From Symbiodinium natans (taxonomy: Eukaryota > Sar > Dinophyceae > Suessiales > Symbiodiniaceae): a stretch of 64,000 nt of DNA. Below are positions 1-64,000 of this stretch, piece by piece. The stretch spans positions 368,287 through 432,286 of the forward strand of contig CAJNDS010002083.1 in NCBI GenBank assembly GCA_905221605.1, read 5' to 3'. The notes under the pieces are model-generated. The model did no database searches and was not told the DNA's origin. It was given only the letters and a program-made list of their open reading frames with translations. The position numbers and the translations under genes are program-made. The stretch's first letter is position 1. Every line of letters begins with the position of its first letter.

Positions 1-241
1 GACGGGGAGCCGTGGGTTCGGGCTCGAATCTTCAGTTTCGGGGGGAGAAGTTGCAGGAAATCTGGAGCGGTAGCTAGAGACGGTGGGTGGCAGAGAGCTT
101 CACCCTGACCCAGCATTTAGCATGTCCTTCATCAGTATGCAGGTTGGACGATGAAACAGGTCGTGACGTGCGAAGTTGCACGCTTAAGTTTTAAAGGGGC
201 AGACGACACGGACAAACAAGCATGATGCTCCAACTATATAC

Positions 242-333
242 TTTGGGATGTTCCCCCTTGCACTAACAGTCCTCAGTAGGGATTCTAATAGGGGAGTAAT
301 ATAGTTCGTATAAAGGGGGGTGTTCCACCCCAA
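242..333. mobile_element. MITE family A, copy 1 (MULE-like)
   Basis: A 92-bp inverted-repeat element. It starts TTTGGGATGTTCCCCC and ends in a diverged complement (GGGGGGTGTTCCACCCCAA). The flanking direct repeat TATATAC lies at 235-241 and 334-340. The same termini and core occur at 4594-4693 and 34568-34671, so this is a dispersed family. A 7-10-bp target duplication and a G-rich terminus fit a Mutator-like non-autonomous element; the class is inferred. Confidence 0.7.
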
Positions 334-611
334 TATATACCCACTACTGTGCTTCGGTGTGCTTCTTGTTTGTTCTTTTGGGTGAGAAGCTGTGGAGACG
401 TCTCAGGAGGAGGCGTGTACCTCAGGAGCTCGGCCCAGCGCAGTTTGGGCTTTGGGGGACTTTAGGGATGCTTTTGGGGTACATGGGCTGAGCAACCCTG
501 CCACGTGATCTGAATCTGGCCACGTCCATGCGCTTGTGTGGGAGAGACCTGGGCTCGCTGCCATGTTCTGTGTGTCCTGAGTCTCATACCCCTTACCCTT
601 CCGAAGCACCG

Positions 612-753
612 CATGGAGCCTGGAGGACTCTTCTTCAAATACTCCGACATCAAGCTGGAGGAGAACATGGAAGCTTCCTTCAGCCTCAACTCTCCTGGAG
701 CAAACTGCAGCAGCAACAGTGCGTTTGGCCCCAACGAGTGCTGCCTCCAGTGA
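612..753 (+). CDS. Hypothetical exon, Cys-containing
   Basis: An open stretch starting GLFFKYSDIKLEENMEASF and ending NECCLQ followed by TGA. It looks protein-like (mixed hydrophobic and charged, three Cys). The upstream half of the same frame does not look coding, so only this part is annotated. No family recognised. It may be the last exon of a gene that begins before the window, or chance. Confidence 0.22.
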
Positions 754-1087
754 CGCGGCTTGAACTGGGGGATCGCCGGAACTTCGTTGGGGCTCTCGAA
801 GCAGGAATGGTTCTATTTTCGAGGAAGAGACCACTCATGTGTCACAAAGCCAAGGGCTGCCACAGATCCCCTCAAACCCCAAAACTACCCCAAAACACAC
901 TACAAACCCTTGAAACCCTAAAGCCGTAGAAGCTCTCAACCTTGAGCCTTTGAAGCGTCACAACCCATCCTGACATACCGCAGTGAGAACTGTCTCAGCA
1001 TCAACCTATCAGGATACAGTATAGTAGGCAAGTCATCTCTTGACCGAAAGACACTGACACTCCGAGACCCACCCGTCCAAACCCCAA

Positions 1088-1219
1088 GTTGAAGTCCACA
1101 TCAGGTTCGGCGTCGGCATCGACGCGACCGTGCATGCGGTGCTCCCAAAGGAGCTGACCAAGGATGCGGTGTCCTCGAGTGCTTTTCAGCATGCGGTCCT
1201 GTTGATTTCCGTGGGGTGA
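1088..1219 (+). CDS. Hypothetical exon upstream of ML-domain exons
   Basis: An open + strand frame containing IDATVHAVLPKELTKDAVSS and ending at a TGA. It is amphipathic and protein-like. It lies about 85 bases before the ML-type exons at 1304-1720 and could be an earlier exon of the same gene, since ML proteins carry similar beta-strand segments. No clean acceptor was found. An overlapping open frame on the other strand is treated as a shadow. Confidence 0.25.
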   Translation, partial: VEVHIRFGVGIDATVHAVLPKELTKDAVSSSAFQHAVLLISVG

Positions 1220-1303
1220 TCAAGGAAAGCTGCTTAATAAAGAAATCTCAGGAACAGGCCGTGCGTGCTTCCTAGAATCAAAGCCCAAGTGGCAACGTCC
1301 CAG

Positions 1304-1720
1304 GTGATGACCACAAAAGTTTCAGCGTGGTATAAGGGGTGGATTCCCCTTTGGGACTCGATGACCTGCAAAATCTGCGGCGAGCCTTGCAACGCCTGCC
1401 CCTCCATTAGCCAGTACCTGCCCTCCGTGCCGCTCAGCTTTTGCAATGGCAGAGCCAGGAGGACAAGGCCTTTGTGTGCTTTGTGTACTTTGTGTGCTTG
1501 CAATCAGTGACTCAGTGCTGAGCCAAGGTTCCCGTGCCAGCCTCAACCCACGCCCGACTGCCCGATTCCGGCTGGATCGGTGAATGAAAAGGCCAGCGTG
1601 ACCCTACCGGTCGATGTGCAAAAGACGGTTGCCGGCAGTAAGGCCACTGTGACTTACTCCCTCACGCGTGCGGACGGCTCCATAGTGACCTCTGGCGAGA
1701 TCTTTGCCAAGGCTTCTTAG
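1304..1720 (+). CDS. ML-domain (NPC2/MD-2-like) lipid-recognition protein, 3' exons
   Basis: Two exons in compatible phase. Exon 1 (1304-1393) follows CAG and encodes SAWYKGWIPLWDS then CKICGEPCN; the intron begins with GC at 1394 and ends with AG at 1540. Exon 2 (1541-1717, stop TAG) encodes DCPIPAG, then ASVTLPVDVQ, GSKATVTYSLTRADGS and a short tail. The layout Cys...CGEPC...CPI.AG, two long beta strands and a 'YSLTRADG' turn matches the C-terminal half of ML domains, small secreted or luminal lipid/sterol carriers. Known ML proteins have a signal peptide, which would be on exons not identified here. The function is inferred from layout only; an unrelated secreted beta-sandwich is the alternative. 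Confidence 0.5.
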
Positions 1721-3490
1721 CCTAGCAGCCTTCCAGAGCTCTGTTTCCGCGGATCCTGCGCTAGGGCCGCTACTAGAACGCTACTGGCGGGGCCGATTTT
1801 CCTGCGGATCTTGCAACCGCGTGCCGTGCGTGAAAAGAGGAATGCCAAAAAGGAACGGCCACAGTCACAGATGGGCATCAGCTTGTTGAGGTAGTGACAG
1901 GCAGTGAGTACCGATGCTTAAGCCACTAGGAGAGTGGGGTGCCTTCAGTGGCCCAAGTCTCCAAAAACAAAAATTCGTGGACTCGACCCAACTCCCTGGG
2001 GGCTCCTTTCTAAGCCACGGCCAGGATCTGATCAAGAAGGAAGCGTCCGCGCAGGAGAGGCCTTGCGAGGTGTTTTTGCATGGGGTTTAGGGTTTAGGGT
2101 TTAGTCCCTCAGGGCTACTGTGAGACCGCTAGGATCCGCTAGGACCTTGTCTCTCGTAGCGTGTTGCGGTCCCGCAGGAGCTTCCATTCCTACACCACCA
2201 CAGCGCAAGCCTAGTCTGACCTGCAGTCTGCCACCCAAAGCTTTATATAAGTTTTAGTGTACACAAAATTCAAGTCCAAAACCCCAAAGTCCTAAGTTCC
2301 ACACCCTGCCTCCCCTGACAGGACTCCCGCCGGCCCGAGGCGCAGCGAGTCCGCGAGGTGCCGGTAAGAGCTCCTTTTTTTTGTTTTTTTAAGCTGGGTT
2401 TCGGGTTTAAAGCGGCCCCTGATACGCTCGAAGACTAGGGTACGTATGCCTCAACGAGGTCCTTACCTTGGGGATAGTGCGTTTACGTATGCTTTGGGAG
2501 TGTTATGGAACTGGAGAGTCTACAGGTAACATGTCGGCGTGCAGTCTTAAGGGGAAATAGAGGAAGTTTAGGGCTTAGGGGTGTCAGGGCTTCTGGGTTT
2601 TCATGTAGGGTGTGTGGATTTTGAAAGAAAGGGCGGTTGTTCTGAATTGGGCTTTTTCCTGGCTCCCCGACAATGTCGGGGCCCTGTTTCAAGTGATTAC
2701 CCAGAAAAGGGAGCCTCGATTTAGGATTTCACCTATGTTCCAAGTCACAAACCCCTAACCCTAAATCCTGAATCCTAAGCCTTCTACATAGAGGGACCCT
2801 AGTCACGAAAGCTAGCACAGCTAGGCTTGAGATTTCGAGGAAGCACGGGGAGGGAGGGAACACTTGTGCACCCTGGAGAGGGGGGGTGGGTGACTATTCA
2901 ATCTGTCAATAAAGGGGGAGGGGGAGCTCGATTGATTCTAGGAAGAATGCATCTGAGGCATTGTGAGGGTCACGCGGGGCATGATTCGGAGAAGTCCGCA
3001 TCTTCTCATGAGGCTAGACATGTCGGGGCTTTAGGGTGTTTATGAACACTCGACTCAGGGCTTGACTTGTGAGGGTGGTGGTGGTGGTGGTGGTGGTGTG
3101 TGCAGGTGTGCGATGTCGGTACATGGTGGTGGAGTGTGACTTTAGGGAACTTCTCAAGTGAAGGCGGAGACGAAGCAGAAAAGGGTCGACGAGCACATGC
3201 GCAGCGCCTGCAACCTCCATGCGCACTCCATCCTCATGCCGTGCCCCTGGAAAAGTGGAGAAGATCGGGGTGCGGGTGTAGGGTTTTAGGGTCTAGGAGT
3301 CAGGGTTCAGGGTTTAAAGGGTTCAGCGTTTAAGGCTTCCAGGGTCTGGGGCTACATACGGTGTCTTATAAATATTGATGCGTGTAGATATTGTGTGTGT
3401 GTGCTTCTCGAATGAAAACAGCAATAAGCGACACCCGACTGCACATCACTGAAATGGGGCTAAGACGGGTGACAAGACCCCAGTGGGTTT
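1721..3490. other. Gene-free stretch with telomere-like and simple repeats
   Basis: No convincing exon. Contains a short TTTAGGG run (about 2082-2104), TTAGGG-like drifted sequence around 2560-2780, a (GGT)n run near 3073-3098 and repeated GGGTTTAGGG/GGGTTCAGGG words around 3280-3330. The open frames here are made of repeat words. Confidence 0.6.
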
Positions 3491-3497
3491 AGGGTTT

Positions 3498-3520
3498 CGC
3501 GCGCGCGCGCGCGCGCGCGC

Positions 3521-3586
<66 letters not shown>

Positions 3587-3601
3587 GTGCGTGTCTCACT
3601 C
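3498..3601. repeat. (GC)n-(GT)n compound microsatellite
   Basis: About 22 bases of alternating CG followed by about 60 bases of alternating GT with a few interruptions, then a CT-rich tail. Alternating purine-pyrimidine sequence of this length can adopt Z-DNA. Confidence 0.95.
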
Positions 3602-4004
3602 TCTTTCTCTCTCTGTGTTTCAGTTGGCAGCGTTCCAAGAAAGATTATACCGCAGATCTGCGAGAGATTCTCTTTCTCTAACACTGGTCACTAGTCCCCC
3701 TCCTGATCCCCTACCCCAACCCTACACCTCATAAAGCCTACAAGTTTCGCACCTCCCCAAGGCTCCGAAATGTGGACCTAGAGGAGGACGGCCGGGGCCT
3801 ACCTTGGGTTTGAGGGGCGAGAGAGCTTCCTGTCGTTTAGGGTTTACGATCAGTGCGCGGGCTTTGCACCAGATTCGGAGCCCTCAAGACCCCCCCCAGC
3901 CCCTGAAAACCTCCCCAAAACACCCCTTATAAGCCCTTATAAGCCCCATAAGCCCTGAAAAGCCCTTCTTAGCCCCAATAAGCCCTTGCAGCCTTCTCGC
4001 CCAG

Positions 4005-4372
4005 ATGTTCGGCTCAGGCCCGACCACCGTTTCCAGGCTCCTGTCATCGTTCGCCTTCCTGTCCATGCCGGGAGCTGTGCTGTTGCTGGTACTTTATGTT
4101 GTAGTTATGACGGTTACTCTTGGGTGATTCTTGGGTATTTCTTGGGCATTTGTTGGGTTATTCTTGGGTTGTTCTTGGGCTATGCTTGGTCTATTCTTGG
4201 GTTATTCTTGGGTTATTCTTAGGTTATTCTTGGGTTATTATTGGGTTATTCTTCTGACTGCGCCATTCTTCTCCTTGCTGTTGTCGCTGTCGTTGCCCGC
4301 GCCATCCGCCATCCTAAGCCCCAAATCGTTACTTGTCCGACATGTTTCAGACCCTCTGACACACTACAGTAG
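4005..4372 (+). CDS. Membrane-protein exons (two TM segments)
   Basis: Exon-like frame 1 (4005-4124) starts with ATG and reads MFGSGPTTVSRLLSS, then a hydrophobic run AVLLLVLYVVVMTVTL before TGA. Frame 2 (about 4232-4369) follows an AG|G and reads DCAILLLAVVAVVARAIRH, then QIVTCPTCF, ending at TAG. Each carries one predicted membrane helix; the second is followed by a CxxC pair that could bind a metal. The spacer between them is a TTCTTGGGTTAT minisatellite, likely an intron. No family recognised. Both lie on the + strand like the recognised genes. Confidence 0.35.
4118..4250. repeat. TTCTTGGG(TTA) minisatellite
   Basis: Head-to-tail units of the type TTCTTGGGTTAT and TTCTTGGGCTAT, about ten copies with drift, between two membrane-helix exons. 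Its encoded YSWVILG repeats are a by-product of the units. Confidence 0.85.
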
Positions 4373-4593
4373 CATTCTACCGGAAAAAATATGTCCATCT
4401 TCCTGCAAAAGGAAGCCTCACACTTCTCAACGGCTAAACTCAGGTTTAGTTGGTAGTGCTCTAACAAGTTAAGAACTAGGCCTCGTACTGATCTACGTAC
4501 CATCGAAACGTCGCGGCATGTTCCACTTCCCAAGTCAGCACGAAGTATGTCGCATGCCGAACCAAAACCCCAAACCCCAAGACCCCTAAACTT

Positions 4594-4693
4594 CGGGATG
4601 TCCCCCCTTATACTAACAGTCCATAATAAGAATTGTCATAGGAGGTACTATAATCCCTGTTCAGGACTGTGAGTATAAGTTGGAACATCCCAA
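4594..4693. mobile_element. MITE family A, copy 2 (MULE-like), 9-bp TSD
   Basis: Inverted-repeat element with ends CGGGATGTCCCCCCTTATAC and, on the complement of the right end, TTGGGATGTTCCAACTTATAC; the inner TIR block TACTAACAGTCC / GGACTGTGAGTA is clear. A perfect 9-bp direct repeat CCTAAACTT flanks it at 4585-4593 and 4694-4702. The target lies in CCCTAAA-like sequence, which raises the chance of a spurious match a little, but the terminal TT is not part of that repeat. Confidence 0.8.
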
Positions 4694-5096
4694 CCTAAAC
4701 TTTTGAAGCCCTTCTGGTTACACCCCAGGCACCACACCTTCAACCTGCCCGAAGGGGGCCTGGACCTTCCGGAGTGAGGGCCTCAGCGGTTTAGGGTTTA
4801 GGGTTTAGGGGCCTTAGGTGCCACGGAACTTTTGGGAGCTTGAGGTCTGAAAGGCTTGCAAGGGGGCTTTCACAAGGCTCAGGGCTTTTTGGGGGGCTTT
4901 TGAGGGGGCGAGTGGTAGTTTTAGGGACAATTTTGGCTTTGGTTGTTTGCGAGTTTTAAGGATTCGGGGCCGGAACTTTTCTGAATCAGCCTGCCATCAG
5001 GCCGGAGCTTTTTGAGATCTATCATCGCCACCGCCGTCATCTTGTAGGCCGGGCTTCGATCCGCAGCTGCCAGGCTACACCAATATACACCAATCA

Positions 5097-5141
5097 GGTT
5101 TAGGGTTTAGGGTTTAGGGTTTAGGGTTTAGAGTTTAGGGT
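5097..5141 (+). repeat. Interstitial TTTAGGG tract (G-strand)
   Basis: About six tandem TTTAGGG units on the + strand, one with a GAG variant. A shorter run lies at 4790-4813. Confidence 0.95.
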
Positions 5142-5322
5142 GGTTCCTTGGAAAAGTGGTGTTCCTCAGAGTTCAGGGATTGGTTTTCATGGTGATATGG
5201 GCTGCAATGGTTTGCAGAAGTTTGCAGAGACTTGGCGCACAAACTCACACTTTCAGAAAAGAACGCATCTTGGGTTGCAAGACTGCACAAACACGCAGGG
5301 CGAAACAAGCAACGGTGGCTAG

Positions 5323-6213
5323 TGGAGCAGACAGTGCCTTGAGCTCGCGTGGCCAACAGCCCATCTTGCGGACGCGCTTTTCAACCCCCATGAACCTTCA
5401 GCCAGTCACTGCTTCTTCGCAGTGGATCTCCTGCTAGTCGAAGATCCTCAACTCATCCAAGCTCTAAGACCGAGTGCGGGCTTGGCCACACTAACTACTG
5501 GGGATTTCTTTGAAATCCTCAAGCCCTGTCTCCGCTTGACGCAGGCTGGTTTGATACACGGATGGAGAAGAAGGAGCTCTCACCTCAGTTTTCAGCCCTG
5601 CAAGCTTTTGGCTCTAAATTATAGCCCTGTAGAAGACCTGAGTCTACAGAAGACGCCTGTCAGCTCTACACGAAAATGTGCCCCTGGACACCCTGGATGG
5701 CTTTCGAGCATCGTTCCTCAGGTATCGGAACTTTAACTCGGTCTTGCAGACGGTGCACGAGCAGTTCTCGGCACTGGATGCGGTGCTCCCCTCGGCTCAG
5801 AATGCAAGGGTTCAGGGATGTTGCGGGTTTCGGGTGTTCAGCTGCCGTGGCTTGAAGTGTCGCTCTGCTGAATCAAAGGAATCATGGTTCCAGAATTGAC
5901 GGTGATGGTTTGAAGTTAAAGTTGCGCAAAGTGGTCTTGGAGTAAGAACCTCCACCCTGGAAGTATGATGAGCCCTGCGAAAGTGCCTTGACAATTCCTA
6001 CATTGGCACAATGTTGAGTGTCTTGTCAGAATGTGAGGCCAGTTCCATCGACACGGCAGAGTTCGAGTGGGGCTCCATTGGAGGCTTGTTTCTTGTGGAG
6101 ATTGTACAGAACTCGAATCTGAAGCTTGAAGGGTTTGGAGATCATGATTTGGGTTTGTGTGCCATAGGGTTGATAGCATGGCTCCTAACATGTATATTCT
6201 CTAGACGTGAGTA
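5323..6213 (+). CDS. Hypothetical multi-exon gene
   Basis: Three protein-like + strand segments. Segment 1 (open from 5323) contains ADALFNPHEPSASHCFFAVD, LLLVEDPQLIQALRPSAGL and TTGDFFEILKPCLRL. Segment 2 (about 5648-5812, after CTACAG) contains SALHENVPLDTLDGF, ASFLRYRNFNSVLQ and VHEQFSALDAVLPSAQNA. Segment 3 (about 6011-6213) contains LSVLSECEASSIDTAEFEW and GGLFLVEIVQNSNLKL, ending at a stop. Frames differ between segments, so introns are required. No family recognised. Strand is chosen because all recognised genes here are on +; competing minus-strand frames exist over segments 2 and 3. Confidence 0.35.
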
Positions 6214-6268
6214 GACTAGACTCGACAGCCAACGCTGTGTGGTGGATCCGCATGCTCGGCGACTTCAG

Positions 6269-6647
6269 TCGGAGGCGATGTCCACAATGCCGGTCGCTAT
6301 TGCGTGGTTGGCACGGGCCTTGGGAGACCTCCTCAAGAGGCCCGTGCAGCTCAACTCATGTAGTTGCTGCAGGTGAGCAATGTTGGGAGCCTCTCCAGAG
6401 AAGCGAATCAAATCTTCCCCTTTGCCCTTGGCAACGCCCAACCGAGCGGAGTCGGGGGGTGGGAGCTGTGCAGCCGAGGCCGGAAACGTTCGGAGGCGCA
6501 CCGGCTCACGGTGCAGGGTTTGATAAGCCCGGTATAGCTTCAGAGTATGCGCATTTGTGAGTTCTAGAATATCTGAACGGATTCCGATTCTGAGAACAGT
6601 TGAGTTGAGGGGTGTCTGGGGCGCCTTGGTTCAGGGTCAAAAGTCAG

Positions 6648-6702
<55 letters not shown>

Positions 6703-7399
6703 GAAGAAGAAGAGCGAGAGCGAGAGACAGACAATCGGTGAGCTTGATCGCTTGAGCTAAACGGGTTGCGGCTTGTCAAGAGAATTGCAGCAGGTCACTT
6801 GCTGCGAAGATAGAGAGCTGCCCGTCGGTGTTGCTGCACCAGCGTACCTTGCGAGAGCAATCCCAACCGGGATGATGCTGTTTTGTGCATCCACAGGCCG
6901 AACGTGGAGAGATCACAAGTGTCACGGAGGACCTAAGCAGCAGTCATGCTAGCTTCGGCTTCTTGCGCTTGCCATCACTGCGCATCCCCTGGTGGCAAGG
7001 GCTTGCTGAGGTTTGCTCCACACAGTCGACATTCCAGCCTCATGCTGCCAGGACAAGTCTGGTGCAACATGGGTGGAGCTCAACGTGCAGCTGCTGCAAG
7101 TCACGGTGCGCGGGCGCTATGCCCGGGGCCAATTCGCGCGCTCAGGGCATATTGGTGCGGTCCATGACGTTTTGGTCACCACGACCAGCCTCCAAACATC
7201 TGCATGGCCCAGGACCACCTTTCAGCCCAAGCCCCGAACTCTGAAGGTCCCCCATGGCCCTAGAACCCGAAACCCTAAACCCTAAACCCTAAACTCTAAA
7301 CCCTAAACCCTAAACCCTTAAGCCGAGGTCACCCCCCTCGAGGAGGACACCTCTGGGCACGCGGACTTCCGGGACATCCTCCGATTGCGAGGCCGCGAG
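6269..7399 (+). CDS. Hypothetical multi-exon gene
   Basis: Candidate exons: 6269-6372 (after TTCAG; AMSTMPVAIAWLARALGDLL, then LKRPVQLNSCSC; donor GTGAGC); 6897-about 6996 (after CACAG|G; AERGEITSVTEDLSSS then FGFLRLPSLRIPWW; GC donor); 7052-about 7172 (after CCAG|G; DKSGATWVELNVQLLQVTV, then GRYARGQFARSGHIGAVHDV); 7328-7399 (after GAG|G; VTPLEEDTSGHADFRDILRL then RGRE, exactly 24 codons, GC donor at 7400). The last exon is tightly bracketed by C-strand and G-strand telomere-like repeats, the arrangement seen around confirmed exons. The GHIGAVHDV piece resembles a WD40 blade turn but is too short to assign. The exon order is inferred and phases were not all reconciled. Confidence 0.38.
6651..6700. 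repeat. (GA)n microsatellite
   Basis: About 24 GA dinucleotides, interrupted near the 3' end. Lies in a presumed intron between exons at 6269 and 6897. Confidence 0.95.
7268..7319 (-). repeat. Interstitial CCCTAAA tract (C-strand on +)
   Basis: About seven CCCTAAA units just upstream of the candidate exon 7328-7399. Complementary to the tract at 7450-7502. Confidence 0.95.
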
Positions 7400-7449
7400 G
7401 CGAAGACGGTGCAGTGCCAGGAGCTCAGAGGATCGCTCAGAACTGTTCG

Positions 7450-7502
7450 GGGTTTAGGGTTTAGGGTTAAGGGTTTAGGGTTTAGGGTTTAGGGTTTAGG
7501 GT
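7450..7502 (+). repeat. Interstitial TTTAGGG tract (G-strand on +)
   Basis: About seven TTTAGGG units (one TTAAGGG) just downstream of the candidate exon 7328-7399; with the tract at 7268-7319 it forms an inverted pair around that exon. Confidence 0.95.
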
Positions 7503-8559
7503 TCCCTTACAATATAGGTAACTGTTTAGAGTTGAGAGTACTAATGCAGGGTTCCTTTACAATATAGGTCACCTTTTCATGGTGGAATCCCTTGTAAGAC
7601 GGATCCGCCGAAATGTAGTTTCACGGGTTCTGCAAGTGCAGTGTTGTGTCTGAAAAATGAGTCAGTATTCTTTTCTATTTTCGTTTTTCGTTACTTCTCT
7701 TACTATGATTATGGCACATGATTACGGTCTTTTTCAATTCCTCAGATCATCACTTTAGCCCAAAAGGGTTTTGGTTTTAGGATTTTAAGGAGAGGGTTTC
7801 GGGGACATCGTCTGCTTCTTGAATCTTGCATGGCACAATACGGCGACTTTCCATGGACTTGCTCTTCACCTGCCGCAAACTATCGTGCGCCGCGTGATGT
7901 TCGCTGCTCAAGTAAGTGTTGATGCTGCTTGCTGCTCGGTTTCACTGCTGAAGGTTGCTGTTCAAGGCATCAGGGGCTGGCCCTGGCACGAATGCCTGTC
8001 TGCGCAGAGGCTAGCGAATTCCTGGGAAACTGAACACCCGCTGGAATCTGAACTCAACAACTTGGGGCGTGTGGTTTCTGAGGCAGATGTGAGGTTCACA
8101 GTGGTCCGGACGAGCATCAGAAACATCTGTGGCAAAAGACTGAAGATTGTGCAGGTGCAAGTCGTGCAAGTCCACGGCGTTCTGCCTTGCCTTGCGGTTA
8201 GCTAGATGGAAATCTCCAACGCTGTCTGAACGAGGAGCTTTCTTGTGCGACCGAAGTTTATGTGGCGAATCGTTCGGGCATGTTAGGAAAAATGGAATGG
8301 CATTCATGAGATTTTTCCGCACACCGACCTTCGAATTGGTGCAGTTGTGCAACGGTTTATGTGCCTTGCTCTTGTATGCGCAATTGACATTGCCGGCTTG
8401 CATGCTGCTCAAAGTGCCTCTCTAGCGAATGTGCCAACATGCACGGTTGCGTCCGGTCGATGAGAGCACGATTCTGGCAAAGAGCAGCAGGCACCAGACC
8501 AACCAAGTGGAAGGTTCACTTCGGGCACGCTGGGTTGTCCCTGGCATTGGTCATCAGGC
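7503..8559. other. Spacer or PPR-gene upstream region
   Basis: AT-richer sequence at 7600-7760 without exons. Open + frames at 7819-8205 and 8429-8608 look only weakly protein-like and may be 5' exons or introns of the PPR gene that follows. The phrase GGTTCCTTTACAATATAGGT occurs twice in near-identical form (7500-7520 and 7550-7570), a short local duplication. Confidence 0.45.
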
Positions 8560-9881
8560 ATGCATGATATCGTTGCCGCGGCAGGGAGCGGGCCATGCTG
8601 CGGCCTGCTGACAGCTTCAAAAGAGCTGCTTTTCTTAGCTTCTCCCACAAATCCCTTCAAAATCAAGTCCTTGCAACGAAACCCAAGGCTTTCCCATCGG
8701 CGAGCCAGTATGAAAGAGTGCAGGACGTCCACAGCATTGCTGAAATGCTTGTCGGATGCCGTTCATGCTAATGAGGTTGATGGGAGCGTGATCGGTGCAG
8801 CCATGCAGACTTGCGGCCACAACTACTGGTGAGAGACACTTATGCAGGTCTATGACAAAGCAGTTTATCTTGACATTGAATTTGGTTGCGTTGAAAGGGC
8901 CATCCTCGTCAACGCTATGGCAGCCTGCTTGCAGCACTCCGCTGCTGTCCGACAGAGCTGTTAGCACGCAAGGATCGAGCTCTTAGTTTGAGCAGGCATT
9001 CCTGGAAGCAAATGCCGTTGCAATTTTCCGAGCTGAACTACCAATGTATGATTGGGGCTGCTTTCAGAGTCTGCGCTGAAGTCGGTGAGCAGGCGCTGCC
9101 GTGGGCAGAAGAGATTCTTAGCTGGTGCAAGAAGCAGACGCATACCATCACCGCATTTGAGTATGGACCCCTTCTGGTGCTCTTTGAGCAGTGCAGGCAG
9201 CGCGATCGAGTGGACAGGCTGTTGTTTAAGATTATACAGACAAAGGGGCAGTCTCTGAATGAAGTCCATCTTGGCAGTCTAATCAATGCCGCAGGCAGCG
9301 ACTGGAAAAGAGTTGAGACGATCTGGGACCTGCTGGTGAACCAGTCATCGTTGAAACCAAATATCATCTGCTACAGAGCTCGGAGTAAGGCACATCTTCT
9401 GGCAGGAAGGCCAGCCACAGCTGCAAAGATCATACGAGACATAGGTGCAGCTGGAATGCCAACCGATTCTGCGCGGACAGTAACAACGCACCTTCAAGCG
9501 ATGTTGATCGTATCCCATGCAGAGCTCACTAAAGCCAACAAGCGGCAGTTGAAAAAGTGTCTATCTGTCGCAGGGGATGTTGATCTGAGCGAGGCTGGCA
9601 AAGGACTTGCGGCCAAGTTGAAACAGCTGATCAAAGTGGCAGAGAAGCTGCTGTCGAATCCTTCTTCTTTGCGCTTTGCCGACTTGCTTGTCCTTCAGTT
9701 TGCTCAGGAAGGCGCAATGGGGAGTTGGCCCCAATATGCAGCCGGCTCTAAGTATCTGGCCAAAGAGGAGTCTGAGAGGGAGAAAGTACGAGCCTTCCCT
9801 TGCCGTAGATTGAGATTTTTGATCAGATGCAAAGCAGTAAGCGACTGGAAAAGGCATCCCGCCAAGACGACTAGAACTTAA
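8560..9881 (+). CDS. PPR-like protein, probably disrupted
   Basis: The main open frame (8988-9881) encodes helix-turn-helix repeats of about 35 residues with PPR spacing: ELNYQCMIGAAFRVC, then FEYGPLLVLFEQCRQ, LNEVHLGSLINAAG, KPNIICYRARSKAHLLAG and DSARTVTTHLQAMLIVSHAE. A related block (8560-8960, frame 1) carries TALLKCLSDAVHANEVDGS and VERAILVNAMAACLQH. PPR proteins bind RNA in organelles. The earlier block has an in-frame TGA at 8833, inside NYW*ETLMQVYDKA, and shifts frame near 8955-8965 before rejoining the main frame. No intron large enough to explain both is evident, so this is a decayed copy, a sequence error, or an unusual intron. No ATG is required at 8988 (the codon is TTG). The tail after 9720 is basic and not repeat-like. 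Confidence 0.6.
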
Positions 9882-10531
9882 ATAAAGGAAGTCCCAGTCA
9901 GATGAGAGTGTTACCACAAGAGTCCTGGCAGCGTTCCAGGTCGCATAGGCTGCCTGTGCGTGATAGTGATATGGCTGATTGCCAGTGTTCTTGTCGATAG
10001 TCTCTCTGTTTACCACCCAGACCCTATTTCGATAAACCCCAAGACCTTACTTCTACTTTGGCCTAAAGGCTGAAAGCCAATCATGTGTTTCAAGCCCTCA
10101 ATACCCTCAAGCTGCCCAAGCTGAAGCAGCCGATCTCCGCCTTGCTCCCTATTTTGAGGTGCCGCCCTGCTCTCCACGGACCTGGCGCCTGGGTTGCACC
10201 CCCCAACCCCCCCTGAGGCATCTCGAACTCCAATAACCTCTGAATAACAATGCCTCGACCCGGAAGTGCGAGCGGTACGCTACTGTAGTGTCTTGCAGGG
10301 TGCCCTAAACACGAGGGGCCACTTAGCGACCTGGCCATCTCTGTGCAGTCAATTGGCTGAGGAACCCTTAAACAAATAGATGCGCGTCAACCCTAAACCC
10401 TAAACCTGAAACCCTAAAACCCGACTGGACAAAGTGCGGAACCCTACCCACTCAGTTGAATTCTTAGGCTCCAAGCACCGAAGCCCTAAACTTACAAGCC
10501 CTTGCGACAAGGGCTCAGGAGACGAGCCCAG
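9882..10531. other. Gene-free stretch, C-strand-like
   Basis: No convincing exon. The right half is rich in CCCTAAA-derived words (10080-10110, 10385-10425), which in this window usually mark the 3' part of an intron or the approach to an exon. Confidence 0.5.
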
Positions 10532-12685
10532 GAGCTCCGATGTTGGGTCGGGCTTAGGAGGGTCGAGGATGGATTGGCTGTTTCAACATGTGCTGCGTAT
10601 AAAGAATGCGACCCTGAGCTTGCAGCCCCAAAAAGCGAGGGGTTCGGACCTCGAGGGGGTGTCGGGTTCATAGGACTTTTGCATGTTGATGGTGTTTGCA
10701 GGGGTTTACAATGTAGGGCGCAGGCCTAAGCCCTGAAGCTCAGGTGAAGGTGAGGGAGCTCCTGTCCTTCCCCTTCAGGACGGGGAGTGTTCAGGGCTTG
10801 GGGTTGAGGAGCTTGGGGATGTGAGGATTGTCGAGAAGACCTTCCGAGGGGATTCAGGGGATTCCAGGGCTTTCACATGCTTTCGCGTTTTCTGCAGTAG
10901 TAGTCATTCTAGGGATGCTCATGCTGAGGGTCGAGGGGTTGGTCAGGTGGGTTGACTAGGCTCCGGGTTGACTCTGTGTTTCGGTACTGATATGGAAAAA
11001 GGCGCCGGGCATGTTTATCCAGCGCCCCAACCCCTGCCCAAACTTTCGAAGCTCAGCCAAGTAAGATGCGTCTTTCGCTCAGGACGCTACATTGGACAGA
11101 GCGTCCCAGCAACGCCCGGCCCTCTGGGGGTTTTTGAGCGTGAGGGGCGCAGGAGTTCAGGTTTCGGCATGCAGGATTCAGGGCTTGCGGTTTGGGATGT
11201 AAAGTCGGAAATGTGTTTTGTTCGCGGGCCGGGCGGCAGCCAAAATAGGCACCTTTCAACTCCCTCCCGACCGCGATGCAGCACCGCTCCCACTAAGCCG
11301 TTTAACAGTTTAACATTTTGGAGTTCTGGGTTTATAGGGTTTGCTTAAAGGCGATTCGGTAGCTTGAAATTCGGTGTCGGCTTTGTGGCAGTTTCTGGGA
11401 TGACATCAGGGCGACGCCTTGCGTGTCTTCAAGGTTACCTGAGCAAATCTCACGTGAAGAACTTAGCCTTAGGCTAGAGAACTTGGGGGAAAATGGCCTC
11501 GGTCTCAAACACTGGGGGCAGGATCTGACGTCGGCAAAAAGGTTGGGGCTTTGGGGTTAGGATGGGACAGAATCGGAAGCCTGAATTCCAGTGTCACTCT
11601 TGTGTGACTCCGAGCAACGTGCGGCTTCCACCTTCCCTTCCATCTTCTCCAAGGCGCTTCCTGTTCTGACTGATGCAGATCGCATCTACGATGTCGAGGC
11701 GCGCGCCAATCCGACATGAGGGGCCTTGGTAGGCGAGGAGTGCTGTTACCACCTAAAGCCTCGCACCCTCAACCCAAAATTGCCTCGACGCCAAAGAGCT
11801 GCTGTCGCGCCAGCGCCCCGATGTCCTCCCAGAACGGATCTGGGAAGCTTCTAGAACGCCAGGTCTCTTTCTTTTCGGCCGAATTCCCGCCCGAAAGCCC
11901 TGAACTATAAACCCTTAAGCGCCCTAAAGCCCCAAGCTGAACCCTGAAACCTTAAACCCCAAAACCTCCCCACCAGCCGACGCGAGGATCTGGATGCCTC
12001 GGAAGGGTTTATCGCTGAGCTCTTCGAGCGGGACACTCTGAGTTGCGGTTCTACTGGCTGTTACTGCTTTGGTTCAGTGAGGTCGGCTCCTACCTTCGGA
12101 GCCAACCAGTAGCCAGCAGAAGTTGCTGCAGATGCGAAGAGCCTTTACATCCCGCGCCCTTTTCAGAACCCTACACCCCAAACCACCCACAGCCCCTATA
12201 GCCCCAGGCCTGTGCGGCGCCAGTTCTTCGCCCAGCCGGCGGTTCCGCAGGCGCCGAGCTGAAATCCCCCCAACCATCCGCCCATAAACCCTAAACCGTA
12301 AACCTAAAATCCCATAAGACCCGTTAACACCCCTAGACCCTAACCCCCTGAAACAGCCCTTGCCGCTTGCAGCCTCTAAGCCTTCCGTCAAGCGCTGGCA
12401 AGAGTGATTTGGAGGCCTCTGCTCAGGTGTTTCTTGGTCCCCCCCGGGTCTTCCGATGGCATGAAACCGTAAGCCCCGGCAACAGCCCCAAGTTTCCCGA
12501 AGACTGGCTTCCCCCAGGCCCTTTCGCGGTTTTAGGGGGGCTTTGGGGGGCTCGCGGGTCTTGTTCAGGGCCCTCTATGCAATGAACAGGACATCCTCTT
12601 CTTCCTGCAAGAGGAGATTCCAGATGGCGCCGTGCCACCCTCAGTTGTCACGGGATCCGTCAGTGAAGGCCTCATGTTCGTATAG
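10532..12685 (+). CDS. Unknown soluble protein, multi-exon gene with terminal exon
   Basis: Exons found by AG|G acceptor, GC donor and phase 0: 10532-10621 (30 codons; ELRCWVGLRRVEDGL, VSTCAAYKECDPEL); 11083-11118 (DATLDRASQQRP); 11654-11698 (ALPVLTDADRIYDVE); 11987-about 12044 (DLDASEGFIAELFERDTLS). The terminal exon 12569-12685 follows TTCAG|G, encodes QDILFFLQEEIPDGAVPPSV then VTGSVSEGLMFV and ends in TAG. Other fragments between 11780 and 12130 (AKELLSRQRPDVLPERIW; KLLQMRRAFTSRA) may be further exons. The protein would be soluble and mildly acidic; no family recognised. Introns begin G-rich and end C-rich. That all exons belong to one gene is an inference from strand and order. Confidence 0.42.
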
Positions 12686-12689
12686 TGTC

Positions 12690-13660
12690 CTCTATCAGTG
12701 AACGGTTCTGAAAGACTCATTTTAGCCGGGTAGGGGAGCTTCGCCTTCACCCCTGAATTTCACTGGAACTGGCTGAATAAATCAGAACTGCGACTTCTTC
12801 TCTGATTGGTTCCGAATTACTATTCCCACCCCAACATTGCTCCCACGTGTATGCAATGCGATGGCGATAACTTCTTCGTATAGACATGAGGCTGTTGTAC
12901 TACGTCAATGTTGAGATGGCTGCGCTTTATACTTTATTCACATCTGCTTATACTCCATATCTAGTCTCCTGGCTTCTCCGAAGCTGCTGCCGCAAAAGCT
13001 ACTATTCATATTCGCATGGCCCTTGAGCTGTTATTTTGTGTTGCCATGATCATCGCAGCTACTGCTGTTGTGGCTTCTGATGCGGGAATCTGCTGAAACT
13101 CGTGGCTTTGACCCTCTTTGCTTGTTTTGCTCTTGTTGTCACGAAAGCTAGCTCCTTGGAGCTTGCGAGAGTTGTCGTTTACAAGTCTTCTCTCTAGTGT
13201 TCAGCTGGGTCAAAAAGCGACCCCGACCCTTAAGTGGTATGAAAATCAAAGAGATAAGCGGCTGTGGGGGCCCCCCCTTATAGGATTGACAGAATCAATC
13301 TCAAGGCGTCACCCCCCCCCATTCAGGGTCGCCTTAATTGATTTCTGGGGAGGGGCCCCCCTTTTGCCCCCCCGCCCCCCCCCCCCCCCTCTTGCTCAGG
13401 CTCCTGCTGTTCGAGCTGTCTGCCTGACTCAAAAAAAGCTTGCTTGTCAGCTGCGTTTCTAGCTTTCGTAGCCCGGATCTCAAGCTGAATTAATTTCGAA
13501 GACTGTTACTGTATTGCTTGTCGCATTGCTCTTTGCACTTATGAACCCCATATACCCAAACACCTCAAACACTACAAAGCATCCCGAAAGCTTGCGGAGA
13601 TCGGATTTTGAGCTGGGGCGCCAAGGCTGTGGCTGTCCTGACTGGCGTCCATCCGAGGAG
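12690..13660. other. Spacer with long C tract
   Basis: No convincing exon. 12780-13110 is AT-richer and lacks telomere-like words. 13295-13390 holds several C runs, including one of about 20 around 13371-13390, which may be an assembly-prone site. Confidence 0.55.
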
Positions 13661-13673
13661 TCCAACCTTCGTC

Positions 13674-14845
13674 AGGGTCTCCCATGCCCTGGGCGGTTCC
13701 AGAAGACTTGGATTCCCGTGTACCTGACTTCCGGTCTATGGTGGCTTGGGTTCAGCCACTTGGTTCTTAGCAGGTTTCAGCAGACCTCCCGCATGGTGGA
13801 GGGAGCCAAGGGCTTGCAGACCTCAGTCTTGAGGCCCACTGCGCGATTCCGATTCCCTAACATCCTAAATGGCTCTTAACTTAACCCCGAACCCTGACAA
13901 CAGGCCTTAAACCCCTAGAACCCCTAAAGCCCTTCACGCCCTTCACGCCGGAGGATCCGTGGCAGAGTGTGGAAGGAAGTGCTCGTCTTCCGCGTGCCGG
14001 CCCAAGCAAACTGCACCTAAGCAAACTGCACCTAGCTCTTGGATGTCAGAGCTGCGTGGCTTTCGAGGGTCAAGATTTTTTCTGCTTGTTGGCGTGCCGT
14101 TTCAGTCCAACCTTCGGGCTTCGTGGGTATCAGGGTGGATCTATTGATTGTCCCATATTGGGCCAAAGAGGATGGGCTCTTCTCAGGGGGTGTTCAAAGG
14201 CTTTCAGCGGGTTCAGAAGGGACAACCTAGATGAAGGTTCGTCATTGGTGATTCGGGTTTCGGGTGTGGATCTCCCCGAAGTTGCTCAGCTCTGTCGACC
14301 CGGAGTTCCTAAACACAGCAAAGCCCCTGAACCCTGAACACCAAGCTGTCAACCCTAAGCCCTGAACATATAGGATGCCACGCAACGGGTGAGCTGCCCC
14401 TGGCTGCACCTGACATTTCGTGGCACGTCCCGGCCTTCATGGCTAGAAAGCCTAAAAGCAGGAACCCAAGAGACTTTCAACATGTGAGCCTGCAGGAGCT
14501 CCGTGTGGTCCACATCTATGGCATCATCAACTATGGGGGTCAGTGCCGGTGGCCCCAGTCAGCCGAGTGCGCAGAGTTTAAGGACGGACATGGGTCATTG
14601 AGATGTGCCTGTTGGCCCTCCTTGGAGACAGTTTTTCAATTCCAGGTTCGCTTTTCTCATCTTTCTTGCGACTATGATTGTCTGGCTGGACCCATACACA
14701 CCTTGGAACTCTGGGTTTGTTTGAAGCGCAAATGCGCCGCCCAGGCTATCGACGGCTGGAGTACTCCACAAACTGCAAGTACGCCTTGGGAGGCCTCTTC
14801 CACTTCAGAGCCCAGGAGCCTCCTAACCCAAAATCTCATTTAACC
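13674..14845 (+). CDS. Hypothetical multi-exon gene
   Basis: Protein-like + segments after AG acceptors: 13674-13770 (SPMPWAVPEDLDSRVPDF, MVAWVQPLGS); about 13775-13850 (QQTSRMVEGAKGLQTSVLRP); from 13951 (GAG|G; DPWQSVEGSARLPRAGPS, then KLHLSKLHLALGCQSCVAF); about 14491-14600 (CAG|G; ELRVVHIYGIINYGGQCRW, SAECAEFKDGHG); and 14730-14845 (AQMRRPGYRRLEYSTNCKYA, then LGGLFHFRAQEP). C-strand-like sequence precedes the 13951 exon (13870-13950), as elsewhere. No family recognised; the grouping is tentative. KLHLS-KLHLA reflects a small tandem duplication (AGCAAACTGCACCTA twice). Confidence 0.32.
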
Positions 14846-15263
14846 TTCATTTCATGAAGTTCATCTTCCCACTTGCGGCCCGCCCAACACGTTGCAAAGA
14901 TGCTCCCCCACGTTGGACTTAGCCTTAAAGCCCCGACCTGCCAAAGACCTGAGATACCACAAAAGCCCCGGCAACAGAAGCCACCCTGCACCTAAAGCGC
15001 TTCCTCAAAGAAGACCCAGCGCCTCCCGAACCCCGTAATTCGGGAACGTGCCGAACAGTATACCTTAGACTCAGGCTTCTGTTAGGTTCTCAGCATCTCT
15101 GAAAGGCATATTCCCTATACTGCGGGGGAGACGTTGGGAGGTCTCTTTGGGGGGGATGGAGCCCCACCCGCCAGGGTTGCAGCCTGCCTTCCAGAATCGC
15201 CCGTCTCCCTGGCCGGAGTGGGGCCGCCACCAGGCCGGCTTCGGGTTTGTAGGGGAACCCCTT

Positions 15264-15345
15264 GGGTCGGAAATAATTGCTAGCAATATTCCCTGATGGT
15301 CCCTATGTAATTAACTCTACTACAATGCCCCCCCCCCCCCCCACA
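15264..15345. repeat. Dispersed repeat family B, copy 1
   Basis: Shares the skeleton GGGTCGGAA..ATT.CTA.CAAT.TTCCCTGATGGTCCCT.TGTA and a following C tract with copies at about 48388-48463 and 63778-63845. Probably a small mobile element; ends not defined. Confidence 0.75.
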
Positions 15346-15511
15346 CACCCTTCGGCCCCTCTAGTACCCTCTGACAGCCCATCATGCTCACTAAGCGAAA
15401 GGAGGCGAAGTTCTTGGGCGTTGTTCTAGGTGGGGGGGAGAATGCGAGGTATAAGGTTATGTACGTAGGACCTTTAGGGTCTATTTGGCACGCCTCGTTT
15501 GCCGCCGGGAA

Positions 15512-17430
15512 ATCCCTAGATTTGATTTTTCAAGGATTTCATGAAATTTAAAATGCCCAAAAAACCCTTGAAATCCTTAAAAAATCAAATCCCGGGATTT
15601 AATATTTTAAGGATTTCAAGGATTTTTTGGGCATTTTAAATTTCATGAAATCCTTGAAAAATCAAATCCCGGGATTTAGTTTTTCAAGGATTTCAAGGAT
15701 TTCATAAAATTTAAATACCGGAAAACCTCCCCTCCCCACCCAGAGTACGGGAAGACCACGCGGATTTTAAAATTTATGAAACCCTTGAAATCCTTGAAAA
15801 ATTAAATCCCGGGATTTAATTTTTCAAGGATTTCATAAAATTTCAAATGCCCAAAAACCCTTGAAATCCTTAAAAAATCAAATCCTGGGATTTAATATTT
15901 TAAGGATTTCAAGGATTTTTTGGGCATTTTAAATTTTATGAAATCCTTGAAAAATCAAATCCCGGGATTTAATTTTTCAAGGATTTCAAGGATTTCATAA
16001 ATTTTAAAATCCGCGTGGTCTTCCCGTACTCTGAGTGGGGAGGGGGGGGGTTTGCTTTTGCAGGAGTTCCGGTATTTAAATTTTATGAAATCCTTGAAAT
16101 CCTTGAAAAATTAAATCCCGGGATTTAATTTTTCAAGGATTTCATGAAATTTAAAATGCCCAAAAAATCCTTGAAATCCTTAAAAAATCAAATCCCGGGA
16201 TTTAATATTTTAAGGATTTCAAGGATTTTTTGGGCATTTTAAATTTTATGAAATCCTTGAAAAATCAAATCCCGGGATTTAATTTTTCAAGGATTTCAAG
16301 GATTTCATAAATTTTAAAATCCGCGTGGTCTTCCCGTACTCTGAGTGGGGAGGGGGGGGTTTGCTTTTGCAGGAATTCCGGTATTTAAATTTTATGAAAT
16401 CCTTGAAATCCTTGAAAAATTAAATCCCGGGACTTGATTTTTCAAGGATTTCATGAAATTTAAAATGCCTAAGAAATCCATGAAATCCTTAAAAAATCAA
16501 ATCCCGGGATTTGATATTTTAAGGATTTCAAGGATTTTTTGGGAATTTTAAATTTCATGAAATCCTTGAAAAACCAAATCCCGGGATTTAATTTTTCAAG
16601 GATTTCAAGGATTTCATAAATTTTAAAATCCGCGTGGTCTTCCCGTACTCTGAGTGGGGAGGGGGGTTTGCTTTTGCAGGATTTCCGGTATTTAAATTTT
16701 ATGAAATCCTTGAAATCCTTGAAAAATTAAATCCCGGGACTTGATTTTTCAAGGATTTCATAAAATTTAAAATGCCCAAAACATCCTTGAAATCCTTAAA
16801 AAATCAAATCCCGGGATTTGATATTTTAAGGATTTCAAGGTTTTTTGGGCATTTTAAATTTTATGAAATCCTTGAAAAATCAAATCCCGGGATTTGATTT
16901 TTCAAGGATTTCAAGGATTTCATAAATTTTAAAATCCGCGTGGTCTTCCCGCACTCTGAGTGGGGAGGGGGGGGGGGGTTTGCTTTTGTAGGAGTTCCGG
17001 TATTTAAATTTTATGAAATCCGTGAAATCCTTGAAAAATCAAATCCCGGGATTTAGTTTTTCAAGGATTTCATGAAATTTAAAATGCCCAAAAAATCCTT
17101 GAAATCCTTAAAAAATCAAATCCCGGGATTTAATCTTTTAAGGATTTCAAGGTTTTTTTGGGCATTTTAAATTTTATGAAATCCTAAAATCAAATCTCGG
17201 GATTTGATTTTTCAAGGATTTCAAGGATTTCATAAATTTTAAAATCCGCGCGGTCTTCCCGTACTCTGAGTGGGGAGGGGGGCGTTTGCTTTTGCAAGAG
17301 CTCCGGTATTTGAAGTTTATGAAATCCTTGAAATCCTTGAAAAACTAAATCCCGGGATTTAATTTTTCAAGGATCTCATGAAATTTAAAATGCCCAAAAA
17401 ATCATTGAAATCCTTAAAGAACTAAATCCC
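15512..17430. repeat. AT-rich palindromic array with CCCGGG centres, ~310-bp units
   Basis: Built from AAATCCCGGGATTT palindromes, CAAGGATTTCATGAAATTT and its complement, and GGGCATTTTAAATTT. The spacer CCGCGTGGTCTTCCCGTACT recurs at about 16010, 16320, 16630, 16937 and 17247 (period about 310), each followed by a G run and TTTGCTTTTGCAGG. One copy near 15741-15765 is in reverse orientation, so the left part is an inverted arrangement. No coding potential. Confidence 0.93.
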
Positions 17431-17435
17431 GGGGA

Positions 17436-17547
17436 TCGGTTTAGGGTTTAGGGTTTAGGGTTTAGGGTTTAGGGTTTAGGGTTTAGGGTTTACGGTTTAG
17501 GGTTTAGGGTTTAGGGTTTAGGGTTTAGCGTTTAGGGTTTAGGGTAA
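17436..17547 (+). repeat. Long interstitial TTTAGGG tract
   Basis: About sixteen near-perfect TTTAGGG units, interrupted by TTTACGG and TTTAGCG variants, directly joined to a CCCGGG-type repeat unit on the left. The longest G-strand telomere-like run in the window, inside the 10.1-kb element. Confidence 0.95.
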
Positions 17548-17691
17548 TATCCTTGAAACCCTTAACAACAATCAAATACCGGATTTGATTGTGTAAGGAG
17601 TTCATAAAAAGTTAAGACGCCGAAAAGAATTTAAACCCTTTAAAATCAAACCCCGGGAATTGTCTTTTCCAGGATTTCAGACATACCCGCT

Positions 17692-18243
17692 CATTGCCCA
17701 TCCCACATCACCCCGCATCATCTCCCATCATCTCCCATCGTTTCTCTCATCCCCCATCATGCCCCATCATCCCCCAATCATCCCCCATCATCTCCCATCA
17801 TTTCGGGGGGGGTGAAAGGGATGATGGGGGATGATGGGGGATGATGGGGGATGAGACAGTCAGCCCCCTTATCATGTCCCATCGTCTCTCTCATCCCGCG
17901 TCATCCCGCGTCATCCCCCATCATCCCCCATCATCCCCCATCATCCCCCATCATCCCGCATCATCCGCCATCATCCCCATCATCTCCCATCATCCCCCAT
18001 CATCCCCCATCATCATTCCCCATCATCTCTCATAATCCCTTTCACCCCCCCATCATCCACCATCATCCCCCATCAGCCCCCATCATCGTCCCCGATCAGC
18101 CCCTATCATGCCCCATCATGTCTCTCATCCCGCATCATCCCCCATCATTCCCCATCACCCCCCATCATCTCCCATCATCCCGCATCATCCCCCATCATCC
18201 CCCATCATCATTCCCCATCATCTCCCATAATCCCTTTCACCCC
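17692..18243. repeat. CATCATCCC minisatellite
   Basis: Repeats of CCCATCATCC with variants, inverted for about 50 bases at 17803-17852 (GGGATGATGG form) and then direct again. The encoded PSSPIIPHH-type frames are repeat artefacts. Confidence 0.95.
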
Positions 18244-20361
18244 CCGTCTTGAGGGGTTAGTGACTGCCCTAGAGGTTAATCGTATGTCCCCCCGCTTCGT
18301 GTTGTTGTGATTTGGTAGGGGCCCAGAGGTTTGTATGAGTTGTTTTCTTCGTTCGTGTTGTAAGGGTTTTGTGAGGGCCCCGGAGGTTTGTCGCATGTCC
18401 CCTTTCTTCGTGCTTGTAGGGTTTGGGGAGTGTCTAGATAATTGTCAAAAATCATTCCTTCCGCGCTCGTACTATGAGGGGCTAGTGGCTGCCCTAGAGG
18501 TTTGTCGTACATTCCCCCGCTTCGTGTTCCTGAGATTTGGTAGGGGCCAGAGGCTTGTCATATGTCCCCTCCCTTCGTCCCTTCGTGTTGTGAGGGTTGC
18601 ATTCGGCCTTGGAGGTTTGCCGTATGTCCCCTTTCTTGGCGTCTAGATGATTGTCATCATAAGTCATTTGCTTCCGTGGTCGTATCATGAGGGCTATTGA
18701 CCGCCCTAGAGATTTGTCGTATGCCCCCCTGCTTCGTGTTCCTGTGAGTTGGGAGGGGCCTAAAGGTTTATCTTTTGTCCCCTCCCTTCGTCCCTTCGTA
18801 TTGTAAGGGTTTCGTGAGCGCTCTGGAGGTTTTTCATATATCCCCTTTGTTCGTGCTTGTAGGGTTGAGGGAGTGTCTAGATGATTATCACATATCGTTT
18901 GCTTCCGCAGTCGCTATGAGGGTATTGATTGCCCTAAAGATTTCTCGTGTGTCCCCCGCTTCGTATTCCTGTGATTTGGTAGGGGTCTAGAGGTTTGTCG
19001 TAATTCCTCTCCCTTCGTTCCTTCGTGGGATGTTTGCGTGTGTCCCCTTTCATCGTGCTTGTAGGGTTTGGGGAGCCTAGACGACTGATATATACATATA
19101 TATAATTCGATTCCGTGCTCGTATTGTGAGGGGCTAGTGATCGCCCTAGAGGTTTGTCGTATGTCCCCCCGATTCCTGTTCCTGAGATTTGGTGGGGGCC
19201 TAGAGCTTTGTCGTATGTCCCCTCCTTTCGCCCCTTCGTGTTGTAGGGGTTTTGTTGGGCCTTGAAGGCTTGTCGTGTGTCCCCTTTCTTCGTGCTTGGA
19301 GAGTTTGAGGAGCGTCGAGATGATTACCATACATCATTTGCTTCCGTGCTCGTACTATGTGCGGTTAATTAGTGACTGCCCTAGAGGTTTGTCGTATGTC
19401 CCCTTCCTTCGTCCCTTCGCGTTGTATGGGTGGTAAGGGTTTTGTGAGGGCCCTGGAGGCTAGTCGTATATCCACTTTCTTCGAGCTTGTAGGGTTTGGG
19501 GGGGAGCGTCTAGAGTCTAGATGATCGTCATATATGATTTGCTTCCGTGCTCAAACTATGAGGGGCTAGTGACTGTCATAGAGGTTTGTCATTTGTCCCC
19601 CCCGTTTCCTTGGTCCTGTGATTTGGTAGGGGCTTAGAGGTTTGTCATATATTCCCTCCCTTCGTCCTTTCGTGTTGCAAGGGTTTTGTGAGAGCCCTGC
19701 AAATTTGCCGTATGTCCCTTTTCTTCTTGCTTGTAGGGTTTGGGGAGCGTCTAGACGACTGACATATGTAATTTGATTCCGGGCTCGTATTGTGCGGGGC
19801 TAGTGACTGCCCTAGAGGTTTGTCGTATGCCCTCCGCTTCCTTGTTCCTGTGATGTAGTAGGGGCCTACAGGTTTGTCGTGTGTCCCCTTTCTTGGCATC
19901 TAGATGATTGTCATAAGTCATTTGCTTCTGTGGTCGTATTATGAGGGCTATTGACTGCCCTAGAGGTTTGTCGTACGCCCCCCTGCTTCGTGTTCCTGTG
20001 AGTTGGGAGGGGCCTAGAGGTTTTTTTTTGGTCCCCTCCCTTCGTCCCTTCGTGTTGTAAGGGTTTCGTGAGCGCTCTGGAGGTTTTTCGTATGTCCCCT
20101 TTGTTCGTACTTGCAGGGTTTGGGGAGTGTCTAGATGATTATCACATATCGTTTGCTTCCGCAGTCGCTATGAGGGTATTGATTGCCCTAAAGATTTCTC
20201 GTGTGTCCCCCGCTTCGTATTCCTGTGATTTGGTAGGGGTCTAGAGGTTTGTCGTAATTCCTCTCCCTTCGTTCCTTCGTGGGATGTTTGCGTGTGTCCC
20301 CTTTCTTCGCGCTTGTAGGGTTTGGGGAGCCTAGACGACTGATATATACATATATATATAT
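18244..20361 (+). repeat. 200-235-bp tandem array, left block
   Basis: Units contain GAGGGGCTAGTGACTGCCCT, several copies of GGTTTGTCGTATGTCCCC, GATTTGGTAGGGGCC, TTCGTGTTGTAAGGGTTTTG and a TA-rich tail before GCTTCCGTGCTCGTA. Unit starts recur about every 200-235 bases (near 18460, 18671, 18902, 19110, 19341, 19540, 19775, 19924, 20154). Within each unit the GTCGTATGTCCCC word recurs about every 75 bases, so the unit is itself built from a smaller repeat. Frames here are artefacts. Confidence 0.93.
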
Positions 20362-22409
20362 ATGGTACCCCCCCCCCCAGTGACCTACCCTTTTTCGCCT
20401 TGTCTCAAGTCACCCAGCTGCACTGCAAGCAAACTCGGTGTGCAATATAGCGTATTTCTAGGGCGCAGACTAAAATACAACAAAAATCGCATACACGAGA
20501 CAGTAGAAAAACCAAAAATACCAAAACCCAAAAAAAAAAACAAAAAAACAAAACCAAAAAAAAACCAAAACAACCAAAACCAAAAAAACCAAAAAAAACC
20601 AAAACCAAAAAAAACCAAAAATCTCCAAGAGTCCCGGAAAATTGTTTTTTTTTTGGTTTTTTGGTTTTGGTGTTTTGTTTTTTTTTTTGGTTTTGGTATT
20701 TTTGTGTTTTTGGTTTTGGTATTTTGGCTTTTTGGTTCGCCTTCACGGTACGAGGCAACAACTACACATTTTTCTGTGTGCTTATGCTAATTGTGCTTTT
20801 CAGAAATAGTATACAAGTGGTCTTTCTAGTGCTTCAGAACTATTTGTTTCGTTATTACGTAAGTAGAGCCGCTAGTGTTTAGTGCATCTTTTGGTTGTAC
20901 TCAAGTGTAGTAGACCTTATTCAGCCATTACTTGGTGCTCTGGTAGCTAAATTCGCATGGATAATATTTGCCTGGTAAATGCGATTAATTATCTAGAAGC
21001 AGCATTTGCAATACTCGGCTTGAGGAAAAGCATTTATTGCTTAGAATTGTTTGGTTAAAAAGTGACTCCTACTCGTCCAGGGATACCCCAAAACCCTATA
21101 ATCCAAACTTCACCAGAGATTCTCCTGAAAAGCTTGCGCTTTTGGATGTTTTTATGTATTTGTGAACTGGCCTTCACTAAGTAGTTTTCTAGGATTCTTG
21201 TGCATTTGTTGCAAGTTGCGTTTTTCAAGCAGAGTATATATGTGGTCTTTATTGAATACTTCAGACATGTTTGTTTCATCGTTATGTAAGTAGAACCGCT
21301 TCTATTTCCATTATTGTGCATTTTTAAGCTTGCTTATGCAAATTGTGCTTTTCAGACATAGTATATAAGTGGTCTTTATTGAATACTTCAGCAATCTTTG
21401 TCTCATTGTTACGCAGGTAGAACCGCTTCCATTTCCGTTAGTGTTTATTTTGTATTGGGTTGAGTATGGTCCTTTAAATAGTATTCACTTGGGTCAAATT
21501 GGGCTATTTGCTTAAGAATTCCTCTAGTAGTTAAATTCGCAAGGTGTTTCATTTGACTTTGCAGATAGTATTTCAATAATACTTTGCCTGGTATAAACAC
21601 AACTGTTTCAATGCATGAGTTGCTCAACAAAGCACTATTTGCCCTCTAAACCACACTTTGCCATATTTTTTGTTGAATATGGTGCTTCTTTCGTATTTTG
21701 GTTGAGTATGGTCCTTTAAATGGTATTCACTTGAGTCAAATTGGGCTATTTGCTTAATAATTGCTCGAGTAGCTAAATTCGCATAAAATGATTATTTCGA
21801 AAATAAAAACGATTCATGAATATGTAAACATAAGGTATTTCAGTGGACTTTCAGAGAGCATACTTTGCCTAGTACAAACACAATTGTATAAATACAGTAC
21901 TTGCTCAACAAAGCATTATTTGCACTTTAAACGCACACTTTGCCATATTTTGGTTGAGAATGGTGTCTATTTCGTATCTTGGTTGAGTATGCTCCTTTAA
22001 ATAGTATTCACTTGAGTCAACTTGGGCTCTGTGCTTAACAGTTTCTCTAGTAGTTAAATTCGCATAGAACCAAGAAAAATGTTTCACTATTTGATTAATA
22101 CTTTGCCTCGTACAAACACACTCGTATAAATAAATTAGTTGCTCAACAAAACATTAATTGCCCTTTAAACGCACAATTTGCATAGAAAGCCACAAATCTA
22201 AACATCTAAAGACAGCATTGTCCGCTTCAGATTCAAAATGTAGATTCTTCCAATGCTGGCTTATCGGGGTCTGTGAGGTGGGTGTCCCAGTAACTGTCCT
22301 TCAATACCCGGTGATTAACTACGCGACTTTTGGGCCTTCTTTGTTATATTTTGTTAAAAAGGCCTAAAAAGGCCGAAAAAGGGTAGGTCGCTGGGGGGGG
22401 GGGTAGCAT
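20362..22409. mobile_element. 2-kb AT-rich TIR element nested in the array
   Basis: Ends are inverted repeats: left ATGGTACC-(C tract)-CAGTGACCTACCCTTTTTCG, right the complement of ATGCTACC-(C tract)-CAGCGACCTACCCTTTTTCG. It sits in a (TA)n run of the tandem array. An uninterrupted version of the same array site is visible at about 19085-19125 and gives the empty-site structure, consistent with TA-targeted insertion. Inside, the sequence is clearly AT-richer than its host and holds diverged direct repeats (TTTAAATAGTATTCACTT at about 21474, 21713 and 21995; AGTGGTCTTTATTGAATAC and relatives at 20815, 21240 and 21369). No transposase frame is seen. Confidence 0.8.
20508..20746. repeat. Large (CCAAAA)n / (GGTTTT)n inverted repeat
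   Basis: About 115 bases of A/C-only sequence (AAAACCAAAA units) followed, after a spacer of about 25 bases, by about 90 bases of G/T-only complement. It could extrude a long hairpin. Frames reading FWFWF or KPKKNKKT come only from this. Confidence 0.93.
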
Positions 22410-24686
22410 ATATATATATATATATTCGATTCCGTGCTCGCTAGTGATCGCCCTAGAGGTTTGTCGTATGTCCTCCCGATTCTTGTTCCTGAGATTTGGT
22501 AGGGGCCTAGAGCTTTGTCGTATGTCCCCTCCTTTCGCCCCTTCGTGTTGTAGGGGTTTTGTTGGGCCTTGAAGGCTTGTCGTGTGTCCCCTTTCTTCGA
22601 GCTTGGAGAATTGAGGAGTGTCGAGATGATTACCATACATCATTTGCTTCCGTGCTCGTACTATGTGGGGTTAGTGACTGCCCTAGAGGTTTGTCATATG
22701 TCTCCTTCCTTCGTCCCTTCGCGTTGTATGGGTGGTAAGGGTTTTGTGAGGGCCCTGGAGGCTAGTCGTATATCCACTTTCTTCGAGCTTGTAGGGTTTG
22801 GGGGGAGCGTCTAGAGTCTAGATGATCGTCATATATGATTTGCTTCCGTGCTCAAACTATGAGGGGCTAGTGGCTGTCCTAGAGGTTTGTCATTTGTCCC
22901 CCCCGTTTCCTTGGTCCTGTGATTTGGTAGGGGCTTAGAGGTTTGTCATACGTTCCCTCGCTTCGTCCTTTCGTGTTGCAAGGGTTTTGTGAGAGCCCTG
23001 CAAATTTGCCGTGTGTCCCCTTTCTTCTCACTTGTAGGGTTTGGGGAGCGTCTAGACGACTGACATATAATTTGATTCCGTGCTCGTATTGTGAGGGGCT
23101 AGTGATTGCCCTAGAGGTTTGTCGTATGTCCCCCCGATTCCTGTTCCTGAGATTTGGTAGGGGCTTAGAGCTTTGTCGTATGTCCCCTCCTTTCGCCCCT
23201 TCGTGTTGTAGGGGTTTTGTTGGGCCTTGAAGGTTTGTCGTGTGTCCCCTTTCTTCGTGCTTGGAGAGTTTGAGGAGCGTCGAGATGATTACCATACATC
23301 ATTTGCTTCCGTGCTCGTACTATGTGGGGTTACTGACTGCCCTAGAGGTTTGTCGTATGTCCCCTTCCTTCGTCCCTTCGCGTTGTATGGGTGGTAAGGG
23401 TTTTGTGAGGGCCCTGGACGCTAGTCGTATATCCACTTTCTTCGAGCTTGTAGGGTTTGGGGGAGCGTCTAGAGTCTAGATGATCGTCATATATGATTTG
23501 CTTCCGTGCTCAAACTATGAGGGGCTAGTGGCTGTCCTAGAGGTTTGTCATTTGTCCCCCCTGTTTCCTTGGTCCTGTGATTTGGTAGGGGCTTAGAGGC
23601 TTGTCATACGTTCCCTTGCTTCGTCCTTTCGTGTTGCAAGGGTTTTGTGAAAGCCCTGCAAAATTGCCGTGTGTCCCCTTTCTTCTCACTTGTAGGGTTT
23701 GGGGAGCGTCTAGACGACTGACATATAATTTGATTCCGTGCTCGTATTGTGAGGGGCTAGTGACTGCCCTAGGGGTTTGTCGTATGCCCCCTCCCCCGCT
23801 TCCTTGTTCCTGTGATGTAGTAGGGGCCTACAGGTTTGTCGTATGTCCCCTGCCTTCGTCCCTTCGTGTTGTAAGGCTGATAAAATTTTTCTGAGGGCCC
23901 TTGGAGATTTGTCGTATGTCCCCACGCTTAGTGTTCCTGAGATTTGGTAGGGGCCAGAGATTTGTCGAATGTCCCCTCCTTTCGTCCCTTCGTGTTGAAA
24001 TTGCTTTGTTGGGGGAAGGTTTGTCGTATGTCACCTTTCTTTCTTCTTAGAGGGTTTGGGGATCTTCTAGAAAACTGTCATATATCATTTGCTTCCGTGC
24101 TCGTATTATGAGGGGCTGGTGTTTGTCATAGAGGTTTGTCGTATGTCCCGCCGCTTTCTGTTCCTGCGATGTGGTAGGGGCCTAAAGAGGTTTGTCGTGT
24201 GCCCCCTCCCTTCGTCCCTTTGAGTTGCAAGGGTTTTGTTGGACCTGGAAGATTTATCGTATGTCTCCTTTCTTCGTGCTTGTAGGGCGTGGGGAGCGTC
24301 TAGATGATTATCATATATGATTTGCTTCCGTGCTCGTATTATGAGGGGCTAGTGACTGCCCTAGAGGTTTGTTTTATGTCTCCCTGCTTCGTGTTCATGT
24401 GATTTGCTAGGGTCCTGGAGATTTGTCGTATGTCATTTTACCATATACGAAATTAGATACAATCCCTTCGTCCCTTCGTGTTGTAAGGGTTTCGTGAGGG
24501 TCCTAGAGGTTTGTCGTATGTGCCCTTCCTTCGTCCCTTCTTGTTGTAAGGGTTTTGTGAGGGCCCTGCAAATTTGCCGTATGTCCCCTTTCTTCGTGCT
24601 TGTAGGATTTGGGCAGCGTCTAGATGATTGTCATTATCATTTGCTTCCGTGCTCGTACTATGAGGCGCTAGTAACTGCCCTAGACC
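22410..24686 (+). repeat. Tandem array, right block (same orientation)
   Basis: Continues the 18.2-20.4 kb array after the nested element. A higher-order period of about 660 bases is visible (GCTTCCGTGCTCGTACTATG with the rare GTGGGGTTA continuation at about 22645 and 23305), suggesting recent block amplification. Confidence 0.93.
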
Positions 24687-25375
24687 TTCAGGGCCCTCAC
24701 AAAACCCTTACAACACGAAGGGACGAAGGGAGACGACATACGACAAACCTCTATCATCTAGATGCTCCCCAAACCCTACAAGCAAGAAGAAAGGGGACAT
24801 ACGACAAACCTCCAGGGCCCTCACAGAACCCTTACAATAGGAAGGAATGAAGGGAGGCGACACACTACAAACCTTTAGGCCCCTACCAAATCACAGGATC
24901 ACGAAGCGGGGGCGTCATCTGACAAACCTCCAGGCCAATCACTAGCCCCTCATAATACGAGCACGGAAGCACATGATATGTGATTATCATCTACACACTC
25001 CCCAGACCCTACAAGCACGAACAAAGGGGACATACGACAAACCTCCAGGACCCTCCCAAAACCCTTACAACACGAAGGGACGAAGGGAGGGGACACACGA
25101 CAAACCTCTAGCCCCCTACCAAATCACAGGAACACGAAGCGGGGGGACATACGACAAACCTCTAGGGCAGGCACTAGCCCTCATAATACGAGCACGGAAA
25201 CACATCATATATGTTAATCATTTTGATGCTCCCCCAAAACCTATAAGAACGAGAAAGGGGAAGCACACAAACCTCCAAAGCCCTTACAAAACCCTTACAA
25301 AACGAAGGGACGAAGGGAGGGGACATACGACAAACCTCTGGCCCCTACCAAGTCACGGGAAACGCGAAGCGAGGG
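24687..25375 (-). repeat. Tandem array, inverted block
   Basis: At about 24686 the array switches from GACTGCCCTAGA to the complement of its own unit (GGGCCCTCACAAAACCC, GGGGACATACGACAAACCTC). About three units run in reverse orientation to the ACT microsatellite. Confidence 0.93.
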
Positions 25376-25415
25376 TGCTCGCCTAAGTCTGGCTGTTGGC
25401 CGGCTGGATCTACAT

Positions 25416-25416
25416 T

Positions 25417-25495
<79 letters not shown>
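25416..25495. repeat. (ACT)n microsatellite
   Basis: About 26 ACT triplets, just inside the right terminus of the 10.1-kb element. Confidence 0.97.
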
Positions 25496-25496
<1 letters not shown>

Positions 25497-25570
25497 TCAA
25501 GAAGTTTTGTAAATAGTAAACAAAGGGGCGTGCCAAATAGACCCTAAAGGTCCATGCCACATAAGGTTAT

Positions 25571-26464
25571 AGCGTTGGGTGGCCAGGGCCTGGGTTTTTG
25601 TTGAGGTTTGCGGCTTGGGGTATGGAGCCTCGGGTTTTTCGGGTCCCTGAGTTTCGGGCCCGCGCAGCTTCGCCGGGACCCCAAAAACAGGGACCAACGT
25701 TCAAAGAGTGGACCTCGTGTACTCGTGGTCTGTCTATGAGGGGCACGAGCTAAACTGCCTTGAAGACGGAGTTTCGCAGTCTTGGTCCAGCGCCATGTAA
25801 AAAATCTCAACCCAAAGTCCAAAGAGAAGCTTCGGTAAGCCAGTAAGCGTATGTTGTTAGCCCTTCATCTTCTTCTCCTCGTCCCATACTTCTGCACACA
25901 ATGCTCAAGCGTGTTGAGAGGCCGGAAAGCCGGAGATTGAGCCGCAAAAGTTCCCCGCAAGCGTGGTGCTCTCCCGAACCTTGGTGCGTCTGAGCCCCAG
26001 TTTGGGCTTAAGGGGGTTCACGGTTGACGGGGCTTGGGGCTCAGGGTTCAGGGTTTACGGCTGCAGGCCCTTTAAAGCTCTCAAGGCGGGGTGGTGCACC
26101 CCCATGTGCCCACCAAGCAGATCCGTGCTCCTGTTGCCCCAACCCGGAAACTTGAACCCTTAACCCTAATCAACCCTAAATAAACCCTAAAAAAGCCCTA
26201 AAAGCAAAGGGAGAACAAACCCTAGATAAACCCCAAAATCCTTGAAAACACCCTGAAGCTCCTCAAGCACCAAAAGCCCCCAAAGCCCAAACCCACCTGG
26301 ACCCGCCTCAAAAACCCTAAACAACTCAAGCCCCACAGCCCCAAAACCCTGAGAAGAAAACCCTAAGCTTCTCAAGCACCAAAAACCCCAAAACCCAGAG
26401 AAACAACAGCTCCTAGCCCCAAAAGCCCCAAAAGCCCCGTATTCACCTGGACCCGCCATCCGAG
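25571..26464. other. Spacer, C-strand-like in its right half
   Basis: No convincing exon. 26150-26450 is a long drifted CCCTAAA/AAGCCCC region leading into the exon at 26465. Confidence 0.5.
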
Positions 26465-28447
26465 GGCGAGAGCCCCCGAAGGGCAAGGGCGAGGAGGGTC
26501 GGGAGCCGCTGGACGACGACGCCCAGTGGTCAGATGGCCGGGTGCCAAACGGATTTAGGGTTTTGGGTTTAGGGTTTAGGGTTTAGGGTTCAGGGCTTCA
26601 AATTTAGGGCTTCGGGTTAGGGCTTAGGGCTGAGGGGACCCAACGCTTAAGCCCTGTGAAGCCTTAATCGGGGTTCAAGGGCCTTAGGTTTGGGGCTGCA
26701 GGGCTGTTGAGGGACGTGTTGTTGTAGAATCTCGGTTCCACAAGGATCTCTATCCACCCGAATTCAGACCCGGAAGCGCCTTTATGAATTCCAAAACCCT
26801 CATGGCCGAGGCGACGTGAGCGAGGAGGAAGACGACGAAGGCCAGTGCTCCACGCCCGGGTTGCTAGATTTTGGGACTCCCTAAGCCCACCCTCAGCTGC
26901 GGCTCCAGCTTAAAAAGGGGCCTAAAAGCCCCTGAGCCCACTCTTTCGCAGCCCACTGAACTTGAAGCAGCATACGAACATCCTCCCTCGCCGATACTTC
27001 TGCAGGTGAGCGCACCGTGTGGGAGAGAGCCCAGCGTGAGGGTGAGCCTCCCACTCAGGAGTTTTGGCTCTTCTCCGCTGTTTTTGGAGTCTTTTGGGCC
27101 CTGCAGCCCTGCACTTGGCTTCTAAACCGTAGTTCTTTGGCCTTTGCCGAGCCTTGGTTGGGATGGGGATGGCATCTCCCGTATAAAAGTCTAAAAGGCT
27201 CCGTATGATCACGAAAAGCGTGGGTAGATGAAGTGTTTACTTGCTTTAGCAAGGGAAACGGCCCAACCGGCGACTTTTGTGTTACCTGAAAATGTCGAGG
27301 AAAATGGATGGTCGATGATCGGTGGGTGGGTCGGTGCCTGGGTGGGTGGGTGGGTGGGTGGGTGTAGATCGTGGTCTGTGAGCACGCGTTCTCTAAAGCG
27401 CGCGTTTGGGAGAGATCCGCAGGACTTGGATCGCGGTCTCGGTGAGCGCACGTGTGGCCGTGTGTGCGGTAAGGCTGGTAAGGTGGAGTGTGGAGTGTGG
27501 TGCGCTGTGTGTGGTGGAATGTCAAAATGTGTGTGGCGGATGTGCAGTGGTGGTGGAGGTGGTGGTGTGCGGTGTGTCTGAGTCGAATACATCTTGGAAT
27601 CAATCCAGGCTAGCTTTCGCAAACCTCGGCTTTGTCCCTCAAGCCATCGGAACCCCAGAGGGCACGATGTTTCATAGGAAACCCATGAAGCTTCCGTGGC
27701 CTGAGGCAGTATCTCCCCACCAGGGTTTTGGAGGCGCCTGTCCAGTTCCACTGGTTTCTATTTGGAGTTGGGAGGTTTCGGGCGCAGGGAGGGCTCAGGT
27801 TTTGGAGATTTTGGGGTTGGATAGATGGAGGGTACCGAGTTCAGGACTTTCCCTGTTTTCTTCATCTCAGACTTCTGGTTGGTTCGACCGTGGCAGGGTC
27901 AGCTTCGTGGGTGTAAACGTCTTCCCGGCAACGATGTGTGCTTTTGTTACACACATGCACACCCACACCACTCCCTGACGTTTTCAAACACCAAGCAGGT
28001 GAGCGTTCACCTCCTGACCTAAGGCCCCCAAAACTCCGTAGGCCAGACCGTAAAGCTCACCCTTTCCAAACCACGGAATACGAACGCATCAATCTCAAGA
28101 CAAGGCCTTCGGATCTTTCTGCAAGAAGCCCTTTACCGTACCTTATTCAACCCCACATGTTGACTCAGGGCCTGTTGCCCGAAGCCTTGCTCAAGAGCTA
28201 TCGCTTCTACCAGCCCGGGTCTCTCAGTGTAGAGCTTGAGGGATTGCACGGAGGGCCGTGGAGTGTTAAGTTCTTTAAGAGTCAAGCTCTGTGGTCGCGT
28301 AGTTCTGTGCCATCCCCGGCAACAAGCCGGGAGTGTCAGCTACTGTCGGCAGTGCATGTGGTTCGCCAGACTGAGAAGGCAATAAGATGCAAAATCATAC
28401 TTCGCCCCACTACTCTGGAAGAGACTTCGGGCATCGGACCGTTCTAG
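26465..28447 (+). CDS. Unknown protein with acidic region, multi-exon gene
   Basis: Candidate exons: 26465-26520 (GAG|G acceptor, GC donor; REPPKGKGEEGREPLDDD); 26745-26840 (AAG|G, GC donor; LSTRIQTRKRLYEFQNPHG, then RGDVSEEEDDE); 26952-27005 (CGCAG acceptor, GTGAGC donor, 18 codons; PTELEAAYEHPPSPILLQ); about 27609-27662 (CAG|G, GC donor; LAFANLGFVPQAIGTPE). A long terminal open frame, about 28047-28447, reads EYERINLKTRPSDLS, PYLIQPHMLTQGLLPEALL, KSYRFYQPGSLSVELEGL, GPWSVKFFKSQALW and ends TAG. The first exon is bracketed by C-strand (left) and G-strand (right) telomere-like repeats. Not all phases agree, so exons are missing or two genes are mixed. No family recognised. Confidence 0.42.
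26551..26593 (+). repeat. Interstitial TTTAGGG tract at an intron start
   Basis: Five to six TTTAGGG-like units beginning about 30 bases after the GC donor at 26521. Confidence 0.9.
27313..27366. repeat. GGGT tract
   Basis: Tandem GGTGGGTGGGTGGGT run in a presumed intron; such runs can form G-quadruplexes. It is followed at 27480-27580 by GTG-rich sequence that opens long but non-coding-looking frames on both strands. Confidence 0.85.
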
Positions 28448-28493
28448 CTGCATTAGCAAAAGCAAGAGTTCAATCCAGCTCTGACTCTGCATT

Positions 28494-28567
28494 CCCTAAA
28501 CCCTAAACCCTAAACCCTAAACCCTAAACCCTGAACCCTGAACCCTAGACCCTAAACCCTGAACCCT
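28494..28567 (-). repeat. Interstitial CCCTAAA tract
   Basis: About five perfect CCCTAAA units followed by CCCTGAA and CCCTAGA variants. Confidence 0.95.
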
Positions 28568-29989
28568 GTATACCCGATACCCTAGACCCTGAAATCTCAT
28601 TAGGTGGCCAACCTGAGGGACCCCTGGCTCTGAGGACGAATGCGTGGCCCCATCGGGTGATCCATGGATACAAGGCATTCTCCCGCCCTTCTTGCAGGAA
28701 ACTCCGGGCTTCAGGGCTCTCAGTTTGTATAGTCTTCAGCCCTGAAGCCTACGCCCCATAAGTGTTTCTCCTCTCTCACGTTGCAGAGACTGCCATCTTG
28801 CGGGCGCAGTCGCAGAAGCAATATCGGTGCCAGGTTCCCGGCTGGAGGCTTGTGGACTAGTGTTGCAGTTGCCCATGATCCATGAGCCTAAATATCACTA
28901 CCACGGGAAATCCTCTTTACAACCCCGAGCATGGTTGTAGTGTAGCCTGCCCAAGATTCCTTCTGCATGCGGGGGCCCTTTTCCACTCAAGCGGCCCCGC
29001 TGCAGCGCTTTCAATTCTGTCGGGCCGCGCCCCTTGTCCAGCATGTGGCCGCCATTTGTGCTACTTCTCGTGGCCATGGGCCAAGCCTTGGGGCAAGCCA
29101 AAGAGACGATGCACGTCGTTGACCTAGCGCAGGCCGGTCAGGGAACAGCAGCCCGAAGACAGCAAGGGTGGTGATGGAAGGGGTGCAGGAGTCCTACTGG
29201 GCAATCTTGTCAACACCATGCGCCCTGAGGAGCCTAGTCGCTTAAAAAGCTCTTCACACCCCATGCCTAGAAACGACCTTGGGATTTCCCCCCCTTGCCT
29301 CCAGGTCGTTTGCCCCAAGCCACAGAGCAGCAATCCAAATGCGCCAACTCTTCCAGAGTCTGGGCTCTGTTGGATGTTGAGGGAGTCATGATCAGGGGTT
29401 TGCAGATCTTGGTGGGACAGGAAGGGGGTCCGGGGAGTCCGTTCAAGATTTTGAGACATGGCATTCGCCGCGAAAATTTCTCCTCGTCTTAGTGCCCTAA
29501 CCTACTACGGCATCCTTATCTTGTTGCTTCGGGGTCCCGAAGGGACGGAGTTCAGGCACGCACCCACCGGACGAACTGTCGGGGCAGCATTTTCCCAAGG
29601 ACTACACCTTAGGGATTCCACAGACGAGCTCAATGGAGATGGACTCCCCGTACATTGTCAGCTTCATGCGCGCAAGCAAGCAGGCGTCGCCCTGTTCCCG
29701 AAGCCCTTCTTTTCTGGGCTTGGGTTTTCGGCCCGAAGCCTCGAGAGTTAAGGGTTTTTCGGGTTTTTCTTGGGGGTTTCTGGGCTTCGCATTGTTGCTT
29801 GCGCATGCCACTCTGCTTATGCCCATCGCGCTGCCAGTGCCGTGCTGCACACTGAAGCCCTTCCTTATTCGTTTGCATGCGTCTGCTTTTCATTCGTAGC
29901 AGCCAGCATCCACCTCTGTTTACCGGCACGAGGGCGAGCACTAAGAGCGGAGAACGGTTGCCACTTCTGCGTTGTAGAGCCTCTGGAAG
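28568..29989 (+). other. Spacer with candidate 5' exons
   Basis: Two possible exons. 28788-about 28960 contains CHLAGAVAEAISVPGSRLEA and LVLQLPMIHEPKYHYHG. An ATG at 29458 opens MAFAAKISPRLSALTYYGIL followed by ILLLRG, which looks like a signal peptide or anchor and could be the first exon of the cysteine-module gene at 29990. Neither is well supported. The minus-strand frames here look like shadows. Confidence 0.3.
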
Positions 29990-32965
29990 GCCATGTCAAT
30001 CTCCTTCAAGATCTTGGACTACAACGGCGAGACTGTAGTGACCGACACGACCGTGCAGCTTGATGATTTGACTTCCGGCACCGTGCCTACCTCGTGCGCG
30101 TGCACATCGCCGAGCTTACCTTCGGAAGTGGTGGCTGTGTACGGTTCCAGCTACGGAACATCGTGCCAGGCTTGGGACAATGCCAAATGCGATGAGTGGT
30201 GGGGCTGCCTGTCTGATAATTCCTAGATGTCCTGCCACTGCAGATCATGCCGGAGTCTGAGAGCTGTGCCAACAATAAACCCTAAACCCTAAAAACCCTC
30301 AACCCTAAGCCAGTGAGTGAGATGATGACCGAGGTGACATCTCAGTCGGCTCCTGGTGTTGTCGGCCCTGGTGCTATGCATCACAGGACTGCCCGGATTC
30401 ATACCGAAGTTCTGCGATCCCGGGTCAGTACTTCAGCTATGCTGCATGCAATTCTGTGAGCGCGGTGTCGCCTTGCACATGGACAACTGTGGCTGCACAA
30501 AATGACCCGTGCCAATGCAAGAACTTTGCGAGCGTGTTCCTCGGAATTGTTAAGTTAGACTAGGGCCTTGATTCGCAGTTTTTCAGGGTGGGTCTGCCAT
30601 GCCCTGGAAGAAAACCAAGGTTCAGCACGGCTATGAATGCCACTTTTACAAGTGAGTACGGAGCCACTTGTGGAACATGGGACATGCAGAACTGCGCCGT
30701 CAACTACCGGCCAGACCAGGTAGACACCTGGTGCTGCAAAAGCTGGTGCTATGTGGACGCCTGGCTGAATCGAACTTTAAAAATCTAGCAAGCTTGTAGA
30801 TTTCGACTTGCAGAGGTACTATAGTCACTATAGAAGATATCCAAAACCCGCCAAGGACAAGGCCTGTTCCACCGCGAAGCAGTCTCTGAACCCCGGCATG
30901 GAGGGCATCCTATTCTGGTCGGAGAACATTTGCCCAGATGACCCGGTTTTGGTTGCACAGTGCCCTTACAAGCCGACACCAAACGTCTCTGCAAGCGACA
31001 GCTCATGCAATTGCACGAATGAGAAGATGCCCACCTACGACCTCCTGAAGGCAGGCTTGGACTCGACCTATGAGGACTACGGCCGGCAGTGCGCTCCTCA
31101 CGATGCGACCGTCTGTGACATCACTCACCCAAGTGCATCGCACGGGATGTGGTGCTGCATGTCCTGGTGCTGGGTTGCTGAAAGTTGCCCCACAGCGCGG
31201 GCATCAACCCTTTGGCCAGGAAAGTTCTTCAGCACCACTGGATGTGAGATGGATGCGGATGTTGTGTCTGGCTGCAAGTACGACTTGACATCCTGCGCGT
31301 GCCTTGGGACCAGTTGGCTCTTCGTTTGACACTCGGGGTGGGGGGGTGGGGAGATGGCTCCTGCCATCAAGGGGAGTTCTTTGGTTTCTCTTTGGTCCGG
31401 GCCTTGTAAAACTTAGGCCATGAACCGATAAAGTGTTACTACGAAGCCTTCGACTCTTGAAACGATGCTTGGCCCTACTCTAAGAACAGACCCCAACCCC
31501 TACACCCATTTCAGCCAGGTGCCGCGGCACCCTGCCCAGTGGGACGCTTCCCAGTGGATTTGCCAGCAACTATGGCTCGTCATGCTCCTGGTTTGCAGCT
31601 GTAGATCATCAGGCTTTTTGAAGACTTTCCAGGCGGAATAAAGGTGTACCCTGATCAAAATATGGTTGCCGGGCGCCTGGCTACGAAGTCATGCTGATTT
31701 CGGAAGCCGTTTGCAAGCTTTTGCCCTGAACCTTCGAGCCTGGCAACCCCAACTACCCTCCAAACCATGCACTCCTAAGCCCTAAGCCCTAATCTTCTAA
31801 ACGCTGCACTCCCAACCCAGAACCCCCTGACCCCCTGAGCCTCCCCAGACCCTAGCAGCCCTGAAGCCCTGGACCGCCTCCTTCAGCCTTGCCTCGAGGC
31901 TCGCCGTGGGATGCCACCGGCTGCAAGGCGACCTGGAGTCCACCCGGCTGAAGTAGTCGGTTTTGCTCTCTCTCTCTCTCTCTCTCTCTTTCGTTTTAAT
32001 TTTCTCTCTCTCTCTCTCTCTTTTCTTTTTTTTTTTTTTTTTCTCTCTCTCTCTCTCTCTCTTTTTGTTTGAGTTGATCGCGTTGTTCTTATGATTGCGA
32101 GTCTGATGGTTGTTAGCATCTGCATGAGAGGCATGTGTTTGTGTGGGCGATGTGTGTGCACGTGGGGGTGAGCGAGGTAAGGACTCACACATGTCAATTT
32201 GGTCACTGTTGGTCCGTCCCGCCAATAATTCTTTGAGGCTTAGACAATCAGTCCCAGAATTCTGGGGTTCGGGCTGTAGGGTCACGGGGTCGGGACTAGC
32301 GAGCAGCAGTGGTTTCTTTCGCTTGCTTGAGCTGGGATTCTCGATCTCGGTGTTATTACTCCCATGGGATACTCGGTCGCTGGTTAATGTTTGGCATATG
32401 AAAGTTCTGGGACCTAAGCTCTAAACTCAGGTTCGGATGCAGATTCGCAGTGGAATACCCAAGCTAATCACGAGTGGTGCTGCGATTCCTGGTGCTACGT
32501 CGACAAGGCTCTAGCATACCTGAGAAAGTTCCTAGAAGAAGTCGCTCTCGGTTTAGGCTTCGGGTTGGAACTTCGGGCCCTTCTGATTGAACTTCTTGCG
32601 CTCTGCGGATTTCAACGGGCCCTTTGTGAGGAGCTCAGGCGGCGATGGACTGCTGGAATCCCTTGTCCCCTCAAATGCCCCATGAGAGACAGGTGACTAC
32701 CTCGATGTTGAGCCATGGGGCTTAGGGGTCCATTGCTTGACCAGCAGTTGACCCGGGTTGTCTCGCTCCCCATGAAAGAGAACAGTGAGTACTTCACAAG
32801 CATTGTACGATGTATATATGCCTTCAATGAGTAATACACAATTGACAATACTTGGGCCATTGGGGTTTATCCCTTTCATCCCTCTGGAAGGCGTGCCCAA
32901 TCGCTAAAGAGTCGTGGCTTGGCACCGGCTACTACTTCAGCTACGAGACGTGCCGCTTGTGCTGA
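29990..32965 (+). CDS. Cysteine-rich modular protein (CCxSWCYV modules)
   Basis: At least four copies of a module: YG.SYGTSC.AWD.....WCC.SWCYVD.ACP.A..S....G..FSYE.C..., then CxC. Exons: 29990-30203 (VYGSSYGTSCQAWDNAKCD); 30334-about 30525 (SWCCRPWCYASQDC, FSYAACNSV); about 30587-30755 (EYGATCGTWDMQNC, TWCCKSWCYVD); 30856-31298 (KACSTAKQS, ILFWSENICPDD, DYGRQCAPHDATVC, GMWCCMSWCWVAESC); 31519-about 31590 (ASNYGSSCSW); about 32430-32507 (HEWCCDSWCYVDK); 32891-about 32957 (ACPIAKESWLGTGYYFSYETC without its neighbours). Introns: 30204-30333 (GC-AG), 30756-30855 (GA-AG), 31299-31518 (GT-AG) and 32508-32890 (GC-AG), all followed by G. Many paired Cys and Trp imply a secreted or cell-surface protein; a signal peptide is expected upstream. 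Function unknown. Confidence 0.78.
31964..32065. repeat. (CT)n / T-rich tract in an intron
   Basis: Three CT dinucleotide runs separated by T runs; encoded RERERE frames on the other strand are artefacts. Confidence 0.95.
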
Positions 32966-33400
32966 ATAGTTTTACGAGTCTTCTGAGGTCGCCCAGATGA
33001 ACCGCATGGAAGGGGCATTGATTTCATGATAGATCTCAGAGTCGGAGGTTGCAGGTAGAGTGTTTTGGCAAGCAGCACCTCATCTGCCACCTCTCCGAGG
33101 CGACGATCTTTCCACGACTTACGTCGAGTCTTCCGACTCTTGCGTTGCAAACCGGAGGCGCGCGGTGAGACGACTTGGTGAACTGGTGACGCAGGCACTC
33201 GGAGAGGCAGGGGGCGGGCGATGCCGTTAAATACGCGGTCACTGTCAGCGCTGCATCTATAAAGAACCTGTGATGTACACAGAGACGAAGTAGCATGTTA
33301 ATATTTTAGTGTACATACACACGTAGTGCATGTATGTACATGCAGCATATACATCAGTCTGGAAGATGAAGTAGATAACTAGCGGGAGCTCTATTTGGAG

Positions 33401-36400
33401 GACGTGGAAACGGAAGGCGAGTCCGCGCAGCAGCGTCTACTCTCAGCCCGTCGACGTGGTGGATATAGCTCCTCTACCTCGACCACCCGTCGACGACGCT
33501 CTCCCCCTGCACCAGCTACGACTCGGAGAAGGCGAACTCCTTCGGCACCGTCAGCATACAGCACTCGTCGCAGAGCTACTCCGACCACGCCCCGGCGCCG
33601 AGCAGTTCGCCGGAGAGCACCTCCTCCGCCACCTCCGCCAGTAACAACTTCCCGGCGCCGAACCCTTGGCATCGACGGTCAGTCTCATACCATGACTCCA
33701 CGGCGCAGGCGAGCTCCAACTCCCACTCCTTCTCCCACCATCAGTCCCCGGCGACGGGCTACGCCTACACCGACTCCGACGCCTTCGCCAACTCCCACTC
33801 CCACACCCACGCCAACCCCGACTCCTTCGCCATCGCCTTCTACCACAACGAGGCGGAGGCGCAGTGTACCATATGGTTACACTAACAAAAACCAAGTGGC
33901 GAGCAACCACGGTGGTACGATGCCCCACCATACTTCCTACGGATACTCCGGCTCGAATGCTGTGTCAGCCAACCAGGAGACTAACGTGGCCATGTATGCT
34001 GCAGGAGCAGCGGCTGCTGCTGCAGTGGTGGGTGCTGGGGCGGCATATGCCTACAACAGCATGTATGGGGATGCATACGGCGATCACCGTCGTCGCCGAG
34101 CAAATTCTTTCGAACAGCCGGATCTTTGCACTGTGACAGCGCCTGGGGAGCGAAATGGTGACTTCATGGAGTGCCAGAAGTGCTACGACCACTACAGTGC
34201 AGACCTCAGTTCTCTTCCGGAAGGGTCTTACGGATGGGAGATTGTGGCAGTACCTGAGCTTGAGTTTGGCCTTAAGCTGGCCCGAATGCAGCGCCATTCC
34301 GATAGTATTCATGTTTTACGTAAGGCATCTCCAACTGCGTCTCTGCAAAATCTTGCAGCTTGGCTTATTGTGGTTCCGCCTGAGATTTTCCTTTCGGTTC
34401 AGAGTGAGCCATCCGAGGCAGCGGTAACCCAAAACCCTAAACCCTAAACCCTAAACTCTAAACCCTAAACCCTAAACCAAAGAGCCTCAACCAAGGCATC
34501 GACAGGTTAAGCGTGAACTAGGCCATGTCGGTTCTCAAGGCCCAAATCCTACAGCTGGACCCTTAACATTGTGATGTTCCCCCTTATACTAACAGTCCTG
34601 AATGGGGATTATAACAGGGGGCGTACGATAATCCCTATGAAGGACTGTTAGTATAAGGGGGAACATCCCAGCCTTAACCCCAAACCCTAAACCCTCACGA
34701 CCTTGGTCTCCAAAGCAGTGAGGTAGCACCGCAACGGGGTGCAGTTACAAGCCACCACAGAGCTTGAGCCGCGATGACCTGTCAGCCACAGGCTCTTCAG
34801 GGTTTAAGGTTCAGGTTTTGGCGTTTAAACAGTTTAGGGAGACAGGGCTCAGGGTTCGAAGTGTAGGGGGTTCGGCAGGAGAGTGTCGTCAGGCTTGTGA
34901 TGCTCATCAGCTAATCGAGGAGGTCCCACGCCAGAGCGATGGTATTTGAATGGAAGTATGCGGCAGTTCCATGTACATTGCCACGTTGTGATACGCTGCA
35001 CGAGAACTCGTGCAACTAGCATACACACTAGAAGCCTATTCCATACTTGCGTTTCGACTGTGCTGTTTCATCTTGCTGTACTGTGCGCTAGATCGATATT
35101 GTTGCGCTGCACGCTGCTGTGTAAGTCTGCAGGGTGCTAGGGTATGCACATGTATGCACTGTACATACTTGCTCTCTTATATAACCATCTCCCTGGCTAT
35201 GCTTCAGAGCATGACATCCCCAAAATGTGTAACTCGTGTGAGCACTATTCCCCATGGCTCAGGCTTTTGCTACATGCGGCTGTCTAGGTAACCTGAAGCA
35301 TGAGCCTTGCAGAGTTTCCTTGCAGGGTTCATCCCCAGCGGCTACACCTTTCCGCTCCGCGTCGTGTTCACCAACATCTCTGGCGCTGGAATTGTGACCG
35401 ATCCTCTGTCAGGCCTGTGCACCTTCGTGCCTTTTAAGTCGCACTGCTTCGTGTTGCAACTTCAGACGTTGAGCCCTACCTGCAAACGTTCAGGCGGCCT
35501 GTGCCCTCCGACGACTCCAGAGCAAGCAGATTTTGTTGAGACATTCAACAAAACCATGCGTCCCAGCAGCATCTTACTGAAATAGCTACAGACACTAGCT
35601 TCCACTGTTGCTTAATTATTCTATTGCAGGTTTCAGGATCTAGGGCTCACGGCCCAAGCTGAAGGCCTCGCTGCTTGTTGCCGTTGAGAACCTTTTGCCG
35701 TTCACATTGCTTACAAAGAGCACCACCACGGGGAACTCCGACCACCGACGTGCAGAGCAAGACGAAATTTGCATACGTGCTGAGGCCCTTCCACCACAAA
35801 CCCCCCAACACCCCGAAACCGCCGCCAAGACACTGGTTCAGACTTTCGTCAAACGCCCTCAGGCGTGTAAACTTGAAGCTCACACTTTCTAAGTGGGTGA
35901 GAACCCTCCCAATCCCCGAACGCTCGGGCTCCAGCAACTGTTCCTCATAGGATCCCTCACCCCTCACTGCACACCAGCCGTGCGGAGGATTTTATATCCC
36001 ACAAGAAGTCGCTTAAACCCTAAACCCTAAACCCTAAACCCTAAACCCTAAACCCCGCCCGAAAAGGAGTGAAGGGTTGTTAAAAAAAACCCTAAACCCT
36101 AAATCCTAAACCCTAAACCCTAAACCCTTAAACCCCTAAACCCTAAACCCTAAAACCCTCCCCACCTCGAGACTCCCCTCAAACGCCTTGAGGTCGTTCA
36201 AGCCGGAGCTGTTCCTCGTCCTGACCAAGCAGACTGCACTCCGTGTCCCGGAGCCATGTGCCTTGCTCTTATTTTAGTAAGGGATTGAGGGATTTAGGGA
36301 TTTAGGGATTTGGGGATTTAGGGATTCAGGGATTCAGGGATTTAGGGATTTACAGACTTTTCCGCAGGGTTCAGGATGTGAGATTTGAGAGTCCTTGACC

Positions 36401-36769
36401 CTGAGAGACCCCTTGGAATCCTAGGTGACACAGACACATCGACCACCTGCCGAAGCAGCTCAATCTGCTATGCCAACAACTCGGTCTGCGTGGACGGAGT
36501 TTGCCTTTGTGACACAGGCTGGAACCTCTGATGGCCAAAATAAAAGCAGAGAGCGCACATGGTCCAGAAACGCGCCAATTTTGCCAACCCTACCTCTGAG
36601 ATCCTCTGAGCACCCCTGGGTTTCCCAGCCCTTATCGAAAAGCCGTGTTGCAGGCTACTGCTGGGACGGGTACACCTGTCAAACGCAGGGCCTGACAAGT
36701 GGAACACAGGGCTCGGTGTTCAGTCTGCTGACCTTGCTGGCCATCCTGCCTCCTGGCCAAATGGAATAG
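33401..36769 (+). CDS. Arg/Thr/Pro-rich membrane-anchored protein with Cys and EGF-like segments
   Basis: Exon 33401-34198 follows GGAG|G and ends at a GC donor. It reads RRLLSARRR, RRRRSPP-type and TPTPTPSP repeats (about 160 residues), a spacer with SYGYSG, then a hydrophobic Ala/Gly helix AMYAAGAAAAAAVVGAGAAY (about 33985-34060), a basic stretch DHRRRR, and a Cys motif FMECQKCYDHYS. Exon 35326-35412 encodes FIPSGYTFPLRVVFTNISG, AGIVTDPLSG; after a GC-AG intron (35413-35493), GLCPPTTPEQADFVETFNKT. Exon 36425-36516 (CRSSSICYANNSVCVDGVC) joins 36654-36769 across a GC-AG intron to complete an EGF-like CLCDTGYCWDGYTCQ, then a hydrophobic tail VFSLLTLLAILPPG and TAG, possibly a lipid-anchor signal. 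It resembles repeat-bearing surface proteins of dinoflagellates. The first exon is missing, and one gene rather than two is inferred. Confidence 0.6.
34433..34487 (-). repeat. Interstitial CCCTAAA tract in intron
   Basis: About seven CCCTAAA units in the large intron after the exon ending at 34198. Confidence 0.95.
34568..34671. mobile_element. MITE family A, copy 3, 26-bp perfect TIRs
   Basis: The best-preserved copy. Left TIR 34573-34598 (GATGTTCCCCCTTATACTAA...) is perfectly complementary over 26 bases to 34642-34667 (...TTAGTATAAGGGGGAACATC). CCTTAAC is repeated directly outside at 34561-34567 and 34672-34678. It sits within an intron of the surface-protein gene, so it is tolerated by splicing. 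Confidence 0.85.
36014..36160 (-). repeat. Interstitial CCCTAAA tracts
   Basis: Two CCCTAAA runs separated by about 30 bases. A G-strand GGGATTTA octamer array follows at 36284-36352, making a loose inverted pair. Confidence 0.93.
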
Positions 36770-38142
36770 TTTATTTGCGTCTGTCCACAACTTACCCAAA
36801 AAGGATACTGCTTTTGGACTACACCTTGCCAGGCTGCGGCGAGCTGTACATCTTTGAAAAGTTTGAAACCTTGAGTGCATATGGGTGTCTCTGTGCAGGG
36901 GTCCTGTTCCCGAAATTATGGGAATCTCTTTGCCACGTGCCCAGGAGAAGCTTAGGGCCTAATTAGGCCTAGGGAAGCCATGAATGCTTATGAGGCTGGC
37001 AAGGGGGGGAGCCCTCAGAGAGAGAACCTTCGTAGGGCGTTCAACATGCCCCTGATGGCAGTCTGCGCTTGGTCGGCTGAGCACTCTGCCGGCCATCCCA
37101 GCGAATACCATATCTCGGGCTACGGTGCTCTCTGTGCTATCTGAAAACAACATAAGGCTCTTGCAAGATAGATGCAGTCAATCCTTCATCGGCTAGTCCT
37201 CTCGGAAGAGTTCCTCATAGTCTGCCAGAGGCACCGTAGTCGACAAGGGACTAGGGGCTGCTGTGTACTGAACCACTGCACTCCGTGTTTTCCGTAAATG
37301 TCCGAGGCGCGCTTTCGCGGCACTGTCAGATACATTCGCGCTTTGTACAATGGTCCAGACAGCATAGCCATTGGGCCCCGAACCCTAAACCCTAAACCCT
37401 AAGCCCTAAACCCTAAACCCTAAACCCGAAACCCTAAACCCTAAACCCTAAACCCTAAGCCCTAAACCCTAAACAATAAACCCTAAACTCTAAACCCTAA
37501 ACCCTAAACCCTAAGCTCTAAACCCTAAACTCTAAATAGGTCCATAACCATCACCGTTGGGGAGAGATGGTCGGATACATGGTTTCGTGAATTTGGGCGG
37601 TGCTGCCATGCTGCGACTCTGGTATCCGAATTCAATCTGAAGGCCACTGCAGGCCTCGGCGGAAGCCTGGGCAAAAAAGCTTGGCCACGGCTCAGGTTTC
37701 GGGATGTTGAGTCGTTACAGCACTCGTCTTCGAGGCACAGGGTTGGCTTGCCGTGGATCGTCGTGGGATGCTTAGCGGCGTAGCGAGATGAGAGCCTTTG
37801 GGGGAGGAAGGCCTTCTTTGCCGGGATGTCCACTACTTCCCTTGGTTTCGGGAAGCCAGTAATTATCAGCACAAACAATCTTGGGTGGTGTCAGTGTTTA
37901 AGGCCCTCTGTCTTCCTTTTGCCAGTTGAATGAGAAGAAGGAGGAGGAGGACATGTCAGGGGCACCCCAGCATTTCGTGGAGGCCGGTGAGTGCTTGAGG
38001 TTGGGTTAAATAAATAAATAAATAAATATATATATATATATATAAATATGTATATATATATGTATATATATATAGTAGTATAATGTAATATCATATAATT
38101 GCATGGAATGACACATGCATACACGCACGCATGTATGCATAA
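36770..38142. other. Spacer with long CCCTAAA array and TA repeats
   Basis: A short frame after CAG at about 36898 (GSCSRNYGNLFATCPGEA) could be an orphan Cys exon. The main content is a CCCTAAA array of about 155 bases (37379-37537) with many one-base variants, and a TA-rich run at 38010-38080. No other exon seen. Confidence 0.5.
37379..37537 (-). repeat. Long interstitial CCCTAAA array
   Basis: About 22 units, most perfect, with variants CCCTAAG, CTCTAAA and AATAAA: the longest C-strand run in the window. Confidence 0.95.
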
Positions 38143-38310
38143 ATGATTGTAGAAAAACATGTGACACTAGGTCTGCTGCTATGCATTCCTTGCAAACGTT
38201 GTTTGTATGTTGGGCCAGCATGCCGCATCGGCAAGGACGCACATGTGTTTTGCTTGCCACATAAGCCGGACATGCCCGCCTCTAAGTGCGAGTACTACTG
38301 CCAACAGTAA
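38143..38310 (+). CDS. Small Cys-rich open frame (55 aa)
   Basis: ATG to TAA, encoding EKHVTLGLLLCIPCKRCLY, then PACRIGKDAHVFCLPHKP and SKCEYYCQQ. Seven Cys in 55 residues and a hydrophobic start suggest a secreted peptide or, more likely, the last exon of a Cys-rich protein with the first residues read from intron. No family recognised. Confidence 0.35.
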   Translation: MIVEKHVTLGLLLCIPCKRCLYVGPACRIGKDAHVFCLPHKPDMPASKCEYYCQQ

Positions 38311-38497
38311 GAACAATCAACATCATCGTCGTAGTAGGAATAGTGATGATTCAATAAGTTTGCCACGGGAGAAAAGGTAGAAGTGGTTTACTGTGCGGCG
38401 TCTCTTATTCCGTGCTTTTTGCTTTGCAAAATGTTGTGTCATGAGTCTATATGCAAAGTGCATAGGTCTCGGCCCGAGCACGGTTTGATGTTTCCCC

Positions 38498-38968
38498 TTG
38501 CTTGGTTTCACCGGTTGCTGTGCTCACCTCATAGCCGTGCGATTCTCTGCTCCTCCAGCTGCAGCACGGGAGACCGGGTGCGCTGTGCAGCCTCACAGAG
38601 GCTTGCCTTATGGCGACGAAGCAGAAATGGGCCGGCGCATGACCCCGCCCTTTGGTCTGGGCAGCCAGGGGATGCTTACTTTGCTGCTTCGCCGACTGCC
38701 TCAAGAAGGGAGACCTTATGACGTCGTTTCTCCTCCCCCTGACTTCACAGAGAGAAGCATGGCGGCTCTCCGCAAGTACAAGCTGGACACGGCATGTCGT
38801 TCACGGCAGCACTGGACTCGGCACAGCAGCGCTGGCAGCACGTGGAGCTGTACTGACTTCAGTGAGTTGCAGTCCCTCACGGGGCCATATTGTACCGTCA
38901 TGGCCCGCGCAACTGACTGCTGCTTTGCGTGCTCCTGCAGAGGGAGCGGGATGGTTGTTGTTTGCTGA
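38498..38968 (+). CDS. Hypothetical open frame
   Basis: A + frame of about 156 codons without ATG (first codon TTG). Its middle looks protein-like (EMGRRMTPPFGLGSQGML, DFTERSMAALRKYKLDTA) and its end is Cys-rich (TDCCFACSCRGS). All three + frames and one minus frame are open for long stretches here, so coding frame and strand are uncertain. Confidence 0.25.
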   Translation: MLGFTGCCAHLIAVRFSAPPAAARETGCAVQPHRGLPYGDEAEMGRRMTPPFGLGSQGMLTLLLRRLPQEGRPYDVVSPPPDFTERSMAALRKYKLDTACRSRQHWTRHSSAGSTWSCTDFSELQSLTGPYCTVMARATDCCFACSCRGSGMVVVC

Positions 38969-40485
38969 AAGGATCTCTTGCCAATGTGCAAGATATCTCC
39001 TCAGTTGGCTCTGTCTCACAGGATGGAGATATATGAAGATATAAAACCGCAGTTCCCGTAGCATGCTATATCATTTCGGCTTACGAGACGTACAGCCACC
39101 TCAAGCTAGTACGGATGTGATACCCAGTTGCTTTGGACGAGTATCATACACGACCTTATGTGAGTCTTGCGGATGATGGGAAAATGCGCATTATTCTTGA
39201 CACATGATAACCATGTTGGGAGACCTGTGGGAACATTGAGAACGAACAGCCTGTTGGAAGGTCTCAGGAAATAGTGACAAGATATTCAGTATTCTGGGTC
39301 CCCGGGACTTACAGTAAATGATGTTTTCGCACCATCCTACGTGCTGGAATACTTCCTAGTCTGATTTTCGAGGCTTACCATCCTTCCTTCTCCGTTATCT
39401 GTGTTTGATATACAATACATATACCCTATATACATACATGCTGCGGGTACTCCAAATCATTCTCTTTGCATTTTCACAGGAGGCAAGCCCCGCGCCAACA
39501 AACTCCAATAGGTAATGCTTAAACATTAAACCCGAAACCTGCAAACCTATAGAGTTAAAACCCGGGAGGGCTATCCCTGTGAGGGGTTTAGAGATAAACC
39601 TTGAAAAATACCCTGAGCCTTTAAGCCCTATAGGGCTTAATGGTTTACAAACCTAAGGTCTCGGCATGTCTACCTTCAGCGCCTTTGGGCTTAAAACCTG
39701 TGAGCCTTTCTGGGCCCTACGGGGTTTTGGGGTTCCGACTCTAAAGGGTGTAGGGTTAGCGGTTAACGTTTTTGCATTTTCGCAAGAGGCAAGCCCTGCA
39801 AAAGTTGGCTCTACGCCAATAAGTAATGCTTAGACCTTTAACCCGATAGGGCTAACCCCGTGAGGGTTTTAGAGATAAACCCCGAAAAACCCTAAACCCC
39901 AGGCCGTTTCAATTGAAACGGCCAGAATAGAGACGATCCCATATGCATGATTACGAGGTGTCTCGAAGGTCTTGGATGAATGACTGGTTGTGTTCATTGC
40001 AAAGCATTTGGAACTGTTTCATTGTGGGAAAAAGATACGAAAATCATTGTGGGAAAAAGATACGAAAACGGTGGATCTTTGTGGGGGGGGGGGGGGGGTA
40101 CCATGTATAGATACACACACACACACGCACACACGCACACGCGAGGCCTACATAGATAGGGCTGGCATTGTATCTTTGGTATGAGGCGGAGGGGTTGCTT
40201 TTCAAGCTGGGGATTGGGTGTGGGTTGTGAGCTATGAAGTGGGATTGGCTTTTCGGATTTGCACGTCTCGGGGCTCCGGGTTTAAAGGGCCTTTACAAAG
40301 AACATACCGGTCACTGGTGGCCTGCGCCTGTCACTAGAGCTTCGCCTCAACATTTCAACAGGATCGAATCTACCCCAACACCTTAAGGTCCCAAAGCCAG
40401 CTATCCCAAACCTTAATGTCCTGCACTGACCTTGGATCCAACTAGCCCGAGACCGCCTTAGCCGTCCATCCCCGAAGCCTTTCAG
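38969..40485. other. Spacer with a diverged direct duplication
   Basis: No convincing exon. A block starting TTTGCATTTTC.CA.GAGGCAAGCCC and ending TTTAGAGATAAACC occurs at about 39467-39605 and again at about 39767-39885. A 26-base tandem repeat (CATTGTGGGAAAAAGATACG) lies at 40019-40068, a G run at 40082-40098, and an AC microsatellite after it. Confidence 0.55.
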
Positions 40486-40647
40486 GTGCGCCTGGTTAAA
40501 AGCGCAGAGGTCATTCCGACGAGGAGCTTCGTGAAGTCTTTCAGTGCGAGAAGTCAACGTAGGCTCGGGAACCTCGGTAGCTTAGATGAACAGTTCTTTA
40601 ACATCGTGGTGCTTTTTGTTGTTTTGTTGTTCATCGTGCACTTTTGA
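40486..40647 (+). CDS. Terminal exon with C-terminal membrane anchor
   Basis: Follows CTTTCAG|G, preceded by C/A-rich intron-end sequence. It encodes VRLVKSAEVIPTRSFVKSF, ARSQRRLGNLGSLDEQ and a 17-residue hydrophobic end FFNIVVLFVVLLFIVHF immediately before TGA. The basic, hydrophilic stretch followed by a terminal helix is the layout of a tail-anchored protein (as in SNAREs), but no SNARE heptads are visible upstream, so no family is assigned. A minus-strand frame overlapping it is judged a shadow. Confidence 0.42.
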   Translation: MRLVKSAEVIPTRSFVKSFSARSQRRLGNLGSLDEQFFNIVVLFVVLLFIVHF

Positions 40648-40884
40648 AGCTTCTCTTGTCATGGCTTTTGAGTCATCAAGTCGAGCCTGTTTTTTCTCAT
40701 TGCAGAAGATGTTCAGGCCTTGGGTGCCCGAAAGCCCTTGTTTCGTATCAGCTGCCACCCCAAAGTGCCTGTCGGATGCGGTGTTGAGTCTCAGCCTTGA
40801 CAGCTCCAGATTCCAGAACCTTCCACACCATACTTGGCTGGACTTGTAGTACCCAAATTCATAGTTTGTTAACAGCATTTAGCA

Positions 40885-41073
40885 GCAGAAGAAGTACAGA
40901 GAGCAATACAGCCAACTCAAGATTTTCAGCTACCACAAGCACCTCAACGTTATCTGCAGAAGTTTCAGGCTAAAGGGTTTGAGATCTACAAACCTAAACT
41001 TGGAGACCCGTACGACAACGTGACAGTAACATGTACAATGCAAGGATGTTTCATAAGAGGCTTAGGGCTGTAA
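40885..41073 (+). CDS. Hypothetical exon (GrpE-like hint)
   Basis: Open from a TAA at 40870, ending TAA at 41071. Encodes EEVQRAIQPTQDFQLPQAPQ, YLQKFQAKGFEIYKPKLGD and PYDNVTVTCTM. The pattern KF...G...Y.P..GD.YD recalls the GrpE segment with FG.E...P..GD.FDP, but the following histidine region typical of GrpE is absent. It may instead be an exon of the tail-anchored gene upstream. Confidence 0.3.
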   Translation, partial: AEEVQRAIQPTQDFQLPQAPQRYLQKFQAKGFEIYKPKLGDPYDNVTVTCTMQGCFIRGLGL

Positions 41074-41324
41074 GAAACTCACGTTTACTTATGGTTGAAT
41101 TTTCTTCAGTGAGCGAACGACCATCCTTGCTGGGATGAGAATACCGCCTCAGGGAATATGGATAATGTAATCTATTGTTGTCCCCTTGGTCGTAGTGATA
41201 TTCGTGGGGGGGGAGGGGTAGGGGGGAGTACAGAGGTGTTTGCAGGGTGGTTTTAACCAAAACTGGTGAGGGTTCTGCCTCGACATGTCAGCGGGAGGGG
41301 ATACAACTCTGGGCCCTGAATGCC

Positions 41325-44300
41325 ATGGACCCTTCGGTGAAAGAGCTCTTGCAGCGCCCCGAGAATCGCGTGTGTGCCTGGGCCTGCTGGAAGGATTGGT
41401 GGGCTTGGAGTTGATCTGGGCTGGACCTAAATTGTTAGGACCCTTGCTCGTACTCCAAGCTATAAGGAAGACAAGAATGAGACCCCAAACGGGATGAGGG
41501 GATTGGGACTTGCAGAGGCCTCGTCCTCTTGTGGCAGTGCCTAGGACCTAGGAGAATGTGGGCATTGCTTTCCAGGCCGAAGAGGGCAAAGCCTCCCAGA
41601 CTAGCCCTTGGTTCCCCACTCCATGTAATGTAACGCGCTGTAGGGCCTCTTTTGCGCTACCACAGGTAGCCCTCCTATCTAAGGTGGCAAATCGCCTTTG
41701 GTATCGATATTTTCTTTATGACATGATGAAAGACTTCTCTTGCAAGGGCATGCAGAGACGAACACGGAGTCTAAACCACCCCCATTTATGATTCAGGGCT
41801 TGAGAGCCTCAGGAACAACTCCTTCGTCGTGTAGAGACTTTGAACCCCACATATGAAGTGTTTAGGGTCAGGGCTTACCTAGAGACTAGTCTGATGTAGT
41901 TCTTTTCCAGGTTCCTTGTGCTGAGTGGTTCCCTATAAAGTCCTACCGTGCACCACCCCAACGGAAACTACACTGGAGCCCTTCAACAGCGTGTAGGCGC
42001 TCCATGTTTCAAGCAGAGAAACCAGGTGCCGACTGTGGTGAGCGCGCGCCGCGCTGGTGCAGCATCAACCTTGGGGTGATCCTCTGTGCCGAGTGCGCCT
42101 TGGATTCGGGCTTTAGGGCTTCGGGCCTTAGGGTTGAGGACCGGGCCGTTTAGGGTTTAGGGTTCAGGGTCTAGGGTCTAGGGTTTAGGGTTTGGGTTTA
42201 GGGTTTAGGGTTTAGGGTTTAGGGTTTAGGGTTTAGGGTTTAGGGTTTAGGGCTTCGAGCCCGGGAGTTTGCAGGACTTGGGCCTGAGGCATTCTGGCGG
42301 AGTGGGGGTTTTCCAATCTGTCTTGAACCCCGTAGGGTGCGGGAGGATGGCCGGGGCACTGCCCGCGCGACCTAAAGAGCTCAACATTAAAAGGCCCGGA
42401 CTCGAAGAGTTGTGGGTTGAGGGGTTGATATAAGGGGTATATAATGGGGTCCCCTTTTGAGGGCCCCTACTAAGGGACCCTGTGCTGGAAATACCCTATA
42501 AGATAGGGGTGCTTAAGACAAGGGCTGGTACTCCCCGGAGCAGGCGCTGGCATACACCGCAAGCTGGGAACCCACATCTCCTTCGTGCAGAGCTTGAGCC
42601 TCGACTCGCTGAAAGACGAGTGGGCTTCGTGGGCTGCAGCCAGGGGTTAGGCTTAGGGTTTAGGGATCAGGACTTAGGGTTTAGGGTTTAGGGTTTAGGG
42701 TTTAGGGTTTAGGGTTTAGGGGACAGAGATTGCTTCGGAGTTTCCTTTCTTGAGCTACTGGGGGCCTTGCACAGACTTCGAGGGCCACCAACATGCCAGG
42801 GCTGTATGGGCATTTGGGTAATTGGGAGGTCTTTGGCCCAAGGCATACTAAAACTTCAAATCCCGGGCCCTAGATCACAAAGCCCCTAACCCAGACTCTT
42901 AGGCCCTCACTACGAAAGGACAGGAAGGGAGCAATCGAGAATCTTGTGCTGCAGTGTTTTCCTGATTCCCTGCCCCCCCCCCCCCCCCTCCCCCTTCAAA
43001 CAAAAGACCAGTTGCCATTTAGCTGCGAAAGGACGCCCCTGTCAGAGTCCTCCTCCCTAGGCCCTACACTCTAAACCCTGAACCCACCCAACCCAAACCC
43101 CAAACCCCAAACCCGAAACCCTAAACCCGAAACCCGAAACCCGAATTCCCTAAACGCTAAACCCTAAACCCCAAACCCTAAACCCCAAACCCCAAACCCC
43201 AAACCCCAAACCTGAAGGTCCAACAGCTCCTCTCACGGGGGAACGCCGCTGGGGCCGAGCGATTCGAAGCGGCTTTGCCCCAGTCCTGGACGAAACCAGA
43301 GGCAGATGTTTGGGGTTTAGGGTTTGGGGTTTGGGGTTTAGGGTTTCGGGTTTAGGGTTTAGGGTTTGGGGTTTAGGGCTTAGCGTTTGGGGTTTGGGGT
43401 TTGGGGTTTAGGGTGCGTGTTCTTTTCTCTTCCCCAAAGGGGGTAAGAATGGGCTTATGGGCTTTGGGGTTGAGAAGTGTCGAGGGCTCGTTACAGGGTT
43501 CTTAAGGTTACATACCTTGAACGCCCCCCTCCCTCCCGTAAGAACCCTCAAAGCGAGGATGCGGATTCGAGGTTTCTTCTTCAAGGATTCGGTCCATACC
43601 CTAAACCCTAAACCCTAAGCCCTAAGCCCTAAGCCCTAAGCCCTGAGCCCTGAGCCCTGAACCCTGAACCCTAAACCCTAAACCCTAAACCCACCCCCAA
43701 ACCTTCAGCCTCAGGCTCTCAGCACCGGAGGCGACCGCATCGATGCCAGAAGCGGGTACCATCTTGCTTCTCGACCTGCATCCCTAGAAGCCAACAATCC
43801 CGAAGCAGCACCGGGAGAAGCCCGCAAAGAGGAACCCGAAAACTTAGTGGCTGTCAGGGCTTCGGATTGAGGATGGCTCGTCTAGGCTGGCATACTTGGT
43901 TTCGGGGTTTTAGGGGGAATGGAGGATGAGGGTTCTTCAGTTTTTGAGCTCAGAATGCTAGAATCAAGATCAGGTTTTCAGGACTCAGGGTGCAGGTGTT
44001 GTGCTAAGCTCGTGGAACATGTGTGGCTGCTTGCTTGATCGAGCTGCTGGTCGTTTGTGCGTGCCTGGCTCGGATCTCTGGTGCCATTCTTACGGCATGG
44101 CATGCGAGCTGCACAGGCTCAGATGGGGTTGCCGGGTTTGAGGTTGCTGGTTTTGGTCCTTAAGAGGCCAGCGCATCGGCCGGCAAACCCCTAAAATCCC
44201 AAACCCTCACGTACCACGTGCGGTACATCTCCTCATATGCCGCGGTCACACTTTCTCGTAATGCCACCATCGTGAGCCTCCTGTGAACTCAACAAAAATG

Positions 44301-44391
44301 GCTCTGAATTGGTGCCAGCTGCTAGCCGCAAACCCCCGATTTCCAGGAACAATATATCAGGGCGAAGTACGAGCACCAGCTCTTTGCGAAA
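41325..44391 (+). CDS. ArfGAP-domain protein, SMAP/AGD5 type
   Basis: Five exons, with phases that join exactly, give a whole ArfGAP domain: 41325-41373 (MDPSVKELLQRPENRV, ATG kept because the fit to the family starts here), 42026-42094, 42544-42623, 43218-43301 and 44347-44391. The zinc finger is CADC, 16 residues, CAEC, ending CAECAGIHRKLGTHISFVQS; the catalytic Arg of GIHRKLG is present. The rest follows the family: SLSLDSLKDEW, LLSRGNAAGAERFEAALP, SWTKPE, EQYIRAKYEHQLFAK. ArfGAPs stimulate GTP hydrolysis by Arf GTPases on Golgi and endosomal membranes. Introns are 652, 449, 594 and 1045 bases; the first has a GT donor, the next three GC. Only the domain is recovered; downstream exons for the C-terminal region were not found. 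Confidence 0.92.
42147..43693. repeat. Telomere-like arms inside ArfGAP introns
   Basis: G-strand TTTAGGG runs at 42147-42251 (intron 2) and 42655-42721 (5' part of intron 3); C-strand CCCTAAA/CCCCAAA at 43066-43213 (3' end of intron 3, reaching within a few bases of the acceptor); G-strand TTTGGGG/TTTAGGG at 43312-43412 (5' end of intron 4); C-strand at 43598-43693. The 84-base exon 43218-43301 is thus tightly enclosed by complementary repeats. Confidence 0.93.
42974..42990. repeat. C homopolymer
   Basis: A run of about 17 C near CCCCCTT; similar C runs lie at about 15328, 20369, 48447, 52040, 63138 and 63545. Confidence 0.9.
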
Positions 44392-44680
44392 GCAGGGGGC
44401 CAGGTGGGAAACTTTGGTTTGGGAAAAATCGATGGGGAGAGAGGGTTTCTGGGCCATCAGAGTTTGGGACTTTAAGGTTTTACAGGGTTTGGGATTTCGA
44501 GTTTCAGGGTTTGCAAATCCGCGGGAACCCGAGAAACTTCAAGCCCTAAGCTCTGAGAGGTTTACCTTAGAAACTCCTTGAAGTGAAATGCGTCAGCCTT
44601 CCGAAGTCGCACAGTGTCAGCCTTTGGGGGGCCTGCAAAGGCTCTGTCGAAGGTGCAGAGGCAGCTTGCAAAGCGGTGTT

Positions 44681-44828
44681 CTACTTGGAGGTTCATGGTA
44701 CTTATGAACCTAATTATAACTGTACTTATAACTGTACTTATAACCATAGTAGGGCACTGAAGGGGCTTATCGGTACAGTTGTAAGTGCAGTTATAATTGG
44801 TTAACGAGTATCATGAACCTCCAAGTAG
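44681..44828. mobile_element. MITE family C, 148 bp, long TIRs
   Basis: Starts CTACTTGGAGGTTCATG and ends with its perfect complement CATGAACCTCCAAGTAG; the arms continue as AATTATAACTG..CTTA.AACTG with few mismatches, so nearly the whole element folds on itself. The flanks GTGTT (left) and GTGTC (right) may be a short target duplication. No coding capacity. It lies downstream of the last recognised ArfGAP exon. Confidence 0.85.
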
Positions 44829-46828
44829 GTGTCTGAGTCGCCCTTCTCCCACCGCTTCCGCGTGCTGCTGCGCCGCCGAGGCTACCGGGGGTGTGGGGCT
44901 CACAGCTCGTGGGACGAAAATGGGCTTCCAGACCCGCTAGAGTATCTGCCTGACTATTGCTCACTGCAGAACGCACCTTCCTGCCGGAGCAAGCAATCAT
45001 CTAAGTTGAGCCCACTTTGCCAAAGACTTGGCCCAAACCGCCTTCCGTCCCAGGCGAAACCCGGTAAGTCCCGTAAGCCCTCCAAGCGCTACAAGCCACC
45101 CCGGATCACAAGTCTGCCCGTGAAGCCTGTACCCTGAACCGGAACCACCAATCCTAATCCCTGAGCCTGAAAGCCTAAGCTTCCCTAGGCCCGAAATTGC
45201 CCTAAGGCCTTTAGGGCAGTTTCATGGTCCCTTAGCATGGGCCCTTAAAAGGATACCCCTTATGTATTCCTTGTATACCCTTATCAAGGGGCCAAACCCT
45301 AACCCTAAACCCTAAACCCCAAACTACCCTAAGATACAGCCAAAGCCCCAAAGCAAGCAGAGACCTTGGACAGGCGCGGAGCCCTTCGGCCTGGCACCCT
45401 CTAAGCCGGGGCTCCGGCACGGCAGCCTTCGACTTCGGGCAGGTGTGAGGGTTTAGGGCTTAGGGTTTAGGGTTGAGGGAGTTTAGGGTTGAGGGAGTTT
45501 AGGGTTGAGGGTTTGGGGTTTAGGGTTTAGGGTTGGGGGAGTTTAGGGTGGTTTAGTTGAGGGTCTAGGGTGTTTTTCGGCTTTAGGGTGGCGGGTTTGG
45601 GGCTTCGGTGCCAGGATCTTAGTAGGGATTCAAGGTCCCGGTTTTGCATGCTCACTTCGTGGGGGTTCTCGGTTCAGCGTACAGGGGGTGTATAGTTTGA
45701 GCTCAGTATAGGGCTCGGGGGCTTAAAGGTTTGCAGGAATCAGGGGGTGGGATTCAGGCGTGCAGGTTCTGTTGGGGACTGGGTTAGGGCTTCGAACATG
45801 CAGAATAACGCTCGGCCCTAGGCGCACAGAGCTTCTGAGCTTTGGGAATTCATTGGGAACGGAGCCATCAGTTGGGCATGTAGCCATTTAAAGCTTCGGG
45901 TCTGGGATTTATGGCGTAGGGTGTAGGGTATCGCTCAGGCGTTGGGGTTTAGGACATGATTAGGGCTTCAACCTCGCCAGATCCTGCACCCGGGTCACCA
46001 GCCGAGCAATGGAACGTTGCCGGGGCCTGAGAAGAAGATAAGCCATTGGGCTTAGGATTTGTAGTGCTTTCCCCAGCAAAGCTACCCTCCACATCTAGGG
46101 TGAGCATGGGAGACTCGAACGGCAAGCTCTGAGTTGCGTAGCCGTAGCACATGACACCCCCAACACCAAGAAGGAAGCAGTCTCTGCATTGCATTTTAAA
46201 GAGGTGTGCAGTGTCAAAGTTTGTTTGGGGATCGCAGGCTTCAGACATCTCAGAATTCTTTCTTGGTGTCGAGACTTTCCTCAGGCACAGAGCAACCCTG
46301 CGCTTCGCCTCCGCACTCTGGCAGCTACTTTAGCATTTGGGCATTTTAGGGTTGAAGCCTGACCCACCCTAAGTCTTCAACCCTTAAGCCCGAACCCCGA
46401 ACCTCCACTACACACCTACACCGCCTACACCCTAAATATCCCTACGCCCACAACCATTCAACCTGGGGACCTGAACCCTAAACCCTTCGACCCCAGTCGC
46501 TCGGAAATACCCAGGCCAGGGAGATAGCCTGGTGCGCGTGAACGGCGTGGGTTCCGGGCCCGAGGGCGGCTCGGAGGCCCTAAAGCAGCTGCAGCGAGAG
46601 AGCCAGGCATGGGCTTGGGGTTCATGGTGTCGACGTCGGGTTTGGGCGTCTTGGGGGCTCAGGGTTTTTTTTTGACCTTTCAGCGATGGTCAGATCCCAA
46701 TTCAGGATTGAGGCTCTGATTCCTCTGATGTTCCCAAGCTGGCCACTGAGCCTAAACCCTGACGAGCCCCAAACCAAGACCAAAATGGGGCTGATAACCT
46801 GATAACCGAGAATCGCTGGCGCCTGCAG
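44829..46828 (+). other. Spacer with weak exon candidates
   Basis: A possible exon at about 45335-45441 (AG acceptor, GTGTGA donor; QRPWTGAEPFGLAPSKPGL) sits between a C-strand run (45293-45330) and G-strand repeats (45449-45545). Around 46150-46335 three frames on two strands are open and protein-like (for example ASDISEFFLGVETFLRHR after CGCAG|G on +), so no call is made. The rest is TTTAGGG- and CCCTAAA-derived. Confidence 0.35.
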
Positions 46829-47205
46829 GTTTTGCTGGAGGTTGAGCGTTTTCGGCCTCCAGAATTTCTCAGTGCTTGAGCTGCAGAATGCTGTTGGGGG
46901 TTGTTCCACATTCAACAGTAGGCTTCTTTCGGGAGTCCAGTTGTCAGGCATGGTGCACACGCCACCATAAGAGTACCGTAAGTTGAAGCACTCGCAGTTC
47001 AGCACGTATGGGCTTTGTAAGTTGCTTGAGCACCTGTGCACTTTATTTTCAGGACAAAGTCAACCAGCCTGACAAAGCCGCACCAACCTCAATTTTTAGG
47101 ACTTTCCTTCGGGATGGCTGTTGGAATTCCTGTGTCAGCTTCACAGTGTGGCAAGATAAAGTTCTCGAAGCAAATCACCACACGCGTAGTCTAATGAGAT
47201 CCTGA
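46829..47205 (+). CDS. Hypothetical gene, last two exons
   Basis: Exon 46829-46873 follows CTGCAG|G and ends at a GC donor, encoding VLLEVERFRPPEFLS. The terminal exon 47053-47205 follows TTATTTTCAG|G and encodes DKVNQPDKAAPTSIFRTF, LRDGCWNSCVSFTVWQDK and VLEANHHTRSLMRS before TGA; phases match (0/0). No family recognised. A minus-strand frame across 46622-47041 is treated as a shadow. Confidence 0.42.
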
Positions 47206-47330
47206 GATGCCCCAACCAAGCACTGCTCCGACACTCGAGCTCTACAGTAAGTCAGGTAAATTTCGAAACAGGGCCTCACTGCCAGAAGCTGATCACTAGC
47301 TGCTTTCCATTTGTTGCAGCCAGCAGCTAG

Positions 47331-47600
47331 CAGTCAGCATGGTTCTTGCTACTCCCAACTTACATTGCCAAGCTGAATCATGGTGCAGCTCGACCGTTGA
47401 GCAAAAGCCTCTTCGAGGAAGCCTTTTTCCCCACTCTTCCAAGGCTACGCCTGGCTTGTTCCGGCGAGCTACCTGCTCTTCAACCCGGCAAAGCTCAGCT
47501 GCTTTTGCTGCAAAGTGGGCTGGGACTGCATCTTGACCGTGCTGCTTTTGATGTTGTTCGGCTCTTGCAGGGTTGTGGAGGGGCTTCAGAGTCAAGCTAG
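47331..47600 (+). CDS. Hypothetical exon, Leu-rich
   Basis: An open frame following TTGTTGCAG and an in-frame TAG, encoding SAWFLLLPTYIAKLNHG, SLFEEAFFPTLPRLRLA, LLLLQSGLGLHLDRAAFDV and ending ASESS* . Codon pattern looks natural and no intron signal interrupts it. It may be an organelle-repeat or PPR-type helix region but lacks a clear 35-residue period. Confidence 0.33.
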   Translation, partial: QSAWFLLLPTYIAKLNHGAARPLSKSLFEEAFFPTLPRLRLACSGELPALQPGKAQLLLLQSGLGLHLDRAAFDVVRLLQGCGGASESS

Positions 47601-47784
47601 TAAAAGAATCGGTCTGAGGATAGGCTCTGTGTTGTTGACATTGATCTTTGCTGTATCTGGTGGGGACAAGTTTGGGCCTTTGGATCACTAAGGTACGTCA
47701 TCTAGCTTGCTTGAGAAGCACCGCGGACGCGAGAAGGAGCTCTTCTTGCAGATCTGCCGGGCCCCCAAAACCTCTTCAAACCTA

Positions 47785-47853
47785 AACCGAACCCTAAACC
47801 CTAAACCCTGAACCCTAAACCTTAAACCCTAAACCCTAAACCTTGGATCCCAA
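47785..47853 (-). repeat. Interstitial CCCTAAA tract
   Basis: About eight CCCTAAA-type units upstream of the exon at 47966; the G-strand partner is at 48633-48680, beyond the exons. Confidence 0.93.
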
Positions 47854-47965
47854 ATGGCTGCCTCTGAGCCTCCTCAGATATTATGAGGTTCAGTCGATTC
47901 AGTTCATATTTTGCTAAAGTTAGGGTTCGCTGTAGCGTTCAAGGTGTGTTATGTTTGTGGCCCAG

Positions 47966-48303
47966 GTTCCAAGTATGCTTCACAGCCAGAAGACTGGGAG
48001 GCTCGCTGCCACAGCTTGCTCAGTGCTTTGTCGGAGACCACGGGAAAGTGAGTTGCTTTAGGATTTAGGGAAGTTCAGGGTTCAGGGGGTTAATCTTGCG
48101 GCGCCTGTGCTCGGATGTTTCAAAGCGTTTGCCCTGAAACAGTACCCGTGAGGATGTGCTGCAACTTCTGGCCATGGCGCCTGGCGCTGCAGCTCATGTC
48201 AGCCAGAACAGGAGGGCAAAGCGTGTTTTTTCGGCAAGGACCTTCGTGTGCGGAAAGGGGCCTGTTTGGGGATGGTGTACTTTCACATTCTGAGCCAGTG
48301 TGA
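47966..48303 (+). CDS. Hypothetical two-exon gene segment
   Basis: Exon 47966-48047 follows GCCCAG|G and ends at a strong GTGAGT donor; it encodes SKYASQPEDWEARCHSLLS, ALSETTGK. A second exon probably starts at 48153 (GTGAG|G). The phase of exon 1 predicts the frame reading MCCNFWPWRLALQLMS, SARTGGQSVFF (stop at 48301), but another frame (DVLQLLAMAPGAAAHVS) is equally open, so the join is unsettled. No family recognised. Confidence 0.38.
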
Positions 48304-48387
48304 AGCAGAATCGCTAAGCGTGTCTGGCGGTGTAAGAGCTTCCTTTTGGCGGGCCGACTTGAGGGGGCCCTGGGAGTTTAATATAGG

Positions 48388-48463
48388 GGTCGGAATAGTT
48401 ACTAACAATGTTCCCTGATGGTCCCTTTGTAGTTATACCATAATACCCCCCCCCCCCCCCCAA
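48388..48463. repeat. Dispersed repeat family B, copy 2
   Basis: GGGGTCGGAATAGTTACTAA, then CAATGTTCCCTGATGGTCCC, ending in a C run of about 16 followed by an A run. Closest to copy 1 at 15264. Confidence 0.8.
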
Positions 48464-48632
48464 AAAAAAAAAAAAAACCTTATTAGGGGCCTATATTACT
48501 ATAATAACCCCAAAGAAGAACCCTACTAGCGGCCAATATTAGGTTTGAGAGGCTTACCTTGGCAGCCAAGGCAGCGACCGGAATGCTGCGATGATCTCAA
48601 AGGCTGGGACACTTCTCTTCCTCCGGGGGTTT

Positions 48633-48681
48633 CGGGGATAGGGTTTAGGGTTTAGGGTTTAGGGTTTAGGGTTTAGGGCTC
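48633..48681 (+). repeat. Interstitial TTTAGGG tract
   Basis: About six perfect TTTAGGG units. Confidence 0.95.
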
Positions 48682-49225
48682 AGCTACCTGAAGACGTGTA
48701 GCTGCTCAAGAGACTGAAATGTGTTCATCAGAAGTTCTCACTTCCAGGAAAAGCAAACGTCCCGCCTGGAATGCGTAGGCCCGGGCCAAACTATCGCAGT
48801 GTCAGCAGGGCGAGGACCGCAACAGTGGAGATGCTTGAGCCTGAAACTCTAATCCTTCCAGGTGTGGCATAGACTCGACTACACCCCCACCCTACCCCTC
48901 AAACTGAGGCCCAAAGAAGGCTGGATCGGGGTTATTTGCGGTTATTTTGGCCATCTTCGGGGGCTTACGTTTGAGGGCACCTTTTTGAGATCCGAATTAT
49001 AAGGGGATCCTACTATTTGGGGGTCTATTTAGGGGTCCCCTATTTTCGTAAACCTCTAAATGTCCCACTTCCTCGAAAATCCGATCACCCCCTCTCACCT
49101 TCCTCCAGCCACCCAATTTCTTAGTGTCTTTCTTTGGGCCCGGCCACGGGCCCTGTCTTTATCCGAAAGCTTTCCTGGTCCCGAAATCTACATCCCTCAC
49201 GAGACCCTGGACCCCTACTAGTCTA
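48682..49225. other. Spacer
   Basis: No exon supported. The part around 48960-49060 is made of GGGGTCC/TATTTAGGGG words similar to those at 42420-42490 and 60300-60360. Confidence 0.5.
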
Positions 49226-49340
49226 CTAATTGCTTAAGAACCCCCCCCCCAAAAAAACAACAACACAATAAATTGTTCTTCCATATAAGGGTAAGACAGG
49301 GATTATTATCTTTCATTTTGTTGGGTTCTTAAGCAATTAG
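49226..49340. mobile_element. MITE family D, 18-bp perfect TIRs
   Basis: CTAATTGCTTAAGAACCC at 49226-49243 is perfectly complementary to 49323-49340. The interior contains C and A runs. GTC occurs outside both ends close to the termini (49221-49223, 49343-49345), a possible 3-bp target duplication. Confidence 0.78.
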
Positions 49341-49345
49341 AAGTC

Positions 49346-49450
49346 ATGCCCAAAGTTGACCACTGCGTCAAGGAGTTGCAGCTGCTCGAAGCCCTTTGTC
49401 GCCACCTCGCACAGGTGGCTTCCCACTGTGTATCCCAGCCCTGTCCCTGA
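49346..49450 (+). CDS. Small open frame (34 aa), possible first exon
   Basis: ATG to TGA: MPKVDHCVKELQLLEALCRH then LAQVASHCVSQPCP. Helical, with Cys spaced along the helix. CGCACAG|GTGGCT inside it could be a donor, making this a first exon; it starts six bases after a MITE end. Confidence 0.27.
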   Translation: MPKVDHCVKELQLLEALCRHLAQVASHCVSQPCP

Positions 49451-49559
49451 CTAAAGGGTTTAGGGTTTAGGGGCAACTTCAGGGGGTCGGGGGTGGGGCG
49501 GCGGGAGGTGTTCAGGGTTCAGGCTGGGTTTACTAAACCCGGACCACACACGCAAACCC

Positions 49560-49618
49560 CAAGCCCTAAGCCCTAAACCCTAAACCCCAAACCCCAAACC
49601 CTAAGCCCTAAACCCTGC
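49560..49618 (-). repeat. Interstitial CCCTAAA/CCCCAAA tract
   Basis: About eight units mixing CCCTAAG, CCCTAAA and CCCCAAA. Confidence 0.92.
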
Positions 49619-50201
49619 AGACCCAATGACCCTAAAACAGAACAAGCCCGAAGGCCCCGAAACCTGCCGCGGAAGCCATTTTTCTGCTTTATGAAGCCGC
49701 AGGGGCCAAGCATGGTGGCCGAAGGCAGCAGCGAAGACGGTCCGCTACCAAGGGCCTTTTTCGGGGGGTTCAGGGTCTTCTCAGGACTCGAGCTATTTGT
49801 GTTTGAAGATTCTTGAGTGTATCTGACGTGGCGGTCATGAGACTGCTTCTCCCTTGAAGTGCCATCTTGACAACTTAGAGACTTGGAGCTTCATCTTCCC
49901 CCCCTTTTGCTCCCCCTTGTCTCCCTAAGAACCCACAGCTCTCTCCACTCTTGTCCAGTGCCTCTTTGTGGGCGAGGAGTGGCTTGGACCCCCTATGCTT
50001 GGCCGCAGCTCGCGGCGCGGCAGCACTTTTTGCTTTTTCAGCATTCCGAGTGTTTGCAGCTTGTGTCTGGAGATGAGTAGTTCTTAACTTAGGAGTTGCA
50101 TCTGCGTATCCCAATAAGCAGCACTGCCGAAGATTGCGAGGGATGGAGGGCACAGGGCAGTGCAGAACTGAGACTTCAGGCTTAGTATCGAATTCTCGCA
50201 G

Positions 50202-50656
50202 CATCGGGTTTTGGGACATTGGTATGCAGGACGAAGCCCCCAGCACCATGTACCAACAGGTAATAACAGGCAGGAATGGATCTCCATTCTGGATGTTGAT
50301 GCCATGCAGGTTCTGCAGCTGGACTACAGCGGTGGCACGCTGGGCCTTCTGCACGACCGGGCGGCCCTGCAAAGTGGTATGGTGATTGCAGCCCGCCTGA
50401 GCTTAGCACATGGCTGTACACGGTGCTTGTGAGGAGGTCTGTTAAATCAGAGCTGCCGGGTATCGTGAGTCTCTGCAGCCTGCCTCCTAGGGCAAGGGGC
50501 GACGAACTCTCCAAAATCTTGTGAGGATCATGGCCGGCTGTCCCACTCTCTACCCAGGTCCGAGATGTTGTGGAGGGCTCGGCTGCTGAAGCAGCAGGCG
50601 TTCTCCCAGACGACCTTGTCGAACGTATCGGCAGCGACGAACTCAGCTGTTGCTGA
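50202..50656 (+). CDS. PDZ-domain protein, exons
   Basis: Four exon-like segments: 50202-50259 (CGCAG acceptor, GTAATA donor; IGFWDIGMQDEAPSTMYQQ); from 50310 (CAG|G; VLQLDYSGGTLGLLHDRAAL); 50392-50464 (GCAG acceptor, GTGAGT donor; PPELSTWLYTVLVRRSVKSE, ending LPGI); 50558-50656 (CCAG|G; VRDVVEGSAAEAAGVLPDD then LVERIGSDEL, TGA). The last two join in phase 0 and give the PDZ core: beta strand, carboxylate-loop position, 'V.VVEGSAAEAAG' and 'DDLVERIG'. PDZ domains bind C-terminal peptides or lie next to proteases; which applies cannot be told from this fragment. The usual GLGI-type loop is PGI here. The join between the second and third segments was not fully resolved. Confidence 0.6.
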
Positions 50657-50766
50657 CCCAGAGGTTGCGATCTCTAGCTGCTTGCACCCGGATGCGAGTT
50701 CAGAGCTGTGAGATCTGTGCTGCCCAGTTCTGGCGAACGCGGTTGGCAGCACTCGAGGAACTGACA

Positions 50767-51520
50767 TACCCTGCCAACTCTAAACCCTATAAGCCTTGAC
50801 TCAGAATGTTATTTCCTGCAAACTCTAAACTTTAAAAAACTTTGAAGCCTCCTAAACCCTAACCTCGAAGCCTCCTAAACCCTAACCTCCAACTTCATCC
50901 CCGATTGCCCAATCCTACACTCCGGTGAGCGACGTCTGCCAGGTGAGGATGCCGTTGACGTGGCGCTAAAGAAGAAGGAGGCAGGCAGTTTTAGGGCTTG
51001 TAGGCTTGTAGGCCTTGCAGGGCTTGTAGGGCTGGTAGGGCTGGTGTAGGGCTTGTACTGGTAGGTGGCTTCAGGTTTATAGCCTCTCGGTAGTTGAAGT
51101 TGAGGGCTCAAAGGCTGGAACCCAACTTTCAGAGACTTGCCGTCGATGTGTTGTGGGGCTTCGGGGCTGAAGGTCTCTGCATGAGTTGCGGAGGTGTCTC
51201 CGGGAGCGGACGGGGCAGTGAGCCTGGCCATCCGACGGCGCCCGACAGAGGAGAAAGGTGTGGTCTGCATCGCATGGCTCCACGGCCTTCCTGTTTCTGG
51301 GGGGTTCAGGGCCGCGAGTACTTAGAGCGTAAAGGTCCAGGTCAGAATCTGTCTCTCCCTTCTCGCCGTTGCCACGGCTGGGCAAGCTCGTTGCAATGTG
51401 AAGCCTCGAACACTTGATCTCAGAGTTTCGCTCTGTCATAGTTGGGTAACCTGTTACATTATTAAGGGTGCCTAAACCCGGTAAGGAATAGGAATTTACA
51501 TTTTTCAGGCTCTCCCAACC
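50767..51520. other. Spacer
   Basis: No exon supported. Contains CCTCCTAAACCCTAA repeats (50850-50890) and GGGCTTGTAGGG repeats (50990-51060). Open frames on both strands around 51080-51440 are not convincing. Confidence 0.45.
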
Positions 51521-51700
51521 ATGGACAAATTCAGAGTCCAGTATATACTGCGGAGACTGTTGCAGGACCCGTGGTTGGCAGGCGACTGTTGCGCTTCATT
51601 GTGGGAACCTTGTCCAAGGGTGCCAACACCCTCGGGGTTCAGGGGTTTAGGCTTTACACGGTTCAGTGTGGCTAAGATCACACAGATGACCCGGTCTTTG

Positions 51701-51736
<36 letters not shown>

Positions 51737-51826
51737 CTTTGCAGCCTTCATTGCTGGGCAAGGTATGAATGCCTCAAGGCAGCCGCAAGACAACGTCAAC
51801 AGCGCATTAGCAGCAACAAAACTTAG
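51521..51826 (+). CDS. Hypothetical small protein, possible first exon
   Basis: The ATG follows TTTTTCAG|G by 13 bases, a layout that would suit a trans-splicing or intron acceptor. Encodes MDKFRVQYILRRLLQDPWLA, GDCCASLWEPC; the later part crosses a (CT)n run and is less convincing, ending with CLKAAARQRQQRISS. No family recognised. Confidence 0.33.
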
Positions 51827-52271
51827 GGCATAGAAACAGCAGTAGCCTCAACGCCAGGACAGTTGGGCTTTCTAATAAAGAGCTCAGGGCACGCAGAAGG
51901 GCCCGTGATTTAGGTCGCTTCCCCACCCCCCCCCGCCCCGCCCCAAGCAAAAAATGTAGACGTTTGCATGCGTGCGCTTGCGCGTGTAGAATGTTATGGA
52001 GATGTCGACCCAGGGCAAAACCTGGTCCCTCATACCAACCCCCCCCCCCCCCAATTCTACCCCAAATCTCTGCACCCTGAAACCCGGTTCAACCATTAAG
52101 CCCCCAATCCGATAGACCCAACACCGAACCCCCTAAACCGTCAAACTGTAGGAAACATCCACGAATGTTTCCATCCTCCCCAGGTCCGGGCCGGCCGATC
52201 CTCTACTTGCTGAACTTGCTCTACGCCGCAAGAAGCTGCATCAAGAGCTTGTGGGGTTTGTTCATGGGGCT

Positions 52272-52323
52272 TACCCTAAACCCTAAACCCTGAACCCTAA
52301 ACCCTAAACCCTAAACCCTAAAA
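52272..52323 (-). repeat. Interstitial CCCTAAA tract upstream of the ankyrin-family gene
   Basis: About seven CCCTAAA units ending about 110 bases before the start codon at 52433. Confidence 0.95.
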
Positions 52324-52432
52324 AGTGGGCAAATGCTGGCATCTGAGCATGAAGCTGCCGCGAGCGTTTCGGCCGTGCCTTTTTTTGTTGTGGTAGGAAT
52401 CCCCAGCGCCGATTTCGAAAAAGACATCGGTC

Positions 52433-54604
52433 ATGTGGTGCTGCAAGTCTTCTTGTGAGGACACTGCCTTGGCTGCATACGCAAGATCCTTGCAAAACAA
52501 AGAGGATGACCAAACAAGTGCGATGCTCTTACCCATGTACACAGTGCCAGTGAAGGATCTTCTGCTGATGGGAGAGATTGAACCGCATGAAGAGCTAAAG
52601 GCAAAAGGCATTCTTGTCGTGTTTGACAAGAGCATGGGAAATGCAGCGTTCATTTCACACCAGTGGGTTGGCAATAACCATCCAGATCCGGAGTTCAAGC
52701 AGATGCAGGTCCTGCAAGCCGCTCTCAGGCATATCATGTCCGACTTGAAGCACATACCCCTGGATGTCGTCACGGAGATGGTCCTGCCAGGATCTAAAGA
52801 CCTACCTACATCCAAGCTGGTGGAGAAGGAGCTGTTCATCTGGTACGACTACTTCTCTTGCCCTCAGATGGAGAGCGCCAATAAGGGCTCCAGAAGTGAC
52901 TTGTCCAAAGCTATCGAAAGCATCCCCGCCTACGTCGCCTCATGCGCTTTCTTCTTCGTGCTCTGCCCGGTCATCGAGAACGAGAACTTGCAGAAAATCT
53001 TTTCGCCTCGCAGCTGGGCCAGGAGGGGGTGGTGCCGTCTGGAGAGGGCCTGCTGCGAGTTGGGCCAGAATCAATCCTGGATCGTGGTGAAGGCCCCCAC
53101 AAGCTTAGAGCTGCTTGGGAAGAATTTGGCATTTTTGAAGCATTGAGCTAATCTGAGCCGCTTGAACGATCTAGAGCCTCAGTTTCAGATTAGAGTCGAG
53201 AACTTCGCCTGGAACGTCCAACAAACATATGCCTCTTTCCGAAGCACCCGAAGCCCCCCGCGCCACAAAGGCTGATCTCATGTCCTTCAGCATCCATGGG
53301 CAGTGGGCCTCCTGGGCAAGGAGACTTCTCAGTCCCAATGGACCGAGCGAAGATGGCACCGGTGTTGATGGCCACGCTGAAACGCAAGATTCTGCAGCTT
53401 TTGCAAGCTCAGGATTTCGTGAGCTACCGCGTGGTGCTGAACCAGCAGAGTGTGTACCTGAAAGGGCTCGAAGAAGTCGGAATTGAAGGCAGCTATAAGC
53501 CAGTCCCTGGCTTCGAGGAAAGCTTTGAGAGGGAGTCCATGGACTCTTGCTGCCTCCTTGTGGAAGAGTTCCTGTACCAAAACGGATTCCGGAGGATTGG
53601 CGAGCGGGATGCGGGAGGATGGATGCCCTTGCACTACGCTGCCCTGAGCGGAGATTTGCCGTTAATTCAGGGCTTGATCGCAAGAGGTGCCAACCCCAAC
53701 TGCAAAACGACCAAAGATCAGCCTTTGGTAGGTCTTCCGCCTTTGACCTCCGCCCTCGCCATTTGTGTCATGTTCCGGCACCACGGCGCAACAGAGTTCT
53801 TGATCTCTGCCAGGGCCTCTCTCACTGGCGGTGTGAGCCTCTGCACGCCATTGATCGCGGCCGCAGTCGCAGACAGCGCCGAGGGTGTGCGCTTGCTGTG
53901 CGAAGCCCGATGCGACCCTCACCGGCGAAACCTTGCCGGCGCAGGGGCCTTCGGCACTGCCTGCACCCATGGCACGGTTCACGCAGTCGCTCGACTATTC
54001 CCGTAGCTTCTAGATACCCTTCAACGCCTCAGCCATTTTTTACATATTGATGAAGCTTGCTCGCCAAGATAGGTAAAGAGAGTCTTTCCGGTGGGATTTT
54101 GTTGCTGCTCAAGTTTCTGAGGTTGAGGAGCTGCTTCAGCAGACCGGAGGACATCGCCTGGACGTGACACTCGCCCTGCACGAGACCATGATGAACCATG
54201 GGGGGACTGCCACACTTGTTCAGCGATTGCTGGATTTGCGAGCTGACATGAATGATCAAAGTTTTACCTGGTGGAAGCCTTTCGTTGGGTTGGGACTGCT
54301 CTCCATGCAAAAGGTCGTGCAGCACAAGTTCGGGAAGAAGACCTTGTGCAGCAAGCTGATGTATCATGGTGGGCATGGTGGGACCCCGCTCATGCTGGCG
54401 ATGCTGACCTCGCAGTACGAGGCTGCTGCTTGTCTCATTGCAGCAGGGGCCCGTCTGGACTTGCGTAACTCGAGAGGTTGGACAGCGAAGGACTTCGCAG
54501 AAGGACCCGTGCCAGACTTTCTACTGGAAGCCTTCGAAGGCAGCCGAGAAGGCTGTTGCAGAGTCACGTCTGCCGCTCTCAGAAACTCCTGCCTGCAGGC
54601 CTAG
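52433..54604 (+). CDS. Dinoflagellate ISHQW-ankyrin family protein
   Basis: Exon 1 starts with ATG at 52433 (MWCCKSSCEDTALAAYARSL) and carries the family head: FISHQWVGNNHPDPEF, LFIWYDYFSCPQ, SIPAYVASCAFFFVLCP and RRGWCRLERACCELG. A second frame (about 53290-54003) carries GQGDFSVPMDRAKMAPVL, EFLYQNGFRRIGERDAGGW and ankyrin repeats (PLHYAALSGDLPLIQGLIAR, GANPN; LIAAAVADSAEGVRLLCEA). A third (about 54110-54604) carries EVEELLQQTGGHRLDVTLAL, LVQRLLDLRADMN, TPLMLAMLTSQYEAAACLIA and the conserved tail EGCCRV. Frame changes near 53140-53300 and 53990-54110 fit two short introns. The head domain is of unknown function; ankyrin repeats bind proteins. CCCCAG at 52400-52405 could be the trans-splice acceptor. 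Confidence 0.85.
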
Positions 54605-54804
54605 CGAGGCTATCGAGGATTTCGTGGACCACCAAAAAACAATCCCTCGTTGAATGTTCAAAGACATGCAACCTTGGGTGCAAGCTTCGTTCCGGAGGTC
54701 AGCTTGCCTTTCCGCCCATCTCTTTTCAAGCCGAAAATTTTGTCGCGTTTCAACATGCAAGCTTCATACCAAAGGTTGGCTTGCAACCGGAATCTTCTCC
54801 AGCA

Positions 54805-54893
54805 CCCTATTGGAAGCCTTTCAAGGAAGCGGAAGAGGCTGTTGCAGGGTCGCATCTGCTCCCGAAGCTCCAGCTGAGGCAAGCAGATGTTGA
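54805..54893 (+). pseudogene. Duplicated tail of the ankyrin-family gene
   Basis: LLEAFQGSGRGCCRVASAP followed by a stop repeats the end of the gene at 54520-54604 (LLEAFEGSREGCCRVTSAA). The intervening sequence and flanks repeat GCAAGCTTCGT and GCAAGCTTCAT words, so the last exon region was duplicated in tandem. Only the tail is present. Confidence 0.65.
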
Positions 54894-55158
54894 GTTTTGA
54901 TCGTCGTGCAAGCTTCGTACAATGCGGGCTTAGTCGCGGCAGCGTTTCCAGCCCGTCCAGCGCGTTTCAACATGCTACGTAGTATTACACCAAAGGTGCC
55001 ATAACCTTCTCCAGCATTGCACTCTTGAAGGGGCGCAGTGCGACTTGGCGACAGGTGTGACAACGGAGAGCCGCCTGTGAAACATCAGGTGTTCTGAGAA
55101 GGGTTTTGGGTCAGCTCGTCATTTGTCATATTTGGTTTCTGGGAACAAACATCTTCAG

Positions 55159-55782
55159 GGGGCGATAACGATGTGGAGACCCAGGAGTCCGGCCTAAGCA
55201 CCTCTCTCCCTGAGAGGCCCAAGTCTGCGACAAGGAACAAAAACTCGAATCATGCGCCGTTCGTGATGCGATTCCTGTTGCGTCTTTACGAGCATCTCAC
55301 TCTCTACATGGTGTCCGACCCTGTCTGCTTCGACTACTTTGGTTCTTTCACATCGAGTCAGAGCTCAAGTCCTTGGGAGCCACGCAGTGTCTGTTACAAG
55401 CGAACAGACGAAGGCTTTCGAGCGGGCGAGGCAGCAGAATAGTGTTCAAACGAACAAACCCTTGCAGGAATCAAACAATGAAGTCCATAGAGGGAACCCG
55501 GATTGAGGAGGTGGCTCTAGGTAGCTTGACGTACCTTTGGAGGAAAGCAAACATGCCATTCAAAATTTCCAATCCAAGGCCGCGGAGGGTACGCCCCGAC
55601 CTTACATGGGGCAGCTTGCCAAATCAGGGTCCTGTTTGGAGTTCCTGCACTCCAGTCGGGACCTGACGTCACCTGTGTGGCAAGCAACATGGGAATCAGG
55701 AAGCTGCTTTGCAAGTACTGTAGGCTCTTCAGTAGAACCGATGCGTGTTCAAGGCCCTTGCACTCCTTGGCTCGAACCCTGA
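55159..55782 (+). CDS. Hypothetical gene, two long exons
   Basis: Exon 55159-55442 follows ATCTTCAG|G and encodes GDNDVETQESGLSTSLPERP, FVMRFLLRLYEHLTLYMVSD, PVCFDYFGSFTSSQSS and ends at TAG; a donor may lie before the stop. A second open segment (about 55528-55782) encodes LDVPLEESKHAIQNFQSKAA, PRPYMGQLAKSGSCLEFLHS and SRDLTSPVWQATWESGS. Composition is natural; no family recognised. It lies just behind the ankyrin-family gene in the same orientation. Confidence 0.38.
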
Positions 55783-57865
55783 CCCGCTTCGAGGCGCGGC
55801 ACAGCGCTAAGTCTCGTGTTTTGGCTTCCCCCAAGGTGTGGGGGTTCTGGCAGTTGAGCTCTCATCAACAATGCGGGGCGAAGCATCTTTAGCGGGCTTC
55901 TTTCCGGGCAAGGGAGTCGGTGGCCCCTTCGTCCAGGACCTTTCTCACATTCTGGCCTGGACTTGCCGGGGCCTCAGGCCTTGTCAGGCCCTGTGGAGAT
56001 TGCGGTTTGGGTCTCTGTGCTGTCATGACAGGTTCGAGTCGTTTCTCTTCACCTCAAGGGTACCTCGCTGTGACTCAGCCCATCCGACCGACGGTCCCAA
56101 CAGCACTGCCCTACCGACCCTCCTGTCGACCTCCTTTGCTTTGATAGAGAATGGGCCGCCACTTCCTCGACACTCTTGGTTAGCCTCGTGTTATGAATGC
56201 GCGCCTTCCCTGAACCCTTACCTGGCTTTACCTGCAGCTCAAAATGCATCAATCTGCCAGTTAAACCGAAGCCCCAAAGCCCTACACCCCAACTCCAGGG
56301 GTCCACTACGCTAGCACCCGAAGATCCTAAGCTAAACGTTGAGATCTTGGGCGGTTCTCGGCTCGGAAAGGGCCCCGGCCCCCCTCCCACCCCCTCCGCC
56401 ATCGGGGCGGCGGGGGAACTCCGGCGGCTCACGTCTGTCGGGGCCTCTGAGTCGCTTTTCGATTTCATTCTCTGAAGTTGTACGGCTTTCGGGGCAGATG
56501 GCGTAGTAGTGTTTCGGCATTTGGGGGGGTCGAGAGGATCTCTGCACATAGGCTTGGGGCTGGAGTTTAGGTTCAGCCTGGGCCTTGTCACAACAGGCGC
56601 TTCCAACAGACAGTCCAAGGAAGTCTTGGCCAAAGTTCTCGCACCTCTTTGGGAGAAGCATGTTGTGTTGATTTGGAAGACTGGTGTCTGGTGCTGACAA
56701 GGAAGGAACTCAGAAATCTGCGAAGCGCTGCATTTCCTCGATCTCCCCAAAACAGGTGCCAGAAAACTAACAGACCAAGTCGCTGCCTCCCGCGGGGTTT
56801 AGTGGGGGAGGGGGGGGGTAATGGCTGTGTGAACAAAGACCTGCCTGAGGCCAACGTAGCATCGCCTCCGCAACGGCGAAATGGCATTTGACTCGGCAAT
56901 CAGGGCTCAGGTTCTGGAGGTTCTGGATATCCAAGCTTTGCGCCATGAGTGAGACCTGATTCGGCCAGCTCTGTAGCTCATGGTAGTTCCATAGGTGCGG
57001 GTTACAAGTCCTCTTGCTAGGCAGGCCCACAAAGCCTAAACCTTAACACGCAAGCAAACGTTTCGAGGGCTTTGGAATTGTGGTTTTTGACGGCTTTGAG
57101 GGCGTTTCGGGTGTCAGTGATTTAGCCAGGGTATGGGAGAATCGCCTTCAGAAATCCTAAACCCTAAGCCCTAAACCCCAAACCCTAAACCCTAAACCAT
57201 CTCAAGGCGCGGGTCCCTTGTGTACGCCTTCTGGCCTTGCTTCTATGGACTGCAATGGGGAGCCCCATTTCGAAGGCAGGTTGGCGAGTTGTGGATGACA
57301 AAGTTGCGGTTTGGGGTTGAGGGTTTCAGTAGGGTTCTAGGAACATTCTCCAGACAGGGCTTCAGCTTCGAGCGTTCAGGCGTTCAGGGACTCCGGCGAC
57401 CTGTTTTGGGCGGGGCTTTAGGCTTGGGAGCTTTTTCAAAAGTTTGGGTTCTGGAGACGTCGCCCGCAAGCTGACGAGATATGAGAGGTCATCTCCCTTC
57501 TCAGCGACATGGAGGCGGGGTGGGCTAAGAGATTGTAGCTCCGAGTCGTCTCAAAGGAGACAGGGAGACCTGAGGATTTTACAGACTCTCTCGGCATGTT
57601 CTGGAGCAAAGTTGTGAACTTTACTCGTAGCATGCGGCCGAACTTGTAGTACGGCGGTGCTGCGCAGGAGAAGGTTAGGAGAGAGGGCATTGCCACCGAC
57701 GAGGCAATGAAGGCCGTCGTTTCCTTGGTGTACCAAGTCATGAGTTGCTTGTTCAGCAGACCCCGAATCGCGGTGCGCACATCTTCGGAAATCTCTCTCA
57801 ACTGCTAACGGCAAGTCCTGATCCCTAACCGTCCTAATCTCGGCGGCCACAAACTTGCCTGCCAG
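55783..57865 (+). other. Region with weak exon candidates
   Basis: Possible + exons: about 56612-56697 (after AACAG; QSKEVLAKVLAPLWEKHVV, LIWKTGVW), about 57591-57650 (MFWSKVVNFTRSMRPN), and about 57668-57805 (after GCGCAG|G; EKVRREGIATDEAMKAVVSL, VYQVMSCLFSRPRI). A minus frame of similar length overlaps the last. A CCCTAAA tract lies at 57155-57203. No gene model is offered. Confidence 0.33.
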
Positions 57866-58089
57866 GAGAAGGAGATCTTCTGTGAGCGGAGAAACAGCGA
57901 CCTCAGCCTCTCAGATGCATGCACGGCATCTTTTGGGATTAGGATGAAGGTCAATGGAGTGTGGAGTTTACGAGTGGGGGGCCAAAATCCCTGATGGCAG
58001 GTTACTCGATCAAGAAGAACGAGGACTCGAAGGAGGAGCTGGAAGCCAGGCGGGGGAAAGTTGGCGATCCCGAGGTTCTGAATCCCTAG
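57866..58089 (+). CDS. Hypothetical exons, charged
   Basis: Exon 57866-57916 (CCAG|G acceptor preceded by C-strand-like sequence, GC donor) encodes EKEIFCERRNSDLSLSD. Another segment, 58001-58089 (GGCAG|G), encodes YSIKKNEDSKEELEARRGKV then GDPEVLNP and ends TAG. Phases do not join directly. Charged, helical composition would suit an upstream part of the coiled-coil gene at 60.7 kb, but that is speculative. Confidence 0.33.
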
Positions 58090-58738
58090 CGCGTCCCAAG
58101 CGCACGGACCCTGAGCTTCTAGAAAAAGTGCTTCTTAGCCGAGGACGCGCTTTCTCCCCCCCCCCTCCCCACCTCCAAAGCGCCTGAGGCGCTTGGAGCA
58201 TGTCTGCCCCAGGATCTCAAAGGCAGATTCTAAGCTTCAGACAGCCACCGACGACCTGCAGGATGGGGGGGTTATGTCCTTTTTTTCAGGGTTCAGGGGT
58301 TGAAGGCCTTCTGGTTTTTTTTGAGAAGCATCTTGATTCACCGTGGCTTGAAGACAGCTCGTGCGGTCCTTTGTTGCTTTGCTTGGGTGGCTCTTTGGGG
58401 TTAGTAGCGGTTACAATGGTAACGGTCAGTATCAGCTAGGGCAGGCTTCCACCTCCGTGAGTCTGTGGTTCCTGCGGTGCTGCTTGCCAGGAGGCGTTGA
58501 ACAACATGCAATCCTACCAGGCAAGGTAGAGCGCCGAGACTTTCGGGCGTGTTCGGCTGCTTTGGCAAACTCATGAAGAACCCTAAGGCCCGCGGGCTGC
58601 GCTTCATAAAGCTTCTGATACTAAAAGTCCAAAGCCCTGAACACGACTTAATCACACCAATTTGCGATTTATGAGATCAGTGAACGCCCATGAAGAAACA
58701 CTAAGTTGCAGGCTTGAGTTGCACTTAAGCTCGTTTCG

Positions 58739-59061
58739 ATGTCAGCATCGGTTCTAAATCCTGGGAGACCTCTGCAGCAGGTCAACCTTGACACGGCGGC
58801 CGACGTTCGCAGTCAGGAGGGGTGCGTACGGCAGGTATGGGGTTTCAAGCTTGGGGTGGCTTTATTGGAGAGTTGTTCCACACTAGGGACCCTTCTGGGG
58901 TGCACAAAATCCTACGTACCACAAAAGTACACCTACAAGGTGTACAAGACCCTACAATTAAGAGCAGCCCCCGCGTAGCCGTGGCAATGCGTGGGTGTTC
59001 TGAACATTCGTGGTGGAAGAGCACTTTACATGAGCCATGGCATGATGGCAGAGCAACCTGA
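58739..59061 (+). CDS. Hypothetical open frames
   Basis: Two overlapping + frames. One starts with ATG at 58739 (MSASVLNPGRPLQQVNLDTA, ADVRSQEGCVRQ). The other ends at 59061 (GFQAWGGFIGELFHTRDPSG, VAMRGCSEHSWWKSTLHEPW). They could be two exons of one gene joined between 58810 and 58900. No family recognised. Confidence 0.25.
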
Positions 59062-59353
59062 ACGCAACGCTCAGGCATCGTTTTTACCATACCCTTGAAG
59101 TAAAGCTGTCGTTTCCCAACCTTCCCAACCTTCCCCAGCCCTCCCCCTTCTCCAAAACAGAGAGATAAAGGCAGCAAGAAGAATCGTTGCCTCGGCCCGC
59201 CTACACACTGCCACCCTGCAGCAAAGCCAAAAAGCCGTAACCCCTACGACTCTTAAAGCTTTCCTTCAGCTGACCCAAAGAAGCCGCGCCGAAGCAGGAG
59301 AGAGGCGACTTCGAAGCAGCGCAGAAGGCCGGGGATCAGGGAAGTTAGGATGC

Positions 59354-59674
59354 TTGGAGGGCTTGGAGGGCTTGGAGGGATTGAACCTTCAACCCCAACA
59401 TGGAGCTGGTCTAGGGTCTAGGGGTCCAGAAACCGCAACAAAACCTAATGACTATCACATGCTAGCATGGGCCTCCGGGCGCATGCAAGTTGAGAAGTGT
59501 GGAAGTGCAAATGAGCAGGAATCCGAGGTGTTGGCGCAGCGCGATGCGTGTTTAGGGACAGCAAGAAAAGCAGCCAAATCACTCGGGAGTGGCTGCCGTT
59601 TTCTGTCTTTCGCTTGTTTCGCCTTGGCGGGAGCGCCGTTTCGAAAGAGGCCAGAACGCAAAAGCTTCGCGTAG
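59354..59674 (+). CDS. Hypothetical open frame, helical
   Basis: From about 59450 the frame reads HMLAWASGRMQVEKCGSANE, QESEVLAQRDACLGTARKAA and KSLGSGCRFLSFACFALAG, ending KSFA*. The first part (EGLEGLEG) is a GGCTTGGAG repeat. Might belong to the coiled-coil gene that follows; not shown. Confidence 0.28.
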   Translation: MEGLEGLEGLNLQPQHGAGLGSRGPETATKPNDYHMLAWASGRMQVEKCGSANEQESEVLAQRDACLGTARKAAKSLGSGCRFLSFACFALAGAPFRKRPERKSFA

Positions 59675-59959
59675 GGCACTACTGGATAATAACTCGCACC
59701 AGGTGCCATTACAGCAATGTCGGTTGGCATTGCGGTGAAAAAGTTCCGCGAAATGATTTTGCGATTGCTCAGTTTGGGCTTTGCAACTGCGCTGCTTTGG
59801 GGTTTGGCCTTCGGGGTTTCGGGCCTTTTTGGGCTGCTCTGCTTTGTGTTCCGGCCTGCATGGTCTTGCGGATTTTGGGGTTGCACTAAGGGTTGAGGGT
59901 TTCGGATTGTCGGACTGTGGGCCGGCGCCTAAGTCAACGGCTGCGGTCGCACATGCCCC

Positions 59960-60764
59960 CCCCCCATCCCCCCAAAGAAGAAAAACCATGAAAACGAAAC
60001 AGGGTGTACGAACGCACGTCTCACTTATCACTCTTCATTTTCTGAAAATGGCCAAGTAATTAATCCATACTAAACCAGATTCTGGGGGCTCGCCAATAAG
60101 GCCCATGAGGGACTGTCAGGGGGGGCATCTGGGCAGGCATTTTTGGTCCGCCTTAGGATCGGCTCCGTCAAGGTTTTGCCTTCAGGGGTGTTTAGGAGGT
60201 TAGGGCATTGTGAACATGGCTAAAGTTCGAGGGTCCGAGCCCCTGCTCCACATGGAACTTAGTCACATGGGTAGTTCGTCCTTTTTAGGGGGTTCTTATC
60301 TTATGGGTGCTGCGAGGGACCCAAAAAGGGGACCCTAGTTTAGAGAACTTTGAGAATAGGGACATACGTACACCCCCGCAGAAACCACAACAGAGGTTTG
60401 CTTGCCTGAGCCACCCCCTCGCCCTCGCCTCCTTCAGGTCCAATACAGGTTTGAGTTACGCTATGGGCCCATTTTATTCCAACATAGAATGATATAGAAG
60501 TACTGCAACAATAAGACCGCAATAATAACAGAACAATAGAAGCACATAATAAACATTAGAGCCTTAAGATGCCTTAAGCCTGACCTCAAAGCCTCCTGGC
60601 GAAGCCGTGAAACATCCACACGCGCAACAAACATAGGCGGCTTCGAGGTCTGCTCTGCTTCCAGGGATTTGTTGTCTTTAGGGCCTGTAGGGTTCGAAGT
60701 CCTGTCTCGGTGCTCCCCCTCCCCCCTTCTCGTAGGGCTTTCGGGTTGAGGGTTTGGGGCGTAG
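59960..60764. other. Spacer before coiled-coil exons
   Basis: No convincing exon; contains a C run at 59958-59966 and AT-richer sequence at 60460-60570. Confidence 0.45.
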
Positions 60765-63700
60765 GACTTGATGGAGACCATGGTGTCCCTCGAGCGTGCG
60801 GTGGATGCGCTGGAAAGGGAGGCGCTGCCGACACAACACGCCGGAAGTGTTCCAAATGTTGGGGTGGGTTTACAGTCGAAAGATCCTTAAACCTAGACTG
60901 TTTCATGGGCTTGGTTGGGTCTTTCGGGTTTTGCAGCCTGCCAGGGCGTATCGATTGCACCCTTTTTGCGCATCAAGGGGCCGATGTCGCGCATTGATGT
61001 GTTGGCCCCCGCCTGCGGCTCCATCGAGAACCTCTTTCCTCCCACAGTGGGGCGCACTCGAAATCCCCAAGAAGTCCCTCGAAAAACCCCCCCGAACACC
61101 ACCGCCCTAAAACCCTGCAGTGCAACCCCACAAATCTCGTGAAGCCTTGAAGCCTTAGAACTTAGAACCCTGGAGAAGGCTGCGAAAGGCTCTTCCGCGG
61201 CACTGCTGCAGGTACAAAAGGCCCAGGGGTTTAGCTCCGGATTCGGGCTTTGAGGCTGGAGGGCTTCAGGATTCGGGGTGTCTTGGGGGTAAGGGGAAAG
61301 AATCGACTCGGGCTTTTGGACAGGATTTTGGTTTTAGTTTTGGGTCGCTCCTGTCAATGTGCTCCATGGTCACGAGCGGGCTCTACACGGCTTGTTCATA
61401 GAGAGAGCCTTGTGGCGTAAGCCCACCAGAGTAGAAGCCACGCTTGCCCCCAGTGCCTCTGCTCCCTGCCTCTTCTCGTGCGGCACAGAGAGTCAGAGAG
61501 GCCCCAGATGTCCTGGCCGCCATCAACGTGATGGTTTCTGGAGCCATGATTGGCTCAGCGGCTTGACGAGAGAGCCCCCTCAACTTTCACTGAGGGTTTA
61601 AGTTAGGGCGCCCTTTGAGGAAGGGCTCCCATGTTGGGCTCTTGCACTTTGTTTGTTTCCTCAAGGCTGACGCCGACGGCTGCCTCCTCAGTGATCGCGC
61701 CTTGCGCAGATGCCTGCGACCCTTAATCCTACAGCTCTGAGGGCTAAGAATTACGCTACAGTGTCATTAGCCCTTGTCGTCTGCATTGGTCAGAATGATG
61801 TTAGTGTTAAAGGCTTGACGGCCTTCCTGCAGAGCGGGGGCGGAGACGAGGCTCCGGGAAAGATGTTTGAAGCTGAAAAGTTAAATGTTATTTACCGTGC
61901 CTGTTGACTGTGATTCTGCTTGTAGAAGGCAAGGACTTTCCAGCATAATGTGTCCTTGCTTCCCCTGGCGGCTGGAAGCCCAAAATCCTGCACTCTTCCG
62001 GAGGTTGATGAGCTGCAAGCTCCAAGCCCGGCCGTTTACGAGAGCAAGAGCGGCAGCATCGCCGCCCTCTCGGAAGATCTCTGAATTCCCTTTTCCCATG
62101 CGATCAGGCTTCTGACAGGCTCTTCCAGGAGGGTACCTACCATCTGAGAGTGTACGATAACAAGGAACCCCTAATATAGAACCCTCAAATAGTCGGATCC
62201 CCCTATCAGATATTAAAGATGGGGCCAAGCTGTCATGAAACTTGCCACCCCCGCTGATTTTCCTAAACCGCCATCTCGGATCTGAGGTCGAGATGCTGGA
62301 GGACATGCAGGATAAGGCGAAGTCCGAGCTGAATGGGCTGCGGCAGAAGGAGGCCGAGACCTGGGAAGGGGCTGCCGAAGTAGCTCATGAACCTAGCAGA
62401 AGCGGCAGGGTTCCACGATTTTTGAGGTTGGCCCTTTTCTAGGGCCTTAGAACCTTTAGGATCTGGGAGCCCCAGTTTCTCAACGGAGCCGACGCAGTGT
62501 GTTCCTCCATTCGTAGGTCGGAGGGCACCGGCACCTACCCCGACGGATCTAAGCCGAGAGGAGACCGCCAAGCACAGCTTCGCCATGATGCGCCAGTCCC
62601 TCGAAGGGCAGGTGGCCTTCGCGCAGGAGGAGGCATGGGGGGTGTGGGGTTGGGGGGGCCCACAGTGTGTGGTTGCAGACTCTAAAGTCAAAACTGGGGC
62701 CCCAAAGCTTGTCGCCGTGTGGCATTTCGCGCACCCGTGCAAGAGTCGAAGCCTTCTGGCGCAATCTTCAGCCCGCTTTTGGGTTGAGGGTCTGGTCAAC
62801 TGTTTGTTCACTCTCCCCGCCTGCAACGACCCCAGCCCGTCATCCCCTTCAGCCCCGCCATCCAAGTTAGGGGCTTCATGAACCTAACCCCGAAATCCCG
62901 AAACCGACAGTACCCCTCCAGGTCAGGAAGCTAAAGGCTCAACAAGCGGAGCTCCAGACAACCAAGTCTACCGCGCAGAAAGACCTGGAGGCCCTTTGGG
63001 ACTTAGGGTGCGGAGGTTAGAAGGGATGCAGGGATTTGAGGGTTCGGCAAGCAAGCTTGCAGTCGGATGAAGTGCGCCTAGCTGGGATAGCCCTCTCAGC
63101 TGAATCTCGCAATCCGAGCATCTGTTTAATTGGTGCCCCCCCCCCCCCCCCCCACCGCAATGAGAAAGGCAGGGCGCCGCAGCAATGTATTGACTCTCGA
63201 TTAAAAACAATAGGGAAAGATGTGTAGTTTCACCGATCCAAACTGCAGCTCAGCGAACAAAACAAGAAGCCTGCGAACAGATTTTTGAACCACCCCGGAA
63301 AATGTTCTTTAAATGTGGTGGTACTTCCCCATACGAAAACCCCCCGCAATGGAAAGTAGTCTTGCCGCCGGATTTTCGACGAACAAAAATCTTTAAATGT
63401 GGAGGTATGAATTAAACAGATGCTGGGATAAGTGCTGAGCCACTGTGCTCCTGCATGGTTGGCGTGGTTGAGGGCCTGTTTAGGGTTGAGTTGAGGTTTG
63501 AGACAAGTATAATCGGTATAGCCGAATGCCTTTTCAAAACGTACCCCCCCCCCCCCCCCCAAAAGGGATTAAAATGAACCGTCGTCAGCACAAGATTGCA
63601 CACTCAGTAAGTAGACCAGCAGCGTTTCCGAAACTCAGCTCGACAGCCCCCGAATCGAGCAACATCAAGTCAAGCCGAGACGAATCCCTCAATCCCTGAA

Positions 63701-63990
63701 ACTCAAGCCCCCCTAAGTCGCTGAACCTCCACCATCCCGAAGCGCCTCAATCCTAAACCGCCTAAGCCCTAATGTACGGGTCGGAAGAATTACTAATAGC
63801 ATTCCCTTAGGGTTCCTTTATCATTTACACTAAAAAAACCCCCCCAAAACGGTATTCTGTTTCCTTCAGGTCCCTATGTTACGCAGATTCAACCCATGGC
63901 ATCCTCGAGCCCGATAAGCCGAAGTGCAGGAAGCCAGCTCGGACCTCCAGTCTGACAAGAAGGACGCGGTCGAGCTCTTAAGCCTAAGGG
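60765..63990 (+). CDS. Dinoflagellate coiled-coil protein, internal exons; runs off window
   Basis: Nine small exons joined by phase: 60765-60821 (DLMETMVSLERAVDALERE), 61179-61220 (AAKGSSAALLQVQK), 61501-61560 (APDVLAAINVMVSGAMIGSA), 61666-61678 (13 bases), 61813-about 61850 or 61871 (LTAFLQSGGGDEAPGKMFE), 62287-62352 (VEMLEDMQDKAKSELNGLRQ), 62561-62632 (ETAKHSFAMMRQSLEGQVAF), 62922-62990 (VRKLKAQQAELQTTKSTAQK) and from 63930 (EASSDLQSDKKDAVELL). All have AG|G acceptors and nearly all GC donors. The order LERE, GG..LLQ, L..I..MV...I.SAD, LTAF.QS, LEDM..KA, AKH.F.M..QSLE matches a coiled-coil family I recognise from dinoflagellates; its function is not known to me. Both the start and the end are outside what is visible. 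Confidence 0.8.
63778..63845. repeat. Dispersed repeat family B, copy 3
   Basis: GGGTCGGAAGAATTACTAAT, then AGCATTCCCTTAGGGTTCC and a short C run: the most diverged copy. Lies in the intron just before the exon at 63930. Confidence 0.65.
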
Positions 63991-64000
63991 TTCTGGTAGG

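Follow-up and report, generated by a model that had tools for sequence, protein, structure and literature searches.

Strand-preferring telomere-type repeat arrays at intron ends in a genomic window of Symbiodinium natans

Dinoflagellate genes carry about 15 introns each, mostly with non-canonical donors, and both the recognition and the origin of these introns are under question. The locus described here raises that question in a particular form: whether telomere-like repeats are placed at intron ends according to strand, with the G strand at the donor side and the C strand at the acceptor side, and whether the two act together as complementary arms. The window, which is the whole 64 kb stretch analysed within the 759.4 Mb S. 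natans assembly, contains 199 copies of TTTAGGG on both strands, against 12.6 (s.d. 4.1) in dinucleotide shuffles, organized in arrays with a period of 7. TTTAGGG is described as the dinoflagellate telomere motif in the text of PMC11453091, and the window arrays match interstitial telomeric sequences in being internal arrays of the species' telomere repeat.

Six-frame Pfam scans of the window, excluding 15-25.6 kb and two minus frames of 1-15 kb, gave convincing matches to ArfGAP and ankyrin domains only. The signal of codon bias was insufficient for finding exons of 30 amino acids, and the introns analysed are the gaps between homology-supported exons of three genes, namely the ArfGAP gene and two others referred to as gene B and gene C. 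The first part of the ArfGAP gene is composed as follows.

41325-41379, plus strand: first ArfGAP exon found, MDPSVKELLQRPENRVC, matching residues 1-18 of P0005 and missing from the annotated P0003
42028-42094, plus strand: ArfGAP exon (tblastn with P0003/P0002)
42095-42543, plus strand: GC-AG intron with a G arm only (splice solution)
42112-42252, plus strand: TTTAGGG array, G strand, 18 nt past the exon (array scan)
42624-43217, plus strand: GC-AG intron with both arms (boundaries set by hand from phase; fold z -2.9)
42652-42721, plus strand: TTTAGGG array, 5' arm of intron 42624-43217 (array scan)
43076-43210, plus strand: CCCTAAA/CCCCAAA array, 3' arm of intron 42624-43217, 8 nt before the exon (array scan)
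43218-43301, plus strand: ArfGAP exon flanked by a C array upstream and a G array downstream (P0003, 100%)
43302-43714, plus strand: GC-AG intron, predicted near-perfect telomere-repeat hairpin (splice solution; fold z -16)
43309-43413, plus strand: TTTGGGG/TTTAGGG array, 5' arm of intron 43302-43714, 8 nt past the exon (array scan)
43599-43701, plus strand: CCCTAAA/CCCTAAG/CCCTGAA array, 3' arm of intron 43302-43714, 14 nt before the next exon (array scan)
43715-43765, plus strand: exon overlooked by the sequence-only reading, LSTGGDRIDARSGYHL (annotated S. natans protein P0003 and relatives P0001 and P0002)
43766-44346, plus strand: GC-AG intron without substantial arms (splice solution, arm scan)

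An earlier sequence-only reading of this DNA had described a second intron with a 5' arm alone and a third that opens with TTTAGGG and closes with CCCTAAA/CCCCAAA, and both descriptions hold: 42112-42252 is the sole arm of the former, and 42652-42721 and 43076-43210 are the two arms of the latter. The arms reported for its fourth intron are also present, in 43302-43714, but what it took for a single intron is two, because the ArfGAP protein P0003 places an extra exon at 43715-43765. A MITE-like element lies within the ArfGAP gene at 44680-44828. By eye, GCGC is seen both at 42095 and where the exon begins, a match that may be fortuitous, as AG/G acceptors make short repeats common.

Further exons and arrays mapped in the three genes are listed below.

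45303-45352, plus strand: C array, 22 nt before ArfGAP exon 45374-45442 (array scan)
45374-45442, plus strand: ArfGAP exon between arrays (P0003, 100%)
45452-45602, plus strand: G array, 10 nt past exon 45374-45442 (array scan)
47763-47840, plus strand: C array at the 5' end of ArfGAP intron 47756-47965, an exception to the polarity (array scan)
48630-48678, plus strand: G array, 28 nt past ArfGAP exon 48570-48602 (array scan)
49459-49484, plus strand: G array, 5' arm of ArfGAP intron 49415-49705 (array scan)
49564-49662, plus strand: C array, 3' arm of ArfGAP intron 49415-49705 (array scan)
30280-30309, plus strand: C array before a gene B exon starting at about 30321-30333 (homology to P0042)
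36090-36182, plus strand: C array abutting gene B exon 36182-36259 (exon from P0042/P0046)
36285-36347, plus strand: G array, 26 nt past gene B exon 36182-36259 (array scan)
7258-7314, plus strand: C array, 14 nt before gene C exon 7328-7426 (P0047, 88%)
7453-7501, plus strand: G array, 27 nt past gene C exon 7328-7426 (array scan)
26315-26392, plus strand: C array before gene C exon about 26460-26544, start approximate (homology)
26554-26629, plus strand: G array, 10 nt past the same gene C exon (array scan)
28494-28593, plus strand: C array, 40 nt before gene C exon 28633-28674 (homology)

Of the 47 introns examined, 13 have an array at the 5' end, which shows the G strand in 11, and 12 have one at the 3' end, which shows the C strand in 11; jointly, 22 of the 25 end arrays agree with the polarity that the earlier reading had proposed (p = 1.6 × 10^-4), which is therefore real in these genes. 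Its drifted example at the 3' end of intron 30204-30333 is likewise borne out, this intron being supported by homology to P0042, with the C array 12-24 nt ahead of the exon depending on the assumed match start. The exceptions are introns 47756-47965 (a 5' C array), 26008-26459 (5' and 3' C words) and 11699-12586 (3' G words). Repeat words within 150 nt of homology-supported exons in the three genes number 10 G and 95 C upstream, and 104 G and 19 C downstream. When the words in the inter-exon gaps are binned by how far they lie from the donor or the acceptor, the kind of count that the reading had suggested for RNA-supported introns genome-wide (46 gaps supplied here, with short gaps omitted from the farther bins), the first 100 nt past the donor contain 90 G and 13 C words and the final 150 nt ahead of the acceptor 90 C and 9 G words. 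Of the whole arrays lying no more than 100 nt from an exon, 19 conform and 2 deviate (p = 2.2 × 10^-4), and 6 of the 27 arrays within 600 nt are non-conforming. With the repeat words masked, a G-skew at the 5' end and a C-skew at the 3' end persist in 32 of 45 introns (Wilcoxon p = 7.5 × 10^-4), which is what a general polarity would give, although decayed arms could alternatively account for it.

The same arrangement leaves a trace in raw word counts for the whole assembly. At gaps of 75-105 nt, a C-strand word followed by a G-strand word occurs 63,099 times and the opposite order 30,350 times (ratio 2.08), whereas at gaps of 5-35 nt the preference is reversed, with 2,720 against 7,197 (ratio 0.38); this pattern is expected if outward-facing arrays enclose exon-sized segments. 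The mean exon length is given as 106 bp in the text of PMC10666404, whose Table 2 lists 35,270 genes with 14.7 introns each. At gaps of 285-315 nt, the expected genome-wide excess of G-then-C pairs is absent (134,222 G-then-C against 150,291 C-then-G), a count that is confounded, as the outer words of long arrays flanking one exon also lie about 300 nt apart, but that still speaks against a simple prediction at the scale of introns. Counting adjacent arrays in place of words (at least three words each, gap 60-160 nt) gives four C-then-G and one G-then-C cases in the window, and two and one, respectively, in a set of ion-channel loci, all small numbers.

Separate clusters counted by hand on contig C1 point the same way at the exon gap, with at least 61 C-then-G and at least 30 G-then-C among the matches listed up to position 1,001,717; at 285-315 nt there are about 39 and 27, respectively, among the matches listed up to position 608,294. 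At least 22 distinct sandwiches were counted by hand on this contig among the matches listed, and 21 putative pieces from 20 of them were pooled, of which one found its protein, an ammonium transporter; the pieces without a protein match tell little, because the search scored just 7,995 candidates sharing most words. On a contig other than that of the window, the minus-strand ammonium transporter P0054 (locus L026) has a sole intron between two mapped exons that fits the polarity, as does the flank upstream of the first mapped exon, which indicates that the polarity follows the gene rather than the DNA strand. The 435 nt past its second mapped exon, where no next exon was mapped, run contrary to the rule (31 C and 2 G words). 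In 37 ion-channel loci the downstream polarity is absent (12 G, 15 C) and the upstream polarity is weak (11 G, 25 C), a set that serves poorly as independent exons because the majority are long-exon genes.

Whether the two ends of an intron pair is a separate matter. The earlier reading regarded the introns as potential long hairpins, and this is well supported by the predicted fold of intron 43302-43714 (z = -16, equalled by none of 100 shuffles, with 106 predicted end-to-end pairs) and moderately by that of 42624-43217 (z = -2.9), while the fold of 49415-49705 is not significant (z = -1.2). It does not extend to a general rule: both ends are armed in 5 of the 47 introns, one end in 12 and neither in 30, and over 42 folded introns the median z is -0.61, with values below -2 in nine and above 2 in one. 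The second strongest of these folds has no end-to-end pairs at all, and its z is ascribed to a MITE-like element inside the intron. Thus, only a few introns are predicted to fold into the proposed long hairpins. The claim that intron ends are more complementary than controls is upheld in part, since in 40 introns the pairing of cognate ends surpasses that of permuted ends (p = 4 × 10^-4, the two telomere hairpins heading the list), but the median end-to-end inverted-repeat score is 7 for cognate and mismatched partners alike, and long end repeats (score of at least 17 within 150 nt of each end) occur in 3 of the 40. Co-occurrence of the two arms exceeds independence without reaching significance in the 47 introns (odds ratio 4.2, p = 0.097), and substitutions that would preserve RNA pairing through G.U are not enriched (p = 0.51). 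As to the further suggestion that hairpins bring weak GC or GA splice sites together, GC (58%) and GA (18.4%) donors are the rule in S. natans according to the text of PMC10666404, and armed introns form no special weak-site class on that ground.

Our tentatively preferred explanation, to which we give somewhat less than even chances as a whole, is that each intron end independently holds an array on the strand that suits its splice site, with end pairing as a bonus; the frequency of single-arm introns (12 of 47) favours it, while the co-occurrence trend and the excess of cognate pairing lean against it and towards pairing. Under this explanation, arrays of telomere-type heptamers (TTTAGGG, TTTGGGG and their drifted versions) would have spread through S. 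natans introns near splice sites, with a preferred strand, in the mapped genes, that is G-rich in the first ~100 nt past the donor and C-rich over the final ~150 nt ahead of the acceptor. The arrays would arise and lengthen at each end separately by local slippage, which we infer from the heptamer variants, as these are not mirrored between the arms of an intron. Splicing may then filter their orientation, by analogy with known signals: G-runs past the donor could act like intronic enhancers, the reverse orientation could interfere, and CTAAAC-containing C-rich repeats before the acceptor resemble a branch site with a pyrimidine tract. Where both ends bear arrays, as in roughly a tenth of the introns here, end-to-end folding of the RNA is also predicted and may hold the splice sites together. 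A rather doubtful rival makes pairing itself the object of selection, with the arms' hairpin joining donor and acceptor and single-arm introns being decayed. The two telomere hairpins, the advantage of cognate over permuted ends and the hairpin-forming inverted repeats at Amoebophrya intron ends described in passages of PMC7789003 argue for it, yet the scarcity of both-armed introns, the co-occurrence and wobble tests, the median fold, the equal inverted-repeat medians and the unmirrored arm variants argue against it. Sampling accident, with interstitial telomere repeats scattered genome-wide irrespective of introns, is very improbable: arrays are indeed abundant everywhere, in both orientations at all distances, and the ion-channel loci show little polarity, but the 22 of 25 conforming end arrays, the genome-wide orientation preference that reverses with distance and the conforming minus-strand intron on a second contig all contradict it.

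Two further explanations concern how armed introns were born. It is unlikely that they are introners, mobile elements with telomere-like terminal inverted repeats inserted as new introns, even though introners bearing terminal inverted repeats and duplications of 4 bp are described in S. microadriaticum (parts of PMC9860276), inverted-repeat introns are described in P. cordatum in a comparison that includes S. natans (parts of PMC10666404), and the inverted repeat of intron 43302-43714 begins 18 nt from the donor on one side and 22 nt from the acceptor on the other. Nine armed-intron bodies have no full-length copies in about 264 kb of loci plus the window, exact self-matches being filtered out (short or weak pieces were found for two), whereas the MITE-like element of the ArfGAP gene, a positive control, finds copies in many of those loci. 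Long end repeats are rare, as noted, and the mirrored terminal inverted repeats of a DNA-transposon introner are not seen, the order of heptamer variants, read by eye and from the best ungapped match, differing between the arms of both 43302-43714 and 42624-43217. Still less probable is telomerase or telomere-copying repair, in which broken exon-flanking ends would have had G strand added to every 3' end before rejoining as exon-TTTAGGG...CCCTAAA-exon. Such outward addition would yield the polarity without selection and without mirrored arms, TTTAGGG and TTTGGGG are both telomere motifs at Amoebophrya A120 scaffold ends (passages of PMC7789003), and mammalian interstitial telomere repeats are described as inserted during break repair (PMC7215372). 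Rejoined arrays should abut, yet they lie 80, 186 and 355 nt apart in the three both-armed ArfGAP introns, and the arms begin within tens of nucleotides of exons and not at random places in the intron. In its boldest form, which we also hold improbable, outward-facing telomere arrays would bracket individual S. natans exons by the tens of thousands, the introns having been born or rebuilt through telomerase-type G-strand addition at broken exon ends; exons would then be capped like minute chromosomes, telomere maintenance would be a source of spliceosomal introns, and splicing would exploit the complementary arms.

Interstitial telomeric sequences, which the arms resemble as internal telomere-repeat arrays, are mainly described as scars of break repair or fusion, and we know of none placed by exon edges and strand. 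Euglenid nonconventional introns are similar in having ends joined by base pairing and differ in that they are not known to contain telomere-type sequence or repeat arrays. A further comparison is with the introners of Amoebophrya and Prorocentrum cordatum, which have RNA-pairable inverted repeats near both intron ends, as a few of the introns here do, and likewise non-GT donors (parts of PMC10666404 and PMC7789003). In the sense of Farhat 2021 and Dougan 2023, an introner has an inverted repeat near both ends and short direct repeats (3-5 nt) that overlap its boundaries; in those sources the inverted repeats are 8-20 nt long and were sought within 30 bases of the ends. Unlike these, the S. 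natans arms are heptamer arrays of up to ~150 nt that prefer a strand and often occupy one end only, and the intron bodies that they flank have no full copies in the loci and window compared. The S. microadriaticum introners supply terminal inverted repeats and splice motifs by insertion (PMC9860276, in part), and the ArfGAP MITE-like element is of such a sort; they form multi-copy families, whereas the armed introns of S. natans share no bodies in the ~264 kb and the window. Inverted-repeat introns are known in dinoflagellates, and the novelty first claimed is confined to polarised telomere-type arms, for which our literature search gave no match, although the supplement of PMC10666404 may count such introns in S. 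natans.

A polarised telomere-type repeat at intron ends would link repeat expansion, splice-site recognition and intron gain, and is visible in raw genome-wide counts. Telomere-repeat matches in such assemblies are accordingly no marker of chromosome ends. At the far end of the window, the region of a putative coiled-coil gene at 61-64 kb, where the earlier reading saw drifted arms, has no Pfam match; weak G-then-C word pairs are present there.

Telomere-type repeats around exons of Symbiodinium natans form a real, gene-oriented organisation with a genome-wide footprint. TTTAGGG occurs 199 times in the window against 12.6 expected (s.d. 4.1), chiefly as 7-base tandem arrays. Three genes of the window were placed by homology to protein queries:

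41.3-50.4 kb, plus strand: gene A, ArfGAP (P0003, 'AGD5 [Symbiodinium natans]')
29.6-36.7 kb, plus strand: gene B, cysteine-rich protein (P0042, P0046)
5.7-28.7 kb, plus strand: gene C (P0047)

P0003 aligns to the window one exon at a time, almost every piece at 100%, and 15 of 19 gene A junctions were solved by script as GT/GC/GA-AG, the rest and the first intron being placed by hand or from match edges. Exon limits of genes B and C are alignment edges, and long gaps in gene C (for example 7427-11647 and 15240-25917) probably conceal additional exons. The published assembly spans 0.76 Gbp, with mean exons of 106 bp, mean introns of 486 bp and 14.7 introns per gene; its donors are GT, GC and GA in 23.6, 58 and 18.4% of cases, and 97.1% of acceptors are AGG (PMC10666404). 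The annotated N terminus of P0003, MFQAEKPG, is translated intron sequence (41325-42027 region), and relatives together with the DNA indicate MDPSVKELLQRPENRVC at 41325-41379 as the likely true first ArfGAP exon. The repeat-bearing gene B protein (29636-36748) has relatives in S. pilosum (P0042) and in transcriptomes (P0044, P0045), with no S. natans protein entry among the matches of the protein search.

The sequence-only reading had proposed that introns carry the G strand (TTTAGGG/TTTGGGG) at the 5' end and the C strand (CCCTAAA/CCCCAAA) at the 3' end, and this polarity is upheld. In ArfGAP, the 5' halves of the 20 introns contain 81 G and 16 C words, and the 3' halves 8 G and 54 C words. 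In the three genes, the 150 nt upstream of exons hold 10 G and 95 C words and the 150 nt downstream 104 G and 19 C; arrays within 600 nt of exons fit the rule in 21 cases and oppose it in 6 (p = 0.006), and those within 100 nt in 19 and 2 (p = 2.2e-4). Among 47 introns tallied (46 window gaps and one transporter intron), 5' arrays are G in 11 of 13 (C in 2) and 3' arrays C in 11 of 12 (G in 1). Counted by distance in homology-mapped introns, telomere words are densest in the first 100 nt after donors and the last 150 nt before acceptors. What had been taken for a single ArfGAP intron 4 actually holds an additional exon, 43715-43765 (P0003), and the arm pattern fits better for the split. The array at 36280-36352 has an 8-base unit, AGGGATTT, rather than 7, yet places its G strand at the intron 5' end. 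A large 309-base tandem repeat (15510-17433) is directly followed by a 108-base TTTAGGG array (17438-17545).

Where seen, the polarity goes with the gene rather than the DNA strand. The S. natans ammonium transporter gene (P0054), with two exons mapped, lies on the minus strand of contig C1 (3,396,986 bases), whereas the window occupies 368287-432286 of contig C1771 (694,681 bases). The intron between these exons has TTTAGGG words at its start and C words at its end, 12 of them in the final 330 nt, and the stretch preceding the first mapped exon closes with a C array; both fit the rule on the minus strand. The flank past the second exon, beyond which no exon is mapped, contradicts the rule, with 31 C and 2 G words in 435 nt. 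In the transporter locus (L026, minus strand), the 5' arm past exon 1527-1601 shifts from TTTAGGG to an array of a 9-base unit, TTTATAGGG, apparently homogenised in place.

Arrays of at least two words separated by 60-160 nt, read by hand in the window, comprise 8 C-then-G neighbours, 7 of them flanking a homology-supported exon, and 2 G-then-C neighbours:

7328, 26460, 34725, 36182, 43218, 45374 and 49706, plus strand: exons enclosed by C-then-G neighbours, by homology

The eighth sandwich, 57197-57310, is without homology. Across the assembly (759,417,921 bases, 2,543 contigs), pairs with two tandem heptamers per side were counted in bins of 31 gap lengths, the hits including overlapping registers and hence being non-independent. 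C-then-G and G-then-C pairs number 2,720 versus 7,197 at 5-35 nt (ratio 0.38), 63,099 versus 30,350 at 75-105 nt (2.08) and 150,291 versus 134,222 at 285-315 nt (1.12). Separate clusters with exon-sized gaps on C1, counted by hand up to position 1,001,717, give 61 versus 30 (p = 0.0015). The absence of a genome-wide G-then-C excess near 300 nt (285-315 nt) counts against a simple intron-scale prediction.

We tentatively favour arrays that grew separately, their strand being filtered by splicing. The order of heptamer variants differs between the two arms of one intron (in 43302-43714 the G arm is TTTGGGG-rich and the C arm rich in CCCTAAG and CCCTGAA runs), which points to separate growth in place. 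Selection for pairing of the arms, a less probable account, meets mixed evidence: cognate intron ends out-pair permuted ends (p = 4e-4, 40 introns), and inverted-repeat scores have a median of 7 for both cognate and mismatched ends (only some introns having control partners), with no significant arm co-occurrence within the 47 introns (p = 0.097) or wobble signal (p = 0.51). The idea that introns form long hairpins holds for 43302-43714, whose predicted stem runs from the first base to 5 nt before the last (-254.7 kcal/mol versus a shuffled mean of -157.7), and more weakly for 42624-43217; it fails as a general rule, the median z against shuffled controls being -0.61 over 42 introns (below -2 in 9, above 2 in 1) and the predicted fold of 49415-49705 not significant. 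Long hairpins, as predicted, are a minority outcome; polarity is the finding.

That armed introns are introners seems improbable. Inverted repeats at the two ends of introns are described for Amoebophrya (PMC7789003) and for P. cordatum and comparison species (PMC10666404). A search of 83 loci and the window with the bodies of nine armed introns gave no full copies; two of these bodies matched short or weak pieces. The same search found many copies of one element:

44680-44828: MITE-like element, terminal repeat CTACTTGGAGGTTCATG, flanked by GTGT

Related stretches lie in loci L002, L006, L007, L009, L018, L031, L036-L038 (overlapping loci) and L069, and its right end provides the acceptor (AAGTAG|GTGT) of ArfGAP intron 44404-44828. 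This element resembles the published S. microadriaticum introner type (PMC9860276), whereas the armed introns, as far as tested, do not. The main text of the S. natans genome paper is without 'introner', 'telomer' or 'TTTAGGG' (PMC8045281), and no paper on telomere-type intron arms was found among the matches listed from mostly open-access journal papers, judged by titles and abstract starts. Break repair ranks behind introners and is quite unlikely. At intron boundaries, the donor GCAG of 43302-43714 and the next exon, GCTC, have only GC in common, whereas GCGC stands at each edge of intron 42095-42543; short boundary repeats differ among introns.
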